Below are positions 1 through 64,000 of a stretch of DNA of 64,000 nucleotides, piece by piece (positions within the stretch are counted from its first letter, which is position 1; every line of letters starts with the position of its first letter). A program made the translations under genes and the position numbers. Source of the DNA: Thermosipho sp. (in: thermotogales) (lineage in GTDB: Bacteria; Thermotogota; Thermotogae; Thermotogales; Fervidobacteriaceae). The notes below the pieces were generated by a model, which searched no databases, had not been told where the DNA came from, and saw only the letters and a program-made list of their open reading frames with translations. Location of the stretch: positions 1 to 64,000 of the forward strand of contig JACDNZ010000004.1 in the NCBI GenBank assembly GCA_017656345.1, in the 5' to 3' direction.

Positions 1-125
1 ACCGGGTCAGGTCCGGAAGGAAGCAGCCCTAAGCAGGCAAGTGTGTGCCGTAGGAGTGCCCAGCCGGAGCCTTTATCGAAGATACGCTCAGGTCTCGGTT
101 GATCGAAGTAAGGGTGCACGGCACC
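1..125 (+). ncRNA. ffs: Signal recognition particle RNA, 3' part
   Basis: The first 30 bases carry the conserved apical helix 8 of bacterial SRP RNA (GTCAGGTCCGGAAGGAAGCA), which binds the Ffh M domain. The GTGTGTGCCG stretch after it matches the descending arm of the same helix. The 5' arm lies left of the window, so the gene is cut. About 80 further bases separate the helix from the T-run at 127, which is longer than the compact E. coli 4.5S form and suggests the longer Bacillus-type RNA with an Alu domain. The 3' end is placed at the terminator and is approximate. The ABC gene beyond is convergent. Confidence 0.88.
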
Positions 126-132
126 ATTTTTT
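113..132 (+). terminator. Terminator of SRP RNA
   Basis: A short stem GGTGC, ACG loop, GCACC is followed by ATTTTTTATTTT. The stem is only 5 bp and could also be the closing end of the mature RNA. Confidence 0.55.
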
Positions 133-1870
133 ATTTTGAAAACTGGATTTCATATAACTTGTAATAAATTCCCCTCTTTTTCATTAAAGTCGAATGATTA
201 CCTTCTTCAACAATCTCTCCATCGTGAACAACTATTATTCTATCGGCATTTACAACTGTAGCAAGCCTATGGGCTATCATTATTACTGTTCTATCTTTTG
301 ATAGTTCTCTAACTGCTTTTTGTATCCTTTCTTCAGTCTGAACGTCAATATTACTGGTTGCCTCATCCAGAATAAATATCTTTGCATCAAATAATACTGA
401 TCTTGCAAGCGCTATCAATTGCCTTTCACCTGCTGAAATTCCTTTACCTCTTTCTATTATTTTTGTTTGCAAACCATTAGGAAGCCTTTCAATTAAGTCC
501 CATACATAAACTTTTTTTAATGCTTCTTTTACTTCATTTTCACTAATTTCATCATGGAAAAGTCTAACATTGTCAAGTAATGTCCCGGTAAAAAGTACTA
601 CATCTTGTGGTACAGCTGATATTTGCCTTCTTAGTTCATGAATATTATATTTTTCTAACTCTAAACCATCAATTAATATTTTTCCTTTTTGTGGTCGATA
701 CATTCCATTTATTAAATTCATTATTGAAGTCTTTCCGGCACCAGTCTCTCCAACAATTGCAATTAATTCTCCCGGTGTAAATTGAACGTTTATATCTTTT
801 AAAATCCACCTATCTTCGGTATATCTAAACCAAACATTTTTGAACTCTACTACACCTTTTTTTACCATTGTTTCACCATTTTCCTCGTCTCCAAAATGTT
901 CTTCTGCTTCATCCATCAATGTAAAAATCTTTTCTGCACTTGCAGTAGTGTTCTGTATAATATCGTACTTCTCAGAAAGGTCCTCAAGTGGTCTCATGAA
1001 TAATTCTAGATACGCTACAAAAGCGTATAAATCACCAAAATTTAAAGATTTATTAGCAATGTATTTTGCTCCCATCCAAACAATTGCAGCTATCGCTAAT
1101 CTGTATAAAGTACTAACCGTTGGTCTAAAAATTGCAAAAACATACATTTGTTGTATTCTCGATTTGTATAATTCTGAATTAACTTTATCAAAACCTTTTT
1201 TTTCAAAGTTTTCAGCATTAAACAGCTTAACAACTGGCATTCCAGCAATATGTTCTGCAAGATACGCATTAACTCTAGAAATGTTGGTTCTTACCGCTTT
1301 ATACGCTTTTAAATCAAAATATCTGAATAATAACATGGAAATAATTAAAATAGGAAAAATAAATGAAATATTTACAAATAAACTTGTACTCACCTTAAGC
1401 ATCATAAATATAACACCGGCGAGCAAAAATACATCATTAATAATACTGGTAATTACTGATGTAAAAAACTCCATAACGTTTTGTGTATCATTTGCTATTC
1501 TCGTAGTAATTTGCCCGCTTGGATGTTTATCAAAAAATGACATTGGAAGTTTCAAAACGTGCTTATATAAATCGTTTCTGATATCATAAACAATCTTTCC
1601 ACCTATATAAGTTGTTAGAAATATAGACAAATATTCAAGCAAAAAAATAGAGGTAGTTGCAAGTAGAAAATAAATCCCCATTTTAAAAATACCACTTAAT
1701 CTTTGATCAAGTGGCAAAGAATCGTTGGTAATATAACTATTTATTGTTGTTCTAACAATTTGGGGTGGAAGTAAAGTAATAAACGTTAAAGATAATACGA
1801 TAAAAATAGCTAAAATAAAGAGTAAAGTATAAGGCTTTGCGTAATTTAACAGTCTAAAAATCAATTTCAT
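131..1870 (-). CDS. ABC exporter, fused permease and ATPase
   Basis: A 579-residue half-transporter of the lipid/multidrug exporter type (MsbA/LmrA-like). Residues 1-300 form the six-helix type I export domain, with hydrophobic segments near 15-35, 65-90, 140-180 and 250-290. The ATPase follows: Walker A GETGAGKT at 374-381, Q-loop Q422, signature ISAGERQ at 478-484, Walker B ending in LDE with catalytic E503, and switch H534. All catalytic residues are present, so it could work as a homodimer; no partner half-transporter is adjacent. It is last in an operon with a diguanylate cyclase, one base after that gene's stop, with an SD AGAGGAG. The substrate cannot be told from sequence. No clear terminator follows on this strand. 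Confidence 0.93.
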   Translation of the reverse strand: MKLIFRLLNYAKPYTLLFILAIFIVLSLTFITLLPPQIVRTTINSYITNDSLPLDQRLSGIFKMGIYFLLATTSIFLLEYLSIFLTTYIGGKIVYDIRNDLYKHVLKLPMSFFDKHPSGQITTRIANDTQNVMEFFTSVITSIINDVFLLAGVIFMMLKVSTSLFVNISFIFPILIISMLLFRYFDLKAYKAVRTNISRVNAYLAEHIAGMPVVKLFNAENFEKKGFDKVNSELYKSRIQQMYVFAIFRPTVSTLYRLAIAAIVWMGAKYIANKSLNFGDLYAFVAYLELFMRPLEDLSEKYDIIQNTTASAEKIFTLMDEAEEHFGDEENGETMVKKGVVEFKNVWFRYTEDRWILKDINVQFTPGELIAIVGETGAGKTSIMNLINGMYRPQKGKILIDGLELEKYNIHELRRQISAVPQDVVLFTGTLLDNVRLFHDEISENEVKEALKKVYVWDLIERLPNGLQTKIIERGKGISAGERQLIALARSVLFDAKIFILDEATSNIDVQTEERIQKAVRELSKDRTVIMIAHRLATVVNADRIIVVHDGEIVEEGNHSTLMKKRGIYYKLYEIQFSK

Positions 1871-1871
1871 T

Positions 1872-3284
1872 TTATCTCTCCTCTAACATCTCAAAATTTC
1901 CACTATTTTTAGATTTATATACCAACTGATCAGCTATTTTCAGTGCTGATCTTAAATTACTTGACTTTACAATACCAACAGCAAAAGAAATCTTTAAAAA
2001 TTCAAATACTCTCTTTTTAATCCTTTCTAAAATTCTTTGCGCAATTTTCAAATCTTCACAGTCCAACACAATTACAAATTCATCTCCACCATATCTAAAA
2101 GCTCTATCAGTTTTCCTTATATTTTCCCTGATAAAGCCGGCAAATTTTTTTAATACAACATCACCATATTCGTGTCCATATGTATCATTCATTTTTTTAA
2201 AATCATTAATATCTATAAAAGCCACTATTTTTGTTGTTCTATTATTTTGCTCTAAATATTCTTCTAAAGCTCTCCTGTTTTCTAACCCTGTTAGGGGATC
2301 TGTTAATGATTGTATTTTTAACTTTCCAAATAATTCCTTGTTTTCAAGATACATTGAAAGTTGTTTACCAAAAAATTCAAAAGTTAATATTTGGTATTTA
2401 TTAATAGGCTTTCTATCAAATTTGTTGTCTGCAATCAAAACCGCTCTAATATTATCTCCAATTCTTATTGGTAGAATTGCAATATCTGTAGTTATTTCAA
2501 GTTCTTTTTTTAAACTTTCATGTAAGCTACTCTCTTTAATAATACTTACCGAAAAATCTTTTAGTAATTCTTCCATTGCATTAGCTTTAATTTTAACATT
2601 TTTATATTTTTCTTCAATTTTTGAAATAAATTTTTCTGAAATATTTTTTAAAAAATCTTCAATAGTAAATTCAATTGTTTCAATAGTTTCCCAAATATCA
2701 TGCGCTTCTTTCTTGTCTGTTGGCCCTAATCCTTTGAACAACCGATATTCATCACCCGCTTTAACTAGCATAAAACATCTATTAAATGCTCCCCCATATC
2801 CAGCAGTAATACCTGTTAACATGGCATATATTATTGTCTCCATACTCACTTCAGGTCTAAGAGCATAATTTAATATAACAGACACATTTCTCAAAAGTTG
2901 TGCAACCTTTAAACCATCATAAAAATAGTTAAAAAGAAACTTTTGGTATTTCTCCGATAAGCTGGTATAAATTTCAAAAAGTAATTCTTTTAAATCTTTT
3001 ATAAGAGAATAATAGTCAAATTCGAATCTATCATCATTTACGAAAATTACTAATTTTTGTTCATCCTTTTCACTCACGTATTCTATACATTCGTTGTCGA
3101 AATAATATTTCGATATTCTCCAAGCCCTATATAAATTTTCAGGAACATCGTTCGAATTTCTGGTTATATACAATTTAAACCGAATATTGATATCAATATT
3201 ACTTTCCTTAATTGACTGAAGTATATATAACAAAAAACTATCAATATAAGCTATTTTTATCCTTCTTTCAAATTCACACTCCAT
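1872..3284 (-). CDS. Diguanylate cyclase (GGDEF) with N-terminal sensor region
   Basis: 470 residues. The C-terminal 150 form a GGDEF domain: start motif DPLTGLENRRAL, metal/substrate region DINDFKKMNDTYGHEYGD and an intact GGDEF at 399-403. An RKTD I-site at 390-393, five residues upstream, is the classical product-inhibition site, so an active, feedback-controlled c-di-GMP synthase is expected. Residues 140-310 look like a GAF-type sensor; no membrane segment is evident, so the protein is probably cytosolic. The start overlaps the upstream GAF gene by 28 nt, so the two are probably translationally coupled. The signal sensed is unknown. Confidence 0.92.
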   Translation of the reverse strand: MECEFERRIKIAYIDSFLLYILQSIKESNIDINIRFKLYITRNSNDVPENLYRAWRISKYYFDNECIEYVSEKDEQKLVIFVNDDRFEFDYYSLIKDLKELLFEIYTSLSEKYQKFLFNYFYDGLKVAQLLRNVSVILNYALRPEVSMETIIYAMLTGITAGYGGAFNRCFMLVKAGDEYRLFKGLGPTDKKEAHDIWETIETIEFTIEDFLKNISEKFISKIEEKYKNVKIKANAMEELLKDFSVSIIKESSLHESLKKELEITTDIAILPIRIGDNIRAVLIADNKFDRKPINKYQILTFEFFGKQLSMYLENKELFGKLKIQSLTDPLTGLENRRALEEYLEQNNRTTKIVAFIDINDFKKMNDTYGHEYGDVVLKKFAGFIRENIRKTDRAFRYGGDEFVIVLDCEDLKIAQRILERIKKRVFEFLKISFAVGIVKSSNLRSALKIADQLVYKSKNSGNFEMLEER

Positions 3285-4195
3285 ATTTTTGAAACCTCAT
3301 TTCCAATAAATTCCAAAAATTTAGTATCCCTTTCATCAAAAGGAGCAATATAATGGCTGTCAATATCTATTTCACCAATTACTTCTCCATTCTTGAACAT
3401 AGGAACAACGATTTCACTTTTAACTTTTGGGCTGCAAGAAAGATAATTTGTTTCCCTGGTTACATCTTGTACCACAAATGTTATTTTTCTTTCAGCCGCC
3501 TGGCCACAAATTCCTTTACCAATTGGAATTTTAACATGTTCAGTTGGTTCCCCTACAAATTCCGTTAATTCAAGTAAGTTCTCATTGTTTAACATATAAA
3601 AACCAACCCAATCATAATATGGAACCTTTTCGAATAATAACTTGCATATATCTTTCATAAATACTCTGACATCATTGTTATTCAGATTTTTGATTTGAAT
3701 TGTTAACCCATCAAAAAGCTTTTCTTTGTTATAATAATTTCCTTCGCTGTCACCATGTCTAAAATGAACTACAGCCTGATATACCGCATCATCAATATTC
3801 TTCAATTCATTCTTATTCCAAAGTGAAAAAGCATTAAAAAATATCACATTTTCTTTCTTTCCTTTTACAACAATCCAATCAATATTGAAAGGCGCAAAAG
3901 CAACAAAAATAACAAAATCTTCTGCGGAAAGTTTAAATTTATCCGAATTTTTTCTGATTTTCTCGGCAACTTTCTCTTTTTTTGCTTTCATTACATTTCC
4001 AAATTCCTGAACAAAACTATCAAGAGCTCTTCTTTCAATTTTTTCAAAGCTTACCCTTCCCAATTTTTCTTCTATTCTATCTAAAATAGGAGAAAACCTC
4101 TTTTTTAACCGTTTCCAAATCTTATCCCATTCCGATTTATCGTACTTAAGGATTTCGGAAAACTCTTCAATATGATTTTCAACTAAATTTCTCAT
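3257..4195 (-). CDS. GAF-domain protein similar to free methionine-R-sulfoxide reductase
   Basis: 312 residues. Residues 175-310 form a GAF domain close to the fRMsr family: the WVGFYML strand, then IPIGKGICGQA, VVQDVT and EIVVPMF. C230 (in GICG) and C254 (in LSCS) lie where that family keeps redox cysteines. The first 170 residues are charged and unrecognised, so this is roughly twice the length of a plain fRMsr. It sits between an S4-domain gene (17-nt overlap) and a GGDEF gene (28-nt overlap), so it could be either a repair enzyme or a redox sensor feeding the cyclase. SD GGAGGG precedes the ATG. Confidence 0.72.
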   Translation of the reverse strand: MRNLVENHIEEFSEILKYDKSEWDKIWKRLKKRFSPILDRIEEKLGRVSFEKIERRALDSFVQEFGNVMKAKKEKVAEKIRKNSDKFKLSAEDFVIFVAFAPFNIDWIVVKGKKENVIFFNAFSLWNKNELKNIDDAVYQAVVHFRHGDSEGNYYNKEKLFDGLTIQIKNLNNNDVRVFMKDICKLLFEKVPYYDWVGFYMLNNENLLELTEFVGEPTEHVKIPIGKGICGQAAERKITFVVQDVTRETNYLSCSPKVKSEIVVPMFKNGEVIGEIDIDSHYIAPFDERDTKFLEFIGNEVSKIWSVNLKEG

Positions 4196-4430
4196 CGCTA
4201 TCCCTCCGTATTTTCTCTTCTTCTATAATTTCATATGATGCTTCATCAATAACTTTTATTTTTATATACCTACTGCCATAATATATTTCTATTTCATCAC
4301 CTATTCTCACTTCTGTTGAAGGTTTTAAAGGATAACCATTACGAAAAACTCTATTGTTTTTTGCAAGTTCCTGAGCAATAGTCCTTCTTTTTATAATTTT
4401 AGTCGTTTTTAAATACTTATCTAATCTCAC
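4179..4430 (-). CDS. rqcP: S4-domain RNA-binding protein (RqcP/Hsp15-like)
   Basis: 83 residues, almost entirely one S4 domain: MRLDKYLKTTKIIKRRTIA, then NGYPLKPSTEVRIGDEIEI. This length and pattern match the YabO/RqcP and Hsp15 families, which bind 23S rRNA or peptidyl-tRNA on stalled 50S subunits during ribosome rescue. The start is GTG, chosen because AGGGTGAT lies five bases upstream. It leads the operon that continues into the GAF, GGDEF and ABC genes. The RqcP assignment against other small S4 proteins is by similarity only; the partner RqcH is not in the window. Confidence 0.72.
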   Translation of the reverse strand: MRLDKYLKTTKIIKRRTIAQELAKNNRVFRNGYPLKPSTEVRIGDEIEIYYGSRYIKIKVIDEASYEIIEEEKIRRDSDEKFS

Positions 4431-4446
4431 AATATCACCCTAAAAA

Positions 4447-4476
4447 ATTATAACATATTTGTTTGTTGTGCTAACA
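4447..4476 (-). promoter_or_regulatory. Promoter of the S4-GAF-GGDEF-ABC operon
   Basis: A perfect -10 TATAAT occupies 4452-4447 on the minus strand. The best -35 is weak (TTGTTA with a 19-bp spacer). The expected start point near 4440 leaves a leader of only about 10 bases, almost all of it the SD AGGGTGAT. Confidence 0.55.
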
Positions 4477-4477
4477 A

Positions 4478-4503
4478 TAAAAAAGGTGGCCAAAAGGCCA
4501 CCT
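4478..4503 (-). terminator. Terminator of the large housekeeping operon
   Basis: An 8-bp perfect stem AGGTGGCC, loop TTTT, GGCCACCT, followed on the minus strand by TTTTTATT. It closes the operon that ends with the SurA-like gene. Confidence 0.9.
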
Positions 4504-4520
4504 CAGATTTATCATTTTAC

Positions 4521-6161
4521 TTACTGATTGACATTACTTGTACTTTCTTCGCTTTCGATCATCATTTGAAGCTCAGCAAAAGCCGAATCAAAGTCCATAT
4601 AATCTGGTGTTGCCGCTTTTAAAATTTCGAGATATTGTGCTGCTGTTGTCGCATCTTTTAAAATTTTATTTATTTCATATAAATCATATAAAACTTCTGC
4701 TTTCATATCCAGTGTAATATCAGTTGCTTCTGAAAGATCACTTAATCCACCATACAACTCAACAAAATCATTCACTACATTTTGTAACATTCCATATTCA
4801 ATATATGGTTTTATTTTTGAATAAAGTTTGGTGTAATAATTGAATAATACGTCTTTTCTTTCTGGATGTATTGTTTTCATTTTTTGAGTAGCAACAAACG
4901 AATCTGAGTAATCTTCATACACGCTTTCAATAACTAAATTTGCCTCTTTGTCAGCATCAGATACAATTTCTTCAAAGTTTGGATCAGAAGTTACGTCAGT
5001 TGCACTTTTCATTTTCTCAACTAATGTTACAAAAGCTGTTTTTATTTCTACAGGAACATTTGTCTTTAATACATTGGAATCCTCAAACAATTCTTCATAA
5101 ACTTCTTTATAAACCTGTATTAAATCTTTACCATTTGTATTTAAAACTTTATACCAAACTTTATAAACAGGATCTAAAATAGTAAAAGAAATTTTATTAT
5201 CATTTTTGAACTTTTCAATTTCTGATTTAAATTTCTCATCTTGTAAGGTCGATAATATTTCTTGATAACCGCTAGAAAGCGTAAATTTTTCATAAGTATC
5301 AACTGTTTTTACATCTTTGACGTTAAATACAAAGAAACTATTACCTAGTGGTATTGGACCTACCATTGTATTCGACGCTTCAAAAATTGTTTCCTCAACA
5401 TCCTTATCAAGTATTCCACGTTTAAATTCAGGAATATTTTGCACAGTTAAACTTGAATCTGTAGCTGCCTGATAAAAACCCTTTGCCATTGCTTGACCAA
5501 TAAATTCATTTGCACTTTCCTCAGATGAAAAATATACGTAATCAACATTAGCTGAATCATATTTGCTAACTATTTCATCTTTATTTTTCTCATAGTAATC
5601 CTTTACTTCCTCTTCACTTACAGAACCTAATATACTTCTGACCTTTGATAAAGTTAAATACTTAATCACTTCTGGTTTAATAGTATCGAGATATTTCTGA
5701 ACACTTCCGTATTTTTGTTTTATGTAGTTAACCAAATTTTCATTTTCAGTTATCGATTTTTCTTGCTTATCAAGCTCTGCTTTAATTTCTTCACTTGAAG
5801 GCTCTATGTTATTAACTTCGGCATAATAAAGAATAACTTTAGTGTTAATCAAATCACCTAATATTGAAGCTTTTAACATAGGTTCCTCGAATATTGGATC
5901 AACTTCTGTAATTTGATAATAAGACAATGCTTGACCATATGAATTTTCAATATCCCAAGGAAAAATCCAATAATCGGATGAAAGTGCTGTACCATCTTTT
6001 GTCAAGTAAGCCACAGAATCACTCAACGAAAAACCGGTTCCAGTCGTGCTTCTTCTTGTTGAAAAATACGAAGTTAAAGACCAAATAACTATACCTGCCA
6101 CAAAAGCAATTGCAATAGTCCAAATAATTGCTCCATGTGCCTTTTCAAACCATTTTCTCAT
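4521..6161 (-). CDS. Membrane-anchored SurA/PpiD-like chaperone
   Basis: 546 residues. One hydrophobic helix at about 12-33 ([18 protein letters not shown]) would hold a large extracytoplasmic domain outside the membrane. Residues 70-210 have the SurA/PpiD N-terminal pattern (long helices, then a KQKYGS and EEEVKDYY segment). Residues 195-310 have a weak parvulin-like pattern ([10 protein letters not shown], then [18 protein letters not shown]). The rest is helical and unrecognised. The likely role is folding of envelope proteins such as toga proteins, by analogy with PpiD. It is last in the operon and overlaps lysS by 4 nt (ATGA). A functional rotamase site cannot be confirmed by eye. Confidence 0.65.
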
Positions 6162-7669
6162 GCTTCATCAACTCCCCTTTCATTTTCCATTTCTTCTTCT
6201 TCAAATGGAATAGGCCTAACAAGTGGAAATGCAATAACATCTCTTATATTTGGAGAATCAGTTAACAACATTACAAGCCTATCAATACCTATCCCTAGAC
6301 CACCTGTAGGAGGCATACCATATTCAAGTGCCCTTACAAAATCCATATCCATCATTTGAGCTTCTTCATCACCTGCTTCTCTCAATTCAACTTGTTTCAA
6401 AAATCTTTCAAATTGATCAATTGGATCATTCAATTCACTGAAAGCATTAGCCATTTCTCTACCAAATATAATCAATTCAAATCTTTCTGTAACCCGAGGA
6501 TCTTCACGATGTCTTTTAGCAAGCGGCGAAATTTCAACAGGATGCTCTAACAAAAATGTAGGTTGAACTACTTTGTCTTCTACAAGATCCCAAAGCTTTT
6601 CAATTAAATGTCCTCTATCTCTAATTTCAACCTCTACTTCATGTTCTTTTAAAACATCTAACATTTTTTCATCTGAATCTTCTAAAATATCTACTCCAAG
6701 ATTTTCCATTATAAATTCTCTCATTTTTACTCGTTTCCAGGGTCTTGAAAAATCGATTTCAACACCTTGATAATTTACTTTTGTCGTGCCAAAAAGTTTT
6801 TCAACTACATAAGTAATTAACTCTTCAGTTAAATTCATCATATCTTCATAATCTGCGTAAGCTTGGTAAATTTCTATTGAGGTAAATTCAGGATGATGTT
6901 TATATGATAACCCCTCATTTCTAAAATTCTTTCCAAGCTCATAAACCTTTTCAAAACCACCTACAATAAATCTTTTAAGGTACAGTTCAGTAGCAATTCT
7001 AAGATACATATCTATATCAAACACGTTTAAATGAGTTTCAAAAGGTCTCGCTGAAGCACCGCCTGTGACATACTCTAAAATAGGGGTTTCAACTTCGATA
7101 AAACCCTTAGAGTTTAAAAACTCTCTTATTAATCTTATAATTTCAAACCTGATTCTAAATCTTTTCAAAGTATCATCATTAGCTATCATATCTACATATC
7201 TTTGCCTATATAAAACTTCTTTATCTTTTATACCATGCCATTTTTCTGGCATTGGTCTTAATGGTTTATTTAGTAACTCTATTTCTTTAACCAGAACAGT
7301 AATTTCTCCTGTTTTGCTCTTAAAAACATTTCCTTTTAAACCTACAATATCACCAATAGAAATGTATTCTTTGAAAAATTTATACGCTTCATCTCCTACA
7401 ATATCTTTACGAATATATGCCTGAATTCTACCCTCAAAGTCTTTTATATGAAAGAATGCACTTTTACCGTGCTCCCTTAACGACATAATTCTGCCAGCTA
7501 CTGAAACAAAGGAATTCTCATCAACATCTCCAGGATTTAATGAAGAAAATTGCTCTTTAATTTCTTTACTACTATGAGATTTATCATATTTATACGGATA
7601 AGGATTTACTCCTTTTTTTCTCAATTCATTTATTTGCTGAATCCTCTGTTCTCTAAATTCTTTTAACAA
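6158..7669 (-). CDS. lysS: Lysyl-tRNA synthetase, class II
   Basis: 503 residues, normal for bacterial LysS. It charges tRNA-Lys using ATP. The N-terminal OB-fold anticodon-binding domain (about 55-150) includes [15 protein letters not shown]. The class II core follows: motif 2 [18 protein letters not shown] and motif 3 [14 protein letters not shown] near the C-terminus. The start is TTG, six bases after a strong AGGAGGG; no better start exists. It follows greA closely within the long operon. Confidence 0.97.
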
Positions 7670-7683
7670 TTCAATCCCTCCTA

Positions 7684-8154
7684 TTAAACTAGTATTCCTA
7701 TTATTTCATATTTAAATGCTCCATTGGGTGCTTTTATCTTCACAACTTCCCCAACCTTTTTACCTATCAAAGCTCTTCCAAGTGGAGATTCAATGCTAAT
7801 TTTATTTTGAAACACATCAGCTTCATGTGGTGTAACAATTTGAATTTTCTTTTCTTCGCCCGTTTCAATGTTTTTTATAATAACCCAGTTACCAATATTA
7901 ACTGAATTTGTCCCTAAGCTTTCAATAACTTCAGCCTTAGCTAACATATTCTCAAGTTCATTTACCCTTGCTGCTATTCTTCCCTGTTCATTTTTTGCTT
8001 CCTGGTATTCTGAATTTTCTGATAGATCTCCCAATTCCCTTGCTTCTTTTATTCTTTCAGCAATTTCAAACATAAGTTTTTGTTTGAGTGTATCCAATTC
8101 TTTTTTTAATTTCTCGTAACCCTCTTTTGTCAAATAAATAGTTTCTTTTGCCAT
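7684..8154 (-). CDS. greA: Transcription elongation factor GreA
   Basis: 156 residues, the standard GreA length. An N-terminal coiled coil (residues 8-75) carries the acidic tip [17 protein letters not shown], which enters the RNA polymerase secondary channel and stimulates cleavage of backtracked RNA. The C-terminal FKBP-like domain includes [27 protein letters not shown] precedes the ATG. It lies between nrdR and lysS. Confidence 0.97.
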
Positions 8155-8171
8155 TTCAGCACCTCCAATAT

Positions 8172-8627
8172 TTATTTTTCATTTTTCAATTCTTTTACAA
8201 CTTCTAGGAATTGATCAATTTCCCTAAAATCCTTATAAACCGATGCAAATCTAACATAAGCTACTTCATTTAATTCTTTTAACTGTTCCATAACAAGCTT
8301 ACCAATTTCTACACTTGAAACTTCAAGATTCCCCGATTTTTGTAATTTATTGATTATCGTATCAACAGCTTTTTCCATATCTTCTAAAGTTACGGAAGTT
8401 TTTTCACAAGCTTTCATAATTCCATTCAACATCTTTTTTCTATCGAATTTCTCTCTTCTACCATCTCTTTTAATAACAAAGATAGGGCCAAATTCGTATC
8501 TTTCATAAGTAGTAAATCTCCCTTTACATTTTGTACATTCACGTCTTCTTCGAATAGTAAACCCCGAAGAATCCACTCTTGAGTCTAGAACTCTAGTTTC
8601 TTCATGCCCGCAATAAGGACACTTCAT
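8172..8627 (-). CDS. nrdR: Transcriptional repressor NrdR
   Basis: 151 residues, the standard length. The N-terminal zinc ribbon has two cysteine pairs ([10 protein letters not shown] and ECTKCKGRF) with the conserved [10 protein letters not shown] stretch between them. An ATP-cone follows (residues 46-136: [16 protein letters not shown]). NrdR senses nucleotide (ATP/dATP) state and represses ribonucleotide reductase genes; none is in the window, so its targets lie elsewhere. It overlaps whiA by 4 nt. Confidence 0.97.
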
Positions 8628-9547
8628 TTTTCATCACTCCAATTATTTAACTCAAGATTCTCGTATATTTTAAAAATCTTTTTAAACCTATTATAAACCA
8701 TTGTTTTTGAAAGTGGTGGATCAAACAATTTACCCAGATCCGATAAACTTAAATCTTCATTCTCAATTCTTGCCAATGCAATATTTTTCAACTCTTCGGG
8801 TAATACATCTATTCCATATTTATCCATAATTTTTCTTATTACTTTTATTTGTCTTGCATTACTTTCCCCTACTTTTTTCGCATTAGCAGACAAAAAATTC
8901 ATCGATCTATTAAAATCTCCCTTTATTTCCCTAGAACTAACAATTTTTTCCATTTTGTCAGCAGCTCTTTGGGCTCCCATGAAATACAATACTTCAATTA
9001 TGTCCCTTGATTTTTTCAAATAATACCTGAAATTATAATTAAGCTTTACAATTCTACCTTTTACGCCCAATATTTCTGAAAGCTGTTCGTCAATTAATCC
9101 TAAAAGGTCTTCACTATATGAAACAATTTCAAAATGATAACTTTTTACTGGATCAGTTAACGAACCACTTGCCACAAAAACTCCTCTTAAAAAACCCGCA
9201 AAAAAACTTATATCTTCAAAAATATAATTGGGAATTTCAATAGGTGAAATTTCCAATTTTTCTAAAATGGATATTGGAATAAATATTTGAACCCTTTTCC
9301 TTTTCAATTTATTTTTAATCATTGTCAATCTTTTTTTATCGACTCCAATAGTACTTAAAAGGTTCATAATTCTTCTTGCGGCTGGAATAAATCCAACCTC
9401 AAGATTAATGAAAACATCACTTGATGTTTTTGTAATTATCCCTCTTGCCTTCAAATAACCTGATATTTCAGATTTTGCTTCTTCAACAGAGTTAATTTCC
9501 AATTGACATAATTCACCTTTCACATCTTCAGAAAAAGTAAATAACAT
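8624..9547 (-). CDS. whiA: WhiA-family DNA-binding regulator
   Basis: 307 residues. The N-terminal two-thirds show the LAGLIDADG-like fold of WhiA ([29 protein letters not shown]), and the C-terminus is a helix-turn-helix ([22 protein letters not shown]). WhiA proteins bind DNA and link nucleoid segregation and division in Gram-positive bacteria. The order rapZ-yvcK-whiA is the conserved one. The gene begins 4 bases after yvcK stops. Confidence 0.95.
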
Positions 9548-9551
9548 AATT

Positions 9552-10493
9552 TCACCTAATTATATTCATGATTACACTTGCCAATTTTAAAGGATTATGC
9601 CTGATTTTTTCCCTTCCATCTTTATCTACAATTATTTCAAACAAATTTTCTTTAATTATTCTTTTTTCGTCTAAATCTACTTTGACCGGCTCTGACATTT
9701 CTTCTCTATAACTTCTTAAAATATCCTCAGGTATTTCCGCATCATTTACAACAATAAAATCAAATTTTCTTTTAATATATTTTTCAACAACATTTACATG
9801 ATCTGATAATAAAAATTTATATGACTCACTTGCCTGAGTCATAATATTAGAAATATATATGACAATTGCATTTTTATTACTTTTTAATGTTTCCACAAAT
9901 CCATCAACAACTACATTTGATAATATACTTGTATACAAACTTCCTGGGCCAAAAATTATACAATCGGCTGTTTGAAGAGCGTGTTTTGCATCACCTGATA
10001 TTATAACACCTTTTTTGTCCAAATATATATTTTCTATTTTTTTACATTTTATTTCTTGTATTTGCCTTTCACCAAAAGCCCTGGTTCCATCGTCATATTC
10101 TACCACTATTCTTATCAAATCTTCAGAAACAGGGATAACTTTTCCCTTTATTGCCAAAACTTGTGAAACATACTCAATTGCTTTCGCAAAACTTCCAGTA
10201 ATTTTTGTTAATGCAGTTATTATTATATTCCCAACAGTATGTCCCGATAAAAAACCATCACTAAATCTAAAATTAAATAATTTTCCTAAAATTTCTTCAT
10301 CTCTGGCAAGGGCAACTAAATTATTTCTCACATCACCAGGTGGTGGAACTGAATATTCATTTCTAATTACCCCAGAACTTCCACCTTCGTCAGTTACTGT
10401 AATTATAGCGCTTAAATCTATATCGTCAAAATATTTCAAACCTTTTAATAAAGTTGAAATGCCGGTACCTCCACCAACTGCAACAATATTCAA
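9552..10493 (-). CDS. yvcK: YvcK/CofD-like gluconeogenesis and morphogenesis factor
   Basis: 313 residues. The CofD/YvcK Rossmann fold is shown by the N-terminal VAVGGGTGISTLLKGL, then VTDEGGSSGVIR, PPPGDVRNNLVAL and FGPGSLYTSILSNVVVDG. In Bacillus, YvcK binds UDP-sugars and adjusts carbon flow to the cell wall; that role is assumed here by homology. The start is TTG, one base after the rapZ stop, with only a weak upstream SD, so coupling to rapZ is likely. Confidence 0.95.
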   Translation of the reverse strand: MNIVAVGGGTGISTLLKGLKYFDDIDLSAIITVTDEGGSSGVIRNEYSVPPPGDVRNNLVALARDEEILGKLFNFRFSDGFLSGHTVGNIIITALTKITGSFAKAIEYVSQVLAIKGKVIPVSEDLIRIVVEYDDGTRAFGERQIQEIKCKKIENIYLDKKGVIISGDAKHALQTADCIIFGPGSLYTSILSNVVVDGFVETLKSNKNAIVIYISNIMTQASESYKFLLSDHVNVVEKYIKRKFDFIVVNDAEIPEDILRSYREEMSEPVKVDLDEKRIIKENLFEIIVDKDGREKIRHNPLKLASVIMNIIR

Positions 10494-10494
10494 T

Positions 10495-11334
10495 TTAACT
10501 CACATCCCGATGATCTACGGTTACCTTATAAACCTTAGAAAAACGATTTTTAAGTTCTTCAGCAAAAAATACCGAGCGATGTTGACCTCCAGTACAACCA
10601 ATACCTATATTTAACTCCATTCTCCCTTCACTTTCATACCGTTTGATAGAAAACTTTACCAATTTCTCCAGCAAATCCAAAAATTCTTTAACTCCTTCTG
10701 TATTATACATGAATTCCTTAACTTCTGGATCTTTACCAGTTTTTTCCTTCAAATTCCCAACATAAAATGGATTTGGAAAAAATCTTACATCAAAAACAAA
10801 ATCAACATCTAACGGAATACCATATTTAAATCCGAAACTAACCAATCTCAAACTAAATATATTTGAAGAATCCTCCAATATTGCTTTCAATTTTTCCCTT
10901 AATTGATGCGGATTTAGATTTGAAGTATCAATCACTATATCAGACTTTTCTAATACTTCAGATAAGTATTTCTTTTCTTTATCAATAGCCTTTTCTAATG
11001 ATAAATCCTCTTTTAAAAGCGGATGATTCCGCCTTGTTAGTGCAAATCTATTTATTAAAACCTCTTTTTTCGCTGTTAGAAAAATAACCTGTGTAACATT
11101 TAAATACTTTTGTTTTAGATTCTCAATTATTCTGCCAATTTTTTTCAATTCACCACTTCTTGCATCAATCACAAATGCTAGTTTTTCAATATTAATAGAC
11201 AAAACCGGCAATAATTTATCAATTAATGCCGGTGGAAAATTGTCTATGCAATAAAAACCTAAATCTTCCAATAATCCTAAAGCAGTAGACTTACCCGCTC
11301 CTGACATTCCAGTCAATATTATTAACTTTTTCAA
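10495..11334 (-). CDS. rapZ: RapZ/YvcJ nucleotide-binding protein
   Basis: 279 residues, near the usual 285. Walker A GMSGAGKST lies at the N-terminus. The family-typical C-terminal domain includes YESEGRMELNIGIGCTGGQH and HRD near the end. In E. coli RapZ senses glucosamine-6-phosphate and guides RNase E; in Firmicutes YvcJ partners YvcK. The start is TTG behind GGTGAT. It overlaps murI by 44 nt, which is long for this operon. Confidence 0.95.
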   Translation of the reverse strand: MKKLIILTGMSGAGKSTALGLLEDLGFYCIDNFPPALIDKLLPVLSINIEKLAFVIDARSGELKKIGRIIENLKQKYLNVTQVIFLTAKKEVLINRFALTRRNHPLLKEDLSLEKAIDKEKKYLSEVLEKSDIVIDTSNLNPHQLREKLKAILEDSSNIFSLRLVSFGFKYGIPLDVDFVFDVRFFPNPFYVGNLKEKTGKDPEVKEFMYNTEGVKEFLDLLEKLVKFSIKRYESEGRMELNIGIGCTGGQHRSVFFAEELKNRFSKVYKVTVDHRDVS

Positions 11335-12088
11335 CAGTTATCACCTTTAATTTCCTAGTTTCTAATTTATGAATTACATGTGGAACCCTAAAATTAATTC
11401 TCTTTAATTTCTTCTCAAACTCTTTTACATCTCCTGTAACGTAAAATTCCACAAACGGCTTTTTGGTTTTATTAACTGGTATTTCTTTTGAAAGTTCTTC
11501 AGCCGGATCTATTATTTTTACTCGAGGAAGTACCCTTGAAATTATTCCCTTTAAAAACGGAAAATGAGTACATCCAAGAATTAATTCATCAATATTGGTT
11601 TTTCTAAACGAATTAAGATAAAAATTAGCGATTGCTTCCACCATTCTTCCATAAAAAATGCCTTCTTCAACCAATGAAACAAATAATTGTGCTGCCTTTT
11701 GTTGAACATTTTTACCCAATAATTCTAATTGTTTCTTGTATGTTTCATTTTTAATTGTAATATTTGTACCAATTACTCCTACGTTTTTACTTTTACTAGC
11801 ATTTACTCCTGCTCTGACTATACTGTGATATTTTATATCAAATTTTATTCCTCTCTCTAAGATAATCGAATCCGTAGTATTACATGCAGCAAATATTTCT
11901 TCAACATTTTTTCTTTCAAAAAAATCAATAAATTGAAAAACAAAAGTCTCCAGTGTTTCTGGAGTTTTTATCCCATAAGGTGCACGTTCAGTATCAGCAA
12001 TGTAAATATAATGGGCACCATTTAAATATGTAAGCTTTTTTAAAACAGATACTCCACCTATTCCAGAATCAAATAGTCCTATCTTCAA
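11291..12088 (-). CDS. murI: Glutamate racemase
   Basis: 265 residues from the chosen start. It makes D-glutamate for peptidoglycan. Family marks are IGLFDSGIGGVSVLKKL, the first catalytic cysteine in AACNTTDS, and the second in ILGCTHFPFLKG. The usual CNTAS is CNTTDS here, a small departure near the first cysteine. I place the start at a TTG giving (M)KIGLFDSG, because GGAGG lies eight bases upstream; an in-frame TTG 15 bases earlier overlaps that SD and is unlikely. Confidence 0.93.
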   Translation of the reverse strand: MKIGLFDSGIGGVSVLKKLTYLNGAHYIYIADTERAPYGIKTPETLETFVFQFIDFFERKNVEEIFAACNTTDSIILERGIKFDIKYHSIVRAGVNASKSKNVGVIGTNITIKNETYKKQLELLGKNVQQKAAQLFVSLVEEGIFYGRMVEAIANFYLNSFRKTNIDELILGCTHFPFLKGIISRVLPRVKIIDPAEELSKEIPVNKTKKPFVEFYVTGDVKEFEKKLKRINFRVPHVIHKLETRKLKVITVEKVNNIDWNVRSG

Positions 12089-12335
12089 TAACGTTTCCTC
12101 CAAAAGTATAATTTTTTAACTTTTCTAGGAGTTTTTCAATAACCAGCTTATTACTATATTCTTCTTCCAAAACTTCACAAATAATAGCCAGAAATCTTTC
12201 ATCAATTGATGAAAGATAACTATATTTATTATTTAATTGTATTATCCTTTTCTCTATATAATCTAAAACATCACTATTACTATCGCTCTCAACAACAAAT
12301 TTTCTTAACCCTAAATTAAATATTCTCTTCGCCAT
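12069..12335 (-). CDS. Small protein with ZapA-like layout
   Basis: 88 residues, unrecognised with certainty. It begins with a short strand region (RKFVVESDSNSDVLDYIEKRI), followed by helices that fit the size and pattern of ZapA-like division proteins: a small N-terminal head, then a long helix (SSIDERFLAIICEVLEEEY). It overlaps murI by 20 nt and the upstream coiled-coil gene by 20 nt, and has almost no SD of its own, so translation is probably coupled. Placement next to a coiled-coil protein and murI suits a cell-wall or division role, but this is inference. Confidence 0.55.
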   Translation of the reverse strand: MAKRIFNLGLRKFVVESDSNSDVLDYIEKRIIQLNNKYSYLSSIDERFLAIICEVLEEEYSNKLVIEKLLEKLKNYTFGGNVIEDRTI

Positions 12336-12570
12336 TTATCTCAGATACTGTTCCCAAAAGATTTTTTACTCTACCTAATAAATTCTCAATTGTACCTTCA
12401 TTTTGTTTTAGCAATTCTTCTAGGTCTCTTTTTTGTTGCTCTAGCTGATTTGCCCTTTCGATTGTAGCATTCAATTCTTTCCAAAGTTCTTTATTCTCTT
12501 TTTTTAATTCCTCATACTTTCTTAATAAATCCTCAATAACACTTTCTAACTCTCTTATTTTCTCATTCAT
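12316..12570 (-). CDS. Small coiled-coil protein
   Basis: 84 residues, nearly all one charged coiled coil (residues 2-70, Glu/Lys/Leu heptads such as LLRKYEELKKENKELWKEL). No catalytic motif is present. The start is the ATG preceded by GGAGGGGGATAAC; an in-frame ATG 15 bases upstream would consume that SD and overlap the preceding gene. ZapB and SlyX proteins share this build, but the sequence alone does not decide between them. It may pair with the ZapA-like product next door. Confidence 0.6.
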   Translation of the reverse strand: MNEKIRELESVIEDLLRKYEELKKENKELWKELNATIERANQLEQQKRDLEELLKQNEGTIENLLGRVKNLLGTVSEINGEENI

Positions 12571-12571
12571 G

Positions 12572-13186
12572 TTATCCCCCTCCATTTATAATAAAGTTAG
12601 TTAACTTTTCAATAAAACTAACAAAAGGACTCATTACTAAAGGTAATATCCACACCAATAACAAACCTAACAAGAAAAGTATACCATAAATTTCGTATTT
12701 CAAATACCAATCAATATATTCTTCAGGTAATAGCGCTGCCAATAATTTTGAACCATCCAGAGGTGGAATCGGAAATAAAGAAAATATCGCGAAAGTTAAG
12801 CTCCATTTTGTAGCCTTATAAAAAATTTGAAACAAATAATAGTTACTCAAATTCTTTGTAATTATACCATAAATTACAAAAAATATTATACCAAAAATTG
12901 GCCCAATTATTGAAACAATTAACAAAGTTTTTCTTGATTTTTTTGATTTCATTGGAATTATCGGAATAGGTCTAGACCACCCAAAATCAAATAATATAAA
13001 GGCAATCGTTCCTATGGGATCAAGATGAACAAATGGATTCAAAGACAATCTACCAAGCTTTTTAGGAGTTAAATCACCAGATTTCGTAATGATGTAAGCT
13101 TTAATATATTCTCGTGGAAAAACAACAAGGATAACAGCTAAAAAACCCGTAATAACATTACTCAAAAATTCTTTCAATGTCTGCAA
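12572..13186 (-). CDS. Site-2-protease-like membrane protein with degenerate active site
   Basis: About 204 residues and five to six membrane helices, in the pattern of the compact M50 zinc proteases (YwhC type): first helix, then DLTPKKLGRLSLNP, HLDPIGTI and SRPIPI, and a late motif FPIPPLDGSKLLAALLP whose Asp is normally a zinc ligand. The first motif, normally HExxH, reads REYIK: Glu is kept but both histidines are gone (codons CGA and AAA). It is therefore probably not a zinc protease in the usual sense. The start is TTG eight bases after GAGGG; an in-frame GTG at 13195 is also possible. Confidence 0.8.
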   Translation of the reverse strand: MQTLKEFLSNVITGFLAVILVVFPREYIKAYIITKSGDLTPKKLGRLSLNPFVHLDPIGTIAFILFDFGWSRPIPIIPMKSKKSRKTLLIVSIIGPIFGIIFFVIYGIITKNLSNYYLFQIFYKATKWSLTFAIFSLFPIPPLDGSKLLAALLPEEYIDWYLKYEIYGILFLLGLLLVWILPLVMSPFVSFIEKLTNFIINGGG

Positions 13187-14537
13187 CAGCCCCACCCTCT
13201 TTTATCTTACGAGCAATACTTTTTAAATATTGTATCACATCCGAGTTCATACCATATTTCCACCAAAACGGAAGAACAGTATTATTCAATAACACAGGAT
13301 CTTCCATCCCAGTTAATTTTCCCTGATTTATCAAATCAATCCAATCATCTGTTCCAATGATTGGGGTAAATTCGTTAATAGAAAAATCTATTCCCTCATT
13401 TTTACAGATTTTCATTGCTTCAACTACATCCTTTACTTTCTGCCCAGGTATGTTAACCATAATATACGCCGAAACTTCTTTTTCAGTGAAACCAAATTTT
13501 CTAAAAATTCTTGCAGCATTTATTAAATCTCTATCTATTACTTTCCCACCAGTTTTTAATTGCAACTCCCCAGTTGTTTCATATCCCAATTTAATAGTTT
13601 TAAAATTAGCCTCTTTCATTAATTCTACTGTTTCTTCATTGACTAACTTTGCATGAATGCCATTTGGTAAATGAAAATTTAACTTCAAATTTCTACTAAT
13701 TATCTCTTTTAAAATTAAATTAAAATGATTTTTCGAATTAACCAGTATAGCATCATCAAAAAAAACTATGTCTTTAACCTGAAACATCTCAGCAAATTTT
13801 TCAATTGAATCTACCACTTTTTTTACTGTTCTAAATCGCATGCCATTCCACATTCTGTGGGCAATACAATAAGTACACTTATAGGGGCATCCAATAGTAG
13901 TTGTAAAAACCAGATATCCAACTTTACTATCTTTACTATATAAATCATATGCTGGGTCCAATTCTTCAAACCAATCAATATTTTCACACTTGAAATTTTT
14001 ATTCAATAGTTGTTCTAATATTCTTGGTAATCTATTTAAATCATTTCCAGAAAAAATAACTGCTTTTGCTTTTTTTGCATGTGATGGTAAATTTCTAACG
14101 TAAAAACCTCCAAAAATTATCGGTACTTTTTTTTCATAATAGTTGTTCAAAAATTCAATAGTTTTCCAATATCCTGGATACCAATACGTTAGAGTTGATG
14201 TCACAAGTATAATATCTACTTCACCAATTTTAGCTAATTTATCCAAAAAATATTTATCAGGAGCTCCATATCTTTTATAAATTCTTGGCATAAATGATAG
14301 AACATCTGGCTTGTTTATTTCTAAATGTGGGAATTTTCCGGTTCTATAAAATTTATCTTTTGGGACATTAACATATTTTTTCAGTTGAGGATCATGACGA
14401 TTCAAAAGATCAATTAGATGTACTTCAAAGCCCATTCTCTTTAAATACGCACCTACATACAAAAGCCCCAATGGCTTTAACCAAAAATCATACGCAGCAA
14501 AATCAGTAATCCACGGATTAACTAATAGAGCTTTCAT
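13158..14537 (-). CDS. B12-binding-like/radical SAM protein
   Basis: 459 residues from the chosen ATG. The N-terminal 150 resemble the cobalamin-binding Rossmann domain found before many radical SAM cores (KALLVNPWITDFAAYD, KPLGLLYVGAYLKRMGFEV), but the DxHxxG cobalamin motif is not seen. The core has the cluster motif CPYKCTYC followed by AHRMWNGMRFR. The reaction is unknown; relatives include methyltransferases and methylthiotransferases. The start was moved to MKALLVNPW because AGGGGGA lies about 11 bases upstream; it then overlaps coaX by 20 nt and the protease-like gene by about 30. Confidence 0.82.
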   Translation of the reverse strand: MKALLVNPWITDFAAYDFWLKPLGLLYVGAYLKRMGFEVHLIDLLNRHDPQLKKYVNVPKDKFYRTGKFPHLEINKPDVLSFMPRIYKRYGAPDKYFLDKLAKIGEVDIILVTSTLTYWYPGYWKTIEFLNNYYEKKVPIIFGGFYVRNLPSHAKKAKAVIFSGNDLNRLPRILEQLLNKNFKCENIDWFEELDPAYDLYSKDSKVGYLVFTTTIGCPYKCTYCIAHRMWNGMRFRTVKKVVDSIEKFAEMFQVKDIVFFDDAILVNSKNHFNLILKEIISRNLKLNFHLPNGIHAKLVNEETVELMKEANFKTIKLGYETTGELQLKTGGKVIDRDLINAARIFRKFGFTEKEVSAYIMVNIPGQKVKDVVEAMKICKNEGIDFSINEFTPIIGTDDWIDLINQGKLTGMEDPVLLNNTVLPFWWKYGMNSDVIQYLKSIARKIKEGGAVADIERIFE

Positions 14538-15270
14538 AAAAATAATAAATCCCCCTAAGTCCAAGATCATGATCAATTATTAAATTTTTAACTATACCTT
14601 GTTGTTCTATTAACCTTACTTGTCCTCCTGTAAAGATCAAAGGTGCATCATTCAAATCATATTCTTGTTTGATTTGCTCAACAGTAAATTTAATTCCACC
14701 TAAAATGGTATTGATTGTTCCAATCCTAATATTACTTTCTGTATCTTTTCCAACATAACTATTATAGGGTTTGATTTCAACCATTGGTAGTTTTGCAGTC
14801 CCTTTAAATAAAGCATTTATCATCATCGAAAATCCAGGAATTATAACTCCGCCTTCATATACTCCATTTCTCAAAACCTCAATAGTTATTGCCGTACCAA
14901 AATCGACTATTATAGCATTTTCCCCATAATCAAAAAAGGCTGCTATCACATCTGCAACCCTGTCAGCCCCTATTTCATCTGGAAATTTTACGTTCCACTT
15001 TACTTTATCAAATCCTCTTGCGCTCACAAAAACCGCTTCACTACCAAAATATTTTTCAGAAAAAAAATTAAAAATGTGATTAATATTTGGAACAACAGAA
15101 GAAACTATAACTTTTTCAATAGAAAGTTCAAACAAATTCTTTAAAAATACATATAACTCATCCTCAGTTTGAATTGACTTCGTTGAAATTCTTTTTTTAT
15201 CAAACTGTTTACCATCACATGTCACAGCAACTGTTGTATGAGTATTTCCAACATCAAATAAAAGATACAA
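14518..15270 (-). CDS. coaX: Type III pantothenate kinase
   Basis: 250 residues. It phosphorylates pantothenate in the first step of CoA synthesis. ASKHA-fold marks are FDVGNTHTTVAV at the start (phosphate 1), GADRVADVIAAF and DFGTAITIEV (phosphate 2). Type III enzymes are feedback-insensitive to CoA. The start is TTG, chosen because GAGGTGG ends five bases upstream and overlaps the stop of the HD gene; an in-frame GTG nine bases earlier lies inside that SD. Confidence 0.95.
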   Translation of the reverse strand: MYLLFDVGNTHTTVAVTCDGKQFDKKRISTKSIQTEDELYVFLKNLFELSIEKVIVSSVVPNINHIFNFFSEKYFGSEAVFVSARGFDKVKWNVKFPDEIGADRVADVIAAFFDYGENAIIVDFGTAITIEVLRNGVYEGGVIIPGFSMMINALFKGTAKLPMVEIKPYNSYVGKDTESNIRIGTINTILGGIKFTVEQIKQEYDLNDAPLIFTGGQVRLIEQQGIVKNLIIDHDLGLRGIYYFYESSIS

Positions 15271-15272
15271 AT

Positions 15273-16781
15273 TTACCACCTCGTTGTCAACGAAGTTTGA
15301 ACTTTTGGTAATATGTTATATTTATTAAGTAATTCTCGAATATCTTCTGTAACATACACTCTAACTATTTGTATTAAGTTATTACTCATAAGATTATAAG
15401 CTGGATATTGTTTCACATATTCGTCGAAAGCTAAAACTCTATCTTCCCAATTATCATAAATGAAAATATTGCTCTTTAAAAATTCTTCCGGATGAACCAG
15501 AGTAAGTTTATACGGTGTGTCTACCTTAAAAACCTCATCAAAATTTGACAGTATAATTGAAAGTTTCTCTCTGTCCTCATCGGTGCTTGTCTCTAGCGCT
15601 TTTTCGAGTTTTAGTCTAATTTTCTGTAATATATCCATAGCAAAACCTTGACTAGCAACTGATGGATCTATTCCTTCAACCGAAAATGGTGTTTCTAAAA
15701 TGGATTTCCATAAATTCCTGTTTTTCAATCTTTCAATTATTTCATAAGCCATAACTATATCCAACTCCACAGGTTGAAGATCTATCTTATAATTCAAAAT
15801 TGCCTCTTTTGTCTCATCAAAAGATTCTATTGTATATTCATTTACTATTCGATTGAACATAATTTCAACTTCACTAATAATCCTCTGATCAGTAAGTTCC
15901 ATAAAGGTTTCGAGATTCTCCACTCTTTCTTTTAATTTTAAAGGTTTGTAGACTAAATCCAGTAGCTCCTGAATCATTAAATCGGCTGCTCTCGATGTTT
16001 TGTGAAAGTATACATTTTTGTACATCATAAACCTTCCAAATAAAATTGTGTAGATTTCATCTATCACCTTAATACTATACGCTAAATAATCCTTACCGTC
16101 TTTTGAAACAATTAACGAATTTCTTATCAATCTATCCAATGAACCTGTCCCAAAACCTCTAGTACCTGCATAATATGAATCTCTTAAAACAAAATCCATC
16201 CTATCTGCACCAAGTGGTCCTTGAATAATTGCAAAATCTATAGTTCCTTCATTTTCACCATTGAAGACTTCTATTACTCTTTTCATTATTTCCCTTAAAT
16301 CTGAAACAATATCATCAGAAAATTCGCCAAGAACAATTTCTATATCTTCACAAACTGCCTTTTTTAAACTGGTAGGAGCTCTTTTATATACTTCAAACAT
16401 CTTTACGGGTAAATACTCCAAAAGAATTTTTTCCCTATATTCATCATGCCCATCTTCAAGTCCCATCCTTTTATACACAACTTCATCAAATTGATGACTA
16501 AAAGGTCCATGACCAATATCATGTAAAAGTCCAGCTAATCTCAATATCCTAATTCTTTCAGGTGAATCAAACAAATGTTCAGCATACATTCCTGCAATGT
16601 GCATTACTCCTAAAGAATGTGCAAACCTAGTATGAGTAGCTCCAGGATAAACGTACTCTGCACCAACCAGTTGAGATAAATATCTCAATCTTTGCATTGC
16701 TTTCGTATCAGAAGCAATAATTTCTAGTGGATACATAAAAATTTCTGAATGAACGGGATCACGAGAAACCTTATAATACAT
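15273..16781 (-). CDS. HD-superfamily phosphohydrolase (dNTPase/YwfO-like)
   Basis: 502 residues. The HD metal site is intact: THTRFAHSLG (first His), LLHDIGHGPFSH (His-Asp) and ADRMDFVLRDSYY (late Asp). The N-terminal SRDPVHSEIFMYPLE and RLRYLSQLVGAEYVYPGATH are typical of the YwfO/SamHD1-like group that hydrolyses nucleotides or dNTPs. The C-terminal 200 residues are helical and less conserved. The substrate is not decided by sequence. It runs between udk and coaX in the operon. Confidence 0.88.
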   Translation of the reverse strand: MYYKVSRDPVHSEIFMYPLEIIASDTKAMQRLRYLSQLVGAEYVYPGATHTRFAHSLGVMHIAGMYAEHLFDSPERIRILRLAGLLHDIGHGPFSHQFDEVVYKRMGLEDGHDEYREKILLEYLPVKMFEVYKRAPTSLKKAVCEDIEIVLGEFSDDIVSDLREIMKRVIEVFNGENEGTIDFAIIQGPLGADRMDFVLRDSYYAGTRGFGTGSLDRLIRNSLIVSKDGKDYLAYSIKVIDEIYTILFGRFMMYKNVYFHKTSRAADLMIQELLDLVYKPLKLKERVENLETFMELTDQRIISEVEIMFNRIVNEYTIESFDETKEAILNYKIDLQPVELDIVMAYEIIERLKNRNLWKSILETPFSVEGIDPSVASQGFAMDILQKIRLKLEKALETSTDEDREKLSIILSNFDEVFKVDTPYKLTLVHPEEFLKSNIFIYDNWEDRVLAFDEYVKQYPAYNLMSNNLIQIVRVYVTEDIRELLNKYNILPKVQTSLTTRW

Positions 16782-16794
16782 AATTCCACTCCCT

Positions 16795-17409
16795 TTAATT
16801 TTTGGCCATTTTCTTAAAAATAAATTCTACAACAACATTAATTGCCTTTTCGTTAAAACCTCCTCGAGGAATAATTAAATCTGCATATTTTTTTGTTGGT
16901 TCCACATATGCATCGTGCATTGGTTTGACCAAATTTAAATACTGTTCAATAACCCCGTCAATTGTCCTTCCTCGCTCCTTTATATCTCTGTCCAACCTTC
17001 TGATAAACCTTACATCATTCTCAGCATCAACAAAAATTGATAAATCATAAAACTTTCTCAAATCCTCATAATACAAAGCAAAAATTCCCTCAACAATAAT
17101 AACTGGTTTCGATTCTAATTTAATAAAAGTCCCAGTTCTTGTATATTGACTAAAATCGTACTCAGGTAATTCTATACTTTTTCCTTTTATTAGATCTTCT
17201 AAATGCTTTATCATTAAGGTATGTTCAATCATATCAGGATGATCATAATTATATTTTTTTCTTTCTTCAAAAGGAATATGACTCATATCTCTATAATAAT
17301 TATCCATAGGCAAAATTACACAGTTTTCTTTACCAATTATTTCGTTAATCTTATTAGCTACTGTAGTTTTTCCTGAACCAGTACCTCCGCCAATTCCGAT
17401 TACAAACAT
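16795..17409 (-). CDS. udk: Uridine kinase
   Basis: 204 residues, the normal size. It phosphorylates uridine and cytidine in pyrimidine salvage. The P-loop is GGGTGSGKTT, followed by LPMDNYYRDMSHIPFEER and YNYDHPDMIEHTLM (nucleoside site), then IIVEGIFALYYEDLR. All are family signatures. SD AAGGGA precedes the ATG. Confidence 0.96.
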   Translation of the reverse strand: MFVIGIGGGTGSGKTTVANKINEIIGKENCVILPMDNYYRDMSHIPFEERKKYNYDHPDMIEHTLMIKHLEDLIKGKSIELPEYDFSQYTRTGTFIKLESKPVIIVEGIFALYYEDLRKFYDLSIFVDAENDVRFIRRLDRDIKERGRTIDGVIEQYLNLVKPMHDAYVEPTKKYADLIIPRGGFNEKAINVVVEFIFKKMAKN

Positions 17410-17411
17410 AT

Positions 17412-17978
17412 TTATCCCTTCCTTTTCAAAACTAATTTTCCTCTTCGTTCATAAAAAAATTTATCTAAAATTAAGTGTAAAATATAACCTGTTGTAGATA
17501 TTATACCAAGAAATACCGCATTTTTCATAATAGAAAACATATACCAATAATACCCAGAAACCATTAATCCAAAAATAAAAGCCATCCAAACACTATGTAG
17601 CGGTCCTCTATGCTTAGGTATAATTACATCAACCAATTTACTTGTTAAAATTCCAACAAATAGTGAAAAAGCAAATTTTAACGAATACCACGAAGGAATT
17701 AAATAATTAAATTTCAAAAGTTTAATAATAATTTCTTTTGTAAATTCAACATAAGTAACAATGATATTTACGAAAATTATGAAAATTCTTCTTAAATAGG
17801 AATGAGAATGATCAATATCAGGTAAATCACTAGAAACCAAAAACAATAAAAAGCCAATACCTATTATTTCATTGCTTGGCTTGGGATACTGAAATATAAT
17901 TGATAAGAACTCATGGCCAAACAGCAGAAATGGATAAACTACTATTGCAATTTTTATATGTGAATTAAAATTGGGCAT
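17412..17978 (-). CDS. YdjM-like (DUF457) membrane metal-dependent hydrolase family protein
   Basis: 188 residues with about four membrane segments. The family's histidine/aspartate clusters are present: SSDLPDIDHSHS, KHRGPLHSVWMAF and GYILHLILDKF. Members are integral membrane proteins annotated as putative metal-dependent hydrolases, with no settled reaction. It overlaps the polyprenyl synthase start by one base, so coexpression with lipid-chain synthesis is firm while functional linkage is only suggested. Confidence 0.8.
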   Translation of the reverse strand: MPNFNSHIKIAIVVYPFLLFGHEFLSIIFQYPKPSNEIIGIGFLLFLVSSDLPDIDHSHSYLRRIFIIFVNIIVTYVEFTKEIIIKLLKFNYLIPSWYSLKFAFSLFVGILTSKLVDVIIPKHRGPLHSVWMAFIFGLMVSGYYWYMFSIMKNAVFLGIISTTGYILHLILDKFFYERRGKLVLKRKG

Positions 17979-19006
17979 TAAATTTTCCTCAGTTCTTCTA
18001 TAAGTCCTTTTAAAACTCTCTTATATTGATTACTTATCGATAATCTTTCCAAATTTGTTAAAGATTCTTCAAAATATGCATTCATCAAATTTCTGGCTTT
18101 TTCAATTGAACCCCTACTTTTTATACTTCTTAACAGAAAATCCAGATCTGATTCATTTTTTTCCTTCTTTGATAAAACTTTAAAAAAACTTTCGTCAAAA
18201 TCTCCCAGTTCTATTAAAGTCGTAAATTTTCCCTCCAGTAAATCAGTTGTATTAGGCTTACCAGAATTTTTATCAAAAGTGCTAATTATATCATCTCTTA
18301 TCTGGAAAGCAATTCCCGCAGGAACAATTGCTTCACGAATAATCTCCTCTTCCTCAGAATTGGAAAAATCCGTCAGTATATAACCAAGATAGAATGGAAA
18401 ATAAAATGTGTAATAAGAAGTTTTTAACTTTGAAATTTCAAAAGATACATTCTTCCTTATTTTCCCTTTTCTTAATGAATACAATGTATCTAAAATTTGA
18501 CCATACGCCGTATTAATATAACATTTTGAAAAAACACTTAAAAAATATCGAAAATTTGGAATTTGTAATTTTGAAAGAGTTTCAAGCACAAAAAATGCCA
18601 TTAAATCACCTAAAACAACTGCCAAATCTTCACCAACTCTATCATTATTTACCAAGTCTTTGTATTTTTCTTTTAACAAAACATGTAAAGCAGGGGCACC
18701 TCTTCTAATAGTTGCTCTATCCATAATATCATCATGGATCAATAAAAAAGAATGCATAATTTCTATAGTTGCAGCAATGTAATACAAGTCTTCCTTTGAA
18801 ATGGTTTCATCCTTTTTGTATGCTTCATAACCTAATAAAAACAATAATGGCCTTATCCTTTTTCCAGGCCTCAGTGTAAAACACTTTATTTCTTCAATTA
18901 ATTCCTCAATTTCCTCAAATTGTGTATTCTTTTTCTCATCGAAAATTTTTTCAATATATCTTTCAATATATTTAAGATGTAAATTCTTAAAATCTAAAAA
19001 ATTCAT
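17978..19006 (-). CDS. Trans-polyprenyl diphosphate synthase
   Basis: 342 residues. It extends allylic diphosphates with isopentenyl diphosphate. The first aspartate-rich motif DDIMD lies in FLLIHDDIMDRATIRRG; the second is DDIIS in QIRDDIISTFD, where the last Asp is replaced by Ser. R-R of the pyrophosphate site sits in RPGKRIRPLLF. The chain length (geranylgeranyl or longer) cannot be set by eye; small residues before the first motif would favour long products. The product probably feeds undecaprenyl, quinone-like or lipid pathways. Confidence 0.9.
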   Translation of the reverse strand: MNFLDFKNLHLKYIERYIEKIFDEKKNTQFEEIEELIEEIKCFTLRPGKRIRPLLFLLGYEAYKKDETISKEDLYYIAATIEIMHSFLLIHDDIMDRATIRRGAPALHVLLKEKYKDLVNNDRVGEDLAVVLGDLMAFFVLETLSKLQIPNFRYFLSVFSKCYINTAYGQILDTLYSLRKGKIRKNVSFEISKLKTSYYTFYFPFYLGYILTDFSNSEEEEIIREAIVPAGIAFQIRDDIISTFDKNSGKPNTTDLLEGKFTTLIELGDFDESFFKVLSKKEKNESDLDFLLRSIKSRGSIEKARNLMNAYFEESLTNLERLSISNQYKRVLKGLIEELRKI

Positions 19007-19010
19007 TAAA

Positions 19011-19622
19011 TCACCCTAAATATTTATTAATTTCATTTCCAACAAGATTCATTAATATTTCATGATACATTGAATTTTTCATTACAAGTTGGGAGAGAGC
19101 TTTTTTAATAATTTCCAGATCTTCTCCTTTGAATTCATTACTATCAATTGCTTGAACCAAATCCTTTATTATCTCAGGCCTGTCGATATATGAAAGTGCC
19201 ATAGCTGCCTGTGCACCAAATTTTTTTCTCTCAGTGTCTTCAAGCAAAAAATATCTCAAAATATCATAGACTTTATCTCCCTCACCAAGTTTGGCCAGTG
19301 CTTCATAAATGACTAACTCAGCTTCTTCCCAACTGTACAATGATAAAATGTTATATAAAGATTTGACAATACTTCTTTCACCAAAATCTGCAAGCAAATC
19401 TACAATATAAAGCAAAGTGATATCGTTCTTTTCTCTTTCCCTTACTCTTCTGTCAAATTCTTTTTTCAAAGCTATTCTTGCATTATCACCTAATTTAAAA
19501 AGCGCCTCTGCTGCAATCTCACGTACCTCAGGATCTTCATCACTTAGCAATTTTATCAATTCAGGAATAGCTTCAGAACCTTTTTCCTCAACAATTCTGC
19601 TAATTAATTCACTTCTTTCCAT
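19011..19622 (-). CDS. HEAT-repeat protein
   Basis: 203 residues, first gene of the long minus-strand operon. At least three alpha-helical HEAT/PBS-like repeats are visible, the clearest being IPELIKLLSDEDPEVREIAA EALFKLG near residues 18-45 and another around 130-165 (FGAQAAMALSYIDRPEII). Such proteins are scaffolds for protein-protein contact; no enzymatic motif is present. SD GGAGG precedes the ATG. The partner is unknown. Confidence 0.78.
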   Translation of the reverse strand: MERSELISRIVEEKGSEAIPELIKLLSDEDPEVREIAAEALFKLGDNARIALKKEFDRRVREREKNDITLLYIVDLLADFGERSIVKSLYNILSLYSWEEAELVIYEALAKLGEGDKVYDILRYFLLEDTERKKFGAQAAMALSYIDRPEIIKDLVQAIDSNEFKGEDLEIIKKALSQLVMKNSMYHEILMNLVGNEINKYLG

Positions 19623-19654
19623 AAAAAAACCTCCTAAATTCTTTATCCATAAGT

Positions 19655-19665
19655 ATTATAACACA
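19655..19665 (-). promoter_or_regulatory. Promoter of the long housekeeping operon
   Basis: On the minus strand TG-T-TATAAT forms an extended -10 (TATAAT at 19660-19655). A -35 is poorly defined. The start point would lie near 19648, about 26 bases before the HEAT start codon. No other strong promoter was noticed until the terminator at 4478. Confidence 0.55.
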
Positions 19666-19726
19666 TTAATCAAAACAAGTAAGTTCGAGTTAAATTAATC
19701 TAATTTTCTTAATTATAACTTTTTGG

Positions 19727-19738
19727 TATAATTATAAT
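19727..19738 (+). promoter_or_regulatory. Promoter of the hydF operon
   Basis: Two tandem perfect -10 hexamers TATAAT stand back to back, 25-36 bases before the hydF ATG. Candidate -35 boxes are weak and AT-rich. Confidence 0.45.
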
Positions 19739-19762
19739 GAGAAAACTTTAAGAGGTGAAAAG

Positions 19763-20971
19763 ATGATTAGTAGTGCTGGATTTAGAAAGTATATTGCAAT
19801 AGCAGGAAGAAGAAATGTTGGCAAATCCTCTTTTCTCAATACTCTTATAGGGCAGGATGTGTCAATTGTCAGTAATATCGCTGGAACGACGACTGATCCT
19901 GTATTCAAAAGTATGGAACTCTCTCCAATCGGACCTATAACTTTAATCGATACTCCTGGGCTTGACGACATTGGAGAATTAGGACTAAAGAGAATCGAAA
20001 AAGCAAAAAAATCTTTATACAGAGCAGACGCCGGAATATTACTTGTCGACTCTCCACCCTCTGAATTTGAAAATAATATTATAAAAATCTTTCAAAAATT
20101 GGAAATTCCTTTTATAATTGCCATAAACAAAATTGATATTTTGGATGATGTTGAAAACATAAAAAAACAATATTTAAAATTTAATGTTCCAATTATAAAA
20201 GTATCCTCTTTAAAAAAGATAGGTTTTGAAAATATAGGAAAAATTTTATCTGAAATTATTCCAACTGACGATGAAATTCCCTTTCTTTCTGATCTAATAG
20301 ATGGAGGAGACCTCGTTATACTAGTTGTCCCAATAGATTTAGGTGCTCCAAAAGGAAGATTAATTATGCCACAAGTCCACGCAATTAGAGAAAGTCTTGA
20401 CAGGGAAGCTTTAGCTTTAGTGGTAAAAGAGAGAGAATTAAGATATGCAATTGAAAATATTGGAATTCAGCCAAAACTAGTCGTCACTGATTCTCAAAGT
20501 GTCATGAAAGTTGTATCTGACATACCCGATGATGTTCCATTAACTACATTTTCAATTTTAGAATCCAGATATCGCGGTGATTTACAATTTTTCGTTGAGA
20601 GTGTTAAAAGCGTAGAAAACTTACAAGATGGTGATACCGTTATAATTATGGAGGGGTGTACACATAGACCACTAACAGAAGATATAGGCAGAGTTAAAAT
20701 CCCTAGATGGTTAACCAATCATACAGGTGCAGCTTTAAATTTCAAAGTCTGGGCTGGTGTAGATATCCCTGAATTAGATGACGTTGAAAACGCAAAGTTA
20801 ATCATTCATTGTGGTGGCTGTGTAATGAATAGGAATTCAATGATGCGAAGAGTGAGAATGTTTAAAAGATTGGGCATCCCCATGACAAACTATGGTGTCA
20901 TAATTTCATATCTTCATGGTGTTCTAGAGAGAGCTATAAGCCCATTACTTTCAAAGGATGTGAACAAATGA
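19763..20971 (+). CDS. hydF: [FeFe]-hydrogenase maturation GTPase HydF
   Basis: 402 residues. HydF is the scaffold on which the diiron H-cluster precursor is built before transfer to hydrogenase. The N-terminal GTPase domain has GRRNVGKSS at 15-22, AGTTTDP and DTPGLDD. The C-terminal iron-sulfur domain has the defining pattern CxH at 299-301, then 47 residues, then HCGGC at 349-353. HydE, HydG and the hydrogenase itself are not in the window. SD AGAGGTG precedes the ATG. It overlaps the aspartase by 4 nt. Confidence 0.96.
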
Positions 20972-22332
20972 GAATTGAAAAAGACTACTTAGGACAAGAG
21001 GAAATTCCTGAAGAAGCTTTATATGGTATCAGCTCTGTAAGAGCCAGAAAAATTTTTCCGTCAACTGGCGAAGAATTTGACGAAAAGTTTATATGGTCCT
21101 ATTTTATGATTAAAAAAGCCGCTGCAATCTTAAACAAAGAATTAGGCTATCTCGAAGAATCAATTGCTAATGCAATTATTCAAGCAACAAACGAATGGAA
21201 CAATTTAAAAAAATATATTATCGTTGATCCATTGTCCGGTGGTGCGGGAACCTCAGTAAATATGAACATTAATGAAGTAATTGCAAATAGAGCTTCTCAA
21301 ATTCTAAACAAAGAATTTGGATACGTAAAACCTATTGAGCATGTTAATTTGCATCAATCAACCAACGATACTTACGTAACCGCAGGGAAAATAGCAACAA
21401 TAATTAGATTAAGAGAACTAGTAGAAAAAGTAATTCAACTCCAAGAAATAATCCAAAACAAGGAACACGAATACTATAAAATTAGAAAAGTAGGAAGAAC
21501 TCAATTGATGGATGGCCCACCAATCATGCTTGGTCAAGAATTCGGAGCCTGGGCAGACTCGCTGGCAAGAGACAGGTGGAGATTAAACAAAGTTGAAGAA
21601 AGAATAAGAAATGTCAATATAGGTGGAACAGCTATTGGCACAGGAATTGGCGCACCAAAAAATTATATACTGAAAATCACAGAAACCTTAAGACAAGTAA
21701 CAGGTATAAAAATAGCTAAAGCTGACAACCTGATAGATTCGACCCAAAATATGGATGTTTTTGCTGAAATTCATGGACTTTTAAAAGCTCTAGCGGTAAA
21801 TTTATATAAAATTTCAAATGATATTAGAATACTTTCAAGTGGTCCTAATACAGCAATTGGTGAGCTTACACTACCTCTTGTTCAAATTGGAAGTTCTATT
21901 ATGCCTGGGAAAATTAACCCAATTGTTCCTGAATACGTTATGCAAATATCACTTTTAATCTTTTCACATGACAGTTTGATCAACCATGCTTGTTCTCAAG
22001 GTAATCTTGAATTAAATCAATTTTCTCCTATTATAGTACATTACACTCTAAAATCTTTAAAATTATTATCCAATGCTTGTATATCTTTAGCTTCATATAT
22101 CGAAAAAATTGAAGCAAACGAACAAAAATGTAAAGAAAATCTCGAAAAATCAATTTCTAACCTAACATCTCTAATAAATCTGTTCGGATATGAAAAAGTA
22201 GCAAACGCAATAAAAAAAGCCAATTACAATTTTTATAAAGCTCTCGATATACTTTCTCAAGAAAATAATATTTCAAAAGAAGAAATTATAAAAAAAATAG
22301 ATCCAAATAAACTGACAAAATTAGGTTTTTAG
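20968..22332 (+). CDS. aspA: Aspartate ammonia-lyase (aspartase)
   Basis: 454 residues of the fumarase/aspartase superfamily. Signature [12 protein letters not shown] is present, with [11 protein letters not shown] and HQSTNDTY upstream. The segment [17 protein letters not shown] has Gln where fumarases have His (GRTHL), which points to aspartase: aspartate to fumarate plus ammonia. Coupling to hydF by an ATGA overlap suggests a role in hydrogenase maturation, possibly supplying ammonia for the dithiomethylamine bridge; that link is inferred from context. Slightly shorter than E. coli AspA. Confidence 0.88.
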
Positions 22333-22342
22333 GGGTAATCAA

Positions 22343-22633
22343 ATGACAATAAAATTTTCAGGAAGTTTAAAATATTATATAAGTTCCAAACAAATAGAGG
22401 TGGAATTCAAAAACAATCTTGAAGATCTCTGCGCTGAAATAAGTAAAAAAATTGGAAAAAAATTAAAATGTTTACTTGATTTTGAAAACAAGAAAAGTTT
22501 CATAATTCTAGATGACAATGGAACAAAAGTAAGGTTTTCGGCAATATTTTTAAATAATGGAGAAAACCTTTTAACAAAAAAATCTTTAGAAGATGGAGAA
22601 TTATTAATTATCTTACCAGTAGGTGGTGGATAA
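22343..22633 (+). CDS. Ubiquitin-like sulfur carrier (MoaD/ThiS type)
   Basis: 96 residues, ending in ILPVGGG, a di-glycine-type tail as in MoaD, ThiS and ubiquitin-like proteins, activated as an adenylate or thiocarboxylate. The body alternates strands and one helix (NNLEDLCAEISKKIGKKLKC), fitting the beta-grasp fold. Its stop shares a base with the start of the ThiF-like gene, so the pair is almost certainly functional together. No molybdopterin or thiamine genes are adjacent. Confidence 0.82.
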   Translation: MTIKFSGSLKYYISSKQIEVEFKNNLEDLCAEISKKIGKKLKCLLDFENKKSFIILDDNGTKVRFSAIFLNNGENLLTKKSLEDGELLIILPVGGG

Positions 22634-23298
22634 TGTTAGATATAACAAGACATCAAAAATTAATTGAGGATATCTCAGACAAAATATATAATAGTAATAT
22701 TTTAATTGCTGGAGCTGGAGGTTTAGGTTCAACTGTACTGGAAAATCTTATAAGAATAGGATTCAGAAATATTACAATATTCGATCCAAAAAAAATCGAT
22801 CCACCTGATTTGAACAGACAAATATTATATGATCAAAGCGATATTGGTAAAGAAAAAGTTCTTATAGCCAAAGAAAAGCTTTTAAGAATCAATCCCGAAT
22901 GTAATATTACAATTTTCCAAGAAAAATTTCCAGGAAACAGCCACTTTAACGCCAAGTGTGATTTAGCATTTGACTGCCTTGACAATATTGAAAGTAGGTT
23001 TATCCTGGATGATTTTTGCCAGATAAATAAAATCCCCCTAATTCATGCTGCCGTTGAAGAATACAAAGGGCAAATAACAATCATTTACCCCGGAAAAACT
23101 AAAAGTTTAAAGCAAATCTTAACAGGAGCTTCCACTCCTATTCAGCCTCAGGTCTTACCACCAACTGTGATTATTGCCGCTTCTATACAAGTTTCCGAAG
23201 CCTTAAAAATATTAAAAAATGACTTTGAAAATTCTTTGTTAAACAAAATGCTACTTTTCAATATTTACTATAATGATTTTGAAATAATTAACGTTTAA
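22633..23298 (+). CDS. E1-like adenylyltransferase (ThiF/MoeB/HesA family)
   Basis: 221 residues. ATP site GAGGLGSTVLENLIRIG, then DPPDLNRQILYDQSDIGKEK (the Arg-Asn-Gln substrate motif) and DCLDNIESRF are all family marks. It should adenylate the C-terminal glycine of the carrier encoded just upstream. The CxxC zinc pairs of MoeB/ThiF are absent and no rhodanese domain is attached, so it is a short form. No clear terminator follows before the next promoter. Confidence 0.88.
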   Translation: MLDITRHQKLIEDISDKIYNSNILIAGAGGLGSTVLENLIRIGFRNITIFDPKKIDPPDLNRQILYDQSDIGKEKVLIAKEKLLRINPECNITIFQEKFPGNSHFNAKCDLAFDCLDNIESRFILDDFCQINKIPLIHAAVEEYKGQITIIYPGKTKSLKQILTGASTPIQPQVLPPTVIIAASIQVSEALKILKNDFENSLLNKMLLFNIYYNDFEIINV

Positions 23299-23320
23299 AA
23301 AATTAATTTTATAAATTTAC

Positions 23321-23349
23321 TTGACAATTTTTTGTTATAGTGTTATACT
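23321..23349 (+). promoter_or_regulatory. Consensus promoter of the YtrA-type operon
   Basis: Perfect -35 TTGACA (23321-23326), 17-bp spacer, -10 TATACT (23344-23349). The expected start is near 23356, inside the palindrome described separately. Confidence 0.85.
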
Positions 23350-23365
23350 TAAATAGAACACTATA
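23336..23365. promoter_or_regulatory. 30-bp palindromic operator, probable site of the YtrA-type regulator
   Basis: An inverted repeat spans 30 bp: the left half runs TATAGTGTTATACTT and the right half AAATAGAACACTATA, with 13 of 15 pairs matching. It covers the -10 box and start point, so a bound protein would block polymerase. The GTGTT/AACAC arms resemble operators of YtrA-subfamily GntR regulators, one of which is encoded in this operon. Confidence 0.72.
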
Positions 23366-23382
23366 TCAAAAGGGGTGATTTT

Positions 23383-24291
23383 ATGCATTTTATTAATCTT
23401 AAAAGCCTGACATTTATATTCTTATTTTGCATAATCATCGGAATACTCATTTTATTAACACCTTTTTGGAGTGTGAAAATAATTTTACTTATAGTTGGAA
23501 TATTATTATTTTCAAAAATTTTCCACAAAGCTAAAGTTGCCTTTCTTATATTATTTTTTATTGTCCTAATGCCTATTCTTCTAACTTCCTTTGGTATTGA
23601 CAAGTTAGGTCTTTATTTTTCAAAATCCGGTAACTCCTCAAATACAACCATCTATCCAAATACTTCTGTTGAAACTGTTGAAAATGTATCAATAAATTTA
23701 AGTGGAGAGTTGAGACTCCAATTAGTTAGTGGGAATAAAATTGAATTCCACGACACTTTAAATGTTTCTCAAAAGTCTGATAACGAATTACTTATTGAAG
23801 GAGGTACAATGTCAAAAAGTTATTTGATTAAAATTGGTACTGAAAATCTGGACAATTTACTCGTTAATGCTCAACAAGTACATATTACTGGCAAAGGTAC
23901 TTTAAATACTATTCAAGTCAGCAGCATCGGAATAGAAATTGATTCAGATATTACATGTAAAACATTCGACATCGATGGAACAGGAATAGATGTCGAAGGT
24001 ACTATTCTCGGAGATATTCTAAAAATTAACGGGACTGGCATTAATATTAATGCTACTTTTGGTGTCAAATCAATTTACATAAATGGAACAGGGATTAATA
24101 TTAACGTTTCAATCTTTGATAAAAATCGCTTGACTGAAATTAAAGGAACTTCACTTAATTCAAATATTGATTACCCTTCAAGTACTAATAAAAAAATTTT
24201 AATTATAAATGCTACAAGCGGTTTGGTAAAAATTCAAAACCACAACAACGTTGAAATAAAAGTAAATGGTCCAAAATTGATACTGGAATGA
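23383..24291 (+). CDS. Membrane protein with N-terminal helices and beta-repeat domain
   Basis: 302 residues. Residues 8-70 hold two to three hydrophobic segments, followed by a Ser/Thr/Asn-rich linker (about 80-95) and a soluble, probably external, domain. That domain contains near-repeats (DIDGTGIDVEG, KINGTGININA, YINGTGININV, about 20 residues apart) that read like a beta-helix or toastrack (DUF4097-like) fold. The build recalls LiaF/LiaG-type envelope-stress proteins. It leads an operon with a YtrA-type regulator and an ABC transporter. The function is not known. Confidence 0.6.
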   Translation: MHFINLKSLTFIFLFCIIIGILILLTPFWSVKIILLIVGILLFSKIFHKAKVAFLILFFIVLMPILLTSFGIDKLGLYFSKSGNSSNTTIYPNTSVETVENVSINLSGELRLQLVSGNKIEFHDTLNVSQKSDNELLIEGGTMSKSYLIKIGTENLDNLLVNAQQVHITGKGTLNTIQVSSIGIEIDSDITCKTFDIDGTGIDVEGTILGDILKINGTGININATFGVKSIYINGTGININVSIFDKNRLTEIKGTSLNSNIDYPSSTNKKILIINATSGLVKIQNHNNVEIKVNGPKLILE

Positions 24292-24307
24292 ATTGGAGTG
24301 ACACGTC

Positions 24308-24667
24308 ATGTTAAGAAGTGTTAACAAACATAATGGAATACCAGCCTATATTCAAATTATCCACATGATAAAGTCTGAAATAATTCTAGGAAGATTAAAA
24401 CCAGGGGATCAAATCCCCCCTGTTAGAAAATTAAAAGAAATATTTGATGTAAATATAAATACAGTACTTAAAGCTTTAGATAAATTAAGAACAGAAGGTA
24501 TTTTAGATTCAGAACAAGGCATTGGCTTTTTTATTAATAAAAATCTAAATATAAATAGTGAAGCTGTAAAGGAAATTGAAATGTGTGTCAAAAAATTAAA
24601 GAAGTTAGAAATTGACTTACAAACTTTATTCATAATTTTTGAGGAGGTGTGGAAGAATGTACATTAA
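24308..24667 (+). CDS. GntR-family regulator, YtrA subfamily
   Basis: 119 residues: a winged helix (PAYIQIIHMIKSEIILGRLK, PGDQIPPVRKLKEIFDVN, LRTEGILDSEQGIGFFI) with only a short helical tail of about 40 residues. That short tail defines the YtrA subfamily, whose members usually control neighbouring ABC transporter genes in response to envelope stress. The 30-bp palindrome over the operon promoter is the likely binding site, giving autoregulation. SD GGAGTGAC. Confidence 0.88.
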   Translation: MLRSVNKHNGIPAYIQIIHMIKSEIILGRLKPGDQIPPVRKLKEIFDVNINTVLKALDKLRTEGILDSEQGIGFFINKNLNINSEAVKEIEMCVKKLKKLEIDLQTLFIIFEEVWKNVH

Positions 24668-25241
24668 AAGGATGGAAATAGTTTGGGAAAAACTTTTAAA
24701 AGAAAAATTGGGTGTATTTTTTATTTTCACTCTTCTTTTATTAATCCCAAATTCTATTAGACTTTTATCTATATTCTTTCTAGCTAACTTGATTTTACCT
24801 TCCGATGTAAAACAAAAAAGAGATATCTCGTTCTACTATTTACCTTTCTCAAAGGGTGAAATATTTTTATATTCTCTAGCATTATTATTATTACTGGTTA
24901 CTTCGGCACATTTTCTAACTTTTGGATTTATTTCAAATTCATTATATTACTTTTTAAATTCTCTCCTTTATATTATAAACTTTGCTATAATTATTTTCAG
25001 TATTTCAATGCTCGCAGTTAGTAATGGGCTTGATAATTTTGGAATAACAATTATTTACCTCATAATTGATTCTATATTAAGCCATTTCGGGAGCTTAACT
25101 CTGGACAAAAACTTCAATCCTTATAAATTAATCAGTATAACCGTTCAAGGAAACAAATTTTTAACTCTTTTATTCGCTTTTATAATTCTATATTTTGCAT
25201 TTAAAGCATATGTAGGTGGTGATACATATGTTAAAAATTAA
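24657..25241 (+). CDS. Integral membrane protein, probable ABC permease
   Basis: 194 residues from the chosen ATG, with about five to six hydrophobic helices (for example VFFIFTLLLLIPNSIRLLSI and FIILYFAFKAY). The start is the ATG after GAGGAGGTG; a TTG 18 bases upstream overlaps that SD. Between a YtrA-type regulator and an ABC ATPase, it is best read as the membrane partner of the ATPase. No sequence signature names the substrate. Confidence 0.6.
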   Translation: MYIKRMEIVWEKLLKEKLGVFFIFTLLLLIPNSIRLLSIFFLANLILPSDVKQKRDISFYYLPFSKGEIFLYSLALLLLLVTSAHFLTFGFISNSLYYFLNSLLYIINFAIIIFSISMLAVSNGLDNFGITIIYLIIDSILSHFGSLTLDKNFNPYKLISITVQGNKFLTLLFAFIILYFAFKAYVGGDTYVKN

Positions 25242-26040
25242 TTCCTTAAGAAAAAAATTTAATGATAAATTTATTCTTACAAACGTATCATTTGAAATCA
25301 AACCAGGAGAAATTTTAGCTCTTGTTGGTCCGAATGGCGCAGGTAAAACTACAACAATTAACTGTATCACTGGAATAATAAAAAAAGATAAAGGAGAAAT
25401 CTTTATTATGGACCAACCTTTCCAAAAGAAAGATAAAATAAAAATAGCAGTAGTGCCCGAAGAAAGGAATATATTTCCAAAATTAAGTGGTGAAGATTAC
25501 AGAAAAATCTGGTCAAATGTTTATCCAAAATGGGATGAAAATATTTTTGAAAAACTAATCAACAAATACAATTTACCACTTTCTGAAAAATTTGATAAAT
25601 ATTCAATTGGGATGAAAACACTATTTTTAGTAATACTTGCTGTTTCTAGTGGAGCAGAGATTCTTTTATTAGACGAACCAACTCAACATCTTGATCCAAC
25701 TGTAAGATTGGAAATAATGAATTTAATTAGAGAGTATGCAGACCTAGGAAAATCTATACTAGTTTCTTCTCACGAAATATTTGAACTTGAAGAATATGCT
25801 GATAGCATTGCGATAATTAAAAATGGGAAAATTATCTTCTATGATAGCATAGATTCCGCAAAAGAACAACATAGAGTGGTTGAAGATAGTTCCGTTACAA
25901 AAGAAGGTGAAATTATTGGATTGATTGGTAAAAAATTACTTGTCAAAACAGAACAAAATATTGGTCGATTTCCAAATTTGAACGAAATAGTTGTAGGCTA
26001 TCTTTCCGGAAAAATACAGGAAAACATATTTGAAAATTAA
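25228..26040 (+). CDS. ABC transporter ATP-binding protein (YtrB/CcmA-like)
   Basis: 270 residues from an ATG after AGGTGGTGAT; an in-frame GTG 12 bases earlier lies inside the SD. Walker A GPNGAGKT at 34-41, Walker B LLLDEPTQHLDP, and the switch His in SSHEIFELEEYADS. The signature is YSIGMKT instead of LSGGQ, as is usual in the YtrB group (YSxGMKxK). With the upstream membrane protein it should form an exporter or an envelope-stress module under the YtrA-type regulator. Confidence 0.9.
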   Translation: MLKINSLRKKFNDKFILTNVSFEIKPGEILALVGPNGAGKTTTINCITGIIKKDKGEIFIMDQPFQKKDKIKIAVVPEERNIFPKLSGEDYRKIWSNVYPKWDENIFEKLINKYNLPLSEKFDKYSIGMKTLFLVILAVSSGAEILLLDEPTQHLDPTVRLEIMNLIREYADLGKSILVSSHEIFELEEYADSIAIIKNGKIIFYDSIDSAKEQHRVVEDSSVTKEGEIIGLIGKKLLVKTEQNIGRFPNLNEIVVGYLSGKIQENIFEN

Positions 26041-26067
26041 GGCCCATTGCTGGGCCTTAATTTATTT
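26034..26067. terminator. Bidirectional terminator between the ABC operon and DUF4438 gene
   Basis: A 13-bp perfect stem (AAATTAAGGCCCA / TGGGCCTTAATTT), loop TTGC, with T-rich flanks on both sides. The stems include the stop codons of both convergent genes. Confidence 0.88.
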
Positions 26068-26907
26068 TAGAAAGTCTTTTATATTCACTTCATCAACCAA
26101 TTTTGGAATCAACACATCGGTATGTGAAGTCATTATTACAACCACTCCAGGCCCATGACCTGTTTTTACACAATTAGAATGAACAACTACTCCAATAGAA
26201 ATTGCACCCCTTCTAAATCCACCAACTCCAAATCCATTGTAATGATCACTTATAGCTACTAAATCTCCTATTTTAATTTTATCTATACCAAATTTCCTTA
26301 CTTCTTCCATATCATGTGTGTTTATATCGTAATCAGTTCCTGCAGGATTTGAAGCACCTATTCCAGAACCTGTCAAATATGCAGGGATAATTGCACTGAC
26401 TGGTATTTCTAATTTATTTCCTTTTTCTACAATAGGTAATTTTTCAAATAATTCCGGGTCAATATTATATATTCTTACATCTGGATAATCCAAAAGTTCC
26501 AATCCCTGGCCCCAAGCTTTAATTTGTATTTTATCACCTACAACTAGTTTATCTTTTTCTTCAAAATAAACTAAAATATGATCAATTCCTCCATGCTTTC
26601 CTATAACATACCCTTTTAAACCTTTTGCCTCACCTGAGACCACAACTGCTTCATTGCCAATACAAGCCAAAGTCATACATGTATTATTAAAATCTTTATC
26701 TTTGTTTTTTGTCGAAACATCTGGTTCTATATGATCCCCGTGCATTTTAAAAGCATTATCTCCTAATCCAAAATTATATGTAATACCACCTACACCTGGA
26801 AAGTAAAAAGCATTTCCATCTCTGTCAAGTGCAGGTACCCTAGCTACAGGATGTGCAACTTCCACCATTATTGAAAGTTTAACTACTCTGTCCTTATTTG
26901 TTTTCAT
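26062..26907 (-). CDS. DUF4438 family protein
   Basis: 281 residues. The sequence (HPVARVPALDRDGNAFYFPG, MHGDHIEPDVS, GQGLELLDYPDVRIYNIDPE, GSGIGASNPAGTDYDINTHD) matches the family I know as DUF4438, to which the structurally solved but uncharacterised Thermotoga protein TM1086 belongs. It is rich in Gly/Asp/His and looks like a soluble beta-rich enzyme or binding protein, but no activity is established. It lies 11 bases after the MATE gene, so the two share a transcript. Confidence 0.82.
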   Translation of the reverse strand: MKTNKDRVVKLSIMVEVAHPVARVPALDRDGNAFYFPGVGGITYNFGLGDNAFKMHGDHIEPDVSTKNKDKDFNNTCMTLACIGNEAVVVSGEAKGLKGYVIGKHGGIDHILVYFEEKDKLVVGDKIQIKAWGQGLELLDYPDVRIYNIDPELFEKLPIVEKGNKLEIPVSAIIPAYLTGSGIGASNPAGTDYDINTHDMEEVRKFGIDKIKIGDLVAISDHYNGFGVGGFRRGAISIGVVVHSNCVKTGHGPGVVVIMTSHTDVLIPKLVDEVNIKDFLK

Positions 26908-26918
26908 AATACCCCTCC

Positions 26919-28280
26919 TTATACTCTAACATTTTTCCATTTCCCTTTCTTATAAAAAACATATGCTATTAGAAATTCTGCAAAATCACCAAAAGCAAAT
27001 GATAACCAGAGCCAAATTACTGACAAGCTAAAAACTTCTACAAATATATACATTAATGGTATTTGAACAAACCATCTAGAACCAAGGCTCATAAACATGT
27101 ACGGCCAATTATAACCAGACCCTGGAAATACTATTCCTATTCCAAGTCCATATGCCAAAAAAAGTAATCCAAGAGTACTATATCTTAAAAATAAAGTTCC
27201 ATTTTCAATCACCATTCTGTTAGCTGAAAATAAAGCAATCAATTTGGGTGCAAAAACAACTAAAATAAACAAAAATAACCCAGTAATAATAGTTGTCATC
27301 CATCCAGAAACTTTTGCGACTTTTTCAGCTCTAACAGGTTTTTCAGCACCTAATGTTTGACCAATTATTGCTGATCCACCCATTAGTAAACCAAAGAGTG
27401 GCATAAACACAAATCCAAAAATTCTACCTCCAATTGTATAAGCAGAAATTACATCAATTCCATACTTTGAAACAAAATACAAAATCATAACTGCCGATAA
27501 CTGTCTCATAAAAACTTCAAATCCATTTGGAAGACCTATAGTAATTAATTTTTTATCAATTTCACAATTTAGTCTAAATAATCCTTTCAAAGATGGCTTA
27601 ATATTTTCAATACCACTAAACAAAATTATAAAACCAATAATAAATGCAACAGATTGAGATATTATTGTTGCAATGGCTGCTCCAGTAACTCCAAACCCAA
27701 ATCCTGGTAAATTAACGTAAGGTATCTCCTTAAAAATAAATATAGGGTCCAAAACGATATTCAAAATACTTGAAAATATCATAAGAAACATGGGAGTTTT
27801 CGAGTCACCTATACTTCTTAAAGCTGTATTTACAGAAAACGAGGAAAACATAATAGGTAAAAAGAAAATTCTCAAATATCCGTACTTCAGCCCATATTCA
27901 ACCACAGTTTCTTCAGCAAAAAAATTCATGATTGGTTTTAATAAAACTAATAACACAATACTTCCTATTGTTGCAACCAAAAATTTAAAAGCTATAGTTT
28001 GTTCAATAGCAATATTAGTTTTTTCTATATCCTTACGGCCAAAACTTTGAGAAATCAAAGAGATAGAGCTAACTCCTATTATTTCATTCAATGCTTCTAT
28101 TACCCAAAAAATTGTAGAGAATATACCAACACCTGCTATCGCCAACGTCGATATTTTTCCTATCCAATATAAATCAACTATGTCATAAAACATCTGAAAT
28201 GAGAAACCAACAGCTGTAGGAAGGCCCATCCATAAAATTTGTTTTATTATACTGCCTTCTGTTAAATCTTTTGCTGGCAT
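26919..28280 (-). CDS. MATE-family efflux protein
   Basis: 453 residues with about 12 membrane helices in two related halves. N-terminal ILWMGLPTAVGFSFQMFYDIVDLYWIG and the mid-protein GLPNGFEVFMRQLSAVMILYF are the paired MatE motifs. MATE proteins expel cationic drugs or metabolites in exchange for sodium or protons; the substrate is unknown. SD AGGAGG. Transcribed from an extended -10 promoter that overlaps the divergent plsC promoter. Confidence 0.93.
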   Translation of the reverse strand: MPAKDLTEGSIIKQILWMGLPTAVGFSFQMFYDIVDLYWIGKISTLAIAGVGIFSTIFWVIEALNEIIGVSSISLISQSFGRKDIEKTNIAIEQTIAFKFLVATIGSIVLLVLLKPIMNFFAEETVVEYGLKYGYLRIFFLPIMFSSFSVNTALRSIGDSKTPMFLMIFSSILNIVLDPIFIFKEIPYVNLPGFGFGVTGAAIATIISQSVAFIIGFIILFSGIENIKPSLKGLFRLNCEIDKKLITIGLPNGFEVFMRQLSAVMILYFVSKYGIDVISAYTIGGRIFGFVFMPLFGLLMGGSAIIGQTLGAEKPVRAEKVAKVSGWMTTIITGLFLFILVVFAPKLIALFSANRMVIENGTLFLRYSTLGLLFLAYGLGIGIVFPGSGYNWPYMFMSLGSRWFVQIPLMYIFVEVFSLSVIWLWLSFAFGDFAEFLIAYVFYKKGKWKNVRV

Positions 28281-28317
28281 GAATTCCTCCTACAATAAAA
28301 ACAAATTTTCAAATTTA

Positions 28318-28345
28318 ATTATAACATAAGCAATTATGATATAAT
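28318..28345. promoter_or_regulatory. Overlapping divergent promoters, MATE operon and plsC operon
   Basis: Minus strand: TG-T-TATAAT (hexamer 28323-28318) drives the MATE gene. Plus strand: TATAAT at 28340-28345 drives plsC. The two -10 boxes are 16 bp apart, so polymerase at one should hinder the other. Neither -35 is good. Confidence 0.5.
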
Positions 28346-28377
28346 TTTAAAGGCGAATTAAAAATTGGGGGGATTTT

Positions 28378-29445
28378 ATGCATCCAGCATGGCTACTTAG
28401 ACCTATTTTAGCTCCATTTTTTAACCATCATTATAACCTAAGTCTTGAAGGAACTTTCCCGTCTCCGCCATTCCTTTTAATAGCTAACCATACCCATACC
28501 TTCGATCCTCTGTTTATCCATGTTTTTTTAAAACAACCAATAAGTTGGGTTGTAGCAAAAGGAAATTTTACTCGGCCAATCATTGGCCCGCTATTTAAAT
28601 CCCTTAAATTCATTCCAAAACAAAAGGGGGAACCTGACATAGGCACCATTAGAGGTATCCTCAAAAATTTAAAAGATGGAAACATTGTAGGGATTTTTCC
28701 CGAAGGTTCAGTTACATGGGATGGTAATTTTCAAGAAGTCCCAAAAGGTACAGACAAATTACTTGAAATGGTCAAAACTCCTATCGTAGCAGTTAAAATC
28801 AAAGGTGGATATCTTTCCAACCCTAGATGGGCTAATTATGGTAGGAAAGGAAAAATAATTTTGGAAGTCAAACAATTTGATGGAAAAGATGCTTTAGAAT
28901 TTATAACTCATAATGAATGGGATTGGCAGGAAAAAGCCAAAATTAAATTTAAAGGTAATAACAGAGCAAGCGGAATTGAAAGAATTCTTTGGTTTTGTCC
29001 AAAATGTCATTCACACAGAACTATAAAAAGTAAAGGTAATATAGGCTATTGTAAGAATTGTGGAGAAAAATTTTATGTAAGTGAATTAGGATATATAAAC
29101 GATGAAAAAGTAATTAATATCCTTGATTTACAAAAGCAAATACTTAATACAAATTTTAAAAACATTCAAAAAATCAAGCATGTAAAGGTTAGTATTAGAG
29201 AAAAATCCAACAATAATAAACTAAAACTTTATATCGAAGGTAGTTTATTAATAAATGAAAAAGGAATAGAAATCAAAAATAAATTCCTGGAATTTAGTAA
29301 AATAAAAGGCATAACCACTTTTCTAAAAAGAATCACCGAGTTTATATATGATAATAAATATGTTGTACGCATAAAAACAGAAAATGATAGTTTATTGCTT
29401 TACTATCTTATGAGGAGGTATAAGGATGTATACTGGAACAATTGA
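28378..29445 (+). CDS. PlsC-like acyltransferase with C-terminal zinc ribbon
   Basis: 355 residues. Residues 1-190 are a 1-acylglycerol-3-phosphate acyltransferase-like domain: catalytic NHTHTFD (NHx4D), then FIPKQKGEPD and FPEGS for glycerol-phosphate binding. Unusually, about 150 more residues follow, beginning with a four-cysteine zinc ribbon (FCPKC and YCKNC near 208-232) and a beta-rich tail. Known PlsC proteins are about 200-250 residues, so the extension is a fusion of unknown purpose. There is no obvious membrane anchor. SD GGGGGGA. Confidence 0.8.
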   Translation: MHPAWLLRPILAPFFNHHYNLSLEGTFPSPPFLLIANHTHTFDPLFIHVFLKQPISWVVAKGNFTRPIIGPLFKSLKFIPKQKGEPDIGTIRGILKNLKDGNIVGIFPEGSVTWDGNFQEVPKGTDKLLEMVKTPIVAVKIKGGYLSNPRWANYGRKGKIILEVKQFDGKDALEFITHNEWDWQEKAKIKFKGNNRASGIERILWFCPKCHSHRTIKSKGNIGYCKNCGEKFYVSELGYINDEKVINILDLQKQILNTNFKNIQKIKHVKVSIREKSNNNKLKLYIEGSLLINEKGIEIKNKFLEFSKIKGITTFLKRITEFIYDNKYVVRIKTENDSLLLYYLMRRYKDVYWNN

Positions 29446-30763
29446 AACTTTCTTCATCATTTCTGGACTTTTCGCACTTGCAATTTTGTTAAAAAGATTT
29501 ATACCCCTTTTAAGAAAGGTTATTATTCCCAATTCTATACTAGCTGGCTTCATTGGATTTATTATAGGTCCCAACTTATTTAATCTAGTAAAAATTGATG
29601 TGGATTTTCTCGGGAAAATTATTTATCACCTTATGGCAATAGGTTTCATAGCTTTATCTCTAAGAAAGGTAGAAAAGAACTCTCAAAAAAGTTATTTTGG
29701 TGCTGGGCTTATTATTGTCGGAACATACCTTTTTCAGGGGATTTTGGGGGTATCATTAGGATTCCTTATAAACTTTTTCGATAAAAACTTCTCACCATCA
29801 ATAGGTTTTATTATTCCACTTGGTTTCGGTCAAGGGCCTGGACAAGCATATTCCATAGGACATCAATGGGAACTTCTAGGGCTTCACAACGGAAGTTCTA
29901 TTGGACTTGCAATTGCTGCCGCTGGTTTTGGCTGGGCCACAATTGGTGGAATAATTATACTTAATTTGTTGCTTATAAAATGGAAAAAATCAAAGGAAAG
30001 AGCAATAGTAGAGAAAAAAGCAATAGAAGTAAAAGATTATGAATTTTCTGACATGGATGGGATGACTATTCAGTTAGTAATCATTGGAATTGTTTACTTA
30101 TTTACTTTTCTTTTCTTAACATTTATTGAGAAGATTTTATCACCCCTTGGAAATATCGGTTATACATTCTCTACAGTATTATGGGGATTCCACTTTGTTA
30201 TTGGTGCAATAATAGGTATGGCATTCAGAAATGTTTACGACAAATTAAAGAAAAAGAACATTGCAAAAGAGAATTATTTAAATAATTTCTTGCTCCAAAG
30301 AGTAGCAGGTGTAGTTTTCGACTTTATGGTAACGGCTTCAATAAGTGCTGTAGTTCTTGCAAAAATTCAAAAAGAATTTTGGGGAATATTTATTATAACA
30401 TTTATCGCAGGAATGCTTACATATCTCTATATTATGATGCTTACAAAACAAATTTTCACAAAACACGAAGTCGAAAATAGGGTAGCCTTTTATGGTATGT
30501 TAACTGGAACAATTTCTACAGGAATGGCATTATTGAGAGAAGTTGATCCTGCTCTTGAAACAGGTGCAGCTGAAAACTTAGTTTTCGGAAGTGGTGTCTC
30601 TATGGCAATAGGAATACCATTAATTGCAATACTTAATTTGCCTGCTCTTTCAATTTCTACTGGAAATAATACATATAATTTTTACGGATTGGGTTTAATG
30701 TTACTATATGGCATTCTTTTGTTTATTATTGGAAAAATTTTCCTCAAAAAACAAAAAGCATAA
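29426..30763 (+). CDS. GltS-type sodium/glutamate symporter family protein
   Basis: 445 residues and about ten to twelve membrane helices. Family marks include PNSILAGFIGFIIGPN near the start, then GFGQGPGQAYSIG and, in the second half, MVTASISAVVLAKI and GMLTGTISTGMALLREVDP. GltS proteins import glutamate with sodium, but the sequence is divergent enough that the substrate should be left open. It overlaps plsC by 20 nt behind AGGAGG. Confidence 0.82.
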   Translation: MYTGTIETFFIISGLFALAILLKRFIPLLRKVIIPNSILAGFIGFIIGPNLFNLVKIDVDFLGKIIYHLMAIGFIALSLRKVEKNSQKSYFGAGLIIVGTYLFQGILGVSLGFLINFFDKNFSPSIGFIIPLGFGQGPGQAYSIGHQWELLGLHNGSSIGLAIAAAGFGWATIGGIIILNLLLIKWKKSKERAIVEKKAIEVKDYEFSDMDGMTIQLVIIGIVYLFTFLFLTFIEKILSPLGNIGYTFSTVLWGFHFVIGAIIGMAFRNVYDKLKKKNIAKENYLNNFLLQRVAGVVFDFMVTASISAVVLAKIQKEFWGIFIITFIAGMLTYLYIMMLTKQIFTKHEVENRVAFYGMLTGTISTGMALLREVDPALETGAAENLVFGSGVSMAIGIPLIAILNLPALSISTGNNTYNFYGLGLMLLYGILLFIIGKIFLKKQKA

Positions 30764-30843
30764 CTTTTGTGCTCTTTTTAACATTTTACCCTTATAAAGC
30801 ATTTTAACGCTCTCTATCTTATAATAATTTTTAATTATGTACT

Positions 30844-30872
30844 TTTACTGCAAAATATTTAAGATATATAAT
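30844..30872 (+). promoter_or_regulatory. Promoter of the threonine degradation operon
   Basis: -35 TTTACT, 17-bp spacer, -10 TATAAT at 30867-30872, giving a leader of about 30 bases with SD GAGAGGAGG. An earlier TATAAT (30820-30825) lacks a good -35. Confidence 0.6.
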
Positions 30873-30907
30873 TTAGATGTATTCCATTATTTGAGAGGAG
30901 GCAAAAG

Positions 30908-31939
30908 ATGAAAGCAATTTTAAAAGAAAAACCCGGTCCAGGTTTCACTTTCAGTAACGTTGATAAACCCAGCAAATTAGGCCCTCGTGAGGTCTTAGTC
31001 AAAATAAGACGCGCATCAATTTGTGGTACCGACGTTCACATATACAAATGGGATGAATGGTCTCAATCCAGAATCAAACCACCCTTAATAGTAGGTCATG
31101 AAATGGCAGGGGAAGTTGTAGCTATTGGCGAAGCAGTAACACAAGTAAAAGTTGGAGATTTAGTTTCAGCAGAAACACATATTCCTTGTGAACATTGTAG
31201 TCAATGTAAAACCGGAAAAATGCATGTGTGCAAGAATTTAGAAATATTAGGAGTTGATAGAAACGGTGTTTTTGCTGAATACGCAGTTATTCCGGAAACT
31301 GTACTCTGGAAATTCTCTCCGGAAATACCTTTGGATTACGCATCAGTCATGGAACCATTTGGAAACGCTATTCATACAGCATTGGTAACAGATTTAACAG
31401 GAAAAAAAGTCTTAATAACTGGCGCTGGTCCTATTGGATTGATGGCAATTCAAGTAGCAAAAGCAGCTGGCGCATCTTTAGTTATCACCAGCGAAGTTGA
31501 TCCCTCTAGAATAGAAATGGCAAAACAAAATGGTGCAGATGTGGTTATTAATCCTATTGAACAGGATTTAGTAAAAACTGTTTATTCAATTACAAATGAT
31601 GGAGTAGATATCTTACTTGAAATGAGTGGAAATAAAAAAGCTTTAGAAGATGGATTAAAAAGTGTAACAATGGGAGGAATTGTTTCACTTCTTGGAATAT
31701 TCGGTGGAAGTATAGATATTAACTTGGATTCTCTTGTTACAATGAGAGGAATTACAATGTATGGAATTACAGGTAGAAAAATGTTTGATACCTGGAAAGT
31801 TGCTGATGAACTTCTTAAAAGCAAAAAAGTAGATCTTTCAAAAGTTGTTACACACATTATCCCATTTGAAAATTGGGAAAAAGGATTCGAACTCATGCTA
31901 AATAAACAATGTGGAAAAGTCGTGCTAAATCTTGATTAG
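30908..31939 (+). CDS. tdh: L-threonine 3-dehydrogenase
   Basis: 343 residues. A zinc-dependent medium-chain dehydrogenase that oxidises threonine to 2-amino-3-oxobutyrate with NAD. Catalytic zinc: SICGTDVHIYKWDEW (typical of Tdh) and GHEMAGEVV. Structural zinc: four cysteines in HIPCEHCSQCKTGKMHVC. The Rossmann motif is GAGPIGLMAI. The WDEW segment and the adjacent kbl gene separate it from other polyol dehydrogenases. Confidence 0.95.
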   Translation: MKAILKEKPGPGFTFSNVDKPSKLGPREVLVKIRRASICGTDVHIYKWDEWSQSRIKPPLIVGHEMAGEVVAIGEAVTQVKVGDLVSAETHIPCEHCSQCKTGKMHVCKNLEILGVDRNGVFAEYAVIPETVLWKFSPEIPLDYASVMEPFGNAIHTALVTDLTGKKVLITGAGPIGLMAIQVAKAAGASLVITSEVDPSRIEMAKQNGADVVINPIEQDLVKTVYSITNDGVDILLEMSGNKKALEDGLKSVTMGGIVSLLGIFGGSIDINLDSLVTMRGITMYGITGRKMFDTWKVADELLKSKKVDLSKVVTHIIPFENWEKGFELMLNKQCGKVVLNLD

Positions 31940-31951
31940 GAGGTGGAAATT

Positions 31952-33133
31952 ATGTTCGATTATAGTATATTTGCAAAAGAAATTGAAAATCTAAAAGAAC
32001 AAGGTCTTTACACCTACATTAGAACATTAGAATCCCCACAGGGGTCCTGGCTTGTAATAAATGGTAAAAAAGTTCTAAATCTATGTTCAAATAATTATCT
32101 TGGATTTGCTAACGAGGAAAGGCTTAAAAAAGCAGCAATTAATGCTATTGAAAAATGGGGGGTTGGTCCTGGAGCAGTAAGAACAATTGCTGGAACTTTT
32201 TCTATACACGAAGAACTTGAAAGAACTTTAGCAGAATTCAAAAAAGTTGATGCTACAATTTTCTTGCAATCAGGTTTCGTAGCAAACCAAGCAGTTATTC
32301 CAGCAATTACCACCGAAGAAGACGCTATCCTTTCAGATGAGCTTAATCATGCAAGTATTATCGATGGTGTAAGACTTTCAAAAGCCAAAAGATATGTTTG
32401 GAAACATAGAGATATCAAAGATCTGGAAGAAAAACTTAAAGAAGCAAATAACAATGGGGCAAGAAGAAAATTAATTATAACTGATGGTGTATTTAGTATG
32501 GATGGTGACCTTGCACCTTTACCGGAAATTGTTGAACTCGCCGAGAAATATAACGCAATGGTCATGGTAGACGATGCTCATGGTGAAGGTGTTTTAGGTA
32601 GTCATGGTAGAGGAATTGTCGACCACTTCGGTTTACATGGAAGAGTCGATATAGAAATCGGTACACTTTCAAAAGCTTTTGGAGTACTTGGTGGCTACAT
32701 TGCCGGTAAAAAAGAACTAATAGATTATCTTAAACAGAAGGCAAGACCATTCTTGTTCAGTAGTCCCCTTTCACCAGCAGATACTGCAGCTGCATTAGAA
32801 GCAACCAAAATACTACAGGAATCTGATGAAAGAGTTAAAAAACTATGGGAAAATGCAAAATACTTTAAAGATGAAATGAAAAAATTAGGTTTCGATACTG
32901 GTGAAAGTGAAACACCTATTACTCCTGTAATGCTATATGATGCAAAACTTTCAACACAATTTAGTAAAGAACTTTTCAATGAAGGAATATTTGCCCAATC
33001 TATTGGTTATCCAACCGTTCCAAAAGGGAAAGCAAGAATTAGAGTCATGATCAGTGCTGTTCATACAAAAGATGACTTAGACTTTGCACTTGAAAAATTT
33101 GAAAAAGTAGGAAAAAAACTTGGAGTAATATAA
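31952..33133 (+). CDS. kbl: Glycine C-acetyltransferase (2-amino-3-oxobutyrate CoA ligase)
   Basis: 393 residues. A PLP enzyme that splits 2-amino-3-oxobutyrate with CoA into glycine and acetyl-CoA, completing threonine breakdown after Tdh. Marks: [23 protein letters not shown], and the PLP lysine in [12 protein letters not shown]. Related alpha-oxoamine synthases (BioF) look similar; the tdh neighbour decides. The ATG follows AGGAGGTGG; an in-frame GTG nine bases upstream is inside that SD. Confidence 0.95.
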
Positions 33134-33161
33134 GAAGAATAAATAGAAAAACATACTGAAA

Positions 33162-33195
33162 AAGGAGCCGGGAATTCCGGCTCCTTAATTTTTTA
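33162..33195 (+). terminator. Terminator of tdh-kbl
   Basis: A 10-bp stem AAGGAGCCGG, loop GAATT, CCGGCTCCTT, followed by AATTTTTT. Confidence 0.9.
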
Positions 33196-33275
33196 ACCAA
33201 TTGTATTTCAAAATTAAAAAACACTTCTGCCAAGAAAATTTGAAAAAACTAACAAAGCTATTTAAATTTACAAAA

Positions 33276-34088
33276 TTATTTTAGTTTTTCCACCATCTTT
33301 TTTACCTCATCTGTGATAACATAATCAGGCTGAATTTTTTTAACAATATCTGGTTCATTAACTGTCCATAAAACTATTTTTTTGTTTAAATTTCTCATAA
33401 GTTCAATCATGCTAAAAAACAAATCTCTATTATAATCTAGTAGTTTTATAGGAATATGTGCACTGTAAATATTTTCAGGTTCAAATAAACTTTTTAAATC
33501 ATCAAACGTGAGTTTTTCATGTCTATAATCAAACAAATACCCAAATCTTTCTCCTTTATATTTTTCTGAAAGATTTTTGATCAAATCATGATCAAACGAA
33601 CTGAAAATAACATATTCAGATAAATTATTTGTTCTGACAAGTTCTACTACATCATCACCGGCATCTGGATCTTTTATTTCAACATTTATTATTTTACCTT
33701 CAGGAATAACATTAAAAACCTCTCTAAGTGTAGGAACAGGAGCTTTCTTTTTTATTTCTTCCAATTCGGTTTCTTTTATATTTAAATTTACACCAAAAAC
33801 CCTTTCAAGATTTTCATCGTGTGATACTACTATTTCCCCATCCTTAGTTTTCCAAACATCTAGTTCTATACCATCAGCTCCAAATTCAATAGCTGCTTTA
33901 AATGATTCAAGTGTGTTTTCTTTATACATCTTCGGATAACCTCTATGTCCCAAAATATACACATGTTTCACCTCACTTTCACTAATGTTATTTCTATTTT
34001 CCAAATTCTTAGTGAAAATACTCAAAAATAGCAAAAATATTATTACCAAAAAAGACGATATATAAATAATTTTTTTCATTTTTGCCAT
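33276..34088 (-). CDS. Glycerophosphodiester phosphodiesterase
   Basis: About 270 residues. After an N-terminal anchor or signal helix (residues 5-25) comes the GDPD TIM barrel: LGHRGYPKMYKENTLESF, GADGIELDVWKTKDGEIVVS HDE and VNVEIKD supply the metal and catalytic residues. The final WTVNEPD and DYVITDEV are typical. It should hydrolyse deacylated phospholipid head groups outside the cytoplasm. Two ATG codons begin the frame; the second has better spacing from GGAGG. Confidence 0.93.
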   Translation of the reverse strand: MAKMKKIIYISSFLVIIFLLFLSIFTKNLENRNNISESEVKHVYILGHRGYPKMYKENTLESFKAAIEFGADGIELDVWKTKDGEIVVSHDENLERVFGVNLNIKETELEEIKKKAPVPTLREVFNVIPEGKIINVEIKDPDAGDDVVELVRTNNLSEYVIFSSFDHDLIKNLSEKYKGERFGYLFDYRHEKLTFDDLKSLFEPENIYSAHIPIKLLDYNRDLFFSMIELMRNLNKKIVLWTVNEPDIVKKIQPDYVITDEVKKMVEKLK

Positions 34089-34148
34089 CATTTACCTCCA
34101 AAAAATTTTAATTTCAAGGATTAGATGAAAATCTAATCAAATACAATT

Positions 34149-35144
34149 TTACTTATCCTCATATTTTACTTTTTCAAGCAATCTAAGTTGTCGTCTAAAT
34201 TCTTTTGCATTCATTTTTCTTAGAATAAATTTTGCAAGAAAATATTGAAATGGAAGCCAAGTCACATGTCCAGAAAAAATGTAATGATGCTCAGGTTTAC
34301 CCAAAGTTTCCCAAAGCAACTTTCTACTTCTTCTTGGTAAAGCTTTGTCAAATAAAGCCTCAATAAAAATAATTTTTTCAGGATTTACAAATTTAGCATA
34401 TGCAAGTGGATCAATTTTTAACAACGGATGAATATCACTCTTCTGCATTTCCTCTACAGTGTCAAAATATTTTAACTTTTTTATGTCATTTTCAAAAATT
34501 GATAAAAACCTTTCTTGTTTATTAATATAAAAATTCTCCCCAAAACCTTTTTGAAATTCTTTTCTCATAAAAATAAGTGTAGGTGAATACCAAATTAAAG
34601 TAGCTATATCACCACCTGTGGCCATTAAAATCGTTTGTTTAAAATCATTAGAAATTGCATTCAAAATTACACTTAACATACCTCCAAGACAAAATCCAAA
34701 TAAACAATTATTTTCATGCCACAAATTATTATTTTTCAGAAACTCAATAACACTTAAAACATCAATTACTGCATGTTCCCAAAATCTAGTTGCCCTTTCA
34801 ACATCAATTGAAAAATAATCTTTCCCACTTACTGAACCATTTGGAACTCTAGTAAAATTTCCAGGTAGAATAGGTATAACAGTTCTAATACCTGCATTTG
34901 CAAGGTGCGTTCCCATCCACAATAAAAATGGAATATTATTTGTACCCAACCCATGTAAAATAATCAACGTTCCTGCAACTTCACTTTTAGGTTCAAAAAG
35001 GTATATCTCAACTGTTTCAGTTCCCTTTTCTGCCTTCTCATACAAACTCTTAAATTTTACAAAAGACACTCTAAAACGTTTAGATTTTAAAATATAACCT
35101 AATGAATAATCAGGAGGAACATATTTATAATTAAAATCTATCAT
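34149..35144 (-). CDS. Alpha/beta hydrolase with cysteine nucleophile motif
   Basis: 331 residues. The fold is shown by LIILHGLGTNNIPFLLWMG (oxyanion region) and the nucleophile elbow GFCLGGMLS, where Cys replaces the usual Ser (GxCxGG). That elbow is characteristic of dienelactone hydrolases and polyhydroxyalkanoate synthases; a late SGHVTW supplies the expected His. No PHA genes are adjacent. The start is an ATG after AAGGGGTG; an upstream in-frame GTG lies in the SD. It overlaps the next hydrolase gene by 14 nt, and the two may act together on lipids or esters. Confidence 0.75.
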   Translation of the reverse strand: MIDFNYKYVPPDYSLGYILKSKRFRVSFVKFKSLYEKAEKGTETVEIYLFEPKSEVAGTLIILHGLGTNNIPFLLWMGTHLANAGIRTVIPILPGNFTRVPNGSVSGKDYFSIDVERATRFWEHAVIDVLSVIEFLKNNNLWHENNCLFGFCLGGMLSVILNAISNDFKQTILMATGGDIATLIWYSPTLIFMRKEFQKGFGENFYINKQERFLSIFENDIKKLKYFDTVEEMQKSDIHPLLKIDPLAYAKFVNPEKIIFIEALFDKALPRRSRKLLWETLGKPEHHYIFSGHVTWLPFQYFLAKFILRKMNAKEFRRQLRLLEKVKYEDK

Positions 35145-36063
35145 ACAATTCACCCCTTAAAAACATTACAGTTTTTCTCAAAATTTCTTTTGTTTTATCA
35201 TCTTTTAAAACAAATTCAAAGCCATGATCACCTTCAGGGTGAAGTAAAAGTTTAGAACTGTTTTTGTAACTTCTCAACTTTTTATACATTTTTACTGAAG
35301 AAATATACGGTATTACACTATCCTTTAATCCATGAACTAATAAAATAGGAGGTAAATCTTTCTTAACGTAATTAATCGGCGAATATTTTTCATAAACCTT
35401 TTTAGATTTATTTGGTAATCTTTTCAAAGTAGTAGATACTGCAAATCTCGCAAATAACGAGTTACTCTTCCAAATATCTAACAAATCAGTTGGAGAGTAA
35501 TATGCAACTACATTTTTTACTTCTGGATTTTTTGTGACAACAAAATATAAAGTTAAATGTCCCCCAGCAGATAACCCCATTAAGCTTATATTGTTAACAT
35601 CAATCTCTAATTCTTTTGCATTTTTAACAAGAAAATTCAAAGCATTTCCAAAATCATTCAATAAATGTTCAATCTCATAGAAATAAGCATACCTATAATC
35701 TAGAGTTGCAACTGCAAAATTATTACTCACAAGATATTTATACCAAGAAACATTATTCGGTTGTCTTCTATAACCACTTATCCAGCCACCACCATGAGCA
35801 AATAATATTAAATGATATGGGCCTTCTCCATTTGGATAATAAATATCAAGTTTCAAATTTTCGTCATATTGGAATGTCTTTATCTCCTTCCATGGTTCTT
35901 TGCCCAAATCAAAAGGAAGTTTTCCAAGCAAAGCTTTTCTTATTACGGGCAACTCTATCAAAAACAGTACTAACAATGTTAAGCATAAATTAAAAACTGA
36001 TAGAATAATCAAAAATATTGATAAAAAAACTTTGAAAAAAATTATATAATTTTTATTTTTCAT
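35131..36063 (-). CDS. Membrane-anchored esterase (alpha/beta hydrolase, HSL/BD-FAE type)
   Basis: 310 residues. An N-terminal hydrophobic stretch (about 8-40) anchors or exports it. Then the HGGGW oxyanion motif in LFAHGGGWISGYRRQ, nucleophile elbow GLSAGGHLT, Asp in LLVHGLKDSVIPY and His in HPEGDHGFEFV: a complete serine hydrolase triad in the hormone-sensitive-lipase arrangement. No SD precedes the ATG, and a TATAAT ends seven bases before it (see promoter), so the message may be leaderless. Confidence 0.85.
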   Translation of the reverse strand: MKNKNYIIFFKVFLSIFLIILSVFNLCLTLLVLFLIELPVIRKALLGKLPFDLGKEPWKEIKTFQYDENLKLDIYYPNGEGPYHLILFAHGGGWISGYRRQPNNVSWYKYLVSNNFAVATLDYRYAYFYEIEHLLNDFGNALNFLVKNAKELEIDVNNISLMGLSAGGHLTLYFVVTKNPEVKNVVAYYSPTDLLDIWKSNSLFARFAVSTTLKRLPNKSKKVYEKYSPINYVKKDLPPILLVHGLKDSVIPYISSVKMYKKLRSYKNSSKLLLHPEGDHGFEFVLKDDKTKEILRKTVMFLRGELYDRF

Positions 36064-36069
36064 ATCTTA

Positions 36070-36113
36070 ATTATATCAAATTTCTAAATTTTTAATTCCA
36101 TAAATGATATAAT
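36070..36113. promoter_or_regulatory. Divergent promoters, esterase genes and ogt
   Basis: Minus strand: TATAAT at 36075-36070 puts the start point on or beside the A of the esterase ATG. Plus strand: TATAAT at 36108-36113 gives ogt a leader of about 28 bases with AAGGAGG. -35 boxes are weak on both strands. Confidence 0.45.
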
Positions 36114-36147
36114 TTAAATGCCAAGAAAAAGTTAAGGAGGTTAATTA

Positions 36148-36576
36148 ATGGAAATCGGTATTTTATCACTTGAAATTGGCTCGATTATTCTTCACATCGA
36201 AAATGATTTTTTAATCAAAGTTGAATTGATCGACGATATCCTTGAAGAAAGAGAATGTGGTATTTTTACAAAACAATTTAAAGAATATCTCGAAGGCAAA
36301 CGAAAAAATTTTGAACTTAAAGTAAAAATTAACAGCGGCCCCACATTCAAAAAAATATGGAAGCATGTTCAAAAAATTCCATATGGTTCAACTAAAACTT
36401 ACGGAGAAATAGCAAAAGAACTAAATGTTAATCCCAGAGTTGTTGGGTTTGCTATGGCTGGAAATCCTTTGCCTATTTATATTCCCTGCCATAGAGTAGT
36501 TGGTAAAAATGACCTAAGAGGATTTTCTGGAGGGATAAAATGGAAGAAATATCTACTAGCACTGGAGAAAAAGTAA
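36148..36576 (+). CDS. ogt: Methylated-DNA-protein-cysteine methyltransferase
   Basis: 142 residues, a short form. It repairs O6-alkylguanine by suicide transfer to its own cysteine. The active site IPCHRVVG has nucleophile C114; the DNA-binding helix-turn-helix lies in IPYGSTKTYGEIAKELN and PRVVGFAMAGNP. The N-terminal domain is about 50 residues, shorter than in E. coli Ogt, as in thermophile homologues. SD AAGGAGG. Confidence 0.93.
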   Translation: MEIGILSLEIGSIILHIENDFLIKVELIDDILEERECGIFTKQFKEYLEGKRKNFELKVKINSGPTFKKIWKHVQKIPYGSTKTYGEIAKELNVNPRVVGFAMAGNPLPIYIPCHRVVGKNDLRGFSGGIKWKKYLLALEKK

Positions 36577-37139
36577 TATATTCTGTAATTCTAGCTGCCG
36601 GTGAGGGAAAAAGATATAAAAACGGAAATAAATTATTACATAATATTGACGGAAGACCTATGCTTCAAATTGTAATTGATTTAGTTAAGAAATGTAATTT
36701 TCAGAAAAACTATTTAATTGTTAACCCTTCTTGGAAATATATAAAAAATTATTTCACAATCCCCGATAATTTTTCTATTATAGAAAACAAAAATTACAAA
36801 GATGGTTTATCTACTTCAATAAAATCAGCAATTAAAGAGATTAATAATAGCAATAACAAGTTACCTGATTATATTGCAATCTTTCTTGGAGATATGCCAT
36901 TTATTATAAAAAAAGACGTTGAAACAATATTAGCATATTGTGATGGAAAAAACAAAATAATTGCCCCATTTTATAATGAAAAAAAAGGCTTCCCAACATT
37001 TGTGCATAATTCACTTTTCAAAAATTTAATGAAAATCCGTGGAGACCAAGGAATAAAACAAATAATAAATGAAAATCCTTCACTACTAAAAAAAATCAAG
37101 CTAGATACAGAAAGAGTAATAAAAGATATAGATCAATGA
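36540..37139 (+). CDS. MobA/MocA-like nucleotidyltransferase
   Basis: 199 residues. The NTP-transferase fold is shown by VILAAGEGKRYKNGNKLLHN at the N-terminus and FLGDMPFI (metal Asp). The sequence fits the MobA-like group that attaches CMP or GMP to molybdopterin, or a related sugar or cofactor nucleotidyltransferase; no molybdenum genes are adjacent to decide. The ATG follows GGAGGGATAA and lies 37 nt inside ogt. Its 3' end overlaps the convergent MFS gene by 7 nt. Confidence 0.75.
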   Translation: MEEISTSTGEKVIYSVILAAGEGKRYKNGNKLLHNIDGRPMLQIVIDLVKKCNFQKNYLIVNPSWKYIKNYFTIPDNFSIIENKNYKDGLSTSIKSAIKEINNSNNKLPDYIAIFLGDMPFIIKKDVETILAYCDGKNKIIAPFYNEKKGFPTFVHNSLFKNLMKIRGDQGIKQIINENPSLLKKIKLDTERVIKDIDQ

Positions 37140-38287
37140 TTATAAAATTCCATATCTCGCCCATTTAAATTCTTGTAAAATATATAAGTCACCAGTGCAT
37201 TAATAAGGTAAAAAACTGAGCTAATCATAAAAATAGTAAAATATCCTTCTGAACCAACCGCCAATTTTGCAAATATCATCGCAGCAATTGCACGCATAGC
37301 ATTATTAGCAAAATTTCTTATTCCTGCACTAGAAGCTAAAATATTATACGGTAAAAAAGACAAAACTAAAGTATTAAAGATAGGACTTACCATGTTCATT
37401 AAGGTAAATCGACCAATATATATAGTAACAAAACTTATAGGTTCTCTAACAATAGCTAAAAAGAATATTAAGACAGGCACAATAAAATGAGCAGTAAGTA
37501 ATAATCTACCAGCACCAAATTTTTTACCAAGCTTATGAGAAAACGCTGCTCCAATACTTGTTCCTAATTGAGCAAAAGCGAGTATAAATCCAATTAGTGT
37601 TGCACTCATTGAAAACAAATCATAAAATATAACGTTACCAAAATGAATAAACAAACCTGCACCAAAACCTACACTTGCAGTAGAAAAGATAAAAAACCAA
37701 AACACTTTTCTTTGAAAATCATCCAAAACAAACTTTCCTCTTTCAATTTTTTTCTCCTTCAAATTAAACAATGGAAATATTGCAAATAACCTTAAAATCA
37801 TTGCAAAAATCATAACAATTTTAAAACCAAATAAATCACCTAAAAAGCCACCTGTAGCATTCCCCAGAACACCTGTCAACATATTTGCTCCAAAATTCAT
37901 TCCAAAAAACTTTGCTCTATTTTTGTTATGTGTATTTTCAACTATAAATACATCGGAAATAATTCTAGTTGTTGCATTCAATCCTCCATACAAAAAAGAA
38001 ACAAGATAAAGATACCAGGTTGATACTGGAAATAATCTCATTATTGCAAAAACAACAATCAAAGGTTGAATTATAAAAATAATTCTCTTCCTTCCAACCC
38101 TATCCGATATAAATCCGATCAGAAGTGCAAGTAAAGCACCACCCCAGAGATTATATGACATAATAGTACCAATTACTTCATTATTAAATCCTAATAATTT
38201 GAGATAAAGATTAAATAATACTTGATAAATATTTCGAGATACACCATTTAAAAATGTAAAGAAAACTATTTTTACTGGCGCACTCAT
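37133..38287 (-). CDS. MFS transporter
   Basis: 384 residues from the chosen ATG (MSAPVKIVFF), with about 12 membrane helices. The loop 2-3 motif GFISDRVGRKR is the MFS signature. The substrate is unknown; the GH20 gene upstream on the same strand hints at amino sugars, but the MFS gene has its own promoter. A longer open frame begins 51 bases earlier but would read through the promoter palindrome, so the shorter start, behind AAGGGAG, is preferred. Confidence 0.88.
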   Translation of the reverse strand: MSAPVKIVFFTFLNGVSRNIYQVLFNLYLKLLGFNNEVIGTIMSYNLWGGALLALLIGFISDRVGRKRIIFIIQPLIVVFAIMRLFPVSTWYLYLVSFLYGGLNATTRIISDVFIVENTHNKNRAKFFGMNFGANMLTGVLGNATGGFLGDLFGFKIVMIFAMILRLFAIFPLFNLKEKKIERGKFVLDDFQRKVFWFFIFSTASVGFGAGLFIHFGNVIFYDLFSMSATLIGFILAFAQLGTSIGAAFSHKLGKKFGAGRLLLTAHFIVPVLIFFLAIVREPISFVTIYIGRFTLMNMVSPIFNTLVLSFLPYNILASSAGIRNFANNAMRAIAAMIFAKLAVGSEGYFTIFMISSVFYLINALVTYIFYKNLNGRDMEFYNH

Positions 38288-38301
38288 ATAATTTCTCCCT
38301 T

Positions 38302-38350
38302 TTAATTCGTTATACGAATTAATTATACCAAACCGCAACCATATTTACAA
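38302..38350 (-). promoter_or_regulatory. Promoter of the MFS gene with palindromic operator
   Basis: -35 TTGTAA (38350-38345), 17-bp spacer, -10 TATAAT (38327-38322). A 21-bp palindrome with perfect 9-bp arms (TTAATTCGT / ACGAATTAA, 3-bp centre) occupies 38302-38322, exactly over the start point near 38315. This is the position of a repressor operator. Confidence 0.7.
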
Positions 38351-38525
38351 AGATATCTTAACGGCTTAAACAATACAAAATTTAATATTTGATTTTTCCA
38401 AACCTTTATTTACAAGCCATCAAGCTTGGTAGGTAAATAAAAACCTTTAAAAAAACTTGCTCATCTCTAATGGATGATTTAAGAAGAGGCTAAAAGATGT
38501 TTAGATTTTTTATTTTTTTAAGTAT

Positions 38526-40355
38526 CTAATTTAAATAATTATAAATCTTTGTAAGTTTATTTAAACTGTTATTTAATCCCCCTACCCTATTTCTTTTTTG
38601 CCAAATAATCTTATACTCATCAACTAATTTTTCAAATCTGTATTTAAATTCCTGCTTTATTATCTTGGGCAAATCTTCCAAACTTTTTGATTTAGTTTTT
38701 AAAAATGATATTATCAAATCAACGGAAAATAAAGCAATTTCGATTGAATTTTTAATCTCGTCTTTCACCAGTCTATTTGAAGAGTCATAGTTTTCCAAGT
38801 TTCTTAATGTAGAAAGATTTTTTTCCAAAATATCTTTTACTGCATTTAAATTTTCCAATTTTAACTTCTTAATCATTGGATTATCCAAAAGAATTCCTTC
38901 AGGATAAAGTAAAGGTAAAACAAAAAATGACGAATTTGGTACTTCAATGCCTGTCAACTTATATGCATTACCAATATCATATAAAATTTTCCCCAAAGAT
39001 TCTCTTTCAAATAAATGAACATCTAAAGCATTAACCAAATCTAAGGTTTTATTTTCATGAAACCCCCAACTAACAGCAGCACCATACATAAAACCAATAA
39101 ATGAAATTGGAAGATGTTGCCAATGGCCATTATCACCCCAATCAGTTAAAAGAACACCTCTTGCTTTAAATTTTAAACCATTTTCTATTGCATTTTGAAT
39201 ATTTAAGATTGCATTTTCAACTCTCCCCAATATCGAATTCCAACTAGAAGTACCTGGACAAACATAAAAATCATAATTTTCAAACAAAGAACATTCCTTT
39301 TCAAAAGGATAGTTTTTTTCATAACCCCAAATTAAAACAATAATATCATTTGGTAATTTATTAATCAAATCTGGGTGGTTTTTAATTATATCTCCCCACA
39401 TCATCATTTTTTTTCCATATCTTTTAACTACTTGATAAATCTTTAAAACAAAATCTAAATAAACCCTTCCTTTCCCATACTTTTCACATAATTTTTTTGA
39501 TTTACCCAAACACAAATCAAAAGTTTCATCGCAATTAACATTAAACTTTTTACTTCTAAAATGAGGAAGTAATTCTTCATACAATGAAGACAAAAATTCA
39601 ATAGTTTCATCTACAGCTGGTGATAAAGTAAAAGGATTTGAAAAATGTTCACCCCATGGAGTATCGAACTCAAAAGTTTCAGCCATATGTTTATATTCTT
39701 CATGAATCAACCATTTTTCCATATGTCCAAACGAAGATTGATTGGGAACTAATTCTATAAATCTTTCCTTGCAATATTTATCCAATCTTATAATGTCCTC
39801 ACTTGTAAGTGGTGAAAAATTCTTCCACACCTTTTCATGTTCACTATAAGCAAATGTATGTTCAGTATAAAGTTGTAACTGATTGTACTTCAATTCTGAA
39901 AGTAAATCAATAATTTCAAATAAAGTCTCCATTTTCGGAACTTTGTCCCTACTTATATCGATCAAAACACCTCTTTCAAGGATATCTGGCCAGTCATGTA
40001 TTTCAAGAATTGGTATTGACGTTCCATAATTTCTTATGAGCTGGATAAGCGTCATTAATCCAAAATGAAGTCCTTCGTTATTATTACCATATACCTTAAT
40101 CCCGTCTGAGGTTACTATAAGTTTATAACCAGATTTTTCTTTTACTTTTGCTCTATTTACCTCTGCAATTATTGAAGTTTTTTTGTTCTTGGAGTAAGAA
40201 ATTATAATTTCAACACCGAATGGTTTCAAAATATTTTTTAATCTTTCTGCACTTTTAAATAAATTTTTAGTCGATATAAAAATATAATCCCCAGATTTTA
40301 ACTGAAACATCCCATCTTTTAAACGTAGTTCTTTAGGGTTTGGAACCAATATCAT
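38526..40355 (-). CDS. Glycoside hydrolase family 20 (beta-N-acetylhexosaminidase-like)
   Basis: 609 residues. A GH20b-like N-terminal domain (about 1-115, GLHFGLMTLIQLI) is followed by the barrel (from about 120: ERGVLIDISRDKVP, FGHMEKW) with the catalytic Asp-Glu pair D276-E277 in NVNCDETFDL. A helical C-terminal region follows. There is no signal peptide, so it acts on imported or recycled amino sugars, for example from peptidoglycan or chitin fragments. The ATG follows GAGGTGAT; an in-frame GTG within that SD is rejected. Confidence 0.88.
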   Translation of the reverse strand: MILVPNPKELRLKDGMFQLKSGDYIFISTKNLFKSAERLKNILKPFGVEIIISYSKNKKTSIIAEVNRAKVKEKSGYKLIVTSDGIKVYGNNNEGLHFGLMTLIQLIRNYGTSIPILEIHDWPDILERGVLIDISRDKVPKMETLFEIIDLLSELKYNQLQLYTEHTFAYSEHEKVWKNFSPLTSEDIIRLDKYCKERFIELVPNQSSFGHMEKWLIHEEYKHMAETFEFDTPWGEHFSNPFTLSPAVDETIEFLSSLYEELLPHFRSKKFNVNCDETFDLCLGKSKKLCEKYGKGRVYLDFVLKIYQVVKRYGKKMMMWGDIIKNHPDLINKLPNDIIVLIWGYEKNYPFEKECSLFENYDFYVCPGTSSWNSILGRVENAILNIQNAIENGLKFKARGVLLTDWGDNGHWQHLPISFIGFMYGAAVSWGFHENKTLDLVNALDVHLFERESLGKILYDIGNAYKLTGIEVPNSSFFVLPLLYPEGILLDNPMIKKLKLENLNAVKDILEKNLSTLRNLENYDSSNRLVKDEIKNSIEIALFSVDLIISFLKTKSKSLEDLPKIIKQEFKYRFEKLVDEYKIIWQKRNRVGGLNNSLNKLTKIYNYLN

Positions 40356-40373
40356 ACTTATCACCTCGATTAC

Positions 40374-40379
40374 ATTATA
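40374..40379 (-). promoter_or_regulatory. Promoter -10 of the GH20 gene
   Basis: TATAAT on the minus strand. The predicted start leaves a leader of about 12 bases that is mostly the SD GAGGTGAT. The -35 is weak. Confidence 0.45.
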
Positions 40380-40414
40380 TAATATTTTTACTAAAAAATG
40401 TTAAAACAAAATTT

Positions 40415-40444
40415 TGGACAATTTGTTGAATTTTAGAGTATAAT
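40415..40444 (+). promoter_or_regulatory. Promoter of the plsY-like operon
   Basis: -35 TGGACA (one mismatch to consensus), 18-bp spacer, -10 TATAAT at 40439-40444. Confidence 0.62.
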
Positions 40445-40477
40445 AATACCAGAAGCAAATTGAAAGGATGAGAAAAC

Positions 40478-41095
40478 ATGCATGCCCTAATTTTTACAAT
40501 AGAATTTTTCACAGGGTCTTTAATGTTTTCTTACTGGATTGGACATTCTTTAGGAATTAATCTAAAAAATATAAGAGACGGAAATCCCGGGGCTTTTAAT
40601 CTCGGACATTCTGCAGGACTTATTTATGGAATTTTAGGGGCATCTCTAGATTTTTTTAAAGGATACTTCCCTCTTATTTTTTTCTTGAAAATCCTAGATA
40701 CTACTGATTATAAAATAATTTTTATCTTTCTTGCACCAATATTAGGCCATGCATTTTCACCATTTCTCAAATTTAAAGGAGGAAAGGCTCTTGCAGTTAC
40801 TTTCGGAGTCTGGAGTGCTTTAACAAACTTTAAAATATCTTTTATATATGCCGTTATACTTGGCATACTTAAATCCTTTGAAAGAAAAATAAACAAAAAT
40901 AAACCATCCATCCCTGAAATTGATGCATTACTTGATTTAACTGGTTTTGGAATTGTTGGAGTAATAATGTTTATGTTCCAGTTCAACAACTTACTTTTAC
41001 AATTCTGGCTGTATAATTTTGTTTTACTGATTTTCAAAAGGACTAAAGACATATATGCAATAATAAACTTATTTCTTAATAAGGAACATAATTAG
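40478..41095 (+). CDS. PlsY-like glycerol-3-phosphate acyltransferase
   Basis: 205 residues with several membrane helices. PlsY motifs are recognisable but altered: NIRDGNPGAFNLGHSAG (usual form: R.GSGN.GATN) and LGHAFSPFLKFKGGKALA (usual form: GH..P....FKGGKG.A). The family acylates glycerol-3-phosphate from acyl phosphate at the membrane. The changed glycines suggest a paralogue, perhaps with another acceptor. The next gene (MBL fold) begins within about 11 bases. Confidence 0.78.
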   Translation: MHALIFTIEFFTGSLMFSYWIGHSLGINLKNIRDGNPGAFNLGHSAGLIYGILGASLDFFKGYFPLIFFLKILDTTDYKIIFIFLAPILGHAFSPFLKFKGGKALAVTFGVWSALTNFKISFIYAVILGILKSFERKINKNKPSIPEIDALLDLTGFGIVGVIMFMFQFNNLLLQFWLYNFVLLIFKRTKDIYAIINLFLNKEHN

Positions 41096-41106
41096 GGGTG
41101 AAAAAG

Positions 41107-41850
41107 TTGAAAATTAAAATTCTATGCAATGATTCTGCAAGAAAGAATTTTTTCTATGAACATGGTCTTTCAATCTTAATCAATGATACTATTTTATTTG
41201 ATACAGGACAATCTGATGTTTTTATCAAAAATGGTAAAAAATTACATGTCGATTTTCAGAAAATTGAAAAAATTTTTATTTCTCATGGGCACTACGATCA
41301 CATTGGAGGTTTAATTCACCTTCAAGGTAAAACAAAAGCAACTGTGTATATCCACAAAAAAGCTTTAATTCCTAAATTTAGCGCCAAAAAATTTGCAGGA
41401 ATTCCCTACGATTGGAGTAAAATTTCATTTAACATTGTCTATATAGAACAAGACACAACCATTGACAATGTACATATCATAAATTCCATCCCAGCAAATA
41501 ACGAAATAATCAATAAGAAATTTAATGTAAACGGAAAACAAGATTTATTTGATGATGAAATAAATTTAATTATTGATAATGTTCTTTTTACAGGATGTGC
41601 TCATAAAGGAATCGAAAACATCTTGAAATATGCGGCAAAAAATTATAAAATAAAAGCTGTGGTTGGTGGATTTCATTTGTTAGATGCTCCAAATGAAAGA
41701 ATTAAACAAATAATTGAGCTTTTTAAAAGTTATAATCTTAATGTTTTCCCATTACATTGCACCGGGAACAATGTGATTAAAATCCTAAAAAAAGAATTAA
41801 ATGAAAAATGTATAGAACTAAAAGCTGGTGATGAATGGAGGATAACATGA
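41107..41850 (+). CDS. Metallo-beta-lactamase-fold hydrolase (COG1237-like)
   Basis: 247 residues. The metal motif SHGHYDHIGG and upstream LFDTGQSDVFIKNG match the MBL-fold group annotated as metal-dependent hydrolases or dihydropterin-ribofuranosyl-aminobenzene 5'-phosphate synthase-like proteins. Later ligands lie in FTGCAHKG and the final PLHCTG. The reaction is unknown. The start is TTG, six bases after AGGGGTG; an in-frame GTG inside that SD is less likely. It overlaps the PadR gene by 4 nt. Confidence 0.82.
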   Translation: MKIKILCNDSARKNFFYEHGLSILINDTILFDTGQSDVFIKNGKKLHVDFQKIEKIFISHGHYDHIGGLIHLQGKTKATVYIHKKALIPKFSAKKFAGIPYDWSKISFNIVYIEQDTTIDNVHIINSIPANNEIINKKFNVNGKQDLFDDEINLIIDNVLFTGCAHKGIENILKYAAKNYKIKAVVGGFHLLDAPNERIKQIIELFKSYNLNVFPLHCTGNNVIKILKKELNEKCIELKAGDEWRIT

Positions 41851-42194
41851 GAAGAGGATCAGGAAGATACAGAAAAACTTTTATTGAACCGTTTATTTTG
41901 TTAATAATAGCAGAAACACCACTCCACGGTTATGAAATCGCAAATAGACTTTCCAAATACGGTATAGAACTTACCGAATTAGGTCAAATGGGCAATTTGT
42001 ACAGAATTCTATCCAAACTTGAAGATGAAAAATACATTACTTCTCAATGGGATTCAAATGCTCAAGGACCTTCTAAAAAGGTTTACTATATCACTCCAAA
42101 GGGTATTGAACAATTAAAAAATAACAAAGAAGAACTATTGAAAGTTAAAAAAATTATTGAAGAATTTATTTCAAAAGTTTCAAAATTTGAGTGA
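41847..42194 (+). CDS. PadR-family transcriptional regulator
   Basis: 115 residues. The winged helix is complete: PFILLIIAETPLHGYEIANR, LYRILSKLEDEKYI and the wing KVYYITPKGIEQLK; one C-terminal helix serves for dimerisation. The N-terminus MRRGSGRYR is basic. It is a close relative in layout of the second PadR gene at 61628. Candidate operators lie downstream (43876-43894 and a half site at 42215). SD GGAGG, ATGA overlap with the previous gene. Confidence 0.9.
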   Translation: MRRGSGRYRKTFIEPFILLIIAETPLHGYEIANRLSKYGIELTELGQMGNLYRILSKLEDEKYITSQWDSNAQGPSKKVYYITPKGIEQLKNNKEELLKVKKIIEEFISKVSKFE

Positions 42195-42206
42195 AGAGTT
42201 TTTTGC

Positions 42207-42235
42207 TTGACAACTATATGTAAAAATACTATAAT
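42207..42235 (+). promoter_or_regulatory. Consensus promoter upstream of the NAD(P)H oxidoreductase gene
   Basis: Perfect TTGACA, 17-bp spacer, TATAAT. It gives a leader of about 160 bases. The spacer and -10 contain TATATGTAAA (42215-42224), identical to the left half of the palindrome at 43876. Confidence 0.85.
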
Positions 42236-42243
42236 GAAATTGA

Positions 42244-42302
42244 AGATATATGCTAAATAAATATATCTCTTATCAATTTACTAATTTGTGAAAAATATAT
42301 CT
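42244..42302. repeat. Three copies of an ATATATCT octamer in a leader
   Basis: AGATATAT at 42244-42251 faces ATATATCT at 42261-42268 (8-bp arms, 9-bp gap), and a third ATATATCT lies at 42295-42302. In such AT-rich DNA this may be chance, but the spacing suits protein binding or a weak hairpin in the leader. Confidence 0.35.
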
Positions 42303-42360
42303 ATAATCTTCTTGAAAATTTTGTTTGAAACACAAATTATAATCATTTAATAATCATTAA

Positions 42361-42378
42361 TTGTGAAATTGTTCACTC
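42361..42378. promoter_or_regulatory. Probable Rex operator
   Basis: TTGTGAAATTGTTCACTC matches the Rex consensus TTGTGAAnnnnTTCACAA except at the last two bases. It lies 25 bases before the oxidoreductase start codon, just downstream of a second possible -10 (TATAAT at 42338-42343). Rex commonly controls NADH-oxidising enzymes, and rex is present at 57908. Confidence 0.65.
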
Positions 42379-42402
42379 AAATGCTATAAAGGAGGGATTT
42401 AA

Positions 42403-43746
42403 ATGAATAATAAATATGATGTAATTACTATTGGTGGAAGCGCTGCTGGTATTGTTGCAGCAACAACTGGAAAGTGTTGTTATCCCGATAAAAGTTTTTT
42501 AATGATTAGAAAAGAAAAAAATGCATTGGTTCCATGTGGTATACCTTATGTATTTGGATTTTTAGGAACCACTGAAAAAAACATAATACCACTGGAACCA
42601 ATAACAAAGGCAGGCATTGATTTTTTACAGGACGAAGTAATAAAAATTGACAGGGAAAACAAAAAAATCTTTACAAAGAATGGAAAAGAGTTTCAATATG
42701 AAAAGTTAATATTAGCCACCGGCTCAAGACCTTATGTTCCAAACATAAAAGGTAAAGACTTGAAAAACGTATTTACTGTCCCAAAAAACAAGGAATACTT
42801 AGATAATATGCTTGAAAAACTCAAAGAACTAAACAAAATAATAGTTATAGGTGCAGGATTCATTGGGGTCGAAGTATCCGATCAACTAGCTCATATTGGA
42901 AAAGATGTTACTCTCATCGAAATATTACCTCATATCCTGGGTAAAGCATTTGATAGTGATATTGCCAAAATAGCTCAAGAAGAACTTGAAAAATTAGGTG
43001 TAAAAGTTTTGACAAATACAAAAGTTACAGAAATCACTGGAACTGAAAAAGTTAAAGGTGTAACATTAGATAATGGTGAAATTTTAGATGCAGATGCGGT
43101 AATTTTTGCTACTGGATACATCCCAAATTCAGAATTAGCAAGAAACGCTGGGTTGGAATTAAATAAATATAACGCTATAAGAGTTGACAGTTATATGAGA
43201 ACAAACGATCCAGATATTTTTGCAATTGGAGATTGTGCTCAGAAAGTTGATTTCATTACAAGAAGAAGTGTTTCAATAATGCTTGCTTCAACTGCAACAT
43301 CCGAAGCAAGAATTGCTGGAATGAATTTGTACAAACTTTCAACTGTTAGAAGCTTTTTAGGTACAATTGCAATTTTCTCAACTAAAATAGGCAATAAGGT
43401 TTTTGCATCTGCAGGTTTAACTGAAGAAGAAGCACGAAAAAATAACTTTGATGTTAAAACAGGTTATTTTGAAGGAGTTGATAAACATCCTGGTTCTCTT
43501 CCTAACGCAAATAAACAAATAGTCAAATTAATTGTTTCAAAGGAATCAGATGTGGTAATAGGTGGGGAAGTTGTTGGTGGAGACACCGCCGGTGAACTTA
43601 TAAATGTTATTGGTATGGCAATTCAAAACAATGTCAGTATCACAGAATTATTTATTTCGCAAATTGGGACTCATCCTTTACTCACTTCCGCACCAACTGC
43701 CTACCCATTAATTAAAGCTGCACAAAATGTTTTTATATCAAAATAA
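42403..43746 (+). CDS. FAD-dependent NAD(P)H oxidoreductase (NADH oxidase/CoA-disulfide reductase family)
   Basis: 447 residues. FAD motif TIGGSAAGIVAA at the N-terminus, redox-type cysteine in VPCGIPY (residue about 44), NAD motif VIGAGFIGVEVSDQLAHIG, and the late FAD motif AIGDCAQ. The C-terminal dimer domain is present. The single active cysteine fits CoA-disulfide reductases, polysulfide reductases and NADH oxidases; the true acceptor is open. Regulation by Rex and perhaps PadR is suggested by sites upstream. A strong terminator separates it from the MinD-like operon. Confidence 0.88.
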   Translation: MNNKYDVITIGGSAAGIVAATTGKCCYPDKSFLMIRKEKNALVPCGIPYVFGFLGTTEKNIIPLEPITKAGIDFLQDEVIKIDRENKKIFTKNGKEFQYEKLILATGSRPYVPNIKGKDLKNVFTVPKNKEYLDNMLEKLKELNKIIVIGAGFIGVEVSDQLAHIGKDVTLIEILPHILGKAFDSDIAKIAQEELEKLGVKVLTNTKVTEITGTEKVKGVTLDNGEILDADAVIFATGYIPNSELARNAGLELNKYNAIRVDSYMRTNDPDIFAIGDCAQKVDFITRRSVSIMLASTATSEARIAGMNLYKLSTVRSFLGTIAIFSTKIGNKVFASAGLTEEEARKNNFDVKTGYFEGVDKHPGSLPNANKQIVKLIVSKESDVVIGGEVVGGDTAGELINVIGMAIQNNVSITELFISQIGTHPLLTSAPTAYPLIKAAQNVFISK

Positions 43747-43770
43747 GTTTAAGATAACCAAACCTCAAGA

Positions 43771-43810
43771 AAGCCCGCTTTTGTGATTTTGAAAGCGGGC
43801 TTATTTATTA
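43771..43810 (+). terminator. Terminator of the oxidoreductase gene
   Basis: An 11-bp perfect stem AAGCCCGCTTT / AAAGCGGGCTT with a 10-base loop, followed by ATTTATTATG. The T-run is short but the stem is strong. Confidence 0.82.
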
Positions 43811-43837
43811 TGAAATAAAAAATTCATTAAAACTAAA

Positions 43838-43866
43838 TTGACAGTATTTTATTTGTAGACTATAAT
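43838..43866 (+). promoter_or_regulatory. Consensus promoter of the MinD/NifX-like operon
   Basis: Perfect TTGACA, 17-bp spacer, perfect TATAAT. The start point is expected near 43873. Confidence 0.88.
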
Positions 43867-43875
43867 AAAAACAGA

Positions 43876-43894
43876 TATATGTAAATTACATATA
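43876..43894. promoter_or_regulatory. Perfect 19-bp palindrome, operator of the MinD/NifX-like operon
   Basis: TATATGTAAATTACATATA is a perfect inverted repeat around one central base. It sits just after the predicted start point and touches the SD AGGAGGG. ATGT/ACAT arms are typical of PadR operators, and a PadR gene lies 1.7 kb upstream. A bound repressor would block transcription, and in RNA the palindrome could also fold beside the ribosome site. Confidence 0.75.
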
Positions 43895-43906
43895 GGAGGG
43901 TTGTAC

Positions 43907-44755
43907 GTGAAAATAGCTATTTTAAGCGGAAAAGGAGGAACAGGCAAAACGACCGTTTCAACAAATCTCGCTTGGGTTTTATCCAAAATAACATCAGTTC
44001 AATTACTTGACGCCGATGTAGAAGAACCAAATGATCATATCTTCTTCGATATATCATTTGACCATGAAGAAAGTGTTGATCTTCTACTCCCAGTAGTTAA
44101 CAATGAAACATGCATCAGGTGTGGTGAATGTTCAAAAAACTGTCAATTCGGTGCTATATCAGTATTTAATTCAGGAACTATTGTTTTTGAAAACCTATGT
44201 CATGGATGTGGAGTGTGTAAAATGGTTTGCCCTGTCAATGCCATTACTGAAAAGTCAAAAAGTATCGGCAAAGTAATGCTTGGTACTATAAGTAAAAACC
44301 TTAAATTTGGAATGGGAATTTTGAATATCGGTGAACCCTCTGGAGTAAGAATTATTAGACAACTAAAAAAACATATCGATAATAAAGCTGAAGTTGTTAT
44401 TATCGACTCTCAACCAGGTACTTCCTGCCCTGTTGTAGAAACTTTGAGAAATGTTGACTTTGCTATTCTCGTCACCGAACCAACCACTTTTGGTTTACAT
44501 GACTTATCTTTAGCTATAGAACTTGTCAAAGAAATGAATATTCCTTCTGGAATCATTATTAACAGAGATAATTCCAAAACGAATATAATAGATAAATTTG
44601 CTGAAAAGGAAAATATTCCTATCTTAATGAAAATTCCTTTTAAAAAACAAATTGCAAAAATCTACTCAGAAGGAAATTTATTTTCAAAATTTCTACCAGA
44701 ATTCCAAGAAAAATTTCTTTCAGTCTATAAGATTATAAAGGGGTTGATTGAATGA
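43907..44755 (+). CDS. MinD-superfamily ATPase with inserted ferredoxin domain (Orp-like)
   Basis: 282 residues. Deviant Walker A SGKGGTGKTT at the N-terminus, LLDADVEEPN, and switch region IIDSQPGTSCPV place it in the MinD/Mrp family. Between them two [4Fe-4S] motifs are inserted (CIRCGECSKNC and CHGCGVCKMVC). Paired proteins of exactly this type occur in the orange-protein (ORP) operons of Desulfovibrio. It probably uses ATP to load or move a metal cluster. The start is GTG, six bases after AGGAGGG; a TTG directly against the SD is not usable. Confidence 0.92.
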   Translation: MKIAILSGKGGTGKTTVSTNLAWVLSKITSVQLLDADVEEPNDHIFFDISFDHEESVDLLLPVVNNETCIRCGECSKNCQFGAISVFNSGTIVFENLCHGCGVCKMVCPVNAITEKSKSIGKVMLGTISKNLKFGMGILNIGEPSGVRIIRQLKKHIDNKAEVVIIDSQPGTSCPVVETLRNVDFAILVTEPTTFGLHDLSLAIELVKEMNIPSGIIINRDNSKTNIIDKFAEKENIPILMKIPFKKQIAKIYSEGNLFSKFLPEFQEKFLSVYKIIKGLIE

Positions 44756-45657
44756 AACAAATAGCAATAGTCAGTGGAAAAGGCGGTACAGGAAAAACAA
44801 CCCTAAGTTCCTCTCTTGGAATTTTATTCAAAAACACTATTCTAGCTGATTGTGATGTCGACGCTGCTAATTTAAATCTTATGTTTAACTCAAAAATAAT
44901 TGAGAAATACGATTACTATGGAGGTAAAAAAGCAGTAATTGATCCCAAAAAATGTGACGGATGCGGTATATGTAAAGAAGTGTGTAGATTTGAAGCTGTT
45001 ATATACAAAAATAATATCTATAAAATCGATCAATATGCCTGTGAAGGTTGTAATGCGTGTGTTATTTCCTGCCCCCAGAAAGCCATCAAATTAACTGAAT
45101 CATTATCAGGCAATTATTACTACTCAACTTCTGAAAATAAAAACATTGTACACGCTAATTTAAATCCTGGCGAAGAAACCTCAGGAGGACTCGTTGCAGA
45201 AGTTAGAAAACTTTCAATTGAAAAGGGAAAAATTCTAAAAAAAGAAATTATATTGATTGATGGAGCTCCTGGTATTGGATGTCCAGCCACATCATCAATT
45301 ACAGCAACTTATTTTGTAATTATCGTTACAGAACCTACTTCCTCTGGAATACATGATTTAAAGAGAATTATCGATACTGTCAAACATTTTAAAAGAAATT
45401 TCGCAATAGTAATAAATAAGTACGATATTAACGAAGAAATAACTAATAAAATTGAAGAATTTTGTAAAACCGAAAACATTGAAATACTTGGAAAAATTCC
45501 TTTTGATGAAACGGTGGAAGAAGCAATTCTTAATACTAGACCCGTAGTTACATATGAAAATAGTAAAGCTGCAAAAGCAATAATAGAAATTTATAAAAAA
45601 CTATTAAAAATTATCAAAGAGGAGGGGAAAAATTATGAAAATAGCAATTCCATCTGA
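44752..45657 (+). CDS. Second MinD-superfamily ATPase with inserted ferredoxin domain (Orp-like)
   Basis: 301 residues, a paralogue of the gene before it and joined to it by an ATGA overlap. SGKGGTGKTT, LADCDVDAANLNLMF, ILIDGAPGIGCPA, with two [4Fe-4S] motifs inserted (CDGCGICKEVC and CEGCNACVISC). The two paralogues probably form a heterodimer, since each carries a full P-loop. The C-terminal 20 residues overlap the next gene. Confidence 0.92.
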   Translation: MKQIAIVSGKGGTGKTTLSSSLGILFKNTILADCDVDAANLNLMFNSKIIEKYDYYGGKKAVIDPKKCDGCGICKEVCRFEAVIYKNNIYKIDQYACEGCNACVISCPQKAIKLTESLSGNYYYSTSENKNIVHANLNPGEETSGGLVAEVRKLSIEKGKILKKEIILIDGAPGIGCPATSSITATYFVIIVTEPTSSGIHDLKRIIDTVKHFKRNFAIVINKYDINEEITNKIEEFCKTENIEILGKIPFDETVEEAILNTRPVVTYENSKAAKAIIEIYKKLLKIIKEEGKNYENSNSI

Positions 45658-45979
45658 AGGTAAAACTCTTGATTCAATGATCAACGATAGATATGCACGA
45701 GCTGAGTTTATTATCATTTATGATACTGATAAAGAAGAAATCATTGAAATCATTGAAAATGATACTTCAGAAGCTCACGGTAAAGGTCCAAAAGTTTCAC
45801 AAATGCTAGTAAATAAAGGAATTAAAGTGTTAATAACCCAAAGTGTGGGAAAAAATGCATTTGATGTTCTTAAAGCAGCAAACATTGAAATTTATCTATC
45901 CAAAAAAGATAATATAAAAGATGTGATTCAAAATTACAAAAATGGTAACCTCATAAAAATAGAAAATGCAACAAATTGA
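45635..45979 (+). CDS. NifX/NifB-like dinitrogenase iron-molybdenum cofactor family protein
   Basis: 114 residues. The DiNase_FeMo-co fold is shown by MKIAIPSEGKTLDSMINDRY, EIIENDTSEAHGKGPKVSQM and GIKVLITQSVGKNAFDVLK. Family members bind FeMo-cofactor precursors or, in Desulfovibrio, a Mo-Cu sulfide cluster (ORP). No nitrogenase gene is in the window, so a nitrogen-fixation role is not supported. SD GGAGGGG. It overlaps the second ATPase by 23 nt. Confidence 0.88.
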   Translation: MKIAIPSEGKTLDSMINDRYARAEFIIIYDTDKEEIIEIIENDTSEAHGKGPKVSQMLVNKGIKVLITQSVGKNAFDVLKAANIEIYLSKKDNIKDVIQNYKNGNLIKIENATN

Positions 45980-45988
45980 GGTGGAAGA

Positions 45989-46312
45989 ATGTTAATTGCC
46001 ATAGGAACATTAGATGGTATAAAAATTAATCATGAACATTTTGGTCATTCTAAAATTTATATGATATATGAATTTGATGGAAAGGAACTTATAAAAAAAG
46101 AAGAAAGAAAAAATCCATATGCTGAAACACATTTACATGCAAAAGTAGAAGAAATCCTGGAAATCTTAGGTGATTGTAAAATTTGGGTCGGAAAAACAAT
46201 GGGAAAAAGATCAATGAAAAAACTTGAAGAACTTGGCTATAAACCTATATTGATAAATACTACAAATATCAATGAAACATTAAAAAAATTAAAAGAAAAA
46301 CTGCAGAGGTGA
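45989..46312 (+). CDS. Second NifX/NifB-like protein
   Basis: 107 residues, a divergent member of the same family: LIAIGTLDGIKINHEHFGHS, IYMIYEFDGKELIKKEER and ILGDCKIWVGKTMGKRSMKK. The HFG segment and several histidines (HEHFGH, ETHLHAK) could be metal ligands. It stands four bases before the ferredoxin gene. A pair of dissimilar DiNase proteins in one operon suggests a carrier plus an insertase or a heterodimer. Confidence 0.78.
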   Translation: MLIAIGTLDGIKINHEHFGHSKIYMIYEFDGKELIKKEERKNPYAETHLHAKVEEILEILGDCKIWVGKTMGKRSMKKLEELGYKPILINTTNINETLKKLKEKLQR

Positions 46313-46316
46313 TGTT

Positions 46317-46583
46317 ATGCCATGGGTAAAAAAAGAAAATTGTATCAAATGTCAAGTTTGTATAAACGTTTGTCCTGTAGAAAATGCTATTCATCTTGAA
46401 GAAGATGGTTATCCATTTATAAACAACAACATTTGTACAAGATGTGGGCTATGTATGGAAAAGTGCCCGAAAAATGCTATCCGCCCCAACTATGAGAATC
46501 CTTTACTTAGGGGTTATGGAAAAGGAATGGGGCATGGTTTTGGAAGAGGTCTTGGATATGGAAGAGGTAGAAATAAATATTAA
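46317..46583 (+). CDS. Ferredoxin with Gly-Arg-rich tail
   Basis: 88 residues. Two [4Fe-4S] motifs, CIKCQVCINVCP and CTRCGLCMEKCP, fill the first 55. The last 25 residues are a Gly/Arg/Tyr tail (RGYGKGMGHGFGRGLGYGRG), unlike ordinary ferredoxins but like the DUF5320-type proteins encoded at 62986 and 63236. It is last in the operon and probably supplies electrons to, or docks with, the ATPase/NifX-like complex. Confidence 0.88.
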   Translation: MPWVKKENCIKCQVCINVCPVENAIHLEEDGYPFINNNICTRCGLCMEKCPKNAIRPNYENPLLRGYGKGMGHGFGRGLGYGRGRNKY

Positions 46584-46591
46584 GTTTAAAA

Positions 46592-46629
46592 AAAACAACA
46601 CCCCAAATATCAAAAGGGGTGTTGTTTTT
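46592..46629. terminator. Bidirectional terminator
   Basis: A 13-bp perfect stem AAAACAACACCCC / GGGGTGTTGTTTT with an 11-base loop and T-runs on both strands. It serves the ferredoxin operon and the convergent mbx operon. Confidence 0.9.
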
Positions 46630-46642
46630 AATCGTTTATCAA

Positions 46643-47149
46643 TTACTCAAAAGGATAAAATCCAAGATCTAAGCTATTCTTCTCGTAGATCCTCGAAATA
46701 AGTTCATTAACTAATTTTACATGTCCTTCTTCCCATTTTTTCAAGTTTTCCAAAATTTCTTTCAATTCTTTTTTTCCTAATTCTTCAGCTTTATTTGCAG
46801 CCTTATCGTAAAAATTAACAAAATCCTTTTCAATTAACAATGCCATTCTTAAAATTGATAAATCCTTCAAGTCATCTTCAGAAGGCGTTACTTCAATTTT
46901 TTGAGTTTTAAACTTCTCATCAAAGAAGCTCTTCGTAGTATCAACGATAACTTCTGGAATTTCATTATTTTCCTCAAGTGATTTTCGTATTTTTCTTATA
47001 TATTCTGTATGTTCTTTTTCCATATTTTGTAAAAATTCCAAAATCTCCCTTGCTAATTTATTTCTAATTTCCTCTTTTTTAGCTTTATAAAATTTAAAAC
47101 CCTCTATCTCAAAATTTTCTGCAACTTTTAATATATCTTCAATGGACAT
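46643..47149 (-). CDS. Ferritin-like diiron protein (rubrerythrin-type, no rubredoxin domain)
   Basis: 168 residues. A four-helix bundle with all ligands in view: Glu in FEIEGFKFY, ExxH in MEKEHTEY, Glu in LIEKDFVNFY and ExxH in WEEGHVKL. The rubredoxin domain of true rubrerythrins is missing. Such proteins reduce peroxide or store iron in anaerobes. The start shares one base with the stop of the NuoI-GltD fusion gene (TAATG), so it is the last cistron of the mbx operon, perhaps protecting its iron-sulfur clusters. Confidence 0.85.
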   Translation of the reverse strand: MSIEDILKVAENFEIEGFKFYKAKKEEIRNKLAREILEFLQNMEKEHTEYIRKIRKSLEENNEIPEVIVDTTKSFFDEKFKTQKIEVTPSEDDLKDLSILRMALLIEKDFVNFYDKAANKAEELGKKELKEILENLKKWEEGHVKLVNELISRIYEKNSLDLGFYPFE

Positions 47150-48999
47150 TATTTCACCCCCTTGGAAAGGTATTCATCAATACCTCTAGCTGCCCAGTAT
47201 CCATCAGCTACACCATGAATTATGTCTGGGCCATTTACAATATCCCCACCTGCAAACAACCACTCTATATTTGTTTGTCTATACTCATTTGTAACTAATC
47301 GTCCTCTTACAAACTCAAGTTGTTCTTTCAAATCTTCTGGTAAATAGCTGTAATCCGGAGCTTGACCAATCGCTTCCACTACCATATCTGCATCAAGATA
47401 TAACTTTTGAATTTCATCAAACTTTGGATTAAATCTTCCGTTTTCATCAAAAACTTCCACACACTTCTTTAACTCTACTCCTTTTATTTTTTCTTCATCA
47501 ATGATTATCCTAACTGGTCCCCAACCAGGATAAAATTCAATACCTTCTTCAGAACCTTCCTCTATTTCCTCCATATCCGCAGGCATTTCATCGAAAGTTC
47601 TTTCAAGACTTGTTACCTTTACATCAACCTGTCCGTATTCTACTTTTTGAAGCCTTGCTATTGACCTTGCAACATCCATTGCAACATTTCCTCCGCCAAT
47701 CACAACTAAACTCTTTGGAATTTTTGGTTTTGGACCCTCACCCCTCAAATAGTCCCTTATTTCTCTCAATAAGGGTAATGCTTGTAAAACATCTTCATGA
47801 TCTGTACCGGGTACTTTTGTACTTCTCCCTAACGAAAATCCAGTTGAAATAAATACTGCATCATATTTTTCTTTTAAACTTTCTAAAGAAATATCTTTGC
47901 CCACACTTATACCAACATGAATTTTTACACCAAGAGCTTGAATAAACGCAATATCTTTATCAAGAGCTTCATCGGGTAACCTATATGATGGAATTCCATA
48001 TCTCATTACTCCACCGGGCTTTGAAAGAGATTCAAAAACCTCAACATCATACCCCATGGTTGATAAGAAATATGCTGCTGAAAGCCCTGCAGGGCCTGAA
48101 CCTATAATTGCAATTTTTTTATCTTTTTTCGCTGGCTTTATTTCGATAATTTTCTTGTAATCAGAAACATTATCGACTATATACCTTTTAAGCCATCTAA
48201 TAGCTATTGCTTCCCCTCTATTTCCAATCGAACATGCTTCTTCACATTTATGCGTACACACTCTACCACATACCGCTGAAAATGGATTAGCACCTAACAT
48301 GTTATTAGTTTCGTCACCTTTTAACAACCATTTCAATGCATCATTTAAGTCATCTTTCCATATTGCTTTTATATACTCCGGAATCTGCATATGTTGCGGA
48401 CATCTGTCTGTACACAATGCACATTCAACACATCTAGCTGCTTCATGTATAGCTTGTTCTTTACTATATCCCTTAACATATTCAATAAAAGACTGCACAC
48501 GTTCTTCTCCATCAAGCATTTCCATTTCAACTCTTTCAAGTTCTAGAAGCTCAGAAGCTTCATCTCTTACCCAACCTACAGGAACTTCTTCAATGCCATG
48601 AATTCCCTTTTCGGTAGGCGCAAATATAAAATCTTCAGGCTCAGGTGAAATGTGCACATATTCCCTTGTCATTTTTAAGGAACCAGTAGTACAAATATCT
48701 ACACACATTGCACAAAAAGAGCAACGTCCATAATCAATAACAGGCCTTTGAGGCTTTTGCCCATATTCTTGTGGTAAATCATCGACTTCAACCATTTTTA
48801 TTGCATCAGTTGGACAAATCTTTGCACAAGTTCCACAACCAATGCACTCATTCCAATCATTTATATGAAATCCTCTATATCTTTCCGCTGCTTCTCTTTT
48901 AACATATGGTACTTTTATGGTCACTGGTTTTTTAAATAAAAATTTCCAAGCTTTGATCGGTGAAAAAAAGTCTTTATCTGGCATTGTTTTATTCTTCAT
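47149..48999 (-). CDS. Fusion of NuoI/MbxN ferredoxin subunit and GltD/NfnB-like flavoprotein
   Basis: 616 residues. Residues 45-110 hold two [4Fe-4S] motifs (C52/55/58/62 and C93/96/99/103), as in NuoI/MbxN. Residues 185-260 hold the GltD/NfnB cysteine set (C190/193/196/200 and C244/248/252/256). Then comes the FAD motif GSGPAG at 300-305, the NAD(P) motif IGGGNVAMD at 434-442 and a final AGGDIVNGP. It would connect the membrane complex to NAD(P)H. Archaeal MbxN lacks the flavoprotein half. SD GGGAGGTGG. Glutamate synthase is unlikely: no large subunit is present. Confidence 0.9.
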   Translation of the reverse strand: MKNKTMPDKDFFSPIKAWKFLFKKPVTIKVPYVKREAAERYRGFHINDWNECIGCGTCAKICPTDAIKMVEVDDLPQEYGQKPQRPVIDYGRCSFCAMCVDICTTGSLKMTREYVHISPEPEDFIFAPTEKGIHGIEEVPVGWVRDEASELLELERVEMEMLDGEERVQSFIEYVKGYSKEQAIHEAARCVECALCTDRCPQHMQIPEYIKAIWKDDLNDALKWLLKGDETNNMLGANPFSAVCGRVCTHKCEEACSIGNRGEAIAIRWLKRYIVDNVSDYKKIIEIKPAKKDKKIAIIGSGPAGLSAAYFLSTMGYDVEVFESLSKPGGVMRYGIPSYRLPDEALDKDIAFIQALGVKIHVGISVGKDISLESLKEKYDAVFISTGFSLGRSTKVPGTDHEDVLQALPLLREIRDYLRGEGPKPKIPKSLVVIGGGNVAMDVARSIARLQKVEYGQVDVKVTSLERTFDEMPADMEEIEEGSEEGIEFYPGWGPVRIIIDEEKIKGVELKKCVEVFDENGRFNPKFDEIQKLYLDADMVVEAIGQAPDYSYLPEDLKEQLEFVRGRLVTNEYRQTNIEWLFAGGDIVNGPDIIHGVADGYWAARGIDEYLSKGVK

Positions 49000-49014
49000 A
49001 ATATTCCACCTCCC

Positions 49015-50118
49015 TTATCTGTCAACCTCTGGAGCACAAACATCCATTGTAGAGAGCCATATTGGAACATCCTCTATTCTGGTTCCTGGTAAATATTTCT
49101 CTACACCGATAAATGTTTGAGGATATGATGCACCACGAACTGCTACCCTATATGGTTTTTCCCCACCGTCGGAAACCATAAAGTAACCATATTCTCCTCT
49201 CGTTGATTCAATATGTACATAAGCCTGACCTTTCGGAACTTTATATCTAAGTGCACTACCCTCACTTAAAGGAACATTTACTTTTCCTTCGGGCATCTTT
49301 TCAAGACATTGTCTTATGATTTTTATACTCTGATATATTTCCAGATATTTAAGATAAACTCTTGAATATGCATCACCATCAGTTGCAGTTGGAATCTCAA
49401 AATCAACTTTGTCATAAAACAAGTAAGGATCAACTTTTCTAATATCATATGGTACTCCAGTTGCTCTTAAACCTACACCTGTAACACCCAATTCTAATGC
49501 AGTTTCTCTATCAAGCAATGCTATTCCTTTTAATCTTGTATGAACAATTCTATTTTTAAATATTAAATCCTCATAATCTGGTAATCGGCCTTCAATATAA
49601 TCTAACGTTTTTACAATAAGGTCTTGAATTTTTGGTGTTAAATCCTTTCTGACACCACCTGGTACAATAAACATATGATAAATTCTCGCTCCAGTTAAAC
49701 TTTCGAAAATATCCAATATACGATCTCTATCAGCTACTCCCCAAAAAGAACTTGTATAAAGTCCTAAAGGGCCACCAATACCGGGGAAACTCATCATATG
49801 ACTTGCAATTCTTGCTAGTTCTAAAATAATCATTCTTATCCACTGCGCCCTTTCAGGTACATCTATCTTTGCAATTTTTTCAATTGCCATAGCATAACAT
49901 ACTTCATTAATATCAGGCTCTGGAACACATATCCTTGGAATTAAAGCTAAATTCTGATACCATAATCTCCTTTCCATCAATTTTTCAAAACCCCTGTGTA
50001 AAAAACCAGGTAATGGCCTTGCTCTTTCAACAGTATCCCCTTCTACATACATGTGTACACTGAAGTTTCCATGCATTCCTGGATGATTCGGACCAAAAAA
50101 GAGTTTAACTTCACCCAT
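49015..50118 (-). CDS. mbxL: NuoD/MbxL-like catalytic-domain subunit
   Basis: 367 residues, homologous to the NiFe-hydrogenase large subunit and NuoD (FGPNHPGMHGNFSVHMYVEG, LPGFLHRGFEKLMERR, STRGEYGYFMVSDGG). Of the four nickel cysteines only one per pair remains: C64 in RICVPEPD (usual RxCxxC; E67 replaces the second) and C361 in DVCAPE (usual DPCxxC; E364 replaces the second). It cannot hold a normal NiFe site. The same state is known in archaeal Mbx/Mbs. It overlaps the NuoC-like gene by 8 nt. Confidence 0.9.
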   Translation of the reverse strand: MGEVKLFFGPNHPGMHGNFSVHMYVEGDTVERARPLPGFLHRGFEKLMERRLWYQNLALIPRICVPEPDINEVCYAMAIEKIAKIDVPERAQWIRMIILELARIASHMMSFPGIGGPLGLYTSSFWGVADRDRILDIFESLTGARIYHMFIVPGGVRKDLTPKIQDLIVKTLDYIEGRLPDYEDLIFKNRIVHTRLKGIALLDRETALELGVTGVGLRATGVPYDIRKVDPYLFYDKVDFEIPTATDGDAYSRVYLKYLEIYQSIKIIRQCLEKMPEGKVNVPLSEGSALRYKVPKGQAYVHIESTRGEYGYFMVSDGGEKPYRVAVRGASYPQTFIGVEKYLPGTRIEDVPIWLSTMDVCAPEVDR

Positions 50119-50641
50119 TTAAATCACCTCTTATTACTTTTGCTTCATGAATAACATCTTTATGATATTCTCTATCCGGGAATTTTTTCTTAGAATATTC
50201 CATCGGATCAAAATCTTTCCTCAATGGTGGTAAATCATCCCAGTTTTCCAAGAAAAGAGGTCTCATATCATCGTTACCTTCGAAACTGATACCAAAAAAC
50301 TCGTGAAGTTCCCTTTCATAATACCTCGCGATTGGCCATAAATGTTTAACAGTAACAAATTTTGCTTTCTTTCTATCTATTTTTGTTGAAACAATAAATT
50401 TACCACCATCATTCCACGAAAACAAAATATACACAAGTTCAAACTTATTTTCTTCTATCCAATCAACAGCTGTAATGATAGACAAGTGTGAATAACCGCT
50501 GCCTTTTAAAAGAGATAAAGCGTTTAAAACCATCTCTGGTTTTATTTCAATCTTTACTTCTCTTTCATCTATTTCTTCCACTTTCAAATTTCTAATTATC
50601 GATTTCAATCTTTCAATAGTATTATTCATGGAATTCGTCAT
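50111..50641 (-). CDS. mbxK: NuoC/MbxK-like subunit
   Basis: 176 residues. The conserved complex I 30-kDa motif WPIARYYERELHEFFGISFE is present, followed by PLRKDFDPMEY. It is part of the peripheral arm and has no cofactor. The start is the first ATG, seven bases after GGGGAGGTG. It overlaps the NuoB-like gene by 20 nt. Confidence 0.9.
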   Translation of the reverse strand: MTNSMNNTIERLKSIIRNLKVEEIDEREVKIEIKPEMVLNALSLLKGSGYSHLSIITAVDWIEENKFELVYILFSWNDGGKFIVSTKIDRKKAKFVTVKHLWPIARYYERELHEFFGISFEGNDDMRPLFLENWDDLPPLRKDFDPMEYSKKKFPDREYHKDVIHEAKVIRGDLNG

Positions 50642-51164
50642 GTATAAACACCTCCCCTAGTGAGCGCAACTGGTTCTGCTTATACCATTCATAATTTTCT
50701 TTGTATCTTTTCCAGCCATTTGCTTCTCCTTTTCTAATCATTCTCATAAGTTCATTAAAAGCTTCTAGCAATGCTTCAGGCCTTGGCATACAACCGGCAA
50801 TGTATAAATCAACTGGTATATAATAATCCAGTCTATTTATAGTTGCATATGAATCATAATATATTCCACCATTTAATGTACATGAGCCAAAACCAATTAC
50901 ATACTTGGGCTCTGGCATTTGCTCATATGTATAAATAACTCTTCTAAGTGTCTTTGCACTTAGATAACCCGTTATAAATAAAATATCAGCTTGTCTTGGG
51001 GTAGCCATTGGTCCCATTCCAAATCTTTCCATATCAAATCTCGAGGTCATAGATGGTGGTAGCTCTATAGCACCACATCCAGTACAATAATGAAGCATCC
51101 ATAATGATTTACTCCTTAATTGATCAGCTATTTTTTCCCATATACTTCTTTCGTTTGTAGACAT
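50622..51164 (-). CDS. mbxJ: NuoB/MbxJ-like iron-sulfur subunit
   Basis: 180 residues. Four cysteines for the proximal [4Fe-4S] cluster: two in YCTGCGAIELP, one in GFGSCTLNGG and one in AGCMPRPEA. It passes electrons between the ferredoxin subunit and the MbxL pocket. The start is an ATG behind GGAGGTGG; a GTG nine bases upstream is inside the SD. It begins 12 bases after the NuoH-like gene. Confidence 0.93.
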   Translation of the reverse strand: MSTNERSIWEKIADQLRSKSLWMLHYCTGCGAIELPPSMTSRFDMERFGMGPMATPRQADILFITGYLSAKTLRRVIYTYEQMPEPKYVIGFGSCTLNGGIYYDSYATINRLDYYIPVDLYIAGCMPRPEALLEAFNELMRMIRKGEANGWKRYKENYEWYKQNQLRSLGEVFIHDEFHE

Positions 51165-51176
51165 CCCAGCCACCTC

Positions 51177-52058
51177 CTAAAATACCCAACCAAGTAGTAC
51201 AAACAAAACCTGAACAAAAGCTAAACTTAATGGTACCTTCCAATAAAATTTTACAACTTGTTCGATTCTAAACCTTGGCAATACCGCGGAAATTAAAGTT
51301 GCAATTATCCAAACAACAGTAAATTTCAAAAGAAATGTTAAATAATTACTTATACCCAAGAATATATCAACAAACAAACTTATCTCAACAAATATCGAAA
51401 AAGTATGCATCAACATCAAAAGCCCCATATATTTTGCTGAAAGTTCAACCATAGGACCCGATGCAATTTCCGCAGGTGCTATTGGCGTATCAAAAGGTTT
51501 TTTCCCTAACATTCCTAATAAAGAAATAAAAGCAACTATTCCACCTATCGGCATTTTAAATAATGTCCAGGTATCTTGTTGGGCCATCATCAATCCTGAA
51601 ACTGAACTTGTCTTGTAATAATATAAAACTCCTGCTATAGCAACTAAATATGGTACTTCATATCCTAGCATCTGTGTCAATGCTCTTGCTACACCGATAC
51701 TAGCATTAGGATTACCTGAGCCAACCATCCCCATTGCCATTCCAAGAGCTCCCACTGCAAATAAATATACAATTATAAAAATATTATCAAGTCCTGGAAA
51801 AGCTACTAAATCACCTAAAGGCACAAAGGCTAATGTTGCAATAACTCCTCCCAAAGCCATTAAAATTCCAAAATCAAAGATCCAACCATGGGAAATTCCC
51901 CTTTTTGAAAGTGCTTTAAAAACATCTATAAAATTTTGGTACCATGGTGGACCATATCTTCTTTGTACTCTTGCCATTATTTTTCTAGCAATACCTTCCA
52001 ACGTTAAACCCACAAAAAATCCAGTCAATAAAACAGCTATTACTCTTAATACTGTCAT
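51177..52058 (-). CDS. mbxM: NuoH/MbxM-like membrane subunit
   Basis: 293 residues, about eight membrane helices. Family marks are EGIARKIMARVQRRYGPPWY near the start and GKKPFDTPIAPAEIASGPMV, with acidic residues of the E-channel. It links the peripheral arm to the antiporter-like subunits. Compact operon spacing continues (4-11 bases). Confidence 0.93.
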   Translation of the reverse strand: MTVLRVIAVLLTGFFVGLTLEGIARKIMARVQRRYGPPWYQNFIDVFKALSKRGISHGWIFDFGILMALGGVIATLAFVPLGDLVAFPGLDNIFIIVYLFAVGALGMAMGMVGSGNPNASIGVARALTQMLGYEVPYLVAIAGVLYYYKTSSVSGLMMAQQDTWTLFKMPIGGIVAFISLLGMLGKKPFDTPIAPAEIASGPMVELSAKYMGLLMLMHTFSIFVEISLFVDIFLGISNYLTFLLKFTVVWIIATLISAVLPRFRIEQVVKFYWKVPLSLAFVQVLFVLLGWVF

Positions 52059-52061
52059 TAT

Positions 52062-53906
52062 CTACCACCTCACCCAAAATAATATGAGGATTACAATTGT
52101 TATCCAGAAAACATAACCACTTGGACTAGTCTTATAAACCAACTTATATGTAAAATATCCAATATATCTGAAAAATGAAACTAATTTTTCATACAGCTTT
52201 TCAAAAGAAGGATGTTTGTCATATAATCTTTCAATAAATCTATAAAATCCTGTTGCATAATGATATAAGTCATAATTGTAAAGATATTCTCCTCCAGTAT
52301 ACTGATCTGTTAAATCCACCTTTTTCCCTTTTGGGAATATCATATACAAAATAGCAGCAATTATAAATCCAACAGAAAACATTGTAAAAACAGTCAAAGT
52401 ATTCCATTGACCAAGAGGAGTTTTTATAATTGTTCCACTATGTTCAATTGCTTTAATTCCTACCTCATTTTCTATAGAAACAATACTATCTAAAACTGGT
52501 TTAGGATAAACACCAATCAAAATTGTTAAAATCACAAATAACAACATTGGAACAAGCATTATTATTGGTACTTCCTTCACATCAGAATGTTTTCTCTTCA
52601 ATTGTCCCAAAAACACCCCTGCAAGTGGTCTGAAAACATAAAGGAAAGAACCAACACTACCAATAAACGTTATTGCTAAAGTAATAAACATACCTTTACT
52701 AACAAGTGAACTAAAAATCATCCATTTTGATATAAAACCGCTTGTTGGAGGAATTCCCGCTAATGAAATTATTCCAACAAGATACGTGACAAATGTCCAT
52801 GGCATACGCCAAATTAATCCGCCCATTTCATCAATTTTAGTAGTTCCAGTTCTATAGACAACAGCCGCAAAAGATAAAAATATCATAGCAGCAGCTATTG
52901 CATGGTTAAATACATGAAAAAGTCCCCCAGCATAACCTATCGAGTTCATAATTCCTAATCCAACAAGAATATAACCACCATTTGCAATTGATGAAAAAGC
53001 AATTAATTGTTTCATATCATTCTGTCTAATAGCCATAAATGTACCAATTAATATTGAAATGTTACCAAGCCAGATTAAAACATAATTTAACAATGGTACT
53101 CCATGATAAAATGAAGAAAATAACTGTGTTGTAGGGAACACCGAAAGAGCAATTGCTAATACATATGAACCCATCTTTACTAATTGTCCAGATAAAACTG
53201 CGCTAAAAGCATCTGGAGCATTACCATGTGTAATTCTAAGCCATGTATGTAGTGGGAAAATACCACTCTTTGCAATCCCAGCACTCGCAATGAATAAAAT
53301 CACAAACCATTTAAATAAATTTGAAGAATCATTTGCTAAATATTGGGAAACCTGCTCAAACGAAAGAATCCCATATCTCTGGTAAATTGAAAAAGTTGCA
53401 AAAAGATACATATAACTTCCTATAGCACTTGTTACTACATATATAATTGCAGCTCTTTTTGATTCCTTCTTTCCCATTGGAACTATCAAAAATGATCCTA
53501 AAACTGCTATTTCCCAGAAAATATAAAGAGTCAATAAATCATTTGAGAAAAACACTCCCAGTATTCCAGAAACCATTAATAACAAAAATGAGTTGAAAGC
53601 AGCTGGTTTAATATCTTTTTTGCGAATCCACTCTATTATGAAAAATGCAACAAAAGAAATTACTATTAAACTTACTATAGCAAAATATTTCCCTAAATTT
53701 GTAACTTTTAAGGTTCTTTCTACATCCCTTAAAATTCTAAAAAGTACTTCTTCATGACCAACTTTAATGTTCCACACTACATAAAGAGCGTACGATATTA
53801 ATAAAAAGTTAAAAATTGATCCTAAAATCTTATTAGCTTTTGTTAATAAATAGCTTACAATTGAACCTATTAGGAAAACTAAAATCAAATTAGTCAATGA
53901 TATCAT
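52062..53906 (-). CDS. NuoL/M- and MrpD-like antiporter subunit (larger MbxH type)
   Basis: 614 residues, 14 or more membrane helices. The family's ion-channel residues are present: Glu in LYIFWEIAVLGSF and Lys in AGIAKSGIFPLHTWLR, with HNHAIAAAMIF-like HVFNHAIAAA further on. It is one of two antiporter-like subunits here, matching H and H' of archaeal Mbx; which is which is not certain. The extra C-terminal region (about 480-614) includes a soluble loop and a terminal helix. Confidence 0.88.
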   Translation of the reverse strand: MISLTNLILVFLIGSIVSYLLTKANKILGSIFNFLLISYALYVVWNIKVGHEEVLFRILRDVERTLKVTNLGKYFAIVSLIVISFVAFFIIEWIRKKDIKPAAFNSFLLLMVSGILGVFFSNDLLTLYIFWEIAVLGSFLIVPMGKKESKRAAIIYVVTSAIGSYMYLFATFSIYQRYGILSFEQVSQYLANDSSNLFKWFVILFIASAGIAKSGIFPLHTWLRITHGNAPDAFSAVLSGQLVKMGSYVLAIALSVFPTTQLFSSFYHGVPLLNYVLIWLGNISILIGTFMAIRQNDMKQLIAFSSIANGGYILVGLGIMNSIGYAGGLFHVFNHAIAAAMIFLSFAAVVYRTGTTKIDEMGGLIWRMPWTFVTYLVGIISLAGIPPTSGFISKWMIFSSLVSKGMFITLAITFIGSVGSFLYVFRPLAGVFLGQLKRKHSDVKEVPIIMLVPMLLFVILTILIGVYPKPVLDSIVSIENEVGIKAIEHSGTIIKTPLGQWNTLTVFTMFSVGFIIAAILYMIFPKGKKVDLTDQYTGGEYLYNYDLYHYATGFYRFIERLYDKHPSFEKLYEKLVSFFRYIGYFTYKLVYKTSPSGYVFWITIVILILFWVRW

Positions 53907-55265
53907 TTACATCCCTCCCAGAACGTTAGTAACGTATGCTCGATAATTGGTTAAACCATCTGCAATGTTTTGAGCCATTTTTAAATATAAATCCGGGAAA
54001 ATTCCAATAAATATAATCAGCAATGCAACTATTAAAAGAATCAAATTCACATTCCATGAAATTTTCTGTTTTTCTTCTCCGGTATTAGTTGAATGCCATA
54101 GTTTTATATTCCATTTCAAAATATATGCAGCTTCTATAACTGTAGCAAATAATACAACAGCTGGAAGTAAATAATTATCTTTTGAAAATGCTAATTGTAA
54201 AATCAATAATTTACTCCTAAAACCAGCAAAAAGAGGAAAACCTATAAGTGAGAACGAAGCAATACTAAACGATACACCAGCAATTTTATTCTCAGTAAAA
54301 TTATGAGCTATAGTAGCCGCAATTATGAACAATACTAGCTTTGCTGAAATATCATTTAGTAAATGGAAATAACCAAACTTAATCGCTTCATAACCTCCCA
54401 AAGAAATCGTACTTAAAACAAGACCAGCTTGAGCTATAGATGAAAAAGCAAGTGCTTTAATAAGCTTATTTTGTCTCAATGCTGCAAGTTCACCAAGCAC
54501 AATTGTTAAAAGTCCAAAAATGAAAACTACATCAAGAAAATAACCATGAAAAACTGTAATAAAGATTCTTCCAAAAAGGTACATTATTGTGAAAGTAACT
54601 CCTGTTCCAAGAATTACCGGTGTTAATGGTGAACCGGAATCATAAACATCAGGTACCCAACCAGCAAGCGGAAAAATTTTTGACTCTACACCTATACCGA
54701 TAAAAATTAATAACGCGACAATTGGCAAGAAACCTTCTTTAATATTCACAGAAATATCTGCAAAATTCAAAGAACCTGTTCCAATATATGCATAAATTGC
54801 TCCTAAAAGATAAAATGCACCAGAAATACCTCCCAAAATCAAGTACTTAAATGCACCGTATGGATTTTTTCTTGAAAAAGCAATAATGTAAGCAGCAACA
54901 GCCGTTATTTCTAAAAAGACAAATGAATTGAAAATATCTCCGGTTAAAACCAGACCATTGGTTGAAGCTAAAAGAATAAGTAAAACTACTGAATATCCTT
55001 TTTCAACTATCTGAGGCATCAAAGAAATCAAAAGAAATACAATATTCACAACTAACAATGAGTAATAGCTTGCACTATCTAACACCAAAACTATACCGAA
55101 TGGGGCTTTCCAACCACCCATTGCATTTGTCTGATCAGGTGATAACAATAAAAGAATTATCAAAGTTGTAATTACAACTAATGGAAGAATATATTTAGCT
55201 TTCTCTTTAAAAGGAATAAAAAGGAAACCAGCCAGTAAAGGTATTATAATTAATAAAGCACTCAT
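53907..55265 (-). CDS. MrpD-like antiporter subunit (MbxH type)
   Basis: 452 residues, about 14 membrane helices. Key residues: Glu in FNSFVFLEITAVAAYI and Lys in GVESKIFPLAGWVPDVYDSG, the typical MrpD pattern. It starts one base before the next gene's stop region and overlaps the MrpC-like gene by 4 nt. It should carry out sodium/proton exchange with the Mrp subunits. Confidence 0.9.
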   Translation of the reverse strand: MSALLIIIPLLAGFLFIPFKEKAKYILPLVVITTLIILLLLSPDQTNAMGGWKAPFGIVLVLDSASYYSLLVVNIVFLLISLMPQIVEKGYSVVLLILLASTNGLVLTGDIFNSFVFLEITAVAAYIIAFSRKNPYGAFKYLILGGISGAFYLLGAIYAYIGTGSLNFADISVNIKEGFLPIVALLIFIGIGVESKIFPLAGWVPDVYDSGSPLTPVILGTGVTFTIMYLFGRIFITVFHGYFLDVVFIFGLLTIVLGELAALRQNKLIKALAFSSIAQAGLVLSTISLGGYEAIKFGYFHLLNDISAKLVLFIIAATIAHNFTENKIAGVSFSIASFSLIGFPLFAGFRSKLLILQLAFSKDNYLLPAVVLFATVIEAAYILKWNIKLWHSTNTGEEKQKISWNVNLILLIVALLIIFIGIFPDLYLKMAQNIADGLTNYRAYVTNVLGGM

Positions 55266-55606
55266 TCTTCCGCCTCCTTTGTGGCGATCTGTTCAACATC
55301 CAAAGTTCCGTATTTTTCGTATACCTTAATTAACAATGAAGCTCCTAATGCTAATGTACCAACTCCAATAACAATTGCTGTAAGAACCAAAGCTTGTGGC
55401 AATGGATCAACAAAATTTGCAATCGGTGTATATTTAGAATAAATTGGAGCTTCTTTTCCCTCAATATAACCAAGTGAAATAATAAATATATTAACAGCAG
55501 TATCTACAATTGTAAGCGAAACAAGATGTTTAAACAAATTCTTTTGCGTTAAAAAACCGTAAATACCTACACCAATTAATATAAATGCAATATAATAAAC
55601 CATCAT
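55262..55606 (-). CDS. mbxG: MrpC/NuoK-like subunit
   Basis: 114 residues, three membrane helices, with DPLPQALVLTAIVIGVGTLA, the signature of MrpC/NuoK. It overlaps its neighbours by 4 and 1 nt. Small subunit of the sodium-translocating module. Confidence 0.9.
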   Translation of the reverse strand: MMVYYIAFILIGVGIYGFLTQKNLFKHLVSLTIVDTAVNIFIISLGYIEGKEAPIYSKYTPIANFVDPLPQALVLTAIVIGVGTLALGASLLIKVYEKYGTLDVEQIATKEAEE

Positions 55607-56325
55607 TATCCCTCCCTATGCAAGTCGGCAACAATTCCAGATAGTTCAGCACCAACTTTAAAACCAATTAAAATGTAAACAATAGGAACAATACCCGCAC
55701 TAAACAAATCTCCAACAATACCTGTGGGAAGGAAATTTATTAAAAAAACTCCAGCAATAGCTAATCCAACGAGTCCAGTAACAATATATAAGCTTCCTGA
55801 AATACCTTCAACAAATTTCGGAGTTTTTGATAAATCAAATTCTTCATTGGAAAGATATAAGAGTAAAATACCGGCTGCAATAATCGTTCCTCCAGGAAAA
55901 CCTCCACCCGGAGTTAAATGTCCATGAATAAAAATGTACGTACCAAATAAAATTATTAAAGGCAGTAAAATACCTACTGAAACCCTCAATATAAAATTTG
56001 GTCGTCTACCATATTTTTTTCTTCTAATACCATTCAAAACCAAACTGACTCCAAGTGCTGCTGTGAAAAGAACAGTCACTTCACCCAGAGTATCAAAAGA
56101 TCTATAATCTACAACTATTGACGTTACAACATTAGCTGCACCATTTTCTAAACTTTCTGATTCATTATATTTAACATTTCCACCATTGCCATTGACATTT
56201 TTATCAATATAGGCTTCCGAAACTTTCGAAATATTTACACTTCCATATTTTGGAAGTAAAGACAATGTGTTAATAAAAAACATAATAAGACCAAAAACAA
56301 TAACTATTGATATAAATCTTCTCAT
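55606..56325 (-). CDS. MrpB-like subunit with MbhE-like N-terminal part
   Basis: 239 residues. The N-terminal 110 carry one helix, a Gly/Asn-rich outer segment and NVVTSIVVDYRSFDTLGEVT, the MbhE/MrpA-end motif. The C-terminal 130 form an MrpB domain (HGHLTPGGGFPGGTIIAAGI). In Pyrococcus Mbh these are separate proteins (E and F), so here they are joined. It overlaps the DUF4040 gene by 4 nt. Confidence 0.85.
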   Translation of the reverse strand: MRRFISIVIVFGLIMFFINTLSLLPKYGSVNISKVSEAYIDKNVNGNGGNVKYNESESLENGAANVVTSIVVDYRSFDTLGEVTVLFTAALGVSLVLNGIRRKKYGRRPNFILRVSVGILLPLIILFGTYIFIHGHLTPGGGFPGGTIIAAGILLLYLSNEEFDLSKTPKFVEGISGSLYIVTGLVGLAIAGVFLINFLPTGIVGDLFSAGIVPIVYILIGFKVGAELSGIVADLHREG

Positions 56326-56561
56326 TGACTATCACCACCCATTTTATTCAGCGCGAGAACTAATACAGCAGTTGCCAGACCAGCTCCAACTGCTGCCTCA
56401 GTTATTGCCACATCAGGTGCTTTCATAATTACAAATAAAAATACAGTAAGAAGACTCATAAGTGATAGAGCAATGAAAGAATCTAACATTTTTTTCGCTT
56501 CAACTGCAAAAATGGCTGAAATTATTATTAATATCCCTACAAAAATAGTTACTCCTGTCAT
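56322..56561 (-). CDS. mbxD: DUF4040 (MrpA C-terminal/MbhD-like) subunit
   Basis: 79 residues, three membrane helices, with KAPDVAITEAAVGAGLATAV, the conserved DUF4040 motif with its key Glu. It corresponds to MbxD/MbhD. Four-nt overlaps on both sides. Confidence 0.88.
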   Translation of the reverse strand: MTGVTIFVGILIIISAIFAVEAKKMLDSFIALSLMSLLTVFLFVIMKAPDVAITEAAVGAGLATAVLVLALNKMGGDSQ

Positions 56562-56878
56562 TTGTTCCCACCACCCTTGTATTCGTCGACTTTAGTCTTG
56601 TCAGTTGGCTTAATACCTTTTAAATAGGCTGCTCTTGCCAAAACAGAACTTCCTACAGGATTAGTCAAAGCAATAAAAGCAATTATTATTAAAGCTTTAG
56701 GCAAAAATTCCAGGTTCACTAATCCAACACCCAAAATGACAGAGAACGACCCTAAGGTTGTAGCCTTAGTTCCCGCTTGAAGTCTGTTATAAACATCTGG
56801 CATTCTAAAAATTCCAAGACCACCTAAAAAGTAAAAAAATGCTCCAATTCCAATTAAAATATAGCCGATTGTAATCAT
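56558..56878 (-). CDS. mbxC: MrpG-like subunit
   Basis: 106 residues, three membrane helices; GGLGIFRMPDVYNRLQAGTK ATT is the MrpG signature. Assigned to the antiporter module by family and position. Confidence 0.92.
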   Translation of the reverse strand: MITIGYILIGIGAFFYFLGGLGIFRMPDVYNRLQAGTKATTLGSFSVILGVGLVNLEFLPKALIIIAFIALTNPVGSSVLARAAYLKGIKPTDKTKVDEYKGGGNK

Positions 56879-57132
56879 TTTTTCCCCTCCAAATGACGAG
56901 CAATAACAACTGTTTCAACAAAAGAAAGAAGCCCATAAACTAAAGCAATATCAAGATACAATCCGTTATTAAAAACCAGTGCAAGAAATACAATTGTCCC
57001 AGTTAAAACCACATTTAATGTATCTAGGGCAGCCAACCGATCAGCACTACTTGGACCTAAAAGAATTCTCAAAAACGAAAACAAAATTCCCAAACCAACA
57101 AATCCAAAATACACATAGTTTAATATATTCAT
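56875..57132 (-). CDS. mbxB: MrpF-like subunit
   Basis: 85 residues, three membrane helices; LLGPSSADRLAALDTLNVVL is the MrpF signature with its conserved Asp. Four-nt overlaps with both neighbours. Confidence 0.92.
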   Translation of the reverse strand: MNILNYVYFGFVGLGILFSFLRILLGPSSADRLAALDTLNVVLTGTIVFLALVFNNGLYLDIALVYGLLSFVETVVIARHLEGKK

Positions 57133-57611
57133 TCATATACCCCCTTTAAAATTCTTTCGAAAACTCCAGCAATCTTTTCTTTCTTTTCTTTTTCATCAAG
57201 GGTTTTTACATCGATCCAGTGAATAATCAGCTCATCATCTTCAATATCTAAAGTTAAAGTTCCGGGGGTTAAAGTAATAGAATTAGCAAGTGCAAGTTTA
57301 GCAGCATCTTTTTTCAAGTTAGTTTTAATTTTTACAAAACCAGGGTTGAGCGGTAAAGAGGGATTCAGTACTCTAACTGCAACATCAAAATTTGCTTTTA
57401 ACATTTGCCAAATAAAAACCGGTAAATAAATAAAAATAAATTTTATAATTCGCACTGGAAACTTGAAGTCAAATCTTATACCATAAAATCTTTTCAAAAT
57501 AATTGATACAACCAAAGATACAAAAAAACCAACAATCAATTCTTTGACGTCAGTAAAGCTCGTCAAAATCATCCAAGTGAAAAATGTCACAATTAACACT
57601 GAAAATGACAT
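57129..57611 (-). CDS. mbxA: MrpE-like subunit, first gene of the mbx operon
   Basis: 160 residues, two to three membrane helices, then a cytoplasmic domain with LANSITLTPGTLTLDIEDDE, the MrpE hallmark. SD GGAGGG. It opens a 14-gene operon in the order E-F-G-DUF4040-B-C-D-D/L-H-B-C-D-I(GltD)-ferritin. Confidence 0.92.
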   Translation of the reverse strand: MSFSVLIVTFFTWMILTSFTDVKELIVGFFVSLVVSIILKRFYGIRFDFKFPVRIIKFIFIYLPVFIWQMLKANFDVAVRVLNPSLPLNPGFVKIKTNLKKDAAKLALANSITLTPGTLTLDIEDDELIIHWIDVKTLDEKEKKEKIAGVFERILKGVYE

Positions 57612-57677
57612 AAATTTCCCTCCTTCAAAGGAACTTATTGTTTTTTTGGATATTTTTGGTCGACATTAACCGACTAT

Positions 57678-57705
57678 ATTTTATCATAATTTAATTTTTA
57701 TTCAA
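57678..57705 (-). promoter_or_regulatory. Promoter of the mbx operon
   Basis: Minus strand -35 TTGAAT (57705-57700), 16-bp spacer, extended -10 TG-A-TAAAAT (hexamer 57683-57678). The start near 57671 leaves a 60-base leader. No Rex consensus is seen here; an imperfect GGT/ACC inverted repeat lies around 57658-57671. Confidence 0.6.
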
Positions 57706-57851
57706 ATAGATTTTTGGGAAATATCCTCAAAGATTTCTTATATTATTGTTAATACTTATTTTTCAAGTCATTTTTTTATTATTTTTTCTAATTTTAGTTT
57801 ATTTCCACAAAATACATCTGATTTTTTATTTTTAATTTGTGAATTTTATTG

Positions 57852-57877
57852 TATAATTATTGTGAGTAAGTTCACAA
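57852..57877 (+). promoter_or_regulatory. rex: rex promoter -10 and Rex operator
   Basis: -10 TATAAT at 57852-57857 (poor -35). At 57860-57877 lies TTGTGAGTAAGTTCACAA, matching the Rex consensus arms TTGTGA/TTCACAA, over the expected start point. This indicates autorepression relieved by NADH. A lone half site TTGTGAA lies at 57837-57843. The rest of the 296-base divergent region (57612-57907) shows only the mbx promoter. Confidence 0.75.
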
Positions 57878-57907
57878 TTGAATGTGAAAGGGGGAAAATT
57901 CTAACAT

Positions 57908-58537
57908 ATGAAAGACAAAAGAAAAATACCCAAACCTGTTATTAAAAGAATGGGACTTTATTATCGTTGTTTAAATAAGCTATATGAAGAAGGAATCGAA
58001 TATGTTGCTTCAAAAGATATTGCTGCTAGATTAGGAATAAAATCAAGTCAAGTTAGAAAAGATTTATCTTACTTTGGTGAATTTGGAAAAAGAGGCGTGG
58101 GTTATAATGTTGACCAACTTATGAAAAAATTAGAGGATATCATCGGTGTAAATAAAATCTGGAATGTTATCGTTATTGGTGCCGGAAACATTGGAACTGC
58201 TATTGTTAATTACCCGGGGTTAAAAAAAGAAAAATTCAATATTATAGGAGTATTTGACGCTGATCGTTCGAAAGTTGGAAAAAAATTGGGTAAATTATCA
58301 GTTACGCATTTTTCTGAACTTGAAAAATTTTTTAATAAAAACATTGTTGATCTAGTTGTTTTAGCTGTACCTGAAAACGCTGCTCAAATGGTTGTTGAAG
58401 AACTAGAAAAATACAATATAAAAGGTATAATCAATTTTGCTCCAATTAAGCTTAGAACTAAAATCCCGGTAGAAGATGTTGACATTACATTATCATTTAA
58501 ATCTCTTGTTTTCAGAATTGAAAGAGAAATAAAATAG
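57908..58537 (+). CDS. rex: Redox-sensing transcriptional repressor Rex
   Basis: 209 residues, the standard length. The N-terminal winged helix (IPKPVIKRMGLYYRCLNKLY, GIKSSQVRKDLSYFGEFGKR GVGY) binds TTGTGAA-type sites. The Rossmann domain (VIGAGNIGTAIVNY) senses the NADH/NAD ratio, and the C-terminal swapped helix is present. It is divergent from the mbx operon and has operators at its own promoter and before the oxidoreductase gene at 42403. Confidence 0.96.
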   Translation: MKDKRKIPKPVIKRMGLYYRCLNKLYEEGIEYVASKDIAARLGIKSSQVRKDLSYFGEFGKRGVGYNVDQLMKKLEDIIGVNKIWNVIVIGAGNIGTAIVNYPGLKKEKFNIIGVFDADRSKVGKKLGKLSVTHFSELEKFFNKNIVDLVVLAVPENAAQMVVEELEKYNIKGIINFAPIKLRTKIPVEDVDITLSFKSLVFRIEREIK

Positions 58538-58549
58538 GAGGAAAATATC

Positions 58550-59191
58550 ATGAGGGAAGAACTCTACAAATGGAAATATAACATGCTCGCAATTAAAGTT
58601 GCTGATGCTTTAAACAAAAAAGGGCATGATTCATACATAGTCAAGAATTCAAAAGAAGCTTTAGAAAAAATAATCAAAATAATTCCAGAAGGTTCAAAAG
58701 TAGCTACAGGTGGTTCTCTTACTTTAACTAAAATTGGTCTTCTAGATGTTTTAAGGAACGGTAACTATGAGTTTTTAGACAGATATTCTGCTAAAACCAA
58801 CGAAGAAAAAGAGAAAATAGAAAGAGAAGCTTTCTTTGCTGACTACTATCTTTGCAGTGCAAATGCTATTACTGAATCCGGTGAAATTGCTCTTTTAGAC
58901 GGCAATGGTAATAGAGTCGCAGCCGTAATATTCGGACCTAAGAATGTTATTTTAGTAACAAGTATTAATAAAATTGTAAAGAATCTAGAAGAAGCACGAG
59001 AAAGAATAAGGTACATTTCTCCCATGAATACTAAAAGATTAAATTTAAACACCCCATGTGTTCAAACCGGTTATTGTGTAAATTGTTCTTCACACCAAAG
59101 AATATGTAACTATTATACAATCATAGAATCAGGATATAGACATCCTGGAAGAATCAAAGTAATACTTGTCCTCGAAGAACTCGGTTTATAA
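58550..59191 (+). CDS. LUD-domain (LutC/YkgG-like) protein
   Basis: 213 residues. The LUD fold (formerly DUF162) is visible: GSKVATGGSLTLTKIGLLD, DYYLCSANAITESGEIAL LDGNGNRVAA and FGPKNVILVTSINKIV. A cysteine cluster follows (TPCVQTGYCVNCSSHQRICN), which could bind an iron-sulfur cluster or zinc. LUD proteins include subunits of lactate-oxidation complexes, but stand-alone members like this have no fixed role. Co-transcribed with rex (12-base gap), so it is probably NADH-responsive. Confidence 0.85.
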   Translation: MREELYKWKYNMLAIKVADALNKKGHDSYIVKNSKEALEKIIKIIPEGSKVATGGSLTLTKIGLLDVLRNGNYEFLDRYSAKTNEEKEKIEREAFFADYYLCSANAITESGEIALLDGNGNRVAAVIFGPKNVILVTSINKIVKNLEEARERIRYISPMNTKRLNLNTPCVQTGYCVNCSSHQRICNYYTIIESGYRHPGRIKVILVLEELGL

Positions 59192-59202
59192 TTTCTTAAA
59201 TG

Positions 59203-59233
59203 CAAAGGGGTCTGTACAGACCCCTTTGTTTTC
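59203..59233 (+). terminator. Terminator of rex-LUD operon
   Basis: A perfect 26-nt palindrome with 12-bp arms CAAAGGGGTCTG / CAGACCCCTTTG, followed by TTTTCATT on the plus strand. It also ends two bases before the convergent 5'-nucleotidase stop and may work both ways. Confidence 0.88.
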
Positions 59234-59234
59234 A

Positions 59235-61034
59235 TTAAAAACCAATAGCGTCTCTTAATGGTGGTAAAGTATCAATATAATTACGATAATATACAAGTTT
59301 CATACCTGGAACAATTAAATCAGGATTTTTAATATTATTCCAAGAAATTAAATCGCTAATTGATACTCCAAGTCTTTGGGCAATTTCCCAAAGAGTTTCT
59401 CCACTATTCACAACGTATTCAAATCGAATAACTGTTGTCCAGTTATGATCGACACTTGCATTAATTACCTTATGATCAAGAATGAAATTTGCAATTAACT
59501 CTGGAACATCTAACATAACTTCCCTTACAACTGGCTTATCTTTAAACATTCCATATTCTTCACTACTGACCCTATAACTGTTTAAAACTATCTCATATTC
59601 TTGTTCCATATCAAGCGGTGCATTTTCAAACATAAGGTCAATTATTCGCTCACCTACTGGATTATTCAAAACAATTTTATAATCTATTCCTTCCCACATA
59701 TCATAGTCATAATGTTTATAATCACTCCAATTCGTATTTATTCTTACTTTGTAATTTTCATATACAAAATATTCTGCACTCTTTTCCAAGGCTGCCTTAA
59801 TATCTTTACCTTTTACTTTCAAGACTTTTAAAGTATAAGGATGCACATAGACTTCATATATATCTCTTACTGTAATTGGGCCTTCTTTCCATCCTTTAAT
59901 ATCATCATTAAACAAAGCTGTAGATGAGATTTTCACCTGACTCCAGTACATCTGAACTTTATTAATAAACTCAATTAAACTATTATCTTCAAGTCTTGCC
60001 AATAGAGGATTTTCAATCCAAAAGTCTCCTTTGGCATAACCGATAGGTTGATCAAGCCATTCTTGAACTTTCATTTCATATTCTCTTACTAAAAAAAGAA
60101 CTTCGTCATCTACATCGAAATCCTTAACAGGTATTTCTTCAACAGTACTATCGACCACTTTCCATTTTCCATTATCATTTTCTAATTTCAAAACAATTTT
60201 ACCTAAATATTGTCCCCATTTCCCTGGCATAGAAACAGGTATATTATTAATCTTAGTTGCAACTACCTTATGTTGATGTCCCAAAAGTAAAACATCGATT
60301 TCTGGAATCTCTTGAAGTAATTGATATGCCTGATTTTCACCTACCCGTTCCTCAACTAGTGTTCCTGTTTTGGGGTCTCGTTCTAATCCCCCGTGATATG
60401 AAACAATCAAGATATCTACTTTCTCTTTATTTTTTAATATATCAATATATTTTTTTGCAACTTCAATTGGGTCTAAGAATTCAATCTCTTTAATATTATT
60501 TGGATCTTCCCAATTCGGAACATATTTTGTCGTAAGTCCTAAGATTCCTACTTTAATATCATCAATATTAACAATATGATATGGCTGAAACACCGGATCA
60601 TTAGTTCCTTTTTTTACTATATTAGCACTTAAAGCTGAGAATTGCGCTTCAGAAATTGCTTTACTCAATACATTTAAACCATAATCAAAATCATGATTTC
60701 CTATTGTCCAAGCTGAATATCCAAGTTTATTCATAATTAAAATCATTGGATCAACTGAAGTATTGTCTATTCTCGCATGATAATATTCTAATGGCGTTCC
60801 CTGGATTAAATCACCCGAATCAATTAAAAGTACATTTGAAAAATTCTCCCTTATCTGTTTTATAATTGTTGCTAATTTTCCAAGCCCAACATTCGAAGGT
60901 TCATTAGTTGCATAATCAACGGGCAGTACATTACCATGAAGATCACTTGTATGCAAAATAACCAGTTCAGTTGTTTCTGCAAAGTACCATATAAACATTG
61001 AAAGAATAATAAAAGTAGTAAGTAATTTTTTCAT
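59235..61034 (-). CDS. Secreted 5'-nucleotidase (UshA family) with C-terminal LysM domain
   Basis: 599 residues. A signal peptide (about 1-19) is followed by the metallophosphatase domain: LHTSDLHGNVLP, IDSGDLIQGTP, GNHDFDYG, VSYHGGLERD and LLGHQHKV supply the metal ligands. The 5'-nucleotidase C-terminal domain spans about 340-530. Residues 540-583 form a LysM repeat (NSGETLWEIAQRLGVSISDL, then NNIKNPDLIVPGM). The LysM would hold the enzyme on peptidoglycan outside the membrane while it salvages nucleosides. Downstream of tdk in the operon. Confidence 0.92.
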   Translation of the reverse strand: MKKLLTTFIILSMFIWYFAETTELVILHTSDLHGNVLPVDYATNEPSNVGLGKLATIIKQIRENFSNVLLIDSGDLIQGTPLEYYHARIDNTSVDPMILIMNKLGYSAWTIGNHDFDYGLNVLSKAISEAQFSALSANIVKKGTNDPVFQPYHIVNIDDIKVGILGLTTKYVPNWEDPNNIKEIEFLDPIEVAKKYIDILKNKEKVDILIVSYHGGLERDPKTGTLVEERVGENQAYQLLQEIPEIDVLLLGHQHKVVATKINNIPVSMPGKWGQYLGKIVLKLENDNGKWKVVDSTVEEIPVKDFDVDDEVLFLVREYEMKVQEWLDQPIGYAKGDFWIENPLLARLEDNSLIEFINKVQMYWSQVKISSTALFNDDIKGWKEGPITVRDIYEVYVHPYTLKVLKVKGKDIKAALEKSAEYFVYENYKVRINTNWSDYKHYDYDMWEGIDYKIVLNNPVGERIIDLMFENAPLDMEQEYEIVLNSYRVSSEEYGMFKDKPVVREVMLDVPELIANFILDHKVINASVDHNWTTVIRFEYVVNSGETLWEIAQRLGVSISDLISWNNIKNPDLIVPGMKLVYYRNYIDTLPPLRDAIGF

Positions 61035-61049
61035 AAATTCACCCCTAAA

Positions 61050-61598
61050 CTATCCTTTCAACTTTTTTAAACATTCTCTACAAACCGCTATATATTTATC
61101 CTTACCTCCAACATCAATTTCCCCACCATCAGGAACTATCTTATAAGAATACGTTGCTCTATGTTCACCACATTTCTCACAAACTGCCCTTTTCTTTATT
61201 ACTTCATCTGCGATTGCTAGAAGTTTTGAAGTTGTTTCAAACGGATTTTCTAAATATGAAATATCAAGGCCAGCACAATACACATCAATACCTTTAAATA
61301 CTAGTTCTTTTGCAATCTCAACTAATTGAACATCCAAAAACTGGATTTCATCAACAAAAACTGCATCTATATCTTCTGTTATATAATCAAGTATCTCACT
61401 TGCCTTTGTTATTCTATGAGCCTTCACCTGAAATCCTGTATGTGTTGAAACAGTATCTATACCATATCTATTATCAATCGATGGCTTAAATACTATTGTT
61501 TTTTTCCTACCTATATTGTAAATTTCAACGAAAGATAACAATTCAGTTGTTTTCCCAGAATACATTGGCCCAGTTATTACTGTTATTTTTCCAACCAT
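61050..61598 (-). CDS. tdk: Thymidine kinase
   Basis: 182 residues. P-loop GPMYSGKTTELL, Walker B-like VDEIQFLD, the lasso near DKYIAV, and a four-cysteine zinc site (CEKCG and CRECL). Standard type II thymidine kinase for dTMP salvage. The next gene in the operon encodes the extracellular 5'-nucleotidase, so the pair links nucleotide breakdown and nucleoside reuse. Confidence 0.96.
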   Translation of the reverse strand: MVGKITVITGPMYSGKTTELLSFVEIYNIGRKKTIVFKPSIDNRYGIDTVSTHTGFQVKAHRITKASEILDYITEDIDAVFVDEIQFLDVQLVEIAKELVFKGIDVYCAGLDISYLENPFETTSKLLAIADEVIKKRAVCEKCGEHRATYSYKIVPDGGEIDVGGKDKYIAVCRECLKKLKG

Positions 61599-61627
61599 GA
61601 AATCTCCCCCTTTAATTTACTTTAAAT

Positions 61628-62002
61628 TTACTCATTTTCATCAAAATTTTTGTATTCTTTTAGAAACAATTTCAATTGATTATACAAATTCTCAATCTCT
61701 CTAGTTATAAAATCCAAATACCGTTCACCTTCTGGAGTAATTTTATAAACCTTTCTAAAAGGTCCTCCACCGGCTTCAAGATCATAAGTAATAAGGCCAT
61801 TTACTTCCATCTTTCTCAACAAATTATAAACAACAGCTGGATCATGTTTAAAATCATAGAAGTCTGCTTCCAATAATCTTTGAATTAACTCATAACCATG
61901 TGAAGGATTTTTTTTGAGTAATAATAATAAGGTAGCTGATAAAAAATCACCTAACACAAATCCCCTTCTTCCATGTGGCCCTTTTCCAAAACCTCTAGGC
62001 AC
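61628..62002 (-). CDS. PadR-family regulator
   Basis: 124 residues from a GTG start. The winged helix is complete: SATLLLLLKKNPSHGYELIQ, VYNLLRKMEVNGLITYD and FRKVYKITPEGERYL. The N-terminus PRGFGKGPHGRRGF is Gly/Arg-rich, echoing the small proteins upstream. The GTG follows GGAGGTGAATAC, an SD embedded in the stop of the radical SAM gene; the longer frame starting at 62044 has none. Confidence 0.9.
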   Translation of the reverse strand: MPRGFGKGPHGRRGFVLGDFLSATLLLLLKKNPSHGYELIQRLLEADFYDFKHDPAVVYNLLRKMEVNGLITYDLEAGGGPFRKVYKITPEGERYLDFITREIENLYNQLKLFLKEYKNFDENE

Positions 62003-62006
62003 GTAT

Positions 62007-62918
62007 TCACCTCCAATTTTTAAATCTAAAAAAAATTTTACCATTATAACTACACTTTTCTACATTTTTATCATTAAACAATTTTTTTATTATTTTCTCA
62101 CTGTTTTTAAAGTTTCTCTGGATATCCTCTAATCTTAATGGGTGTCTTTTTATAATACCAATAATTGCTTCATATACATTACTATTTAACGTTTTAAACT
62201 CTCCTTCTGCATACTTCTCAATTGTACTCGCATTTAAAATTTTTTTAGCCAAACTAATATTTTGCTCCTCAGGTATTTTAACCCATTCCTCAGCAGGAGG
62301 CCTAATTGGGACATTAACAAATACTTTGTCAGGATTAATTTCATCAATCTTTTCTTTTATTTTTTTTAAACTCTCGTAATTATCATTAACTCCTTTTATC
62401 AACATTACTTCTAACCAAATTTCACCTTTAAATTCTTTTCTAAGCTCACATAAACCATTATACATCTTTTCGAAAGTTATAGTACCAACTGGTCTATTAA
62501 TTAACCTAAAACTCTCTTCATCCCAGGCATCAAGAGTTGGCATTATAATATCACAATTCTTTACCTCATTTCTCACATCTTCTTCAAAAAAAAGAGAACC
62601 ATTGGTAATTAAAACAACTTTTTTATTCGTTAATTTTTTTATTCCATTTATTAAACGATCCAAAGGCGTATATAACAAAGGTTCACCCTCGCTAACAATT
62701 GTTACTACATCAAAATCATTTCCTAAATCCAAATACTTTTCAAACTCGTCTAAAATTTCTTCTAGAGGATAAAATGTTTCCCTTTTTATTCTCATGTTAT
62801 GAGTTTTACCCAATTGACAATAAATACATGAATAATTGCAAACTTTGAATGGTATTGGAGAAATACCCAGTGACTTTCCCAATCTTCTGGAAGGAACAAC
62901 ACCATAAACATATTTCAT
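62007..62918 (-). CDS. Radical SAM protein (COG0731/TYW1-like group)
   Basis: 303 residues. N-terminal YVYGVVPSRRLGKSLGISPI and cluster motif CNYSCIYCQLGKT are typical of the group annotated as radical SAM proteins related to wybutosine synthesis and to cofactor maturases. The GEPLL (SEGEPLLY) and VNVPIRPPAEEWVKIPEE segments are family marks. The substrate is unknown. The start is the ATG after AGAGGGTTG; a frame opening 48 bases earlier has no SD. It shares a transcript with the PadR gene. Confidence 0.88.
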   Translation of the reverse strand: MKYVYGVVPSRRLGKSLGISPIPFKVCNYSCIYCQLGKTHNMRIKRETFYPLEEILDEFEKYLDLGNDFDVVTIVSEGEPLLYTPLDRLINGIKKLTNKKVVLITNGSLFFEEDVRNEVKNCDIIMPTLDAWDEESFRLINRPVGTITFEKMYNGLCELRKEFKGEIWLEVMLIKGVNDNYESLKKIKEKIDEINPDKVFVNVPIRPPAEEWVKIPEEQNISLAKKILNASTIEKYAEGEFKTLNSNVYEAIIGIIKRHPLRLEDIQRNFKNSEKIIKKLFNDKNVEKCSYNGKIFFRFKNWR

Positions 62919-62942
62919 AACATTCAACCCTCTTTCAATCCT

Positions 62943-62948
62943 ATTATA
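62943..62948 (-). promoter_or_regulatory. Promoter -10 for the radical SAM-PadR-tdk operon
   Basis: TATAAT on the minus strand directly after the terminator at 62953-62983. The -35 region would lie within that terminator stem. Confidence 0.4.
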
Positions 62949-62952
62949 TAAC

Positions 62953-62983
62953 AAAATCCCCCACAAAAATTGTGGGGGATTTT
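62953..62983 (-). terminator. Terminator of the DUF5320-like gene pair
   Basis: A 14-bp perfect stem AAAATCCCCCACAA / TTGTGGGGGATTTT with a three-base loop, followed by TTTTGTTATA on the minus strand. Confidence 0.88.
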
Positions 62984-62985
62984 AT

Positions 62986-63234
62986 TTACCATAATCTTCT
63001 TCCGAATCCTCGGCCAAACCCTCGGCCTCCTGCAAATCCATAACCTCTTCCATAACCCCATCCTGCTCTTCTACCAAAACCCCATCCTATTCCTCGACCA
63101 AAACCGTAACCTCTTCCAAATCCACCAATATAAGGATTAAACCAAACATTTCTTAAATTATACGTCCCGCAATATCCTCTTCTCCATCCAATTGGTCCTG
63201 TTCCAAGTGGTCCTGTTCCATCAAAACCTGGCAT
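62986..63234 (-). CDS. Gly-Arg-rich DUF5320-type protein
   Basis: 82 residues from the chosen ATG (MPGFDGTGPLGTGPIGWRR), the usual DUF5320 opening. The remainder is Gly/Phe/Arg/Tyr repeats (GFGRGYGFGRGIGWGFGRR). In other anaerobes this family sits beside NifX-like and MinD-like ferredoxin ATPase genes; here such genes lie 16 kb away at 43907-46583. No enzyme motif. One base separates it from the gene upstream; SD AGGAGGTG. Confidence 0.8.
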   Translation of the reverse strand: MPGFDGTGPLGTGPIGWRRGYCGTYNLRNVWFNPYIGGFGRGYGFGRGIGWGFGRRAGWGYGRGYGFAGGRGFGRGFGRRLW

Positions 63235-63235
63235 A

Positions 63236-63454
63236 TCATTCACCTCCTTGCAAAATTTCATCTATCTCTTTCAATCTTTTTTCTACAAAAGCAAGTTCAC
63301 TTTTTAAATATTCTCTGTAATCTAATAGCATTTCTCTTTCATCCTCAAGAATAAATCTCTCATCTTCGGGCCCATAATAATATGGATCATATCTTCTCCA
63401 CCTGAAACCTCTCCCAAAGCCTCTTCCATACCCATAACCTCTATACCATCTCAT
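63236..63454 (-). CDS. Small protein: Gly-Arg head and coiled-coil tail
   Basis: 72 residues. The first 20 are Gly/Arg/Tyr (WYRGYGYGRGFGRGF), then an acidic linker and a coiled coil (about 35-68: LLDYREYLKSELAFVEKRL). This head-plus-coil layout occurs in proteins paired with DUF5320 members. It probably partners the product of the next gene. Function unknown. SD AAGGAGGTG. Confidence 0.72.
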   Translation of the reverse strand: MRWYRGYGYGRGFGRGFRWRRYDPYYYGPEDERFILEDEREMLLDYREYLKSELAFVEKRLKEIDEILQGGE

Positions 63455-63478
63455 TTTTACACCTCCTTTTCATAGATA

Positions 63479-63507
63479 ATTTTATATCATTAGTGATTAA
63501 ATGTCAA
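63479..63507 (-). promoter_or_regulatory. Promoter of the DUF5320-like pair
   Basis: Minus strand TTGACA (63507-63502), 17-bp spacer, TAAAAT (63484-63479). A near-consensus, probably strong promoter for two tiny proteins. Confidence 0.72.
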
Positions 63508-63600
63508 TACTATTTAAAAATAATTAATCAAAAACTATAATTATTCCAGAACCTCTGCTCCTTATTTAAAACATTCGGAAAAATCTTACAAAAAGTGTTT

Positions 63601-63633
63601 AAAAAAAAACTGGCACGGATTTCTCCGTGCCAG
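63601..63633 (-). terminator. Terminator of the peroxiredoxin gene
   Basis: A 10-bp stem CTGGCACGGA / TCCGTGCCAG, loop of four, followed on the minus strand by a run of nine T. Confidence 0.92.
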
Positions 63634-63676
63634 ACTTACTTTTTAGTATTTACAATTTGTTTATTTTTAAAAAACT

Positions 63677-64000
63677 TCACAATTTTTTGTGGCAGAACCA
63701 CCAATCAAAACATTCGTACTCTTTTAATCTTTTTTCTGCATCTTCAACTGTAGATGCAGGTGGTATTATTACCTCATCCTTTACTAATTCATTATCTGGC
63801 CAATTAGCTGGTAATGCTACACCTTTTTCATCTACTATTTGTAATCCCTTAACTATCCTCAAGATTTCATCCATATTTCTTCCCAGTTCTTGCGGATAAT
63901 ATAGAACAACTCTAAGAATCCCTTTTGGATCAATTATGAATACAGCTCGCACAGTATTCGTACCCTTTGCTGGATGGATCATCCCCAACATTTCAGCAAT
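63677..64000 (-). CDS. Peroxiredoxin (AhpC/TSA, Prx6-like archaeal type), C-terminal part
   Basis: The frame runs off the right edge; about 108 residues are visible. Marks of the Prx6/thermophile type are [30 protein letters not shown] and PANWPDNE, with a C-terminal extension ending [11 protein letters not shown] that carries two cysteines, as in hyperthermophilic archaeal peroxiredoxins, where they may serve as resolving cysteines. The peroxidatic Cys lies beyond the window. It reduces hydroperoxides. Confidence 0.92.

Follow-up and report, generated by a model that had tools for sequence, protein, structure and literature searches.

The locus raises a simple question: why should genes for a ubiquitin-like sulfur carrier and an E1-like enzyme lie immediately behind hydF and an aspartase gene in the window (the whole 64,000-nucleotide stretch of Thermosipho DNA analysed here)? 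The first-pass annotation saw in the aspartase a possible ammonia source for the bridge of the H-cluster and in the carrier/E1 pair a plausible, dedicated function in hydrogenase maturation. These two proposals have fared quite differently.

The hydF-aspA module and the genes behind it

The placement of the four genes, all on the forward strand, was borne out. The first, hydF (19763..20971, 402 aa), encodes the [FeFe]-hydrogenase H-cluster maturation GTPase (TIGR03918, 517 bits against a cut-off of 325.6; Pfam HydF_dimer and HydF_tetramer). It overlaps by 4 nt an aspA-type aspartate ammonia-lyase gene (20968..22332, 454 aa; PF00206), whose product exceeds the curated subfamily cut-off of NF008909 'aspartate ammonia-lyase' (567 bits against 510), but falls below the stricter equivalog cut-off of TIGR00839 (aspA; 407 against 681). 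The gene for a putative MoaD/Urm1-like beta-grasp sulfur carrier with a C-terminal GGG (22343..22633, 96 aa) starts 10 nt downstream of aspA, and its stop codon overlaps by 1 nt the ATG of a predicted MoeB/ThiF-type E1-like adenylyltransferase (22633..23298, 221 aa). Because a strong promoter-like site of the next unit, a GntR/ABC operon, follows the E1 gene (23321..23349, forward strand; TTGACA-17-TATACT, 11/12, a consensus match only), hydF-aspA-carrier-E1 is taken as a single unit; judged by its sequence, 19763-23298 reads as one operon of two parts, hydF-aspA and an appended carrier/E1 pair. The remark that no thiamine or molybdopterin genes are adjacent holds within the 64-kb stretch, but the genome does have a moa cluster of its own, in ruins, on another contig.

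With respect to the first of the two parts, AspA adjoins hydF in 26 of the 36 HydF regions fetched from other genomes, as well as in the window. The main text of PMC11736057 reports a strong association of aspA with hydF and describes a defined, lysate-free maturation system with HydE, HydF, HydG, SHMT and T-protein; it also reports AspA and aspartate as a source of the dithiomethylamine (DTMA) nitrogen in vitro. hydF-aspA is a known and already published H-cluster module, and the suggestion that the aspartase would give ammonium for the dithiomethylamine bridge of the H-cluster was right, if anticipated in print (PMC11736057). The window locus resembles that hyd-operon module in having an aspartase gene directly after hydF and overlapping it; the carrier/E1 pair, however, is not named in the paper's main text, as distinct from its figures ('ThiF' and 'MoaD' have 0 occurrences there). 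None of the papers looked into joins hydF with MoaD, MoeB or ThiF, and within that set the hydF linkage of the pair is apparently unreported; PMC3226654, outside the set, mentions both HydF and ThiF.

Searched by itself, the carrier gives no hit in Pfam or NCBIfam; its C-terminus, PVGGG, has the Gly-Gly ending of a beta-grasp carrier. A profile that includes carriers linked to aldehyde ferredoxin oxidoreductase (AOR) genes matches MoaD chains at E 1e-14, whereas a profile from Thermotogota members alone gives only a weak match (2g1e, E 0.0046). Since the stronger MoaD matches need the AOR-linked carriers, the window carrier was also examined through a structure model, although the alignment behind that model includes AOR-linked carriers too. 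The model (mean pLDDT 90.8) predicts a beta-grasp fold with Urm1, MoaD-related, CysO-type and SAMP1 proteins as best matches (Z 8.1-8.5, the Urm1, MoaD-related and CysO-type chains having Z 8.4-8.5 (VIA)) and E. coli MoaD at Z 6.5; Foldseek found no match to it at E < 0.001, the best being Urm1 at 0.010. As modelled, the fold is settled and the carrier is a MoaD/Urm1-like beta-grasp sulfur carrier.

The E1-like enzyme belongs to the ThiF family (PF00899, E 9.9e-56), and its profile matches E. coli MoeB (1jw9) over residues 16-220 at E 6e-35. GxGGLG, DLNRQ, K75 and D114 are invariant in an alignment of 12 E1 relatives, as in an E1 adenylation fold; the Arg, Lys and Asp among these residues we take to be catalytic. 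The likeness to the E. coli MoaD/MoeB system (1fm0, 1jw9) thus consists of a MoeB profile match and a MoaD fold match, but the window carrier is too divergent for Pfam and the E1 (221 aa) lacks the C-x-x-C zinc cysteines. The hydF-linked E1s share a 15-row clade of the tree (SH-aLRT 96) with AOR-linked nearest relatives. From these comparisons the pair is a MoaD/MoeB-type sulfur carrier with its activating enzyme, by descent rather than by a pathway running here. By analogy with the two families, the E1 would adenylate the terminal glycine of the carrier, which would then form a thiocarboxylate and pass its sulfur to an acceptor.

Neighbors and co-occurrence of the pair

If the chemistry is that of a cofactor pathway, the relatives should say which one. 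AOR lies within 8 kb of the pair in at least 14 of 80 named relatives, a lower bound since these are 80 of 474 relatives and many of the contigs are short; hydF does so in 2 of the 80, both from the window's genus. The nearest relatives outside the host's family stand beside AOR and moa genes, among them a Marinitoga lauensis locus (AOR-carrier-E1-moaBCA-MOSC) and a Bacteroidales locus (AOR-E1). Phylum-wide, 57 genomes gave a match; of the loci from 30 of them, inspected within 1.5 kb, AOR adjoins 8 and hydF/aspA 5. One AOR-linked pair (locus L268) has a weak match to an AspA-like lyase (84 bits) next to it.

AOR-MoaD-MoeB neighborhoods are described, in the text of Iyer et al. (2006, PMC1779556) consulted here, as tungsten-cofactor units. 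The window pair shares with them a MoaD-like carrier and an adjoining E1, and its nearest relatives lie directly behind AOR; it differs in that the window genome has no AOR and carries the pair after hydF-aspA, and in that a search of the order yielded no MoaE. As no AOR was found in the host's family, AOR was rejected as a client of the pair there.

The annotation had proposed to survey the pair against the hydrogenase maturases, and in 45 genomes of the order (Thermotogales) it follows MoaA instead. All 13 MoaA-positive genomes have the pair (in one of them, G007, the contig ends within the E1 gene), compared with 5 of the 32 MoaA-negative ones (Fisher p = 1.2e-7, ignoring kinship), whereas there is no association with HydG (p = 0.45, likewise ignoring kinship). 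On the maturase side the survey by model covered HydF and HydG. The pair is thus found largely with molybdopterin loci, to judge from the 13 MoaA genomes and the AOR neighbors, and this was the outcome that the annotation had itself named as speaking against its proposal. The MoaA co-occurrence, the AOR linkage and the tree position suggest that the ancestral acceptor would have been the pterin of the tungsten/molybdenum cofactor. The five genomes that have the pair and no MoaA are the window genome (G000), G028, G024 (with an in-frame fusion of carrier and E1), G025 and G043; these, like the lack of AOR in the host's family, count against a cofactor reading.

Could the pair nevertheless act in H-cluster maturation, as a dedicated factor or an auxiliary one, with its thiocarboxylate feeding, or its carrier modifying, HydF or a partner? 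It forms one unit with hydF-aspA through the 10-nt and 1-nt junctions, and it is linked to hydF in five genomes of two genera (G000, G027, G028, G029 and G030), with a hydF-linked remnant in G026; in G028 the link is retained despite a changed gene order, and both G000 and G028 keep the pair without MoaA. However, such a factor should be present wherever HydE/F/G are, and the intact pair occurs in 16 of the 37 HydF-positive genomes and is missing from the other 21. It is broken in G023 and G026, both of which keep HydF, AspA and HydG; G043 has it although neither HydF nor HydG gives a match there above the cut-off; and in G025 it is intact but apart from hydF. Moreover, the defined maturation in vitro works without it, according to the main text of PMC11736057. 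Since the pair tracks MoaA and not HydG, is broken in G023 and G026 and is missing in 21 of 37 genomes, a role dedicated to hydrogenase maturation is very unlikely. Still, a hydF link found in two genera, and through the change of order in G028, is more than chance placement predicts.

The reading that we prefer, with a probability of roughly 0.7, is that a cofactor sulfur pair has moved beside hydF, and that it now either gives its sulfur to some other acceptor or is in the course of being lost. Its site beside hydF would reflect a rearrangement within the host's family rather than a dedicated maturation function. With aspartase-hydF already published and the carrier/E1 pair attributable to cofactor sulfur chemistry, the answer to the hydrogenase question is mostly an ordinary one.

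Decay of the cofactor pathway and selection on the pair

In the window genome moaB, moaC, modA, MOSC and moeA survive as fragments or are interrupted by stops or frameshifts (the MoaC fragment has a stop), and moaA and two ABC genes are gone from the cluster; G027 has an intact cluster at the site matching these ruins. MoaA was not found in the window genome (96.6% complete), nor was a working MoaC or MoeA. The cofactor pathway has been lost there, and the pair is intact.

Either the pair is a pure relic, not yet decayed after a recent loss of the pathway, or it is kept for some other reason. The ruined pathway genes and the broken copies in G023 and G026 are what a relic would predict, and the carrier of G000 has evolved faster than those of the other members of the genus (unique changes 23:8; p 0.011, and 0.011-0.016 over three overlapping tests), an acceleration that fits relaxation or a changed role, and that also counts against the cofactor reading. 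However, the E1, HydF and AspA of G000 are not accelerated, the E1 is unchanged at all positions that are invariant across the 12 aligned rows, and the moeA remnant has 3 stops and 2 frame changes where the pair has none. Because dN/dS is saturated inside the window's genus, selection was judged on G024/G025, which are not of the window's own lineage and lack MoaA, MoaC and MoeA. Omega is 0.13 for their E1 (p 4e-10) and 0.21 for their carrier (p 2.7e-4), compared with 0.12 for the E1 of the MoaA/AOR-bearing G003/G005. The pair in G024/G025 is under purifying selection although the three proteins are gone; a pure relic is therefore unlikely, and the pair probably has a second job beyond the Mo/W cofactor. 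For the preferred reading, these data from relatives would favor another sulfur acceptor in the window genome over a pair on its way out. Retention under selection without the cofactor pathway suggests that anaerobic thermophiles put a ubiquitin-like sulfur carrier to a further, unassigned use.

MoaE, the large subunit of molybdopterin synthase, is the usual acceptor enzyme of MoaD. All 45 genomes, the 13 with MoaA included, came out without a MoaE match (PF02391; control matches in 11 of 14), and this too counts against a cofactor reading. The genome paper of Thermotoga thermarum states, in the part consulted, that moaD and moaE were not found (PMC4148951). For the 'missing' moaD of that species, these divergent carriers, invisible to Pfam, make good candidates, and a sharper gap is left: 13 genomes with MoaA and none with MoaE.

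Candidate acceptors

What might the second job be? Tentatively, and at somewhat less than even odds, we propose a molybdopterin-independent sulfur-transfer or modifier job that outlives the loss of the pathway, is under purifying selection, is co-transcribed with hydF-aspA in two genera and possibly ties sulfur supply to hydrogenase maturation at low sulfide. That Mo-hydroxylases explain why the pair is kept was rejected, since MoCoBD_2 proteins occur in the window genome and also in G023 and G026 with their broken pair.

A service in thiamine synthesis, as ThiS/ThiF, would agree with the 129.7 bits that the E1 scores with the ThiF model TIGR02356, but this lies under the cut-off of 275. A convincing ThiG is present in only one of the 45 genomes, G030 (E 1.5e-94), the matches in the others being weak, partial and no better than E 6e-10, and G030 has a separate ThiF-like protein in its thiC/thiG/thiH locus (thi genes except thiG named by eye). 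The matches in G000 are weak and partial as well (best E 4.8e-8 over 61/247 positions), and the ThiG-like match is probably another (beta/alpha)8 enzyme. With ThiG absent from G000, the thiamine role was rejected as exceedingly improbable.

The last candidate, tRNA thiolation or protein modification in the manner of Urm1, TtuB and the SAMP proteins, is one option within the second job proposed above and not separate from it. Urm1 and SAMP1, along with MoaD-related chains, are the nearest structures to the carrier model, and the pair is retained without MoaA, but no gene for such a function is adjacent, and we find this option rather doubtful. The text of PMC11323500 provides a precedent in Thermococcus, whose sulfur carriers serve both Wco and tRNA. 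Among them, UblB (TK2118) is, like the window carrier, of the MoaD-type, ubiquitin-like kind, and it acts for the tungsten cofactor with an overlap into tRNA thiolation (PMC11323500). It is archaeal, however, and the very pathway that makes the cofactor has decayed in the window genome.

The hydF unit and its sulfur-carrier pair

The four-gene arrangement proposed by the first-pass annotation was confirmed. On the plus strand, hydF (19763-20971) and an aspartase-type lyase (20968-22332), both passing their curated cut-offs, are followed by a 96 aa carrier ending in PVGGG, with a predicted beta-grasp structure (22343-22633), and by a 221 aa E1-like protein of the ThiF family (22633-23298); the successive junctions are -4, +10 and -1 nt. 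AspA also adjoins HydF in 26 of the 36 other regions of the order. The proposal that the aspartase is the ammonia source for the dithiomethylamine bridge is borne out by work already in print: PMC11736057 shows that AspA and aspartate furnish the bridge nitrogen in a defined system and reports a strong association between aspA and hydF. The hydF-aspA of the window is an ordinary, already published module, to which a cofactor-sulfur pair is attached.

The carrier alone matches no family. Its predicted structure (mean pLDDT 90.8) has the beta-grasp fold of the Urm1, MoaD-related, CysO-type and SAMP1 carriers (Z 8.1-8.5); Foldseek on the same model gave E values of 0.010 or worse only. The E1, though a ThiF-family member, scores below all NCBIfam equivalog cut-offs. 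A profile built from 12 E1s matches residues 16-220 of E. coli MoeB (E 6e-35), and the nucleotide loop, DLNRQ, Lys75 and Asp114 are invariant in their alignment. Judging by these families, the E1 would adenylate the last glycine of the carrier, sulfur from a desulfurase or sulfide would convert it to a thiocarboxylate, and the carrier would hand this sulfur on to an acceptor, ancestrally the cPMP ring. MoaE (PF02391) was found in none of the 45 Thermotogales genomes, 13 of which have MoaA and MoaC, and 11 of which have aldehyde ferredoxin oxidoreductase (AOR); the control matched in 11/14. The T. thermarum genome paper (PMC4148951) noted that neither moaD nor moaE could be identified; the divergent carriers may well be the moaD half of this pair in its relatives (genus g9, including G011).

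Elsewhere in the window, the minus strand carries at 47149-57611 an operon for a membrane-bound hydrogenase or Mrp-type respiratory complex (Mbh/Mbx-like), named by eye from open frames.

The company kept by the pair

Of the 45 genomes, 18 carry an intact pair: the window's own (G000), G002-G011, G024 (fused), G025, G027-G030 and G043. This count includes G007, where a contig end cuts the E1 and the carrier is not seen; it leaves out the broken or degraded copies of G023, G026 and G044 and the other E1 subfamilies of G032, G033 and G039. With shared ancestry ignored, the pair occurs in 13/13 MoaA-positive but only 5/32 MoaA-negative genomes (Fisher p 1.2e-7), whereas it does not go with HydG (16/37 against 2/8, p 0.45). 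Moreover, G023 and G026 retain HydF, AspA and HydG although their pair copies are frameshifted or deleted. The dedicated hydrogenase-maturation role first suggested for the pair is therefore unlikely; the first-pass annotation itself counted occurrence mainly with molybdopterin loci against such a role, and the distribution seen comes close to that.

Neighborhoods point the same way. Among the best 80 of 474 relatives kept from a scan of named genomes, AOR lies within 8 kb of 14 and hydF of two, both from the window's own genus (G028 and G029). The nearest of these 80 outside the family include Marinitoga lauensis (50% identity), with AOR-carrier-E1 opposite moaB-moaC-moaA-MOSC, a Bacteroidales genome (45%) with AOR-E1, and Halanaerobacter, with AOR-carrier-E1-moeA-moaA-moaC. 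Of 30 loci read in the phylum as a whole, eight have AOR next to the pair and five have aspA/hydF there. In a tree of 85 E1 rows made by a quick method, the hydF-linked E1s fall within a 15-row clade (SH-aLRT 96) together with AOR-linked E1s from outside the family and E1s of the order's AOR-bearing genomes. A 2006 paper (PMC1779556) had already interpreted AOR-MoaD-MoeB neighborhoods as units for the tungsten cofactor.

Two other loci deserve mention. A sulfur-assimilation operon in G039 (L098, G039:C4:316500-330500) has another MoaD-like carrier (91 aa) and E1-like protein, of a subfamily distinct from that of the window pair, with JAMM-like, TusA-like and CysH-like genes (names by eye). G005 has a second, split hydF beside hydG (L067, G005:C1:913069-914027), its intact hydF-aspA lying elsewhere.

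A decayed cofactor pathway

MoaA was not found in G000, and this genome has a decayed moaB-moaC-modA-MOSC-moeA cluster (L137, G000:C14:18395-21390), flanked by intact genes for glmS and an amino-acid transporter. MoaC is a half gene containing a stop, moeA is interrupted by three stops and changes frame twice, MOSC carries a single stop plus one frame change, modA is truncated on either side, and neither moaA nor the two ABC genes remain at the site. With a stated completeness of 96.6%, the genome is unlikely to have a second set of cofactor genes elsewhere. At the corresponding place G027 has an intact moa cluster and G028 none, glmS and the transporter gene being about 110 bp apart. Both G000 and G028 retain an intact pair.

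Open frames for molybdenum hydroxylases of the xanthine-dehydrogenase type (MoCoBD_2) occur at L221-L227 (e.g. G000:C1:156260 and G026:C1:1717503), in purine-degradation operons named by eye. Besides G000, with its decayed cluster, their holders G023-G026 and G028 are without MoaA, MoaC and MoeA; G026 is assembled as a single contig.

Relic or second task

The pair might be a pure relic of the lost pathway. The window carrier has evolved faster than those of its genus mates (unique changes 23 vs 8, p 0.011; 22 vs 8, p 0.016), and on a fixed tree its branch is 0.63, compared with 0.09-0.14; E1, HydF and AspA of the window have no such acceleration. Either a loosening of constraint or a new partner would fit this fast carrier. 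A pure relic is opposed by G024 and G025, which lack MoaA, MoaC and MoeA and are close enough for unsaturated counts: omega is 0.13 for their E1s (28 synonymous and 15 other changes, p 4e-10) and 0.21 for their carriers (13 and 13, p 2.7e-4), a reading that assumes pathway loss before the two split; the absence of the pathway from all four genomes of their genus makes this likely. The E1 omega for G003/G005, both with MoaA and AOR, is 0.12. It is the persistence of the pair beyond the pathway that merits testing.

In G024 the carrier and E1 form one open frame (L088:6699-7652) with an internal GGG, either an assembly error or a fusion which, if real, would leave the carrier without a free C-terminus; in G025 the two genes have the usual overlap.

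Follow-up and report, generated by a model that had tools for sequence, protein, structure and literature searches.

The operon at 43838-46583 of the window, i.e. of the whole 64,000-nucleotide stretch of Thermosipho sp. DNA analysed here, is best explained as a module with which anaerobes hold and deliver iron-sulfide, related to IssA and not concerned with a Mo-Cu cluster, a reading in which our confidence is slightly better than even. IssA (PF2025) of Pyrococcus furiosus is a thioferrate storage protein that reconstitutes a [4Fe-4S] ferredoxin (PMC5524996). We favour iron-sulfide and Fe-S chemistry because the genomic context points there, and in function IssA is a closer analogue than ORP.

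The sequence-only reading had described one tight metal-cluster operon under a perfect consensus promoter, with two MinD-type ATPases that each carry two inserted [4Fe-4S] motifs, and all of this is borne out by the features in Table 1. The five genes are co-directional with no gap above 10 bp, the promoter is the single 12/12 match within 5 kb, and a terminator at 43771-43802, which closes the separate flavoprotein unit, bounds the operon upstream. MinD1 starts at the GTG at 43907, the listed TTG at 43901 abutting the Shine-Dalgarno sequence. Pfam gave CbiA/ParA plus two Fer4 domains in each of MinD1 and MinD2, PF02579 in NifXa (3.5e-20) and NifXb (9.4e-13), and two Fer4 domains in the ferredoxin. 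Four features were absent from the earlier description: the palindrome, the Gly/Arg tail on the ferredoxin, the MBL-PadR-flavoprotein genes before the operon and the distant DUF5320/radical-SAM/PadR satellite.

Table 1. Features of the operon, its upstream neighbours and the satellite genes (window positions)
Feature	Positions	Strand	Remarks
MBL-fold hydrolase	41098..41850	+	recurrent neighbour; family near MinD in 17/86 loci
PadR-1, probable regulator of operon	41835..42194	+	linked in 12 Thermotogota loci
Degenerate operator copy, upstream of flavoprotein gene	42247..42265	+	1 mismatch in 12
CoA-disulfide reductase / NAD(P)H sulfur oxidoreductase (NSR)-like flavoprotein	42403..43746	+	recurrent neighbour
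Sigma-70 promoter	43838..43866	+	TTGACA-N17-TATAAT, 12/12 consensus
Candidate operator, palindrome TATATGTAAATTACATATA	43876..43894	+	core ATATG-N7-CATAT
MinD1, deviant Walker A ATPase	43907..44755	+	two inserted [4Fe-4S] motifs, switch-II Cys
MinD2, paralogue and partner of MinD1	44752..45657	+	architecture as MinD1
NifXa, PF02579 protein	45635..45979	+	no cysteine
NifXb, second PF02579 protein	45989..46312	+	HFGHS and ETHLH motifs
2x[4Fe-4S] ferredoxin	46317..46583	+	
Coding for ferredoxin Gly/Arg/aromatic C-terminal tail	46503..46580	+	LLRGYGKGMGHGFGRGLGYGRGRNKY
Intrinsic terminator of operon	about 46591..46629	+	-20.6 kcal/mol, z -5.6
Satellite: PadR-2	61628..62002	-	Gly/Arg-rich N-terminus (VPRGFGKGPHGRRGF...)
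Satellite: COG0731-like radical SAM protein	62007..62918	-	
Satellite: second Gly/Arg-rich DUF5320 protein	62986..63237	-	MPGFDGTGPLGTGPIGWRRG...
Satellite: Gly/Arg-rich DUF5320 protein	63236..63454	-	72 aa

MinD1 and MinD2 are an ancient paralogous pair, which is new here: they separate cleanly in 95/95 two-copy loci from Bacteria and Archaea, with support 100. Both show the KGGTGKT(T/S) signature of the COG1149-like MinD family, as the deviant Walker A GKGGTGKT, which is present in nearly all of 208 homologues and was also used as a scan pattern. The eight cysteines of the inserted CxxCxxCxxxC motifs are invariant apart from one substitution at one position in the 208 sequences, and a ninth, C177 in switch II, also new here, is found in 208/208. 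C177 lies seven residues after D170, the same spacing as from Asp125 to Cys132 in NifH; the switch-II segment was not reliably aligned in a profile alignment of the family with NifH because of the ferredoxin insert, and the comparison of C177 with Cys132 is therefore one of spacing alone. Mrp/NBP35 (ApbC) proteins, which bind and pass on Fe-S clusters, share the superfamily and the deviant Walker A, whereas the pair is set apart by its inserted ferredoxin domain of eight cysteines and by the switch-II cysteine, and the C-terminal CxxC that bridges the cluster in Mrp/NBP35 has no conserved counterpart among the 208 homologues. A positioning or cell-division system, with the MinD-like pair localising a complex and the metal parts acting as a redox sensor, would be in line with the best fold matches, which are MinD proteins (1hyq, 4.7e-14), and with the role in cell division proposed for the ORP complex (PMC6345978), but the invariance of the 8+1 cysteines, neighbours that are Fe-S and iron genes and not division genes, and the Fe-S carrier function of Mrp/NBP35 make this very improbable.

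The ORP complex of Desulfovibrio (Orp3, 4, 5, 8 and 9; PMC6345978, PMC3897727) shares the MinD-type pair and the NifX fold with the operon, and the sequence-only reading drew the parallel to the ORP operons, whose NifX-like protein binds the Mo-Cu sulfide cluster S2MoS2CuS2MoS2. For the ATPases the likeness stands, as the pair with its inserted ferredoxin motifs resembles Orp3/Orp4; for NifX it does not. NifXa has T. maritima TM1290 (1rdu, E 5e-30) as its closest solved structure and is homologous to D. gigas ORP (2wfb, E 1.7e-10; PMC6345978), but in a tree of the short PF02579 domain, based on SH-aLRT rather than bootstrap support and with the P. furiosus IssA sequence left out, 2wfb belongs to a supported clade of 16 rows (SH-aLRT 98), mostly Desulfo-type loci and including L093, L114, L058, L084 and others, and both NifXa and NifXb fall outside it. 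NifXb matches the NifX/NifB models weakly, and phmmer against the PDB returned nothing for it at 1e-3. The genome has the MinD pair but not MrpORP (Orp9), a fusion of Mrp with a PF02579 domain: its separate Mrp is a 270 aa protein without such a domain, and its three PF02579 genes are all unfused. No Sigma54_DBD match was found genome-wide, and the sigma-70 promoter takes the place of the sigma-54 type control of the ORP complex. The operon further differs in its Gly/Arg-tailed ferredoxin and the DUF5320 proteins and in showing no sign of Mo supply genes, which were sought as MoaA and ModA; the best genome matches stayed below cut-off (79 bits against 284 and 22.6 against 62.5, respectively). 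Following the clade, MrpORP, sigma-54 and Mo-gene tests the Mo-Cu proposal is left unsupported, and we lowered a protein carrying a Mo-Cu cluster of the ORP type, or another heterometal sulfide cluster, to a decidedly improbable explanation.

The statement that no nitrogenase lies nearby holds and extends to the genome, as no NifDK (PF00148) was found in the assembly (96.6% complete) and the NifB search gave 36.9 bits against a cut-off of 343.65, with no match above cut-off genome-wide; maturation of a nitrogenase cofactor is thereby excluded at the genome level. NifX/NifB domains do carry NifB-co in nitrogenase assembly (PMC5524996), and the operon could analogously be dedicated to the maturation of one enzyme, such as an MBX-type complex, a hydrogenase or some other complex Fe-S enzyme, with NifX holding a special Fe-S precursor instead of serving a general store. 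An MBX-type cluster (NuoN/M/H/B/C/D-like genes and PRK13984) is indeed divergent next door at 47149-55265 and stays linked to the operon in three close relatives. In the other Thermotogota loci examined and in the wide survey, however, the MBX-type genes are unlinked, and the genes that do recur are general ones for Fe-S and iron regulation, with no single target enzyme among them, so that we consider both a dedicated maturation role and a special precursor on NifX unlikely.

The surroundings of the operon are Fe-S and sulfur genes. Across 86 MinD loci the neighbours include Mrp/NBP35 (23), NifU/IscU-like (9), Fur (6) and DtxR (3) genes, and the third PF02579 gene of the genome immediately precedes sufC-sufB-sufD-sufS-sufU, reading in the same direction. 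The MBL-PadR-flavoprotein genes upstream travel with the operon; a phmmer search with the flavoprotein returned nothing at 1e-60. The gene set is not peculiar to Thermotogae but widespread in anaerobic Bacteria and Archaea of many kinds. On pyrite, Allochromatium vinosum shows 8- to 45-fold lower levels of the adjacent set Alvin_1737-1740, comprising NifX, two "cobyrinic acid ac-diamide synthases" and NifX, than it does on dissolved sulfide (PMC11267869).

A Gly/Arg/aromatic tail that recurs on changing carriers, namely the ferredoxin, stand-alone DUF5320 proteins and NifX, is also new here. The chemistry of the tail, but not its sequence or length, is kept in 24/24 related Thermotogota operon ferredoxins, and the same chemistry is found on the NifX of L058, L067, L084, L093, L115 and L121 and on IssA. 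Gly/Arg segments are more frequent in near co-directional ORFs (38/433) than in distant ones (5/328; p 9e-6). DUF5320 co-occurs with the MinD pair in Thermotogota (55/4/13/31, p 1e-11) and is no more than 5 kb from it in 33/55 genomes, whereas the 13 Thermotogota genomes with DUF5320 and without the pair count against the iron-sulfide module. A text search for DUF5320 across 5.39 million papers gave two mentions, both unrelated. Replacement of the ferredoxin by stand-alone Gly/Arg proteins in L046 and L047 was refuted by tblastn, which shows the ferredoxin to be present. AlphaFold modelling of the ferredoxin alone gave a pLDDT of 50, too low for the model to be used.

The operon and IssA have in common the PF02579/IPR003731 fold, a cationic Gly/Arg/aromatic tail chemistry within the system, and sulfur-rich anaerobic hosts with Fe-S genes around (PMC5524996). 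They differ in that IssA, which forms thioferrate nanoparticles, carries its tail, the hallmark of its sequence, on the NifX-fold protein, while NifXa and NifXb are tail-less and the tails are on the ferredoxin and DUF5320; and in the MinD-type ATPase pair that is part of the operon. Within the iron-sulfide module we infer that MinD1 and MinD2 would form a heteromeric ATPase with two [4Fe-4S] clusters per partner, fed by the ferredoxin, and that the switch-II cysteine of each partner could contact a cluster as ATP is hydrolysed. The NifX-fold proteins may hold iron-sulfide species non-covalently, which the ATPase pair would load, unload or pass on to apo-proteins, and the ferredoxin tail and DUF5320 might serve as flexible cationic scaffolds binding anionic iron-sulfide, as proposed for the tail of IssA but here on carriers other than NifX. 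We count in favour of the module the Fe-S and iron neighbours, the suf-linked PF02579 gene, the clean split of the pair, the invariant cysteines, the Gly/Arg segments, the expression of the A. vinosum genes and the frequency of the operator; the missing cysteines of NifXa and the missing tails of NifXa and NifXb count against it.

It is tempting to speculate on a bacterial iron-sulfide store whose tail is supplied in trans, in which DUF5320 and the ferredoxin tail would scaffold a thioferrate-like polymer nucleated by the tail-less NifX proteins, and loaded or emptied by MinD1-MinD2; we regard this as possible but doubtful. If true, it would give a first function to DUF5320 and to the ferredoxin-inserted MinD family and would mean that thioferrate storage is not confined to Thermococcales but reaches many bacterial and archaeal phyla. 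The wider question is how iron and sulfide are kept by strict anaerobes and provided to their many Fe-S enzymes; IssA was the one characterised iron-sulfide store found in the literature searched. The MinD pair, tail-less NifX, DUF5320, the Gly/Arg ferredoxin tails and the conserved operator together provide a joint hypothesis for uncharacterised families, with the switch-II cysteine and the operator as direct experimental handles. T. maritima, which has the solved NifX TM1290 (1rdu) in the same operon, is suited for such testing. Its COG1149/COG1433-type set has the same genes and order as the window (MinD-MinD-TM1290-ferredoxin), and its ferredoxin ends in an RGMGRGFGRG... tail. A radical SAM gene of the satellite's COG0731-like family, which adjoins MinD in 12/86 loci, is directly downstream in T. 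maritima, whereas the window gene is about 16 kb away beside the DUF5320 genes, and the window in addition has a second NifX, PadR-1 and the operator.

The conserved palindromic control site is likewise new here. It lies between the -10 element and the Shine-Dalgarno AGGAGG, and its exact core is upstream of the operon in 22/38 Thermotogota loci (this one and 21 others), where 0.13 would be expected. PadR-1 (PadR winged helix domain PF03551, 4.4e-19) probably controls the operon at the palindrome, as judged from linkage: the operator is present in 12/12 Thermotogota loci with a linked PadR, but 10 loci with the operator and no PadR linked nearby count against PadR as the binder. The strong promoter would then probably be repressed by PadR-1 until iron or sulfide becomes plentiful. 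A genome-wide search revealed no operator regulon: it gave fewer sites (18) than the reversed control (27), and none of the three further exact sites in the genome adjoins an Fe-S gene. Sites related to the degenerate copy at 42247-42265 are found upstream of the same flavoprotein gene in L042 and L043.

Direct reading and translation of the region show a single transcription unit between two terminators, in which the promoter is followed by MinD1 and MinD2 (MinD-type ATPases with inserted [4Fe-4S] motifs), NifXa and NifXb (PF02579 proteins) and a ferredoxin, with every gap at most 10 bp. All five gene names are backed by Pfam and NCBIfam, and the tight operon and perfect consensus promoter claimed by the sequence-only reading are borne out, the promoter being the only 12/12 match in 5 kb. 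The start of MinD1 is placed at GTG 43907, since the listed TTG 43901 directly abuts the Shine-Dalgarno AGGAGG. The best-supported account of the operon is a regulated module for iron-sulfide holding and delivery, in which the ferredoxin would supply electrons, the MinD1-MinD2 ATPase, probably a heteromer, would handle clusters, NifX would hold an iron-sulfide species as the presumed cargo and Gly/Arg segments would serve as its scaffold; the direction of transfer is likewise one that we infer, as is an inducer; anatomy, conservation, co-occurrence and operator are established from the sequences. A search of open-access literature turned up no case of such an operon combined with tail proteins on different carriers and a conserved operator.

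Features of the operon and its surroundings
Feature	Position	Strand	Remarks
Weaker palindrome copy	42247-42265		upstream of flavoprotein gene
Upstream terminator	43771-43802
Promoter	43838-43866		TTGACA-17-TATAAT, 12/12 match
Palindrome TATATGTAAATTACATATA			between -10 and Shine-Dalgarno of operon
Downstream terminator	about 46591-46629		-20.6 kcal/mol, z -5.6
Rubrerythrin-like gene	46643-47149		part of divergent 46643-55265 block, end to end with operon
MBX-type cluster	47149-55265		NuoN/M/H/B/C/D-like plus NuoI-GltD fusion (PRK13984); divergent from operon
DUF5320 pair, COG0731-like radical SAM gene, PadR gene with Gly/Arg N-terminus	63454-61628	minus

A scan of 84,980 species for MinD1 with MinD2 gave at least 80 loci in many different phyla of Bacteria and Archaea; of the 80 listed, 67 have a NifX gene no more than 3 kb away in the same orientation, and 55 have two or more. 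In a 208-sequence MinD tree one branch with full support separates the two copies of all 95 two-copy loci, and MinD1 and MinD2 are therefore an old, jointly kept pair. Across the 208 sequences a single substitution is the only change in the eight cysteines of the ferredoxin insert, and a ninth, C177, is invariant without exception. C177 lies seven residues past the switch-II Asp (IDxxPGxxCP), as does the cluster ligand Cys132 past Asp125 in NifH (sequence checked against the PDB); the parallel is one of spacing, because profile alignments failed to align the segment reliably with NifH. The Mrp of the genome has Asp at this position. In the confident AlphaFold model of MinD2 (pLDDT 92) C177 is at the start of a helix. 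Among the matches listed for this model the best solved structures are MinD proteins, with NifH, HypB and BchL lower, and none of the best 50 is a solved ferredoxin-inserted MinD. A positioning system, which these structural matches speak for, is very improbable for proteins that keep such cysteines.

In both MinD trees the operon of genus g32, which belongs to another family (f10; L157-L161, G058-G063), groups with that of the window's family, and same-order relatives lie outside this group; this looks like lateral transfer. MinD1 of L158 (G060) and MinD2 of L175 (G093), broken into several frames, are decaying or misassembled copies. Within the window's genus, G018 is without the MinD pair yet retains two DUF5320 genes; the pair, the ferredoxin and DUF5320 are all missing from g2 and g3, genera of the same family.

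The operon had been read as similar to the Desulfovibrio orange-protein (ORP) system, and the gene set of Fe-S MinD and NifX does agree with this, whereas by three tested features it is not an ORP system. The nearest solved structures to NifXa are, in order, TM1290 (1rdu, E 5e-30), MTH1175 and D. gigas ORP (2wfb, 1.7e-10), and over 108 compared residues the NifX of a same-order genome shows no difference from the solved protein of T. maritima. In a 194-row NifX tree ORP is placed in a clade of 16 rows, most of them Desulfo-type loci (SH-aLRT 98), with NifXa and NifXb outside; given a short domain and forks that are mostly unresolved, the tree was used solely for this exclusion. A Mo-Cu ORP system is improbable. 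T. maritima also has a set of ferredoxin-inserted MinD and NifX genes, and the operon is a member of such sets. IssA, the thioferrate storage protein of P. furiosus, differs in carrying a tail on NifX, which the operon's NifX lacks, so the operon is not IssA, though it may work like it; the IssA paper makes no mention of MinD genes (PMC5524996). Close relatives of ORP in L093, L058 and L084 have Gly/Arg-rich tails, and the ORP and IssA types may therefore be closer to each other than the literature suggests.

The absence of nitrogenase, first noted locally, holds genome-wide in the assembly, which has 2.12 Mb, is 96.6% complete and supplies the window from its contig C4 (bases 1-64000): NifDK and sigma-54 are absent, NifB has no match above cut-off, and MoaA and ModA reach 79 bits (cut-off 284) and 22.6 (cut-off 62.5). 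Mrp stands apart as a protein of 270 aa and has no NifX-type domain. A third PF02579 gene, with a His-rich insert (L187:7901-8299, contig C7), lies just after groEL; the next genes downstream, on its own strand, are sufC-sufB-sufD-sufS-sufU, with 157 bp between it and sufC.

At its C-terminus the operon ferredoxin has the tail LLRGYGKGMGHGFGRGLGYGRGRNKY. In Thermotogota 24 related operon ferredoxins were detected, that of T. maritima among them, and each carries a tail of 15-43 residues with 20-51% Gly and 17-33% Arg/Lys, variable in sequence and length. Around 86 MinD loci, Gly/Arg segments occur in 38/433 co-directional ORFs within 2 kb vs 5/328 further off (p 9e-6), carried by NifX C-termini, stand-alone DUF5320 proteins, ferredoxins and the N-termini of PadR and Fur-type regulators. 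The presence of DUF5320 and MinD2 is correlated in Thermotogota (55/4/13/31, p 1e-11, shared ancestry ignored), and they lie within 5 kb in 33 of the 55 genomes having both. In L042 (G019) NifXb is reduced to a remnant (6400-6530) between NifXa and the ferredoxin, whose tail is shortened to LLRGIGRGIRQQFKK; the two may have been lost together.

Besides NifX, the families recurring near the MinD pair in the 86 loci are Mrp/NBP35 (23), MBL-fold hydrolases (17), DUF134 (15), radical SAM (12), DUF5320 (11) and NifU-like proteins (9), and less often Fur (6), PadR (6), flavoproteins like 42403-43746 (6) and DtxR (3). A maturation system for one enzyme is an unlikely alternative. The flavoprotein groups with CoA-disulfide reductases; to the same broad type belong the NSR enzymes of T. 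maritima and archaea, which reduce both S0 and polysulfide, and in T. maritima nsr and mbx are up on sulfur (PMC9431562). In Allochromatium vinosum, Alvin_1737-1740 encode NifX, two annotated cobyrinic acid ac-diamide synthases and NifX, and their levels drop about 8- to 45-fold on pyrite relative to dissolved sulfide (PMC11267869); from annotation and order, the middle pair probably belongs to the operon's MinD family.

Of 38 Thermotogota loci, 22 have the core of the operon's palindrome, ATATG-N7-CATAT, in the 1.3 kb before MinD1, a count that includes non-independent close relatives, vs 0.13 predicted from the same stretches shuffled; sites are present in several families with differing flanks. 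It mostly stands directly after the -10, before the unit's first gene (MinD1 or DUF5320), and is found in 12/12 loci with a linked gene for PadR-1, the candidate regulator, vs 10/26 without (p 0.0003). No palindrome-based regulon emerged genome-wide. Beside the MinD pairs of L062 (4914-5288) and L123 (4258-4749) are PadR/Fur-type regulators with Gly/Arg-rich N-terminal extensions, like PadR-2 of the window's DUF5320 locus, and such an extension might sense the same iron-sulfide material.
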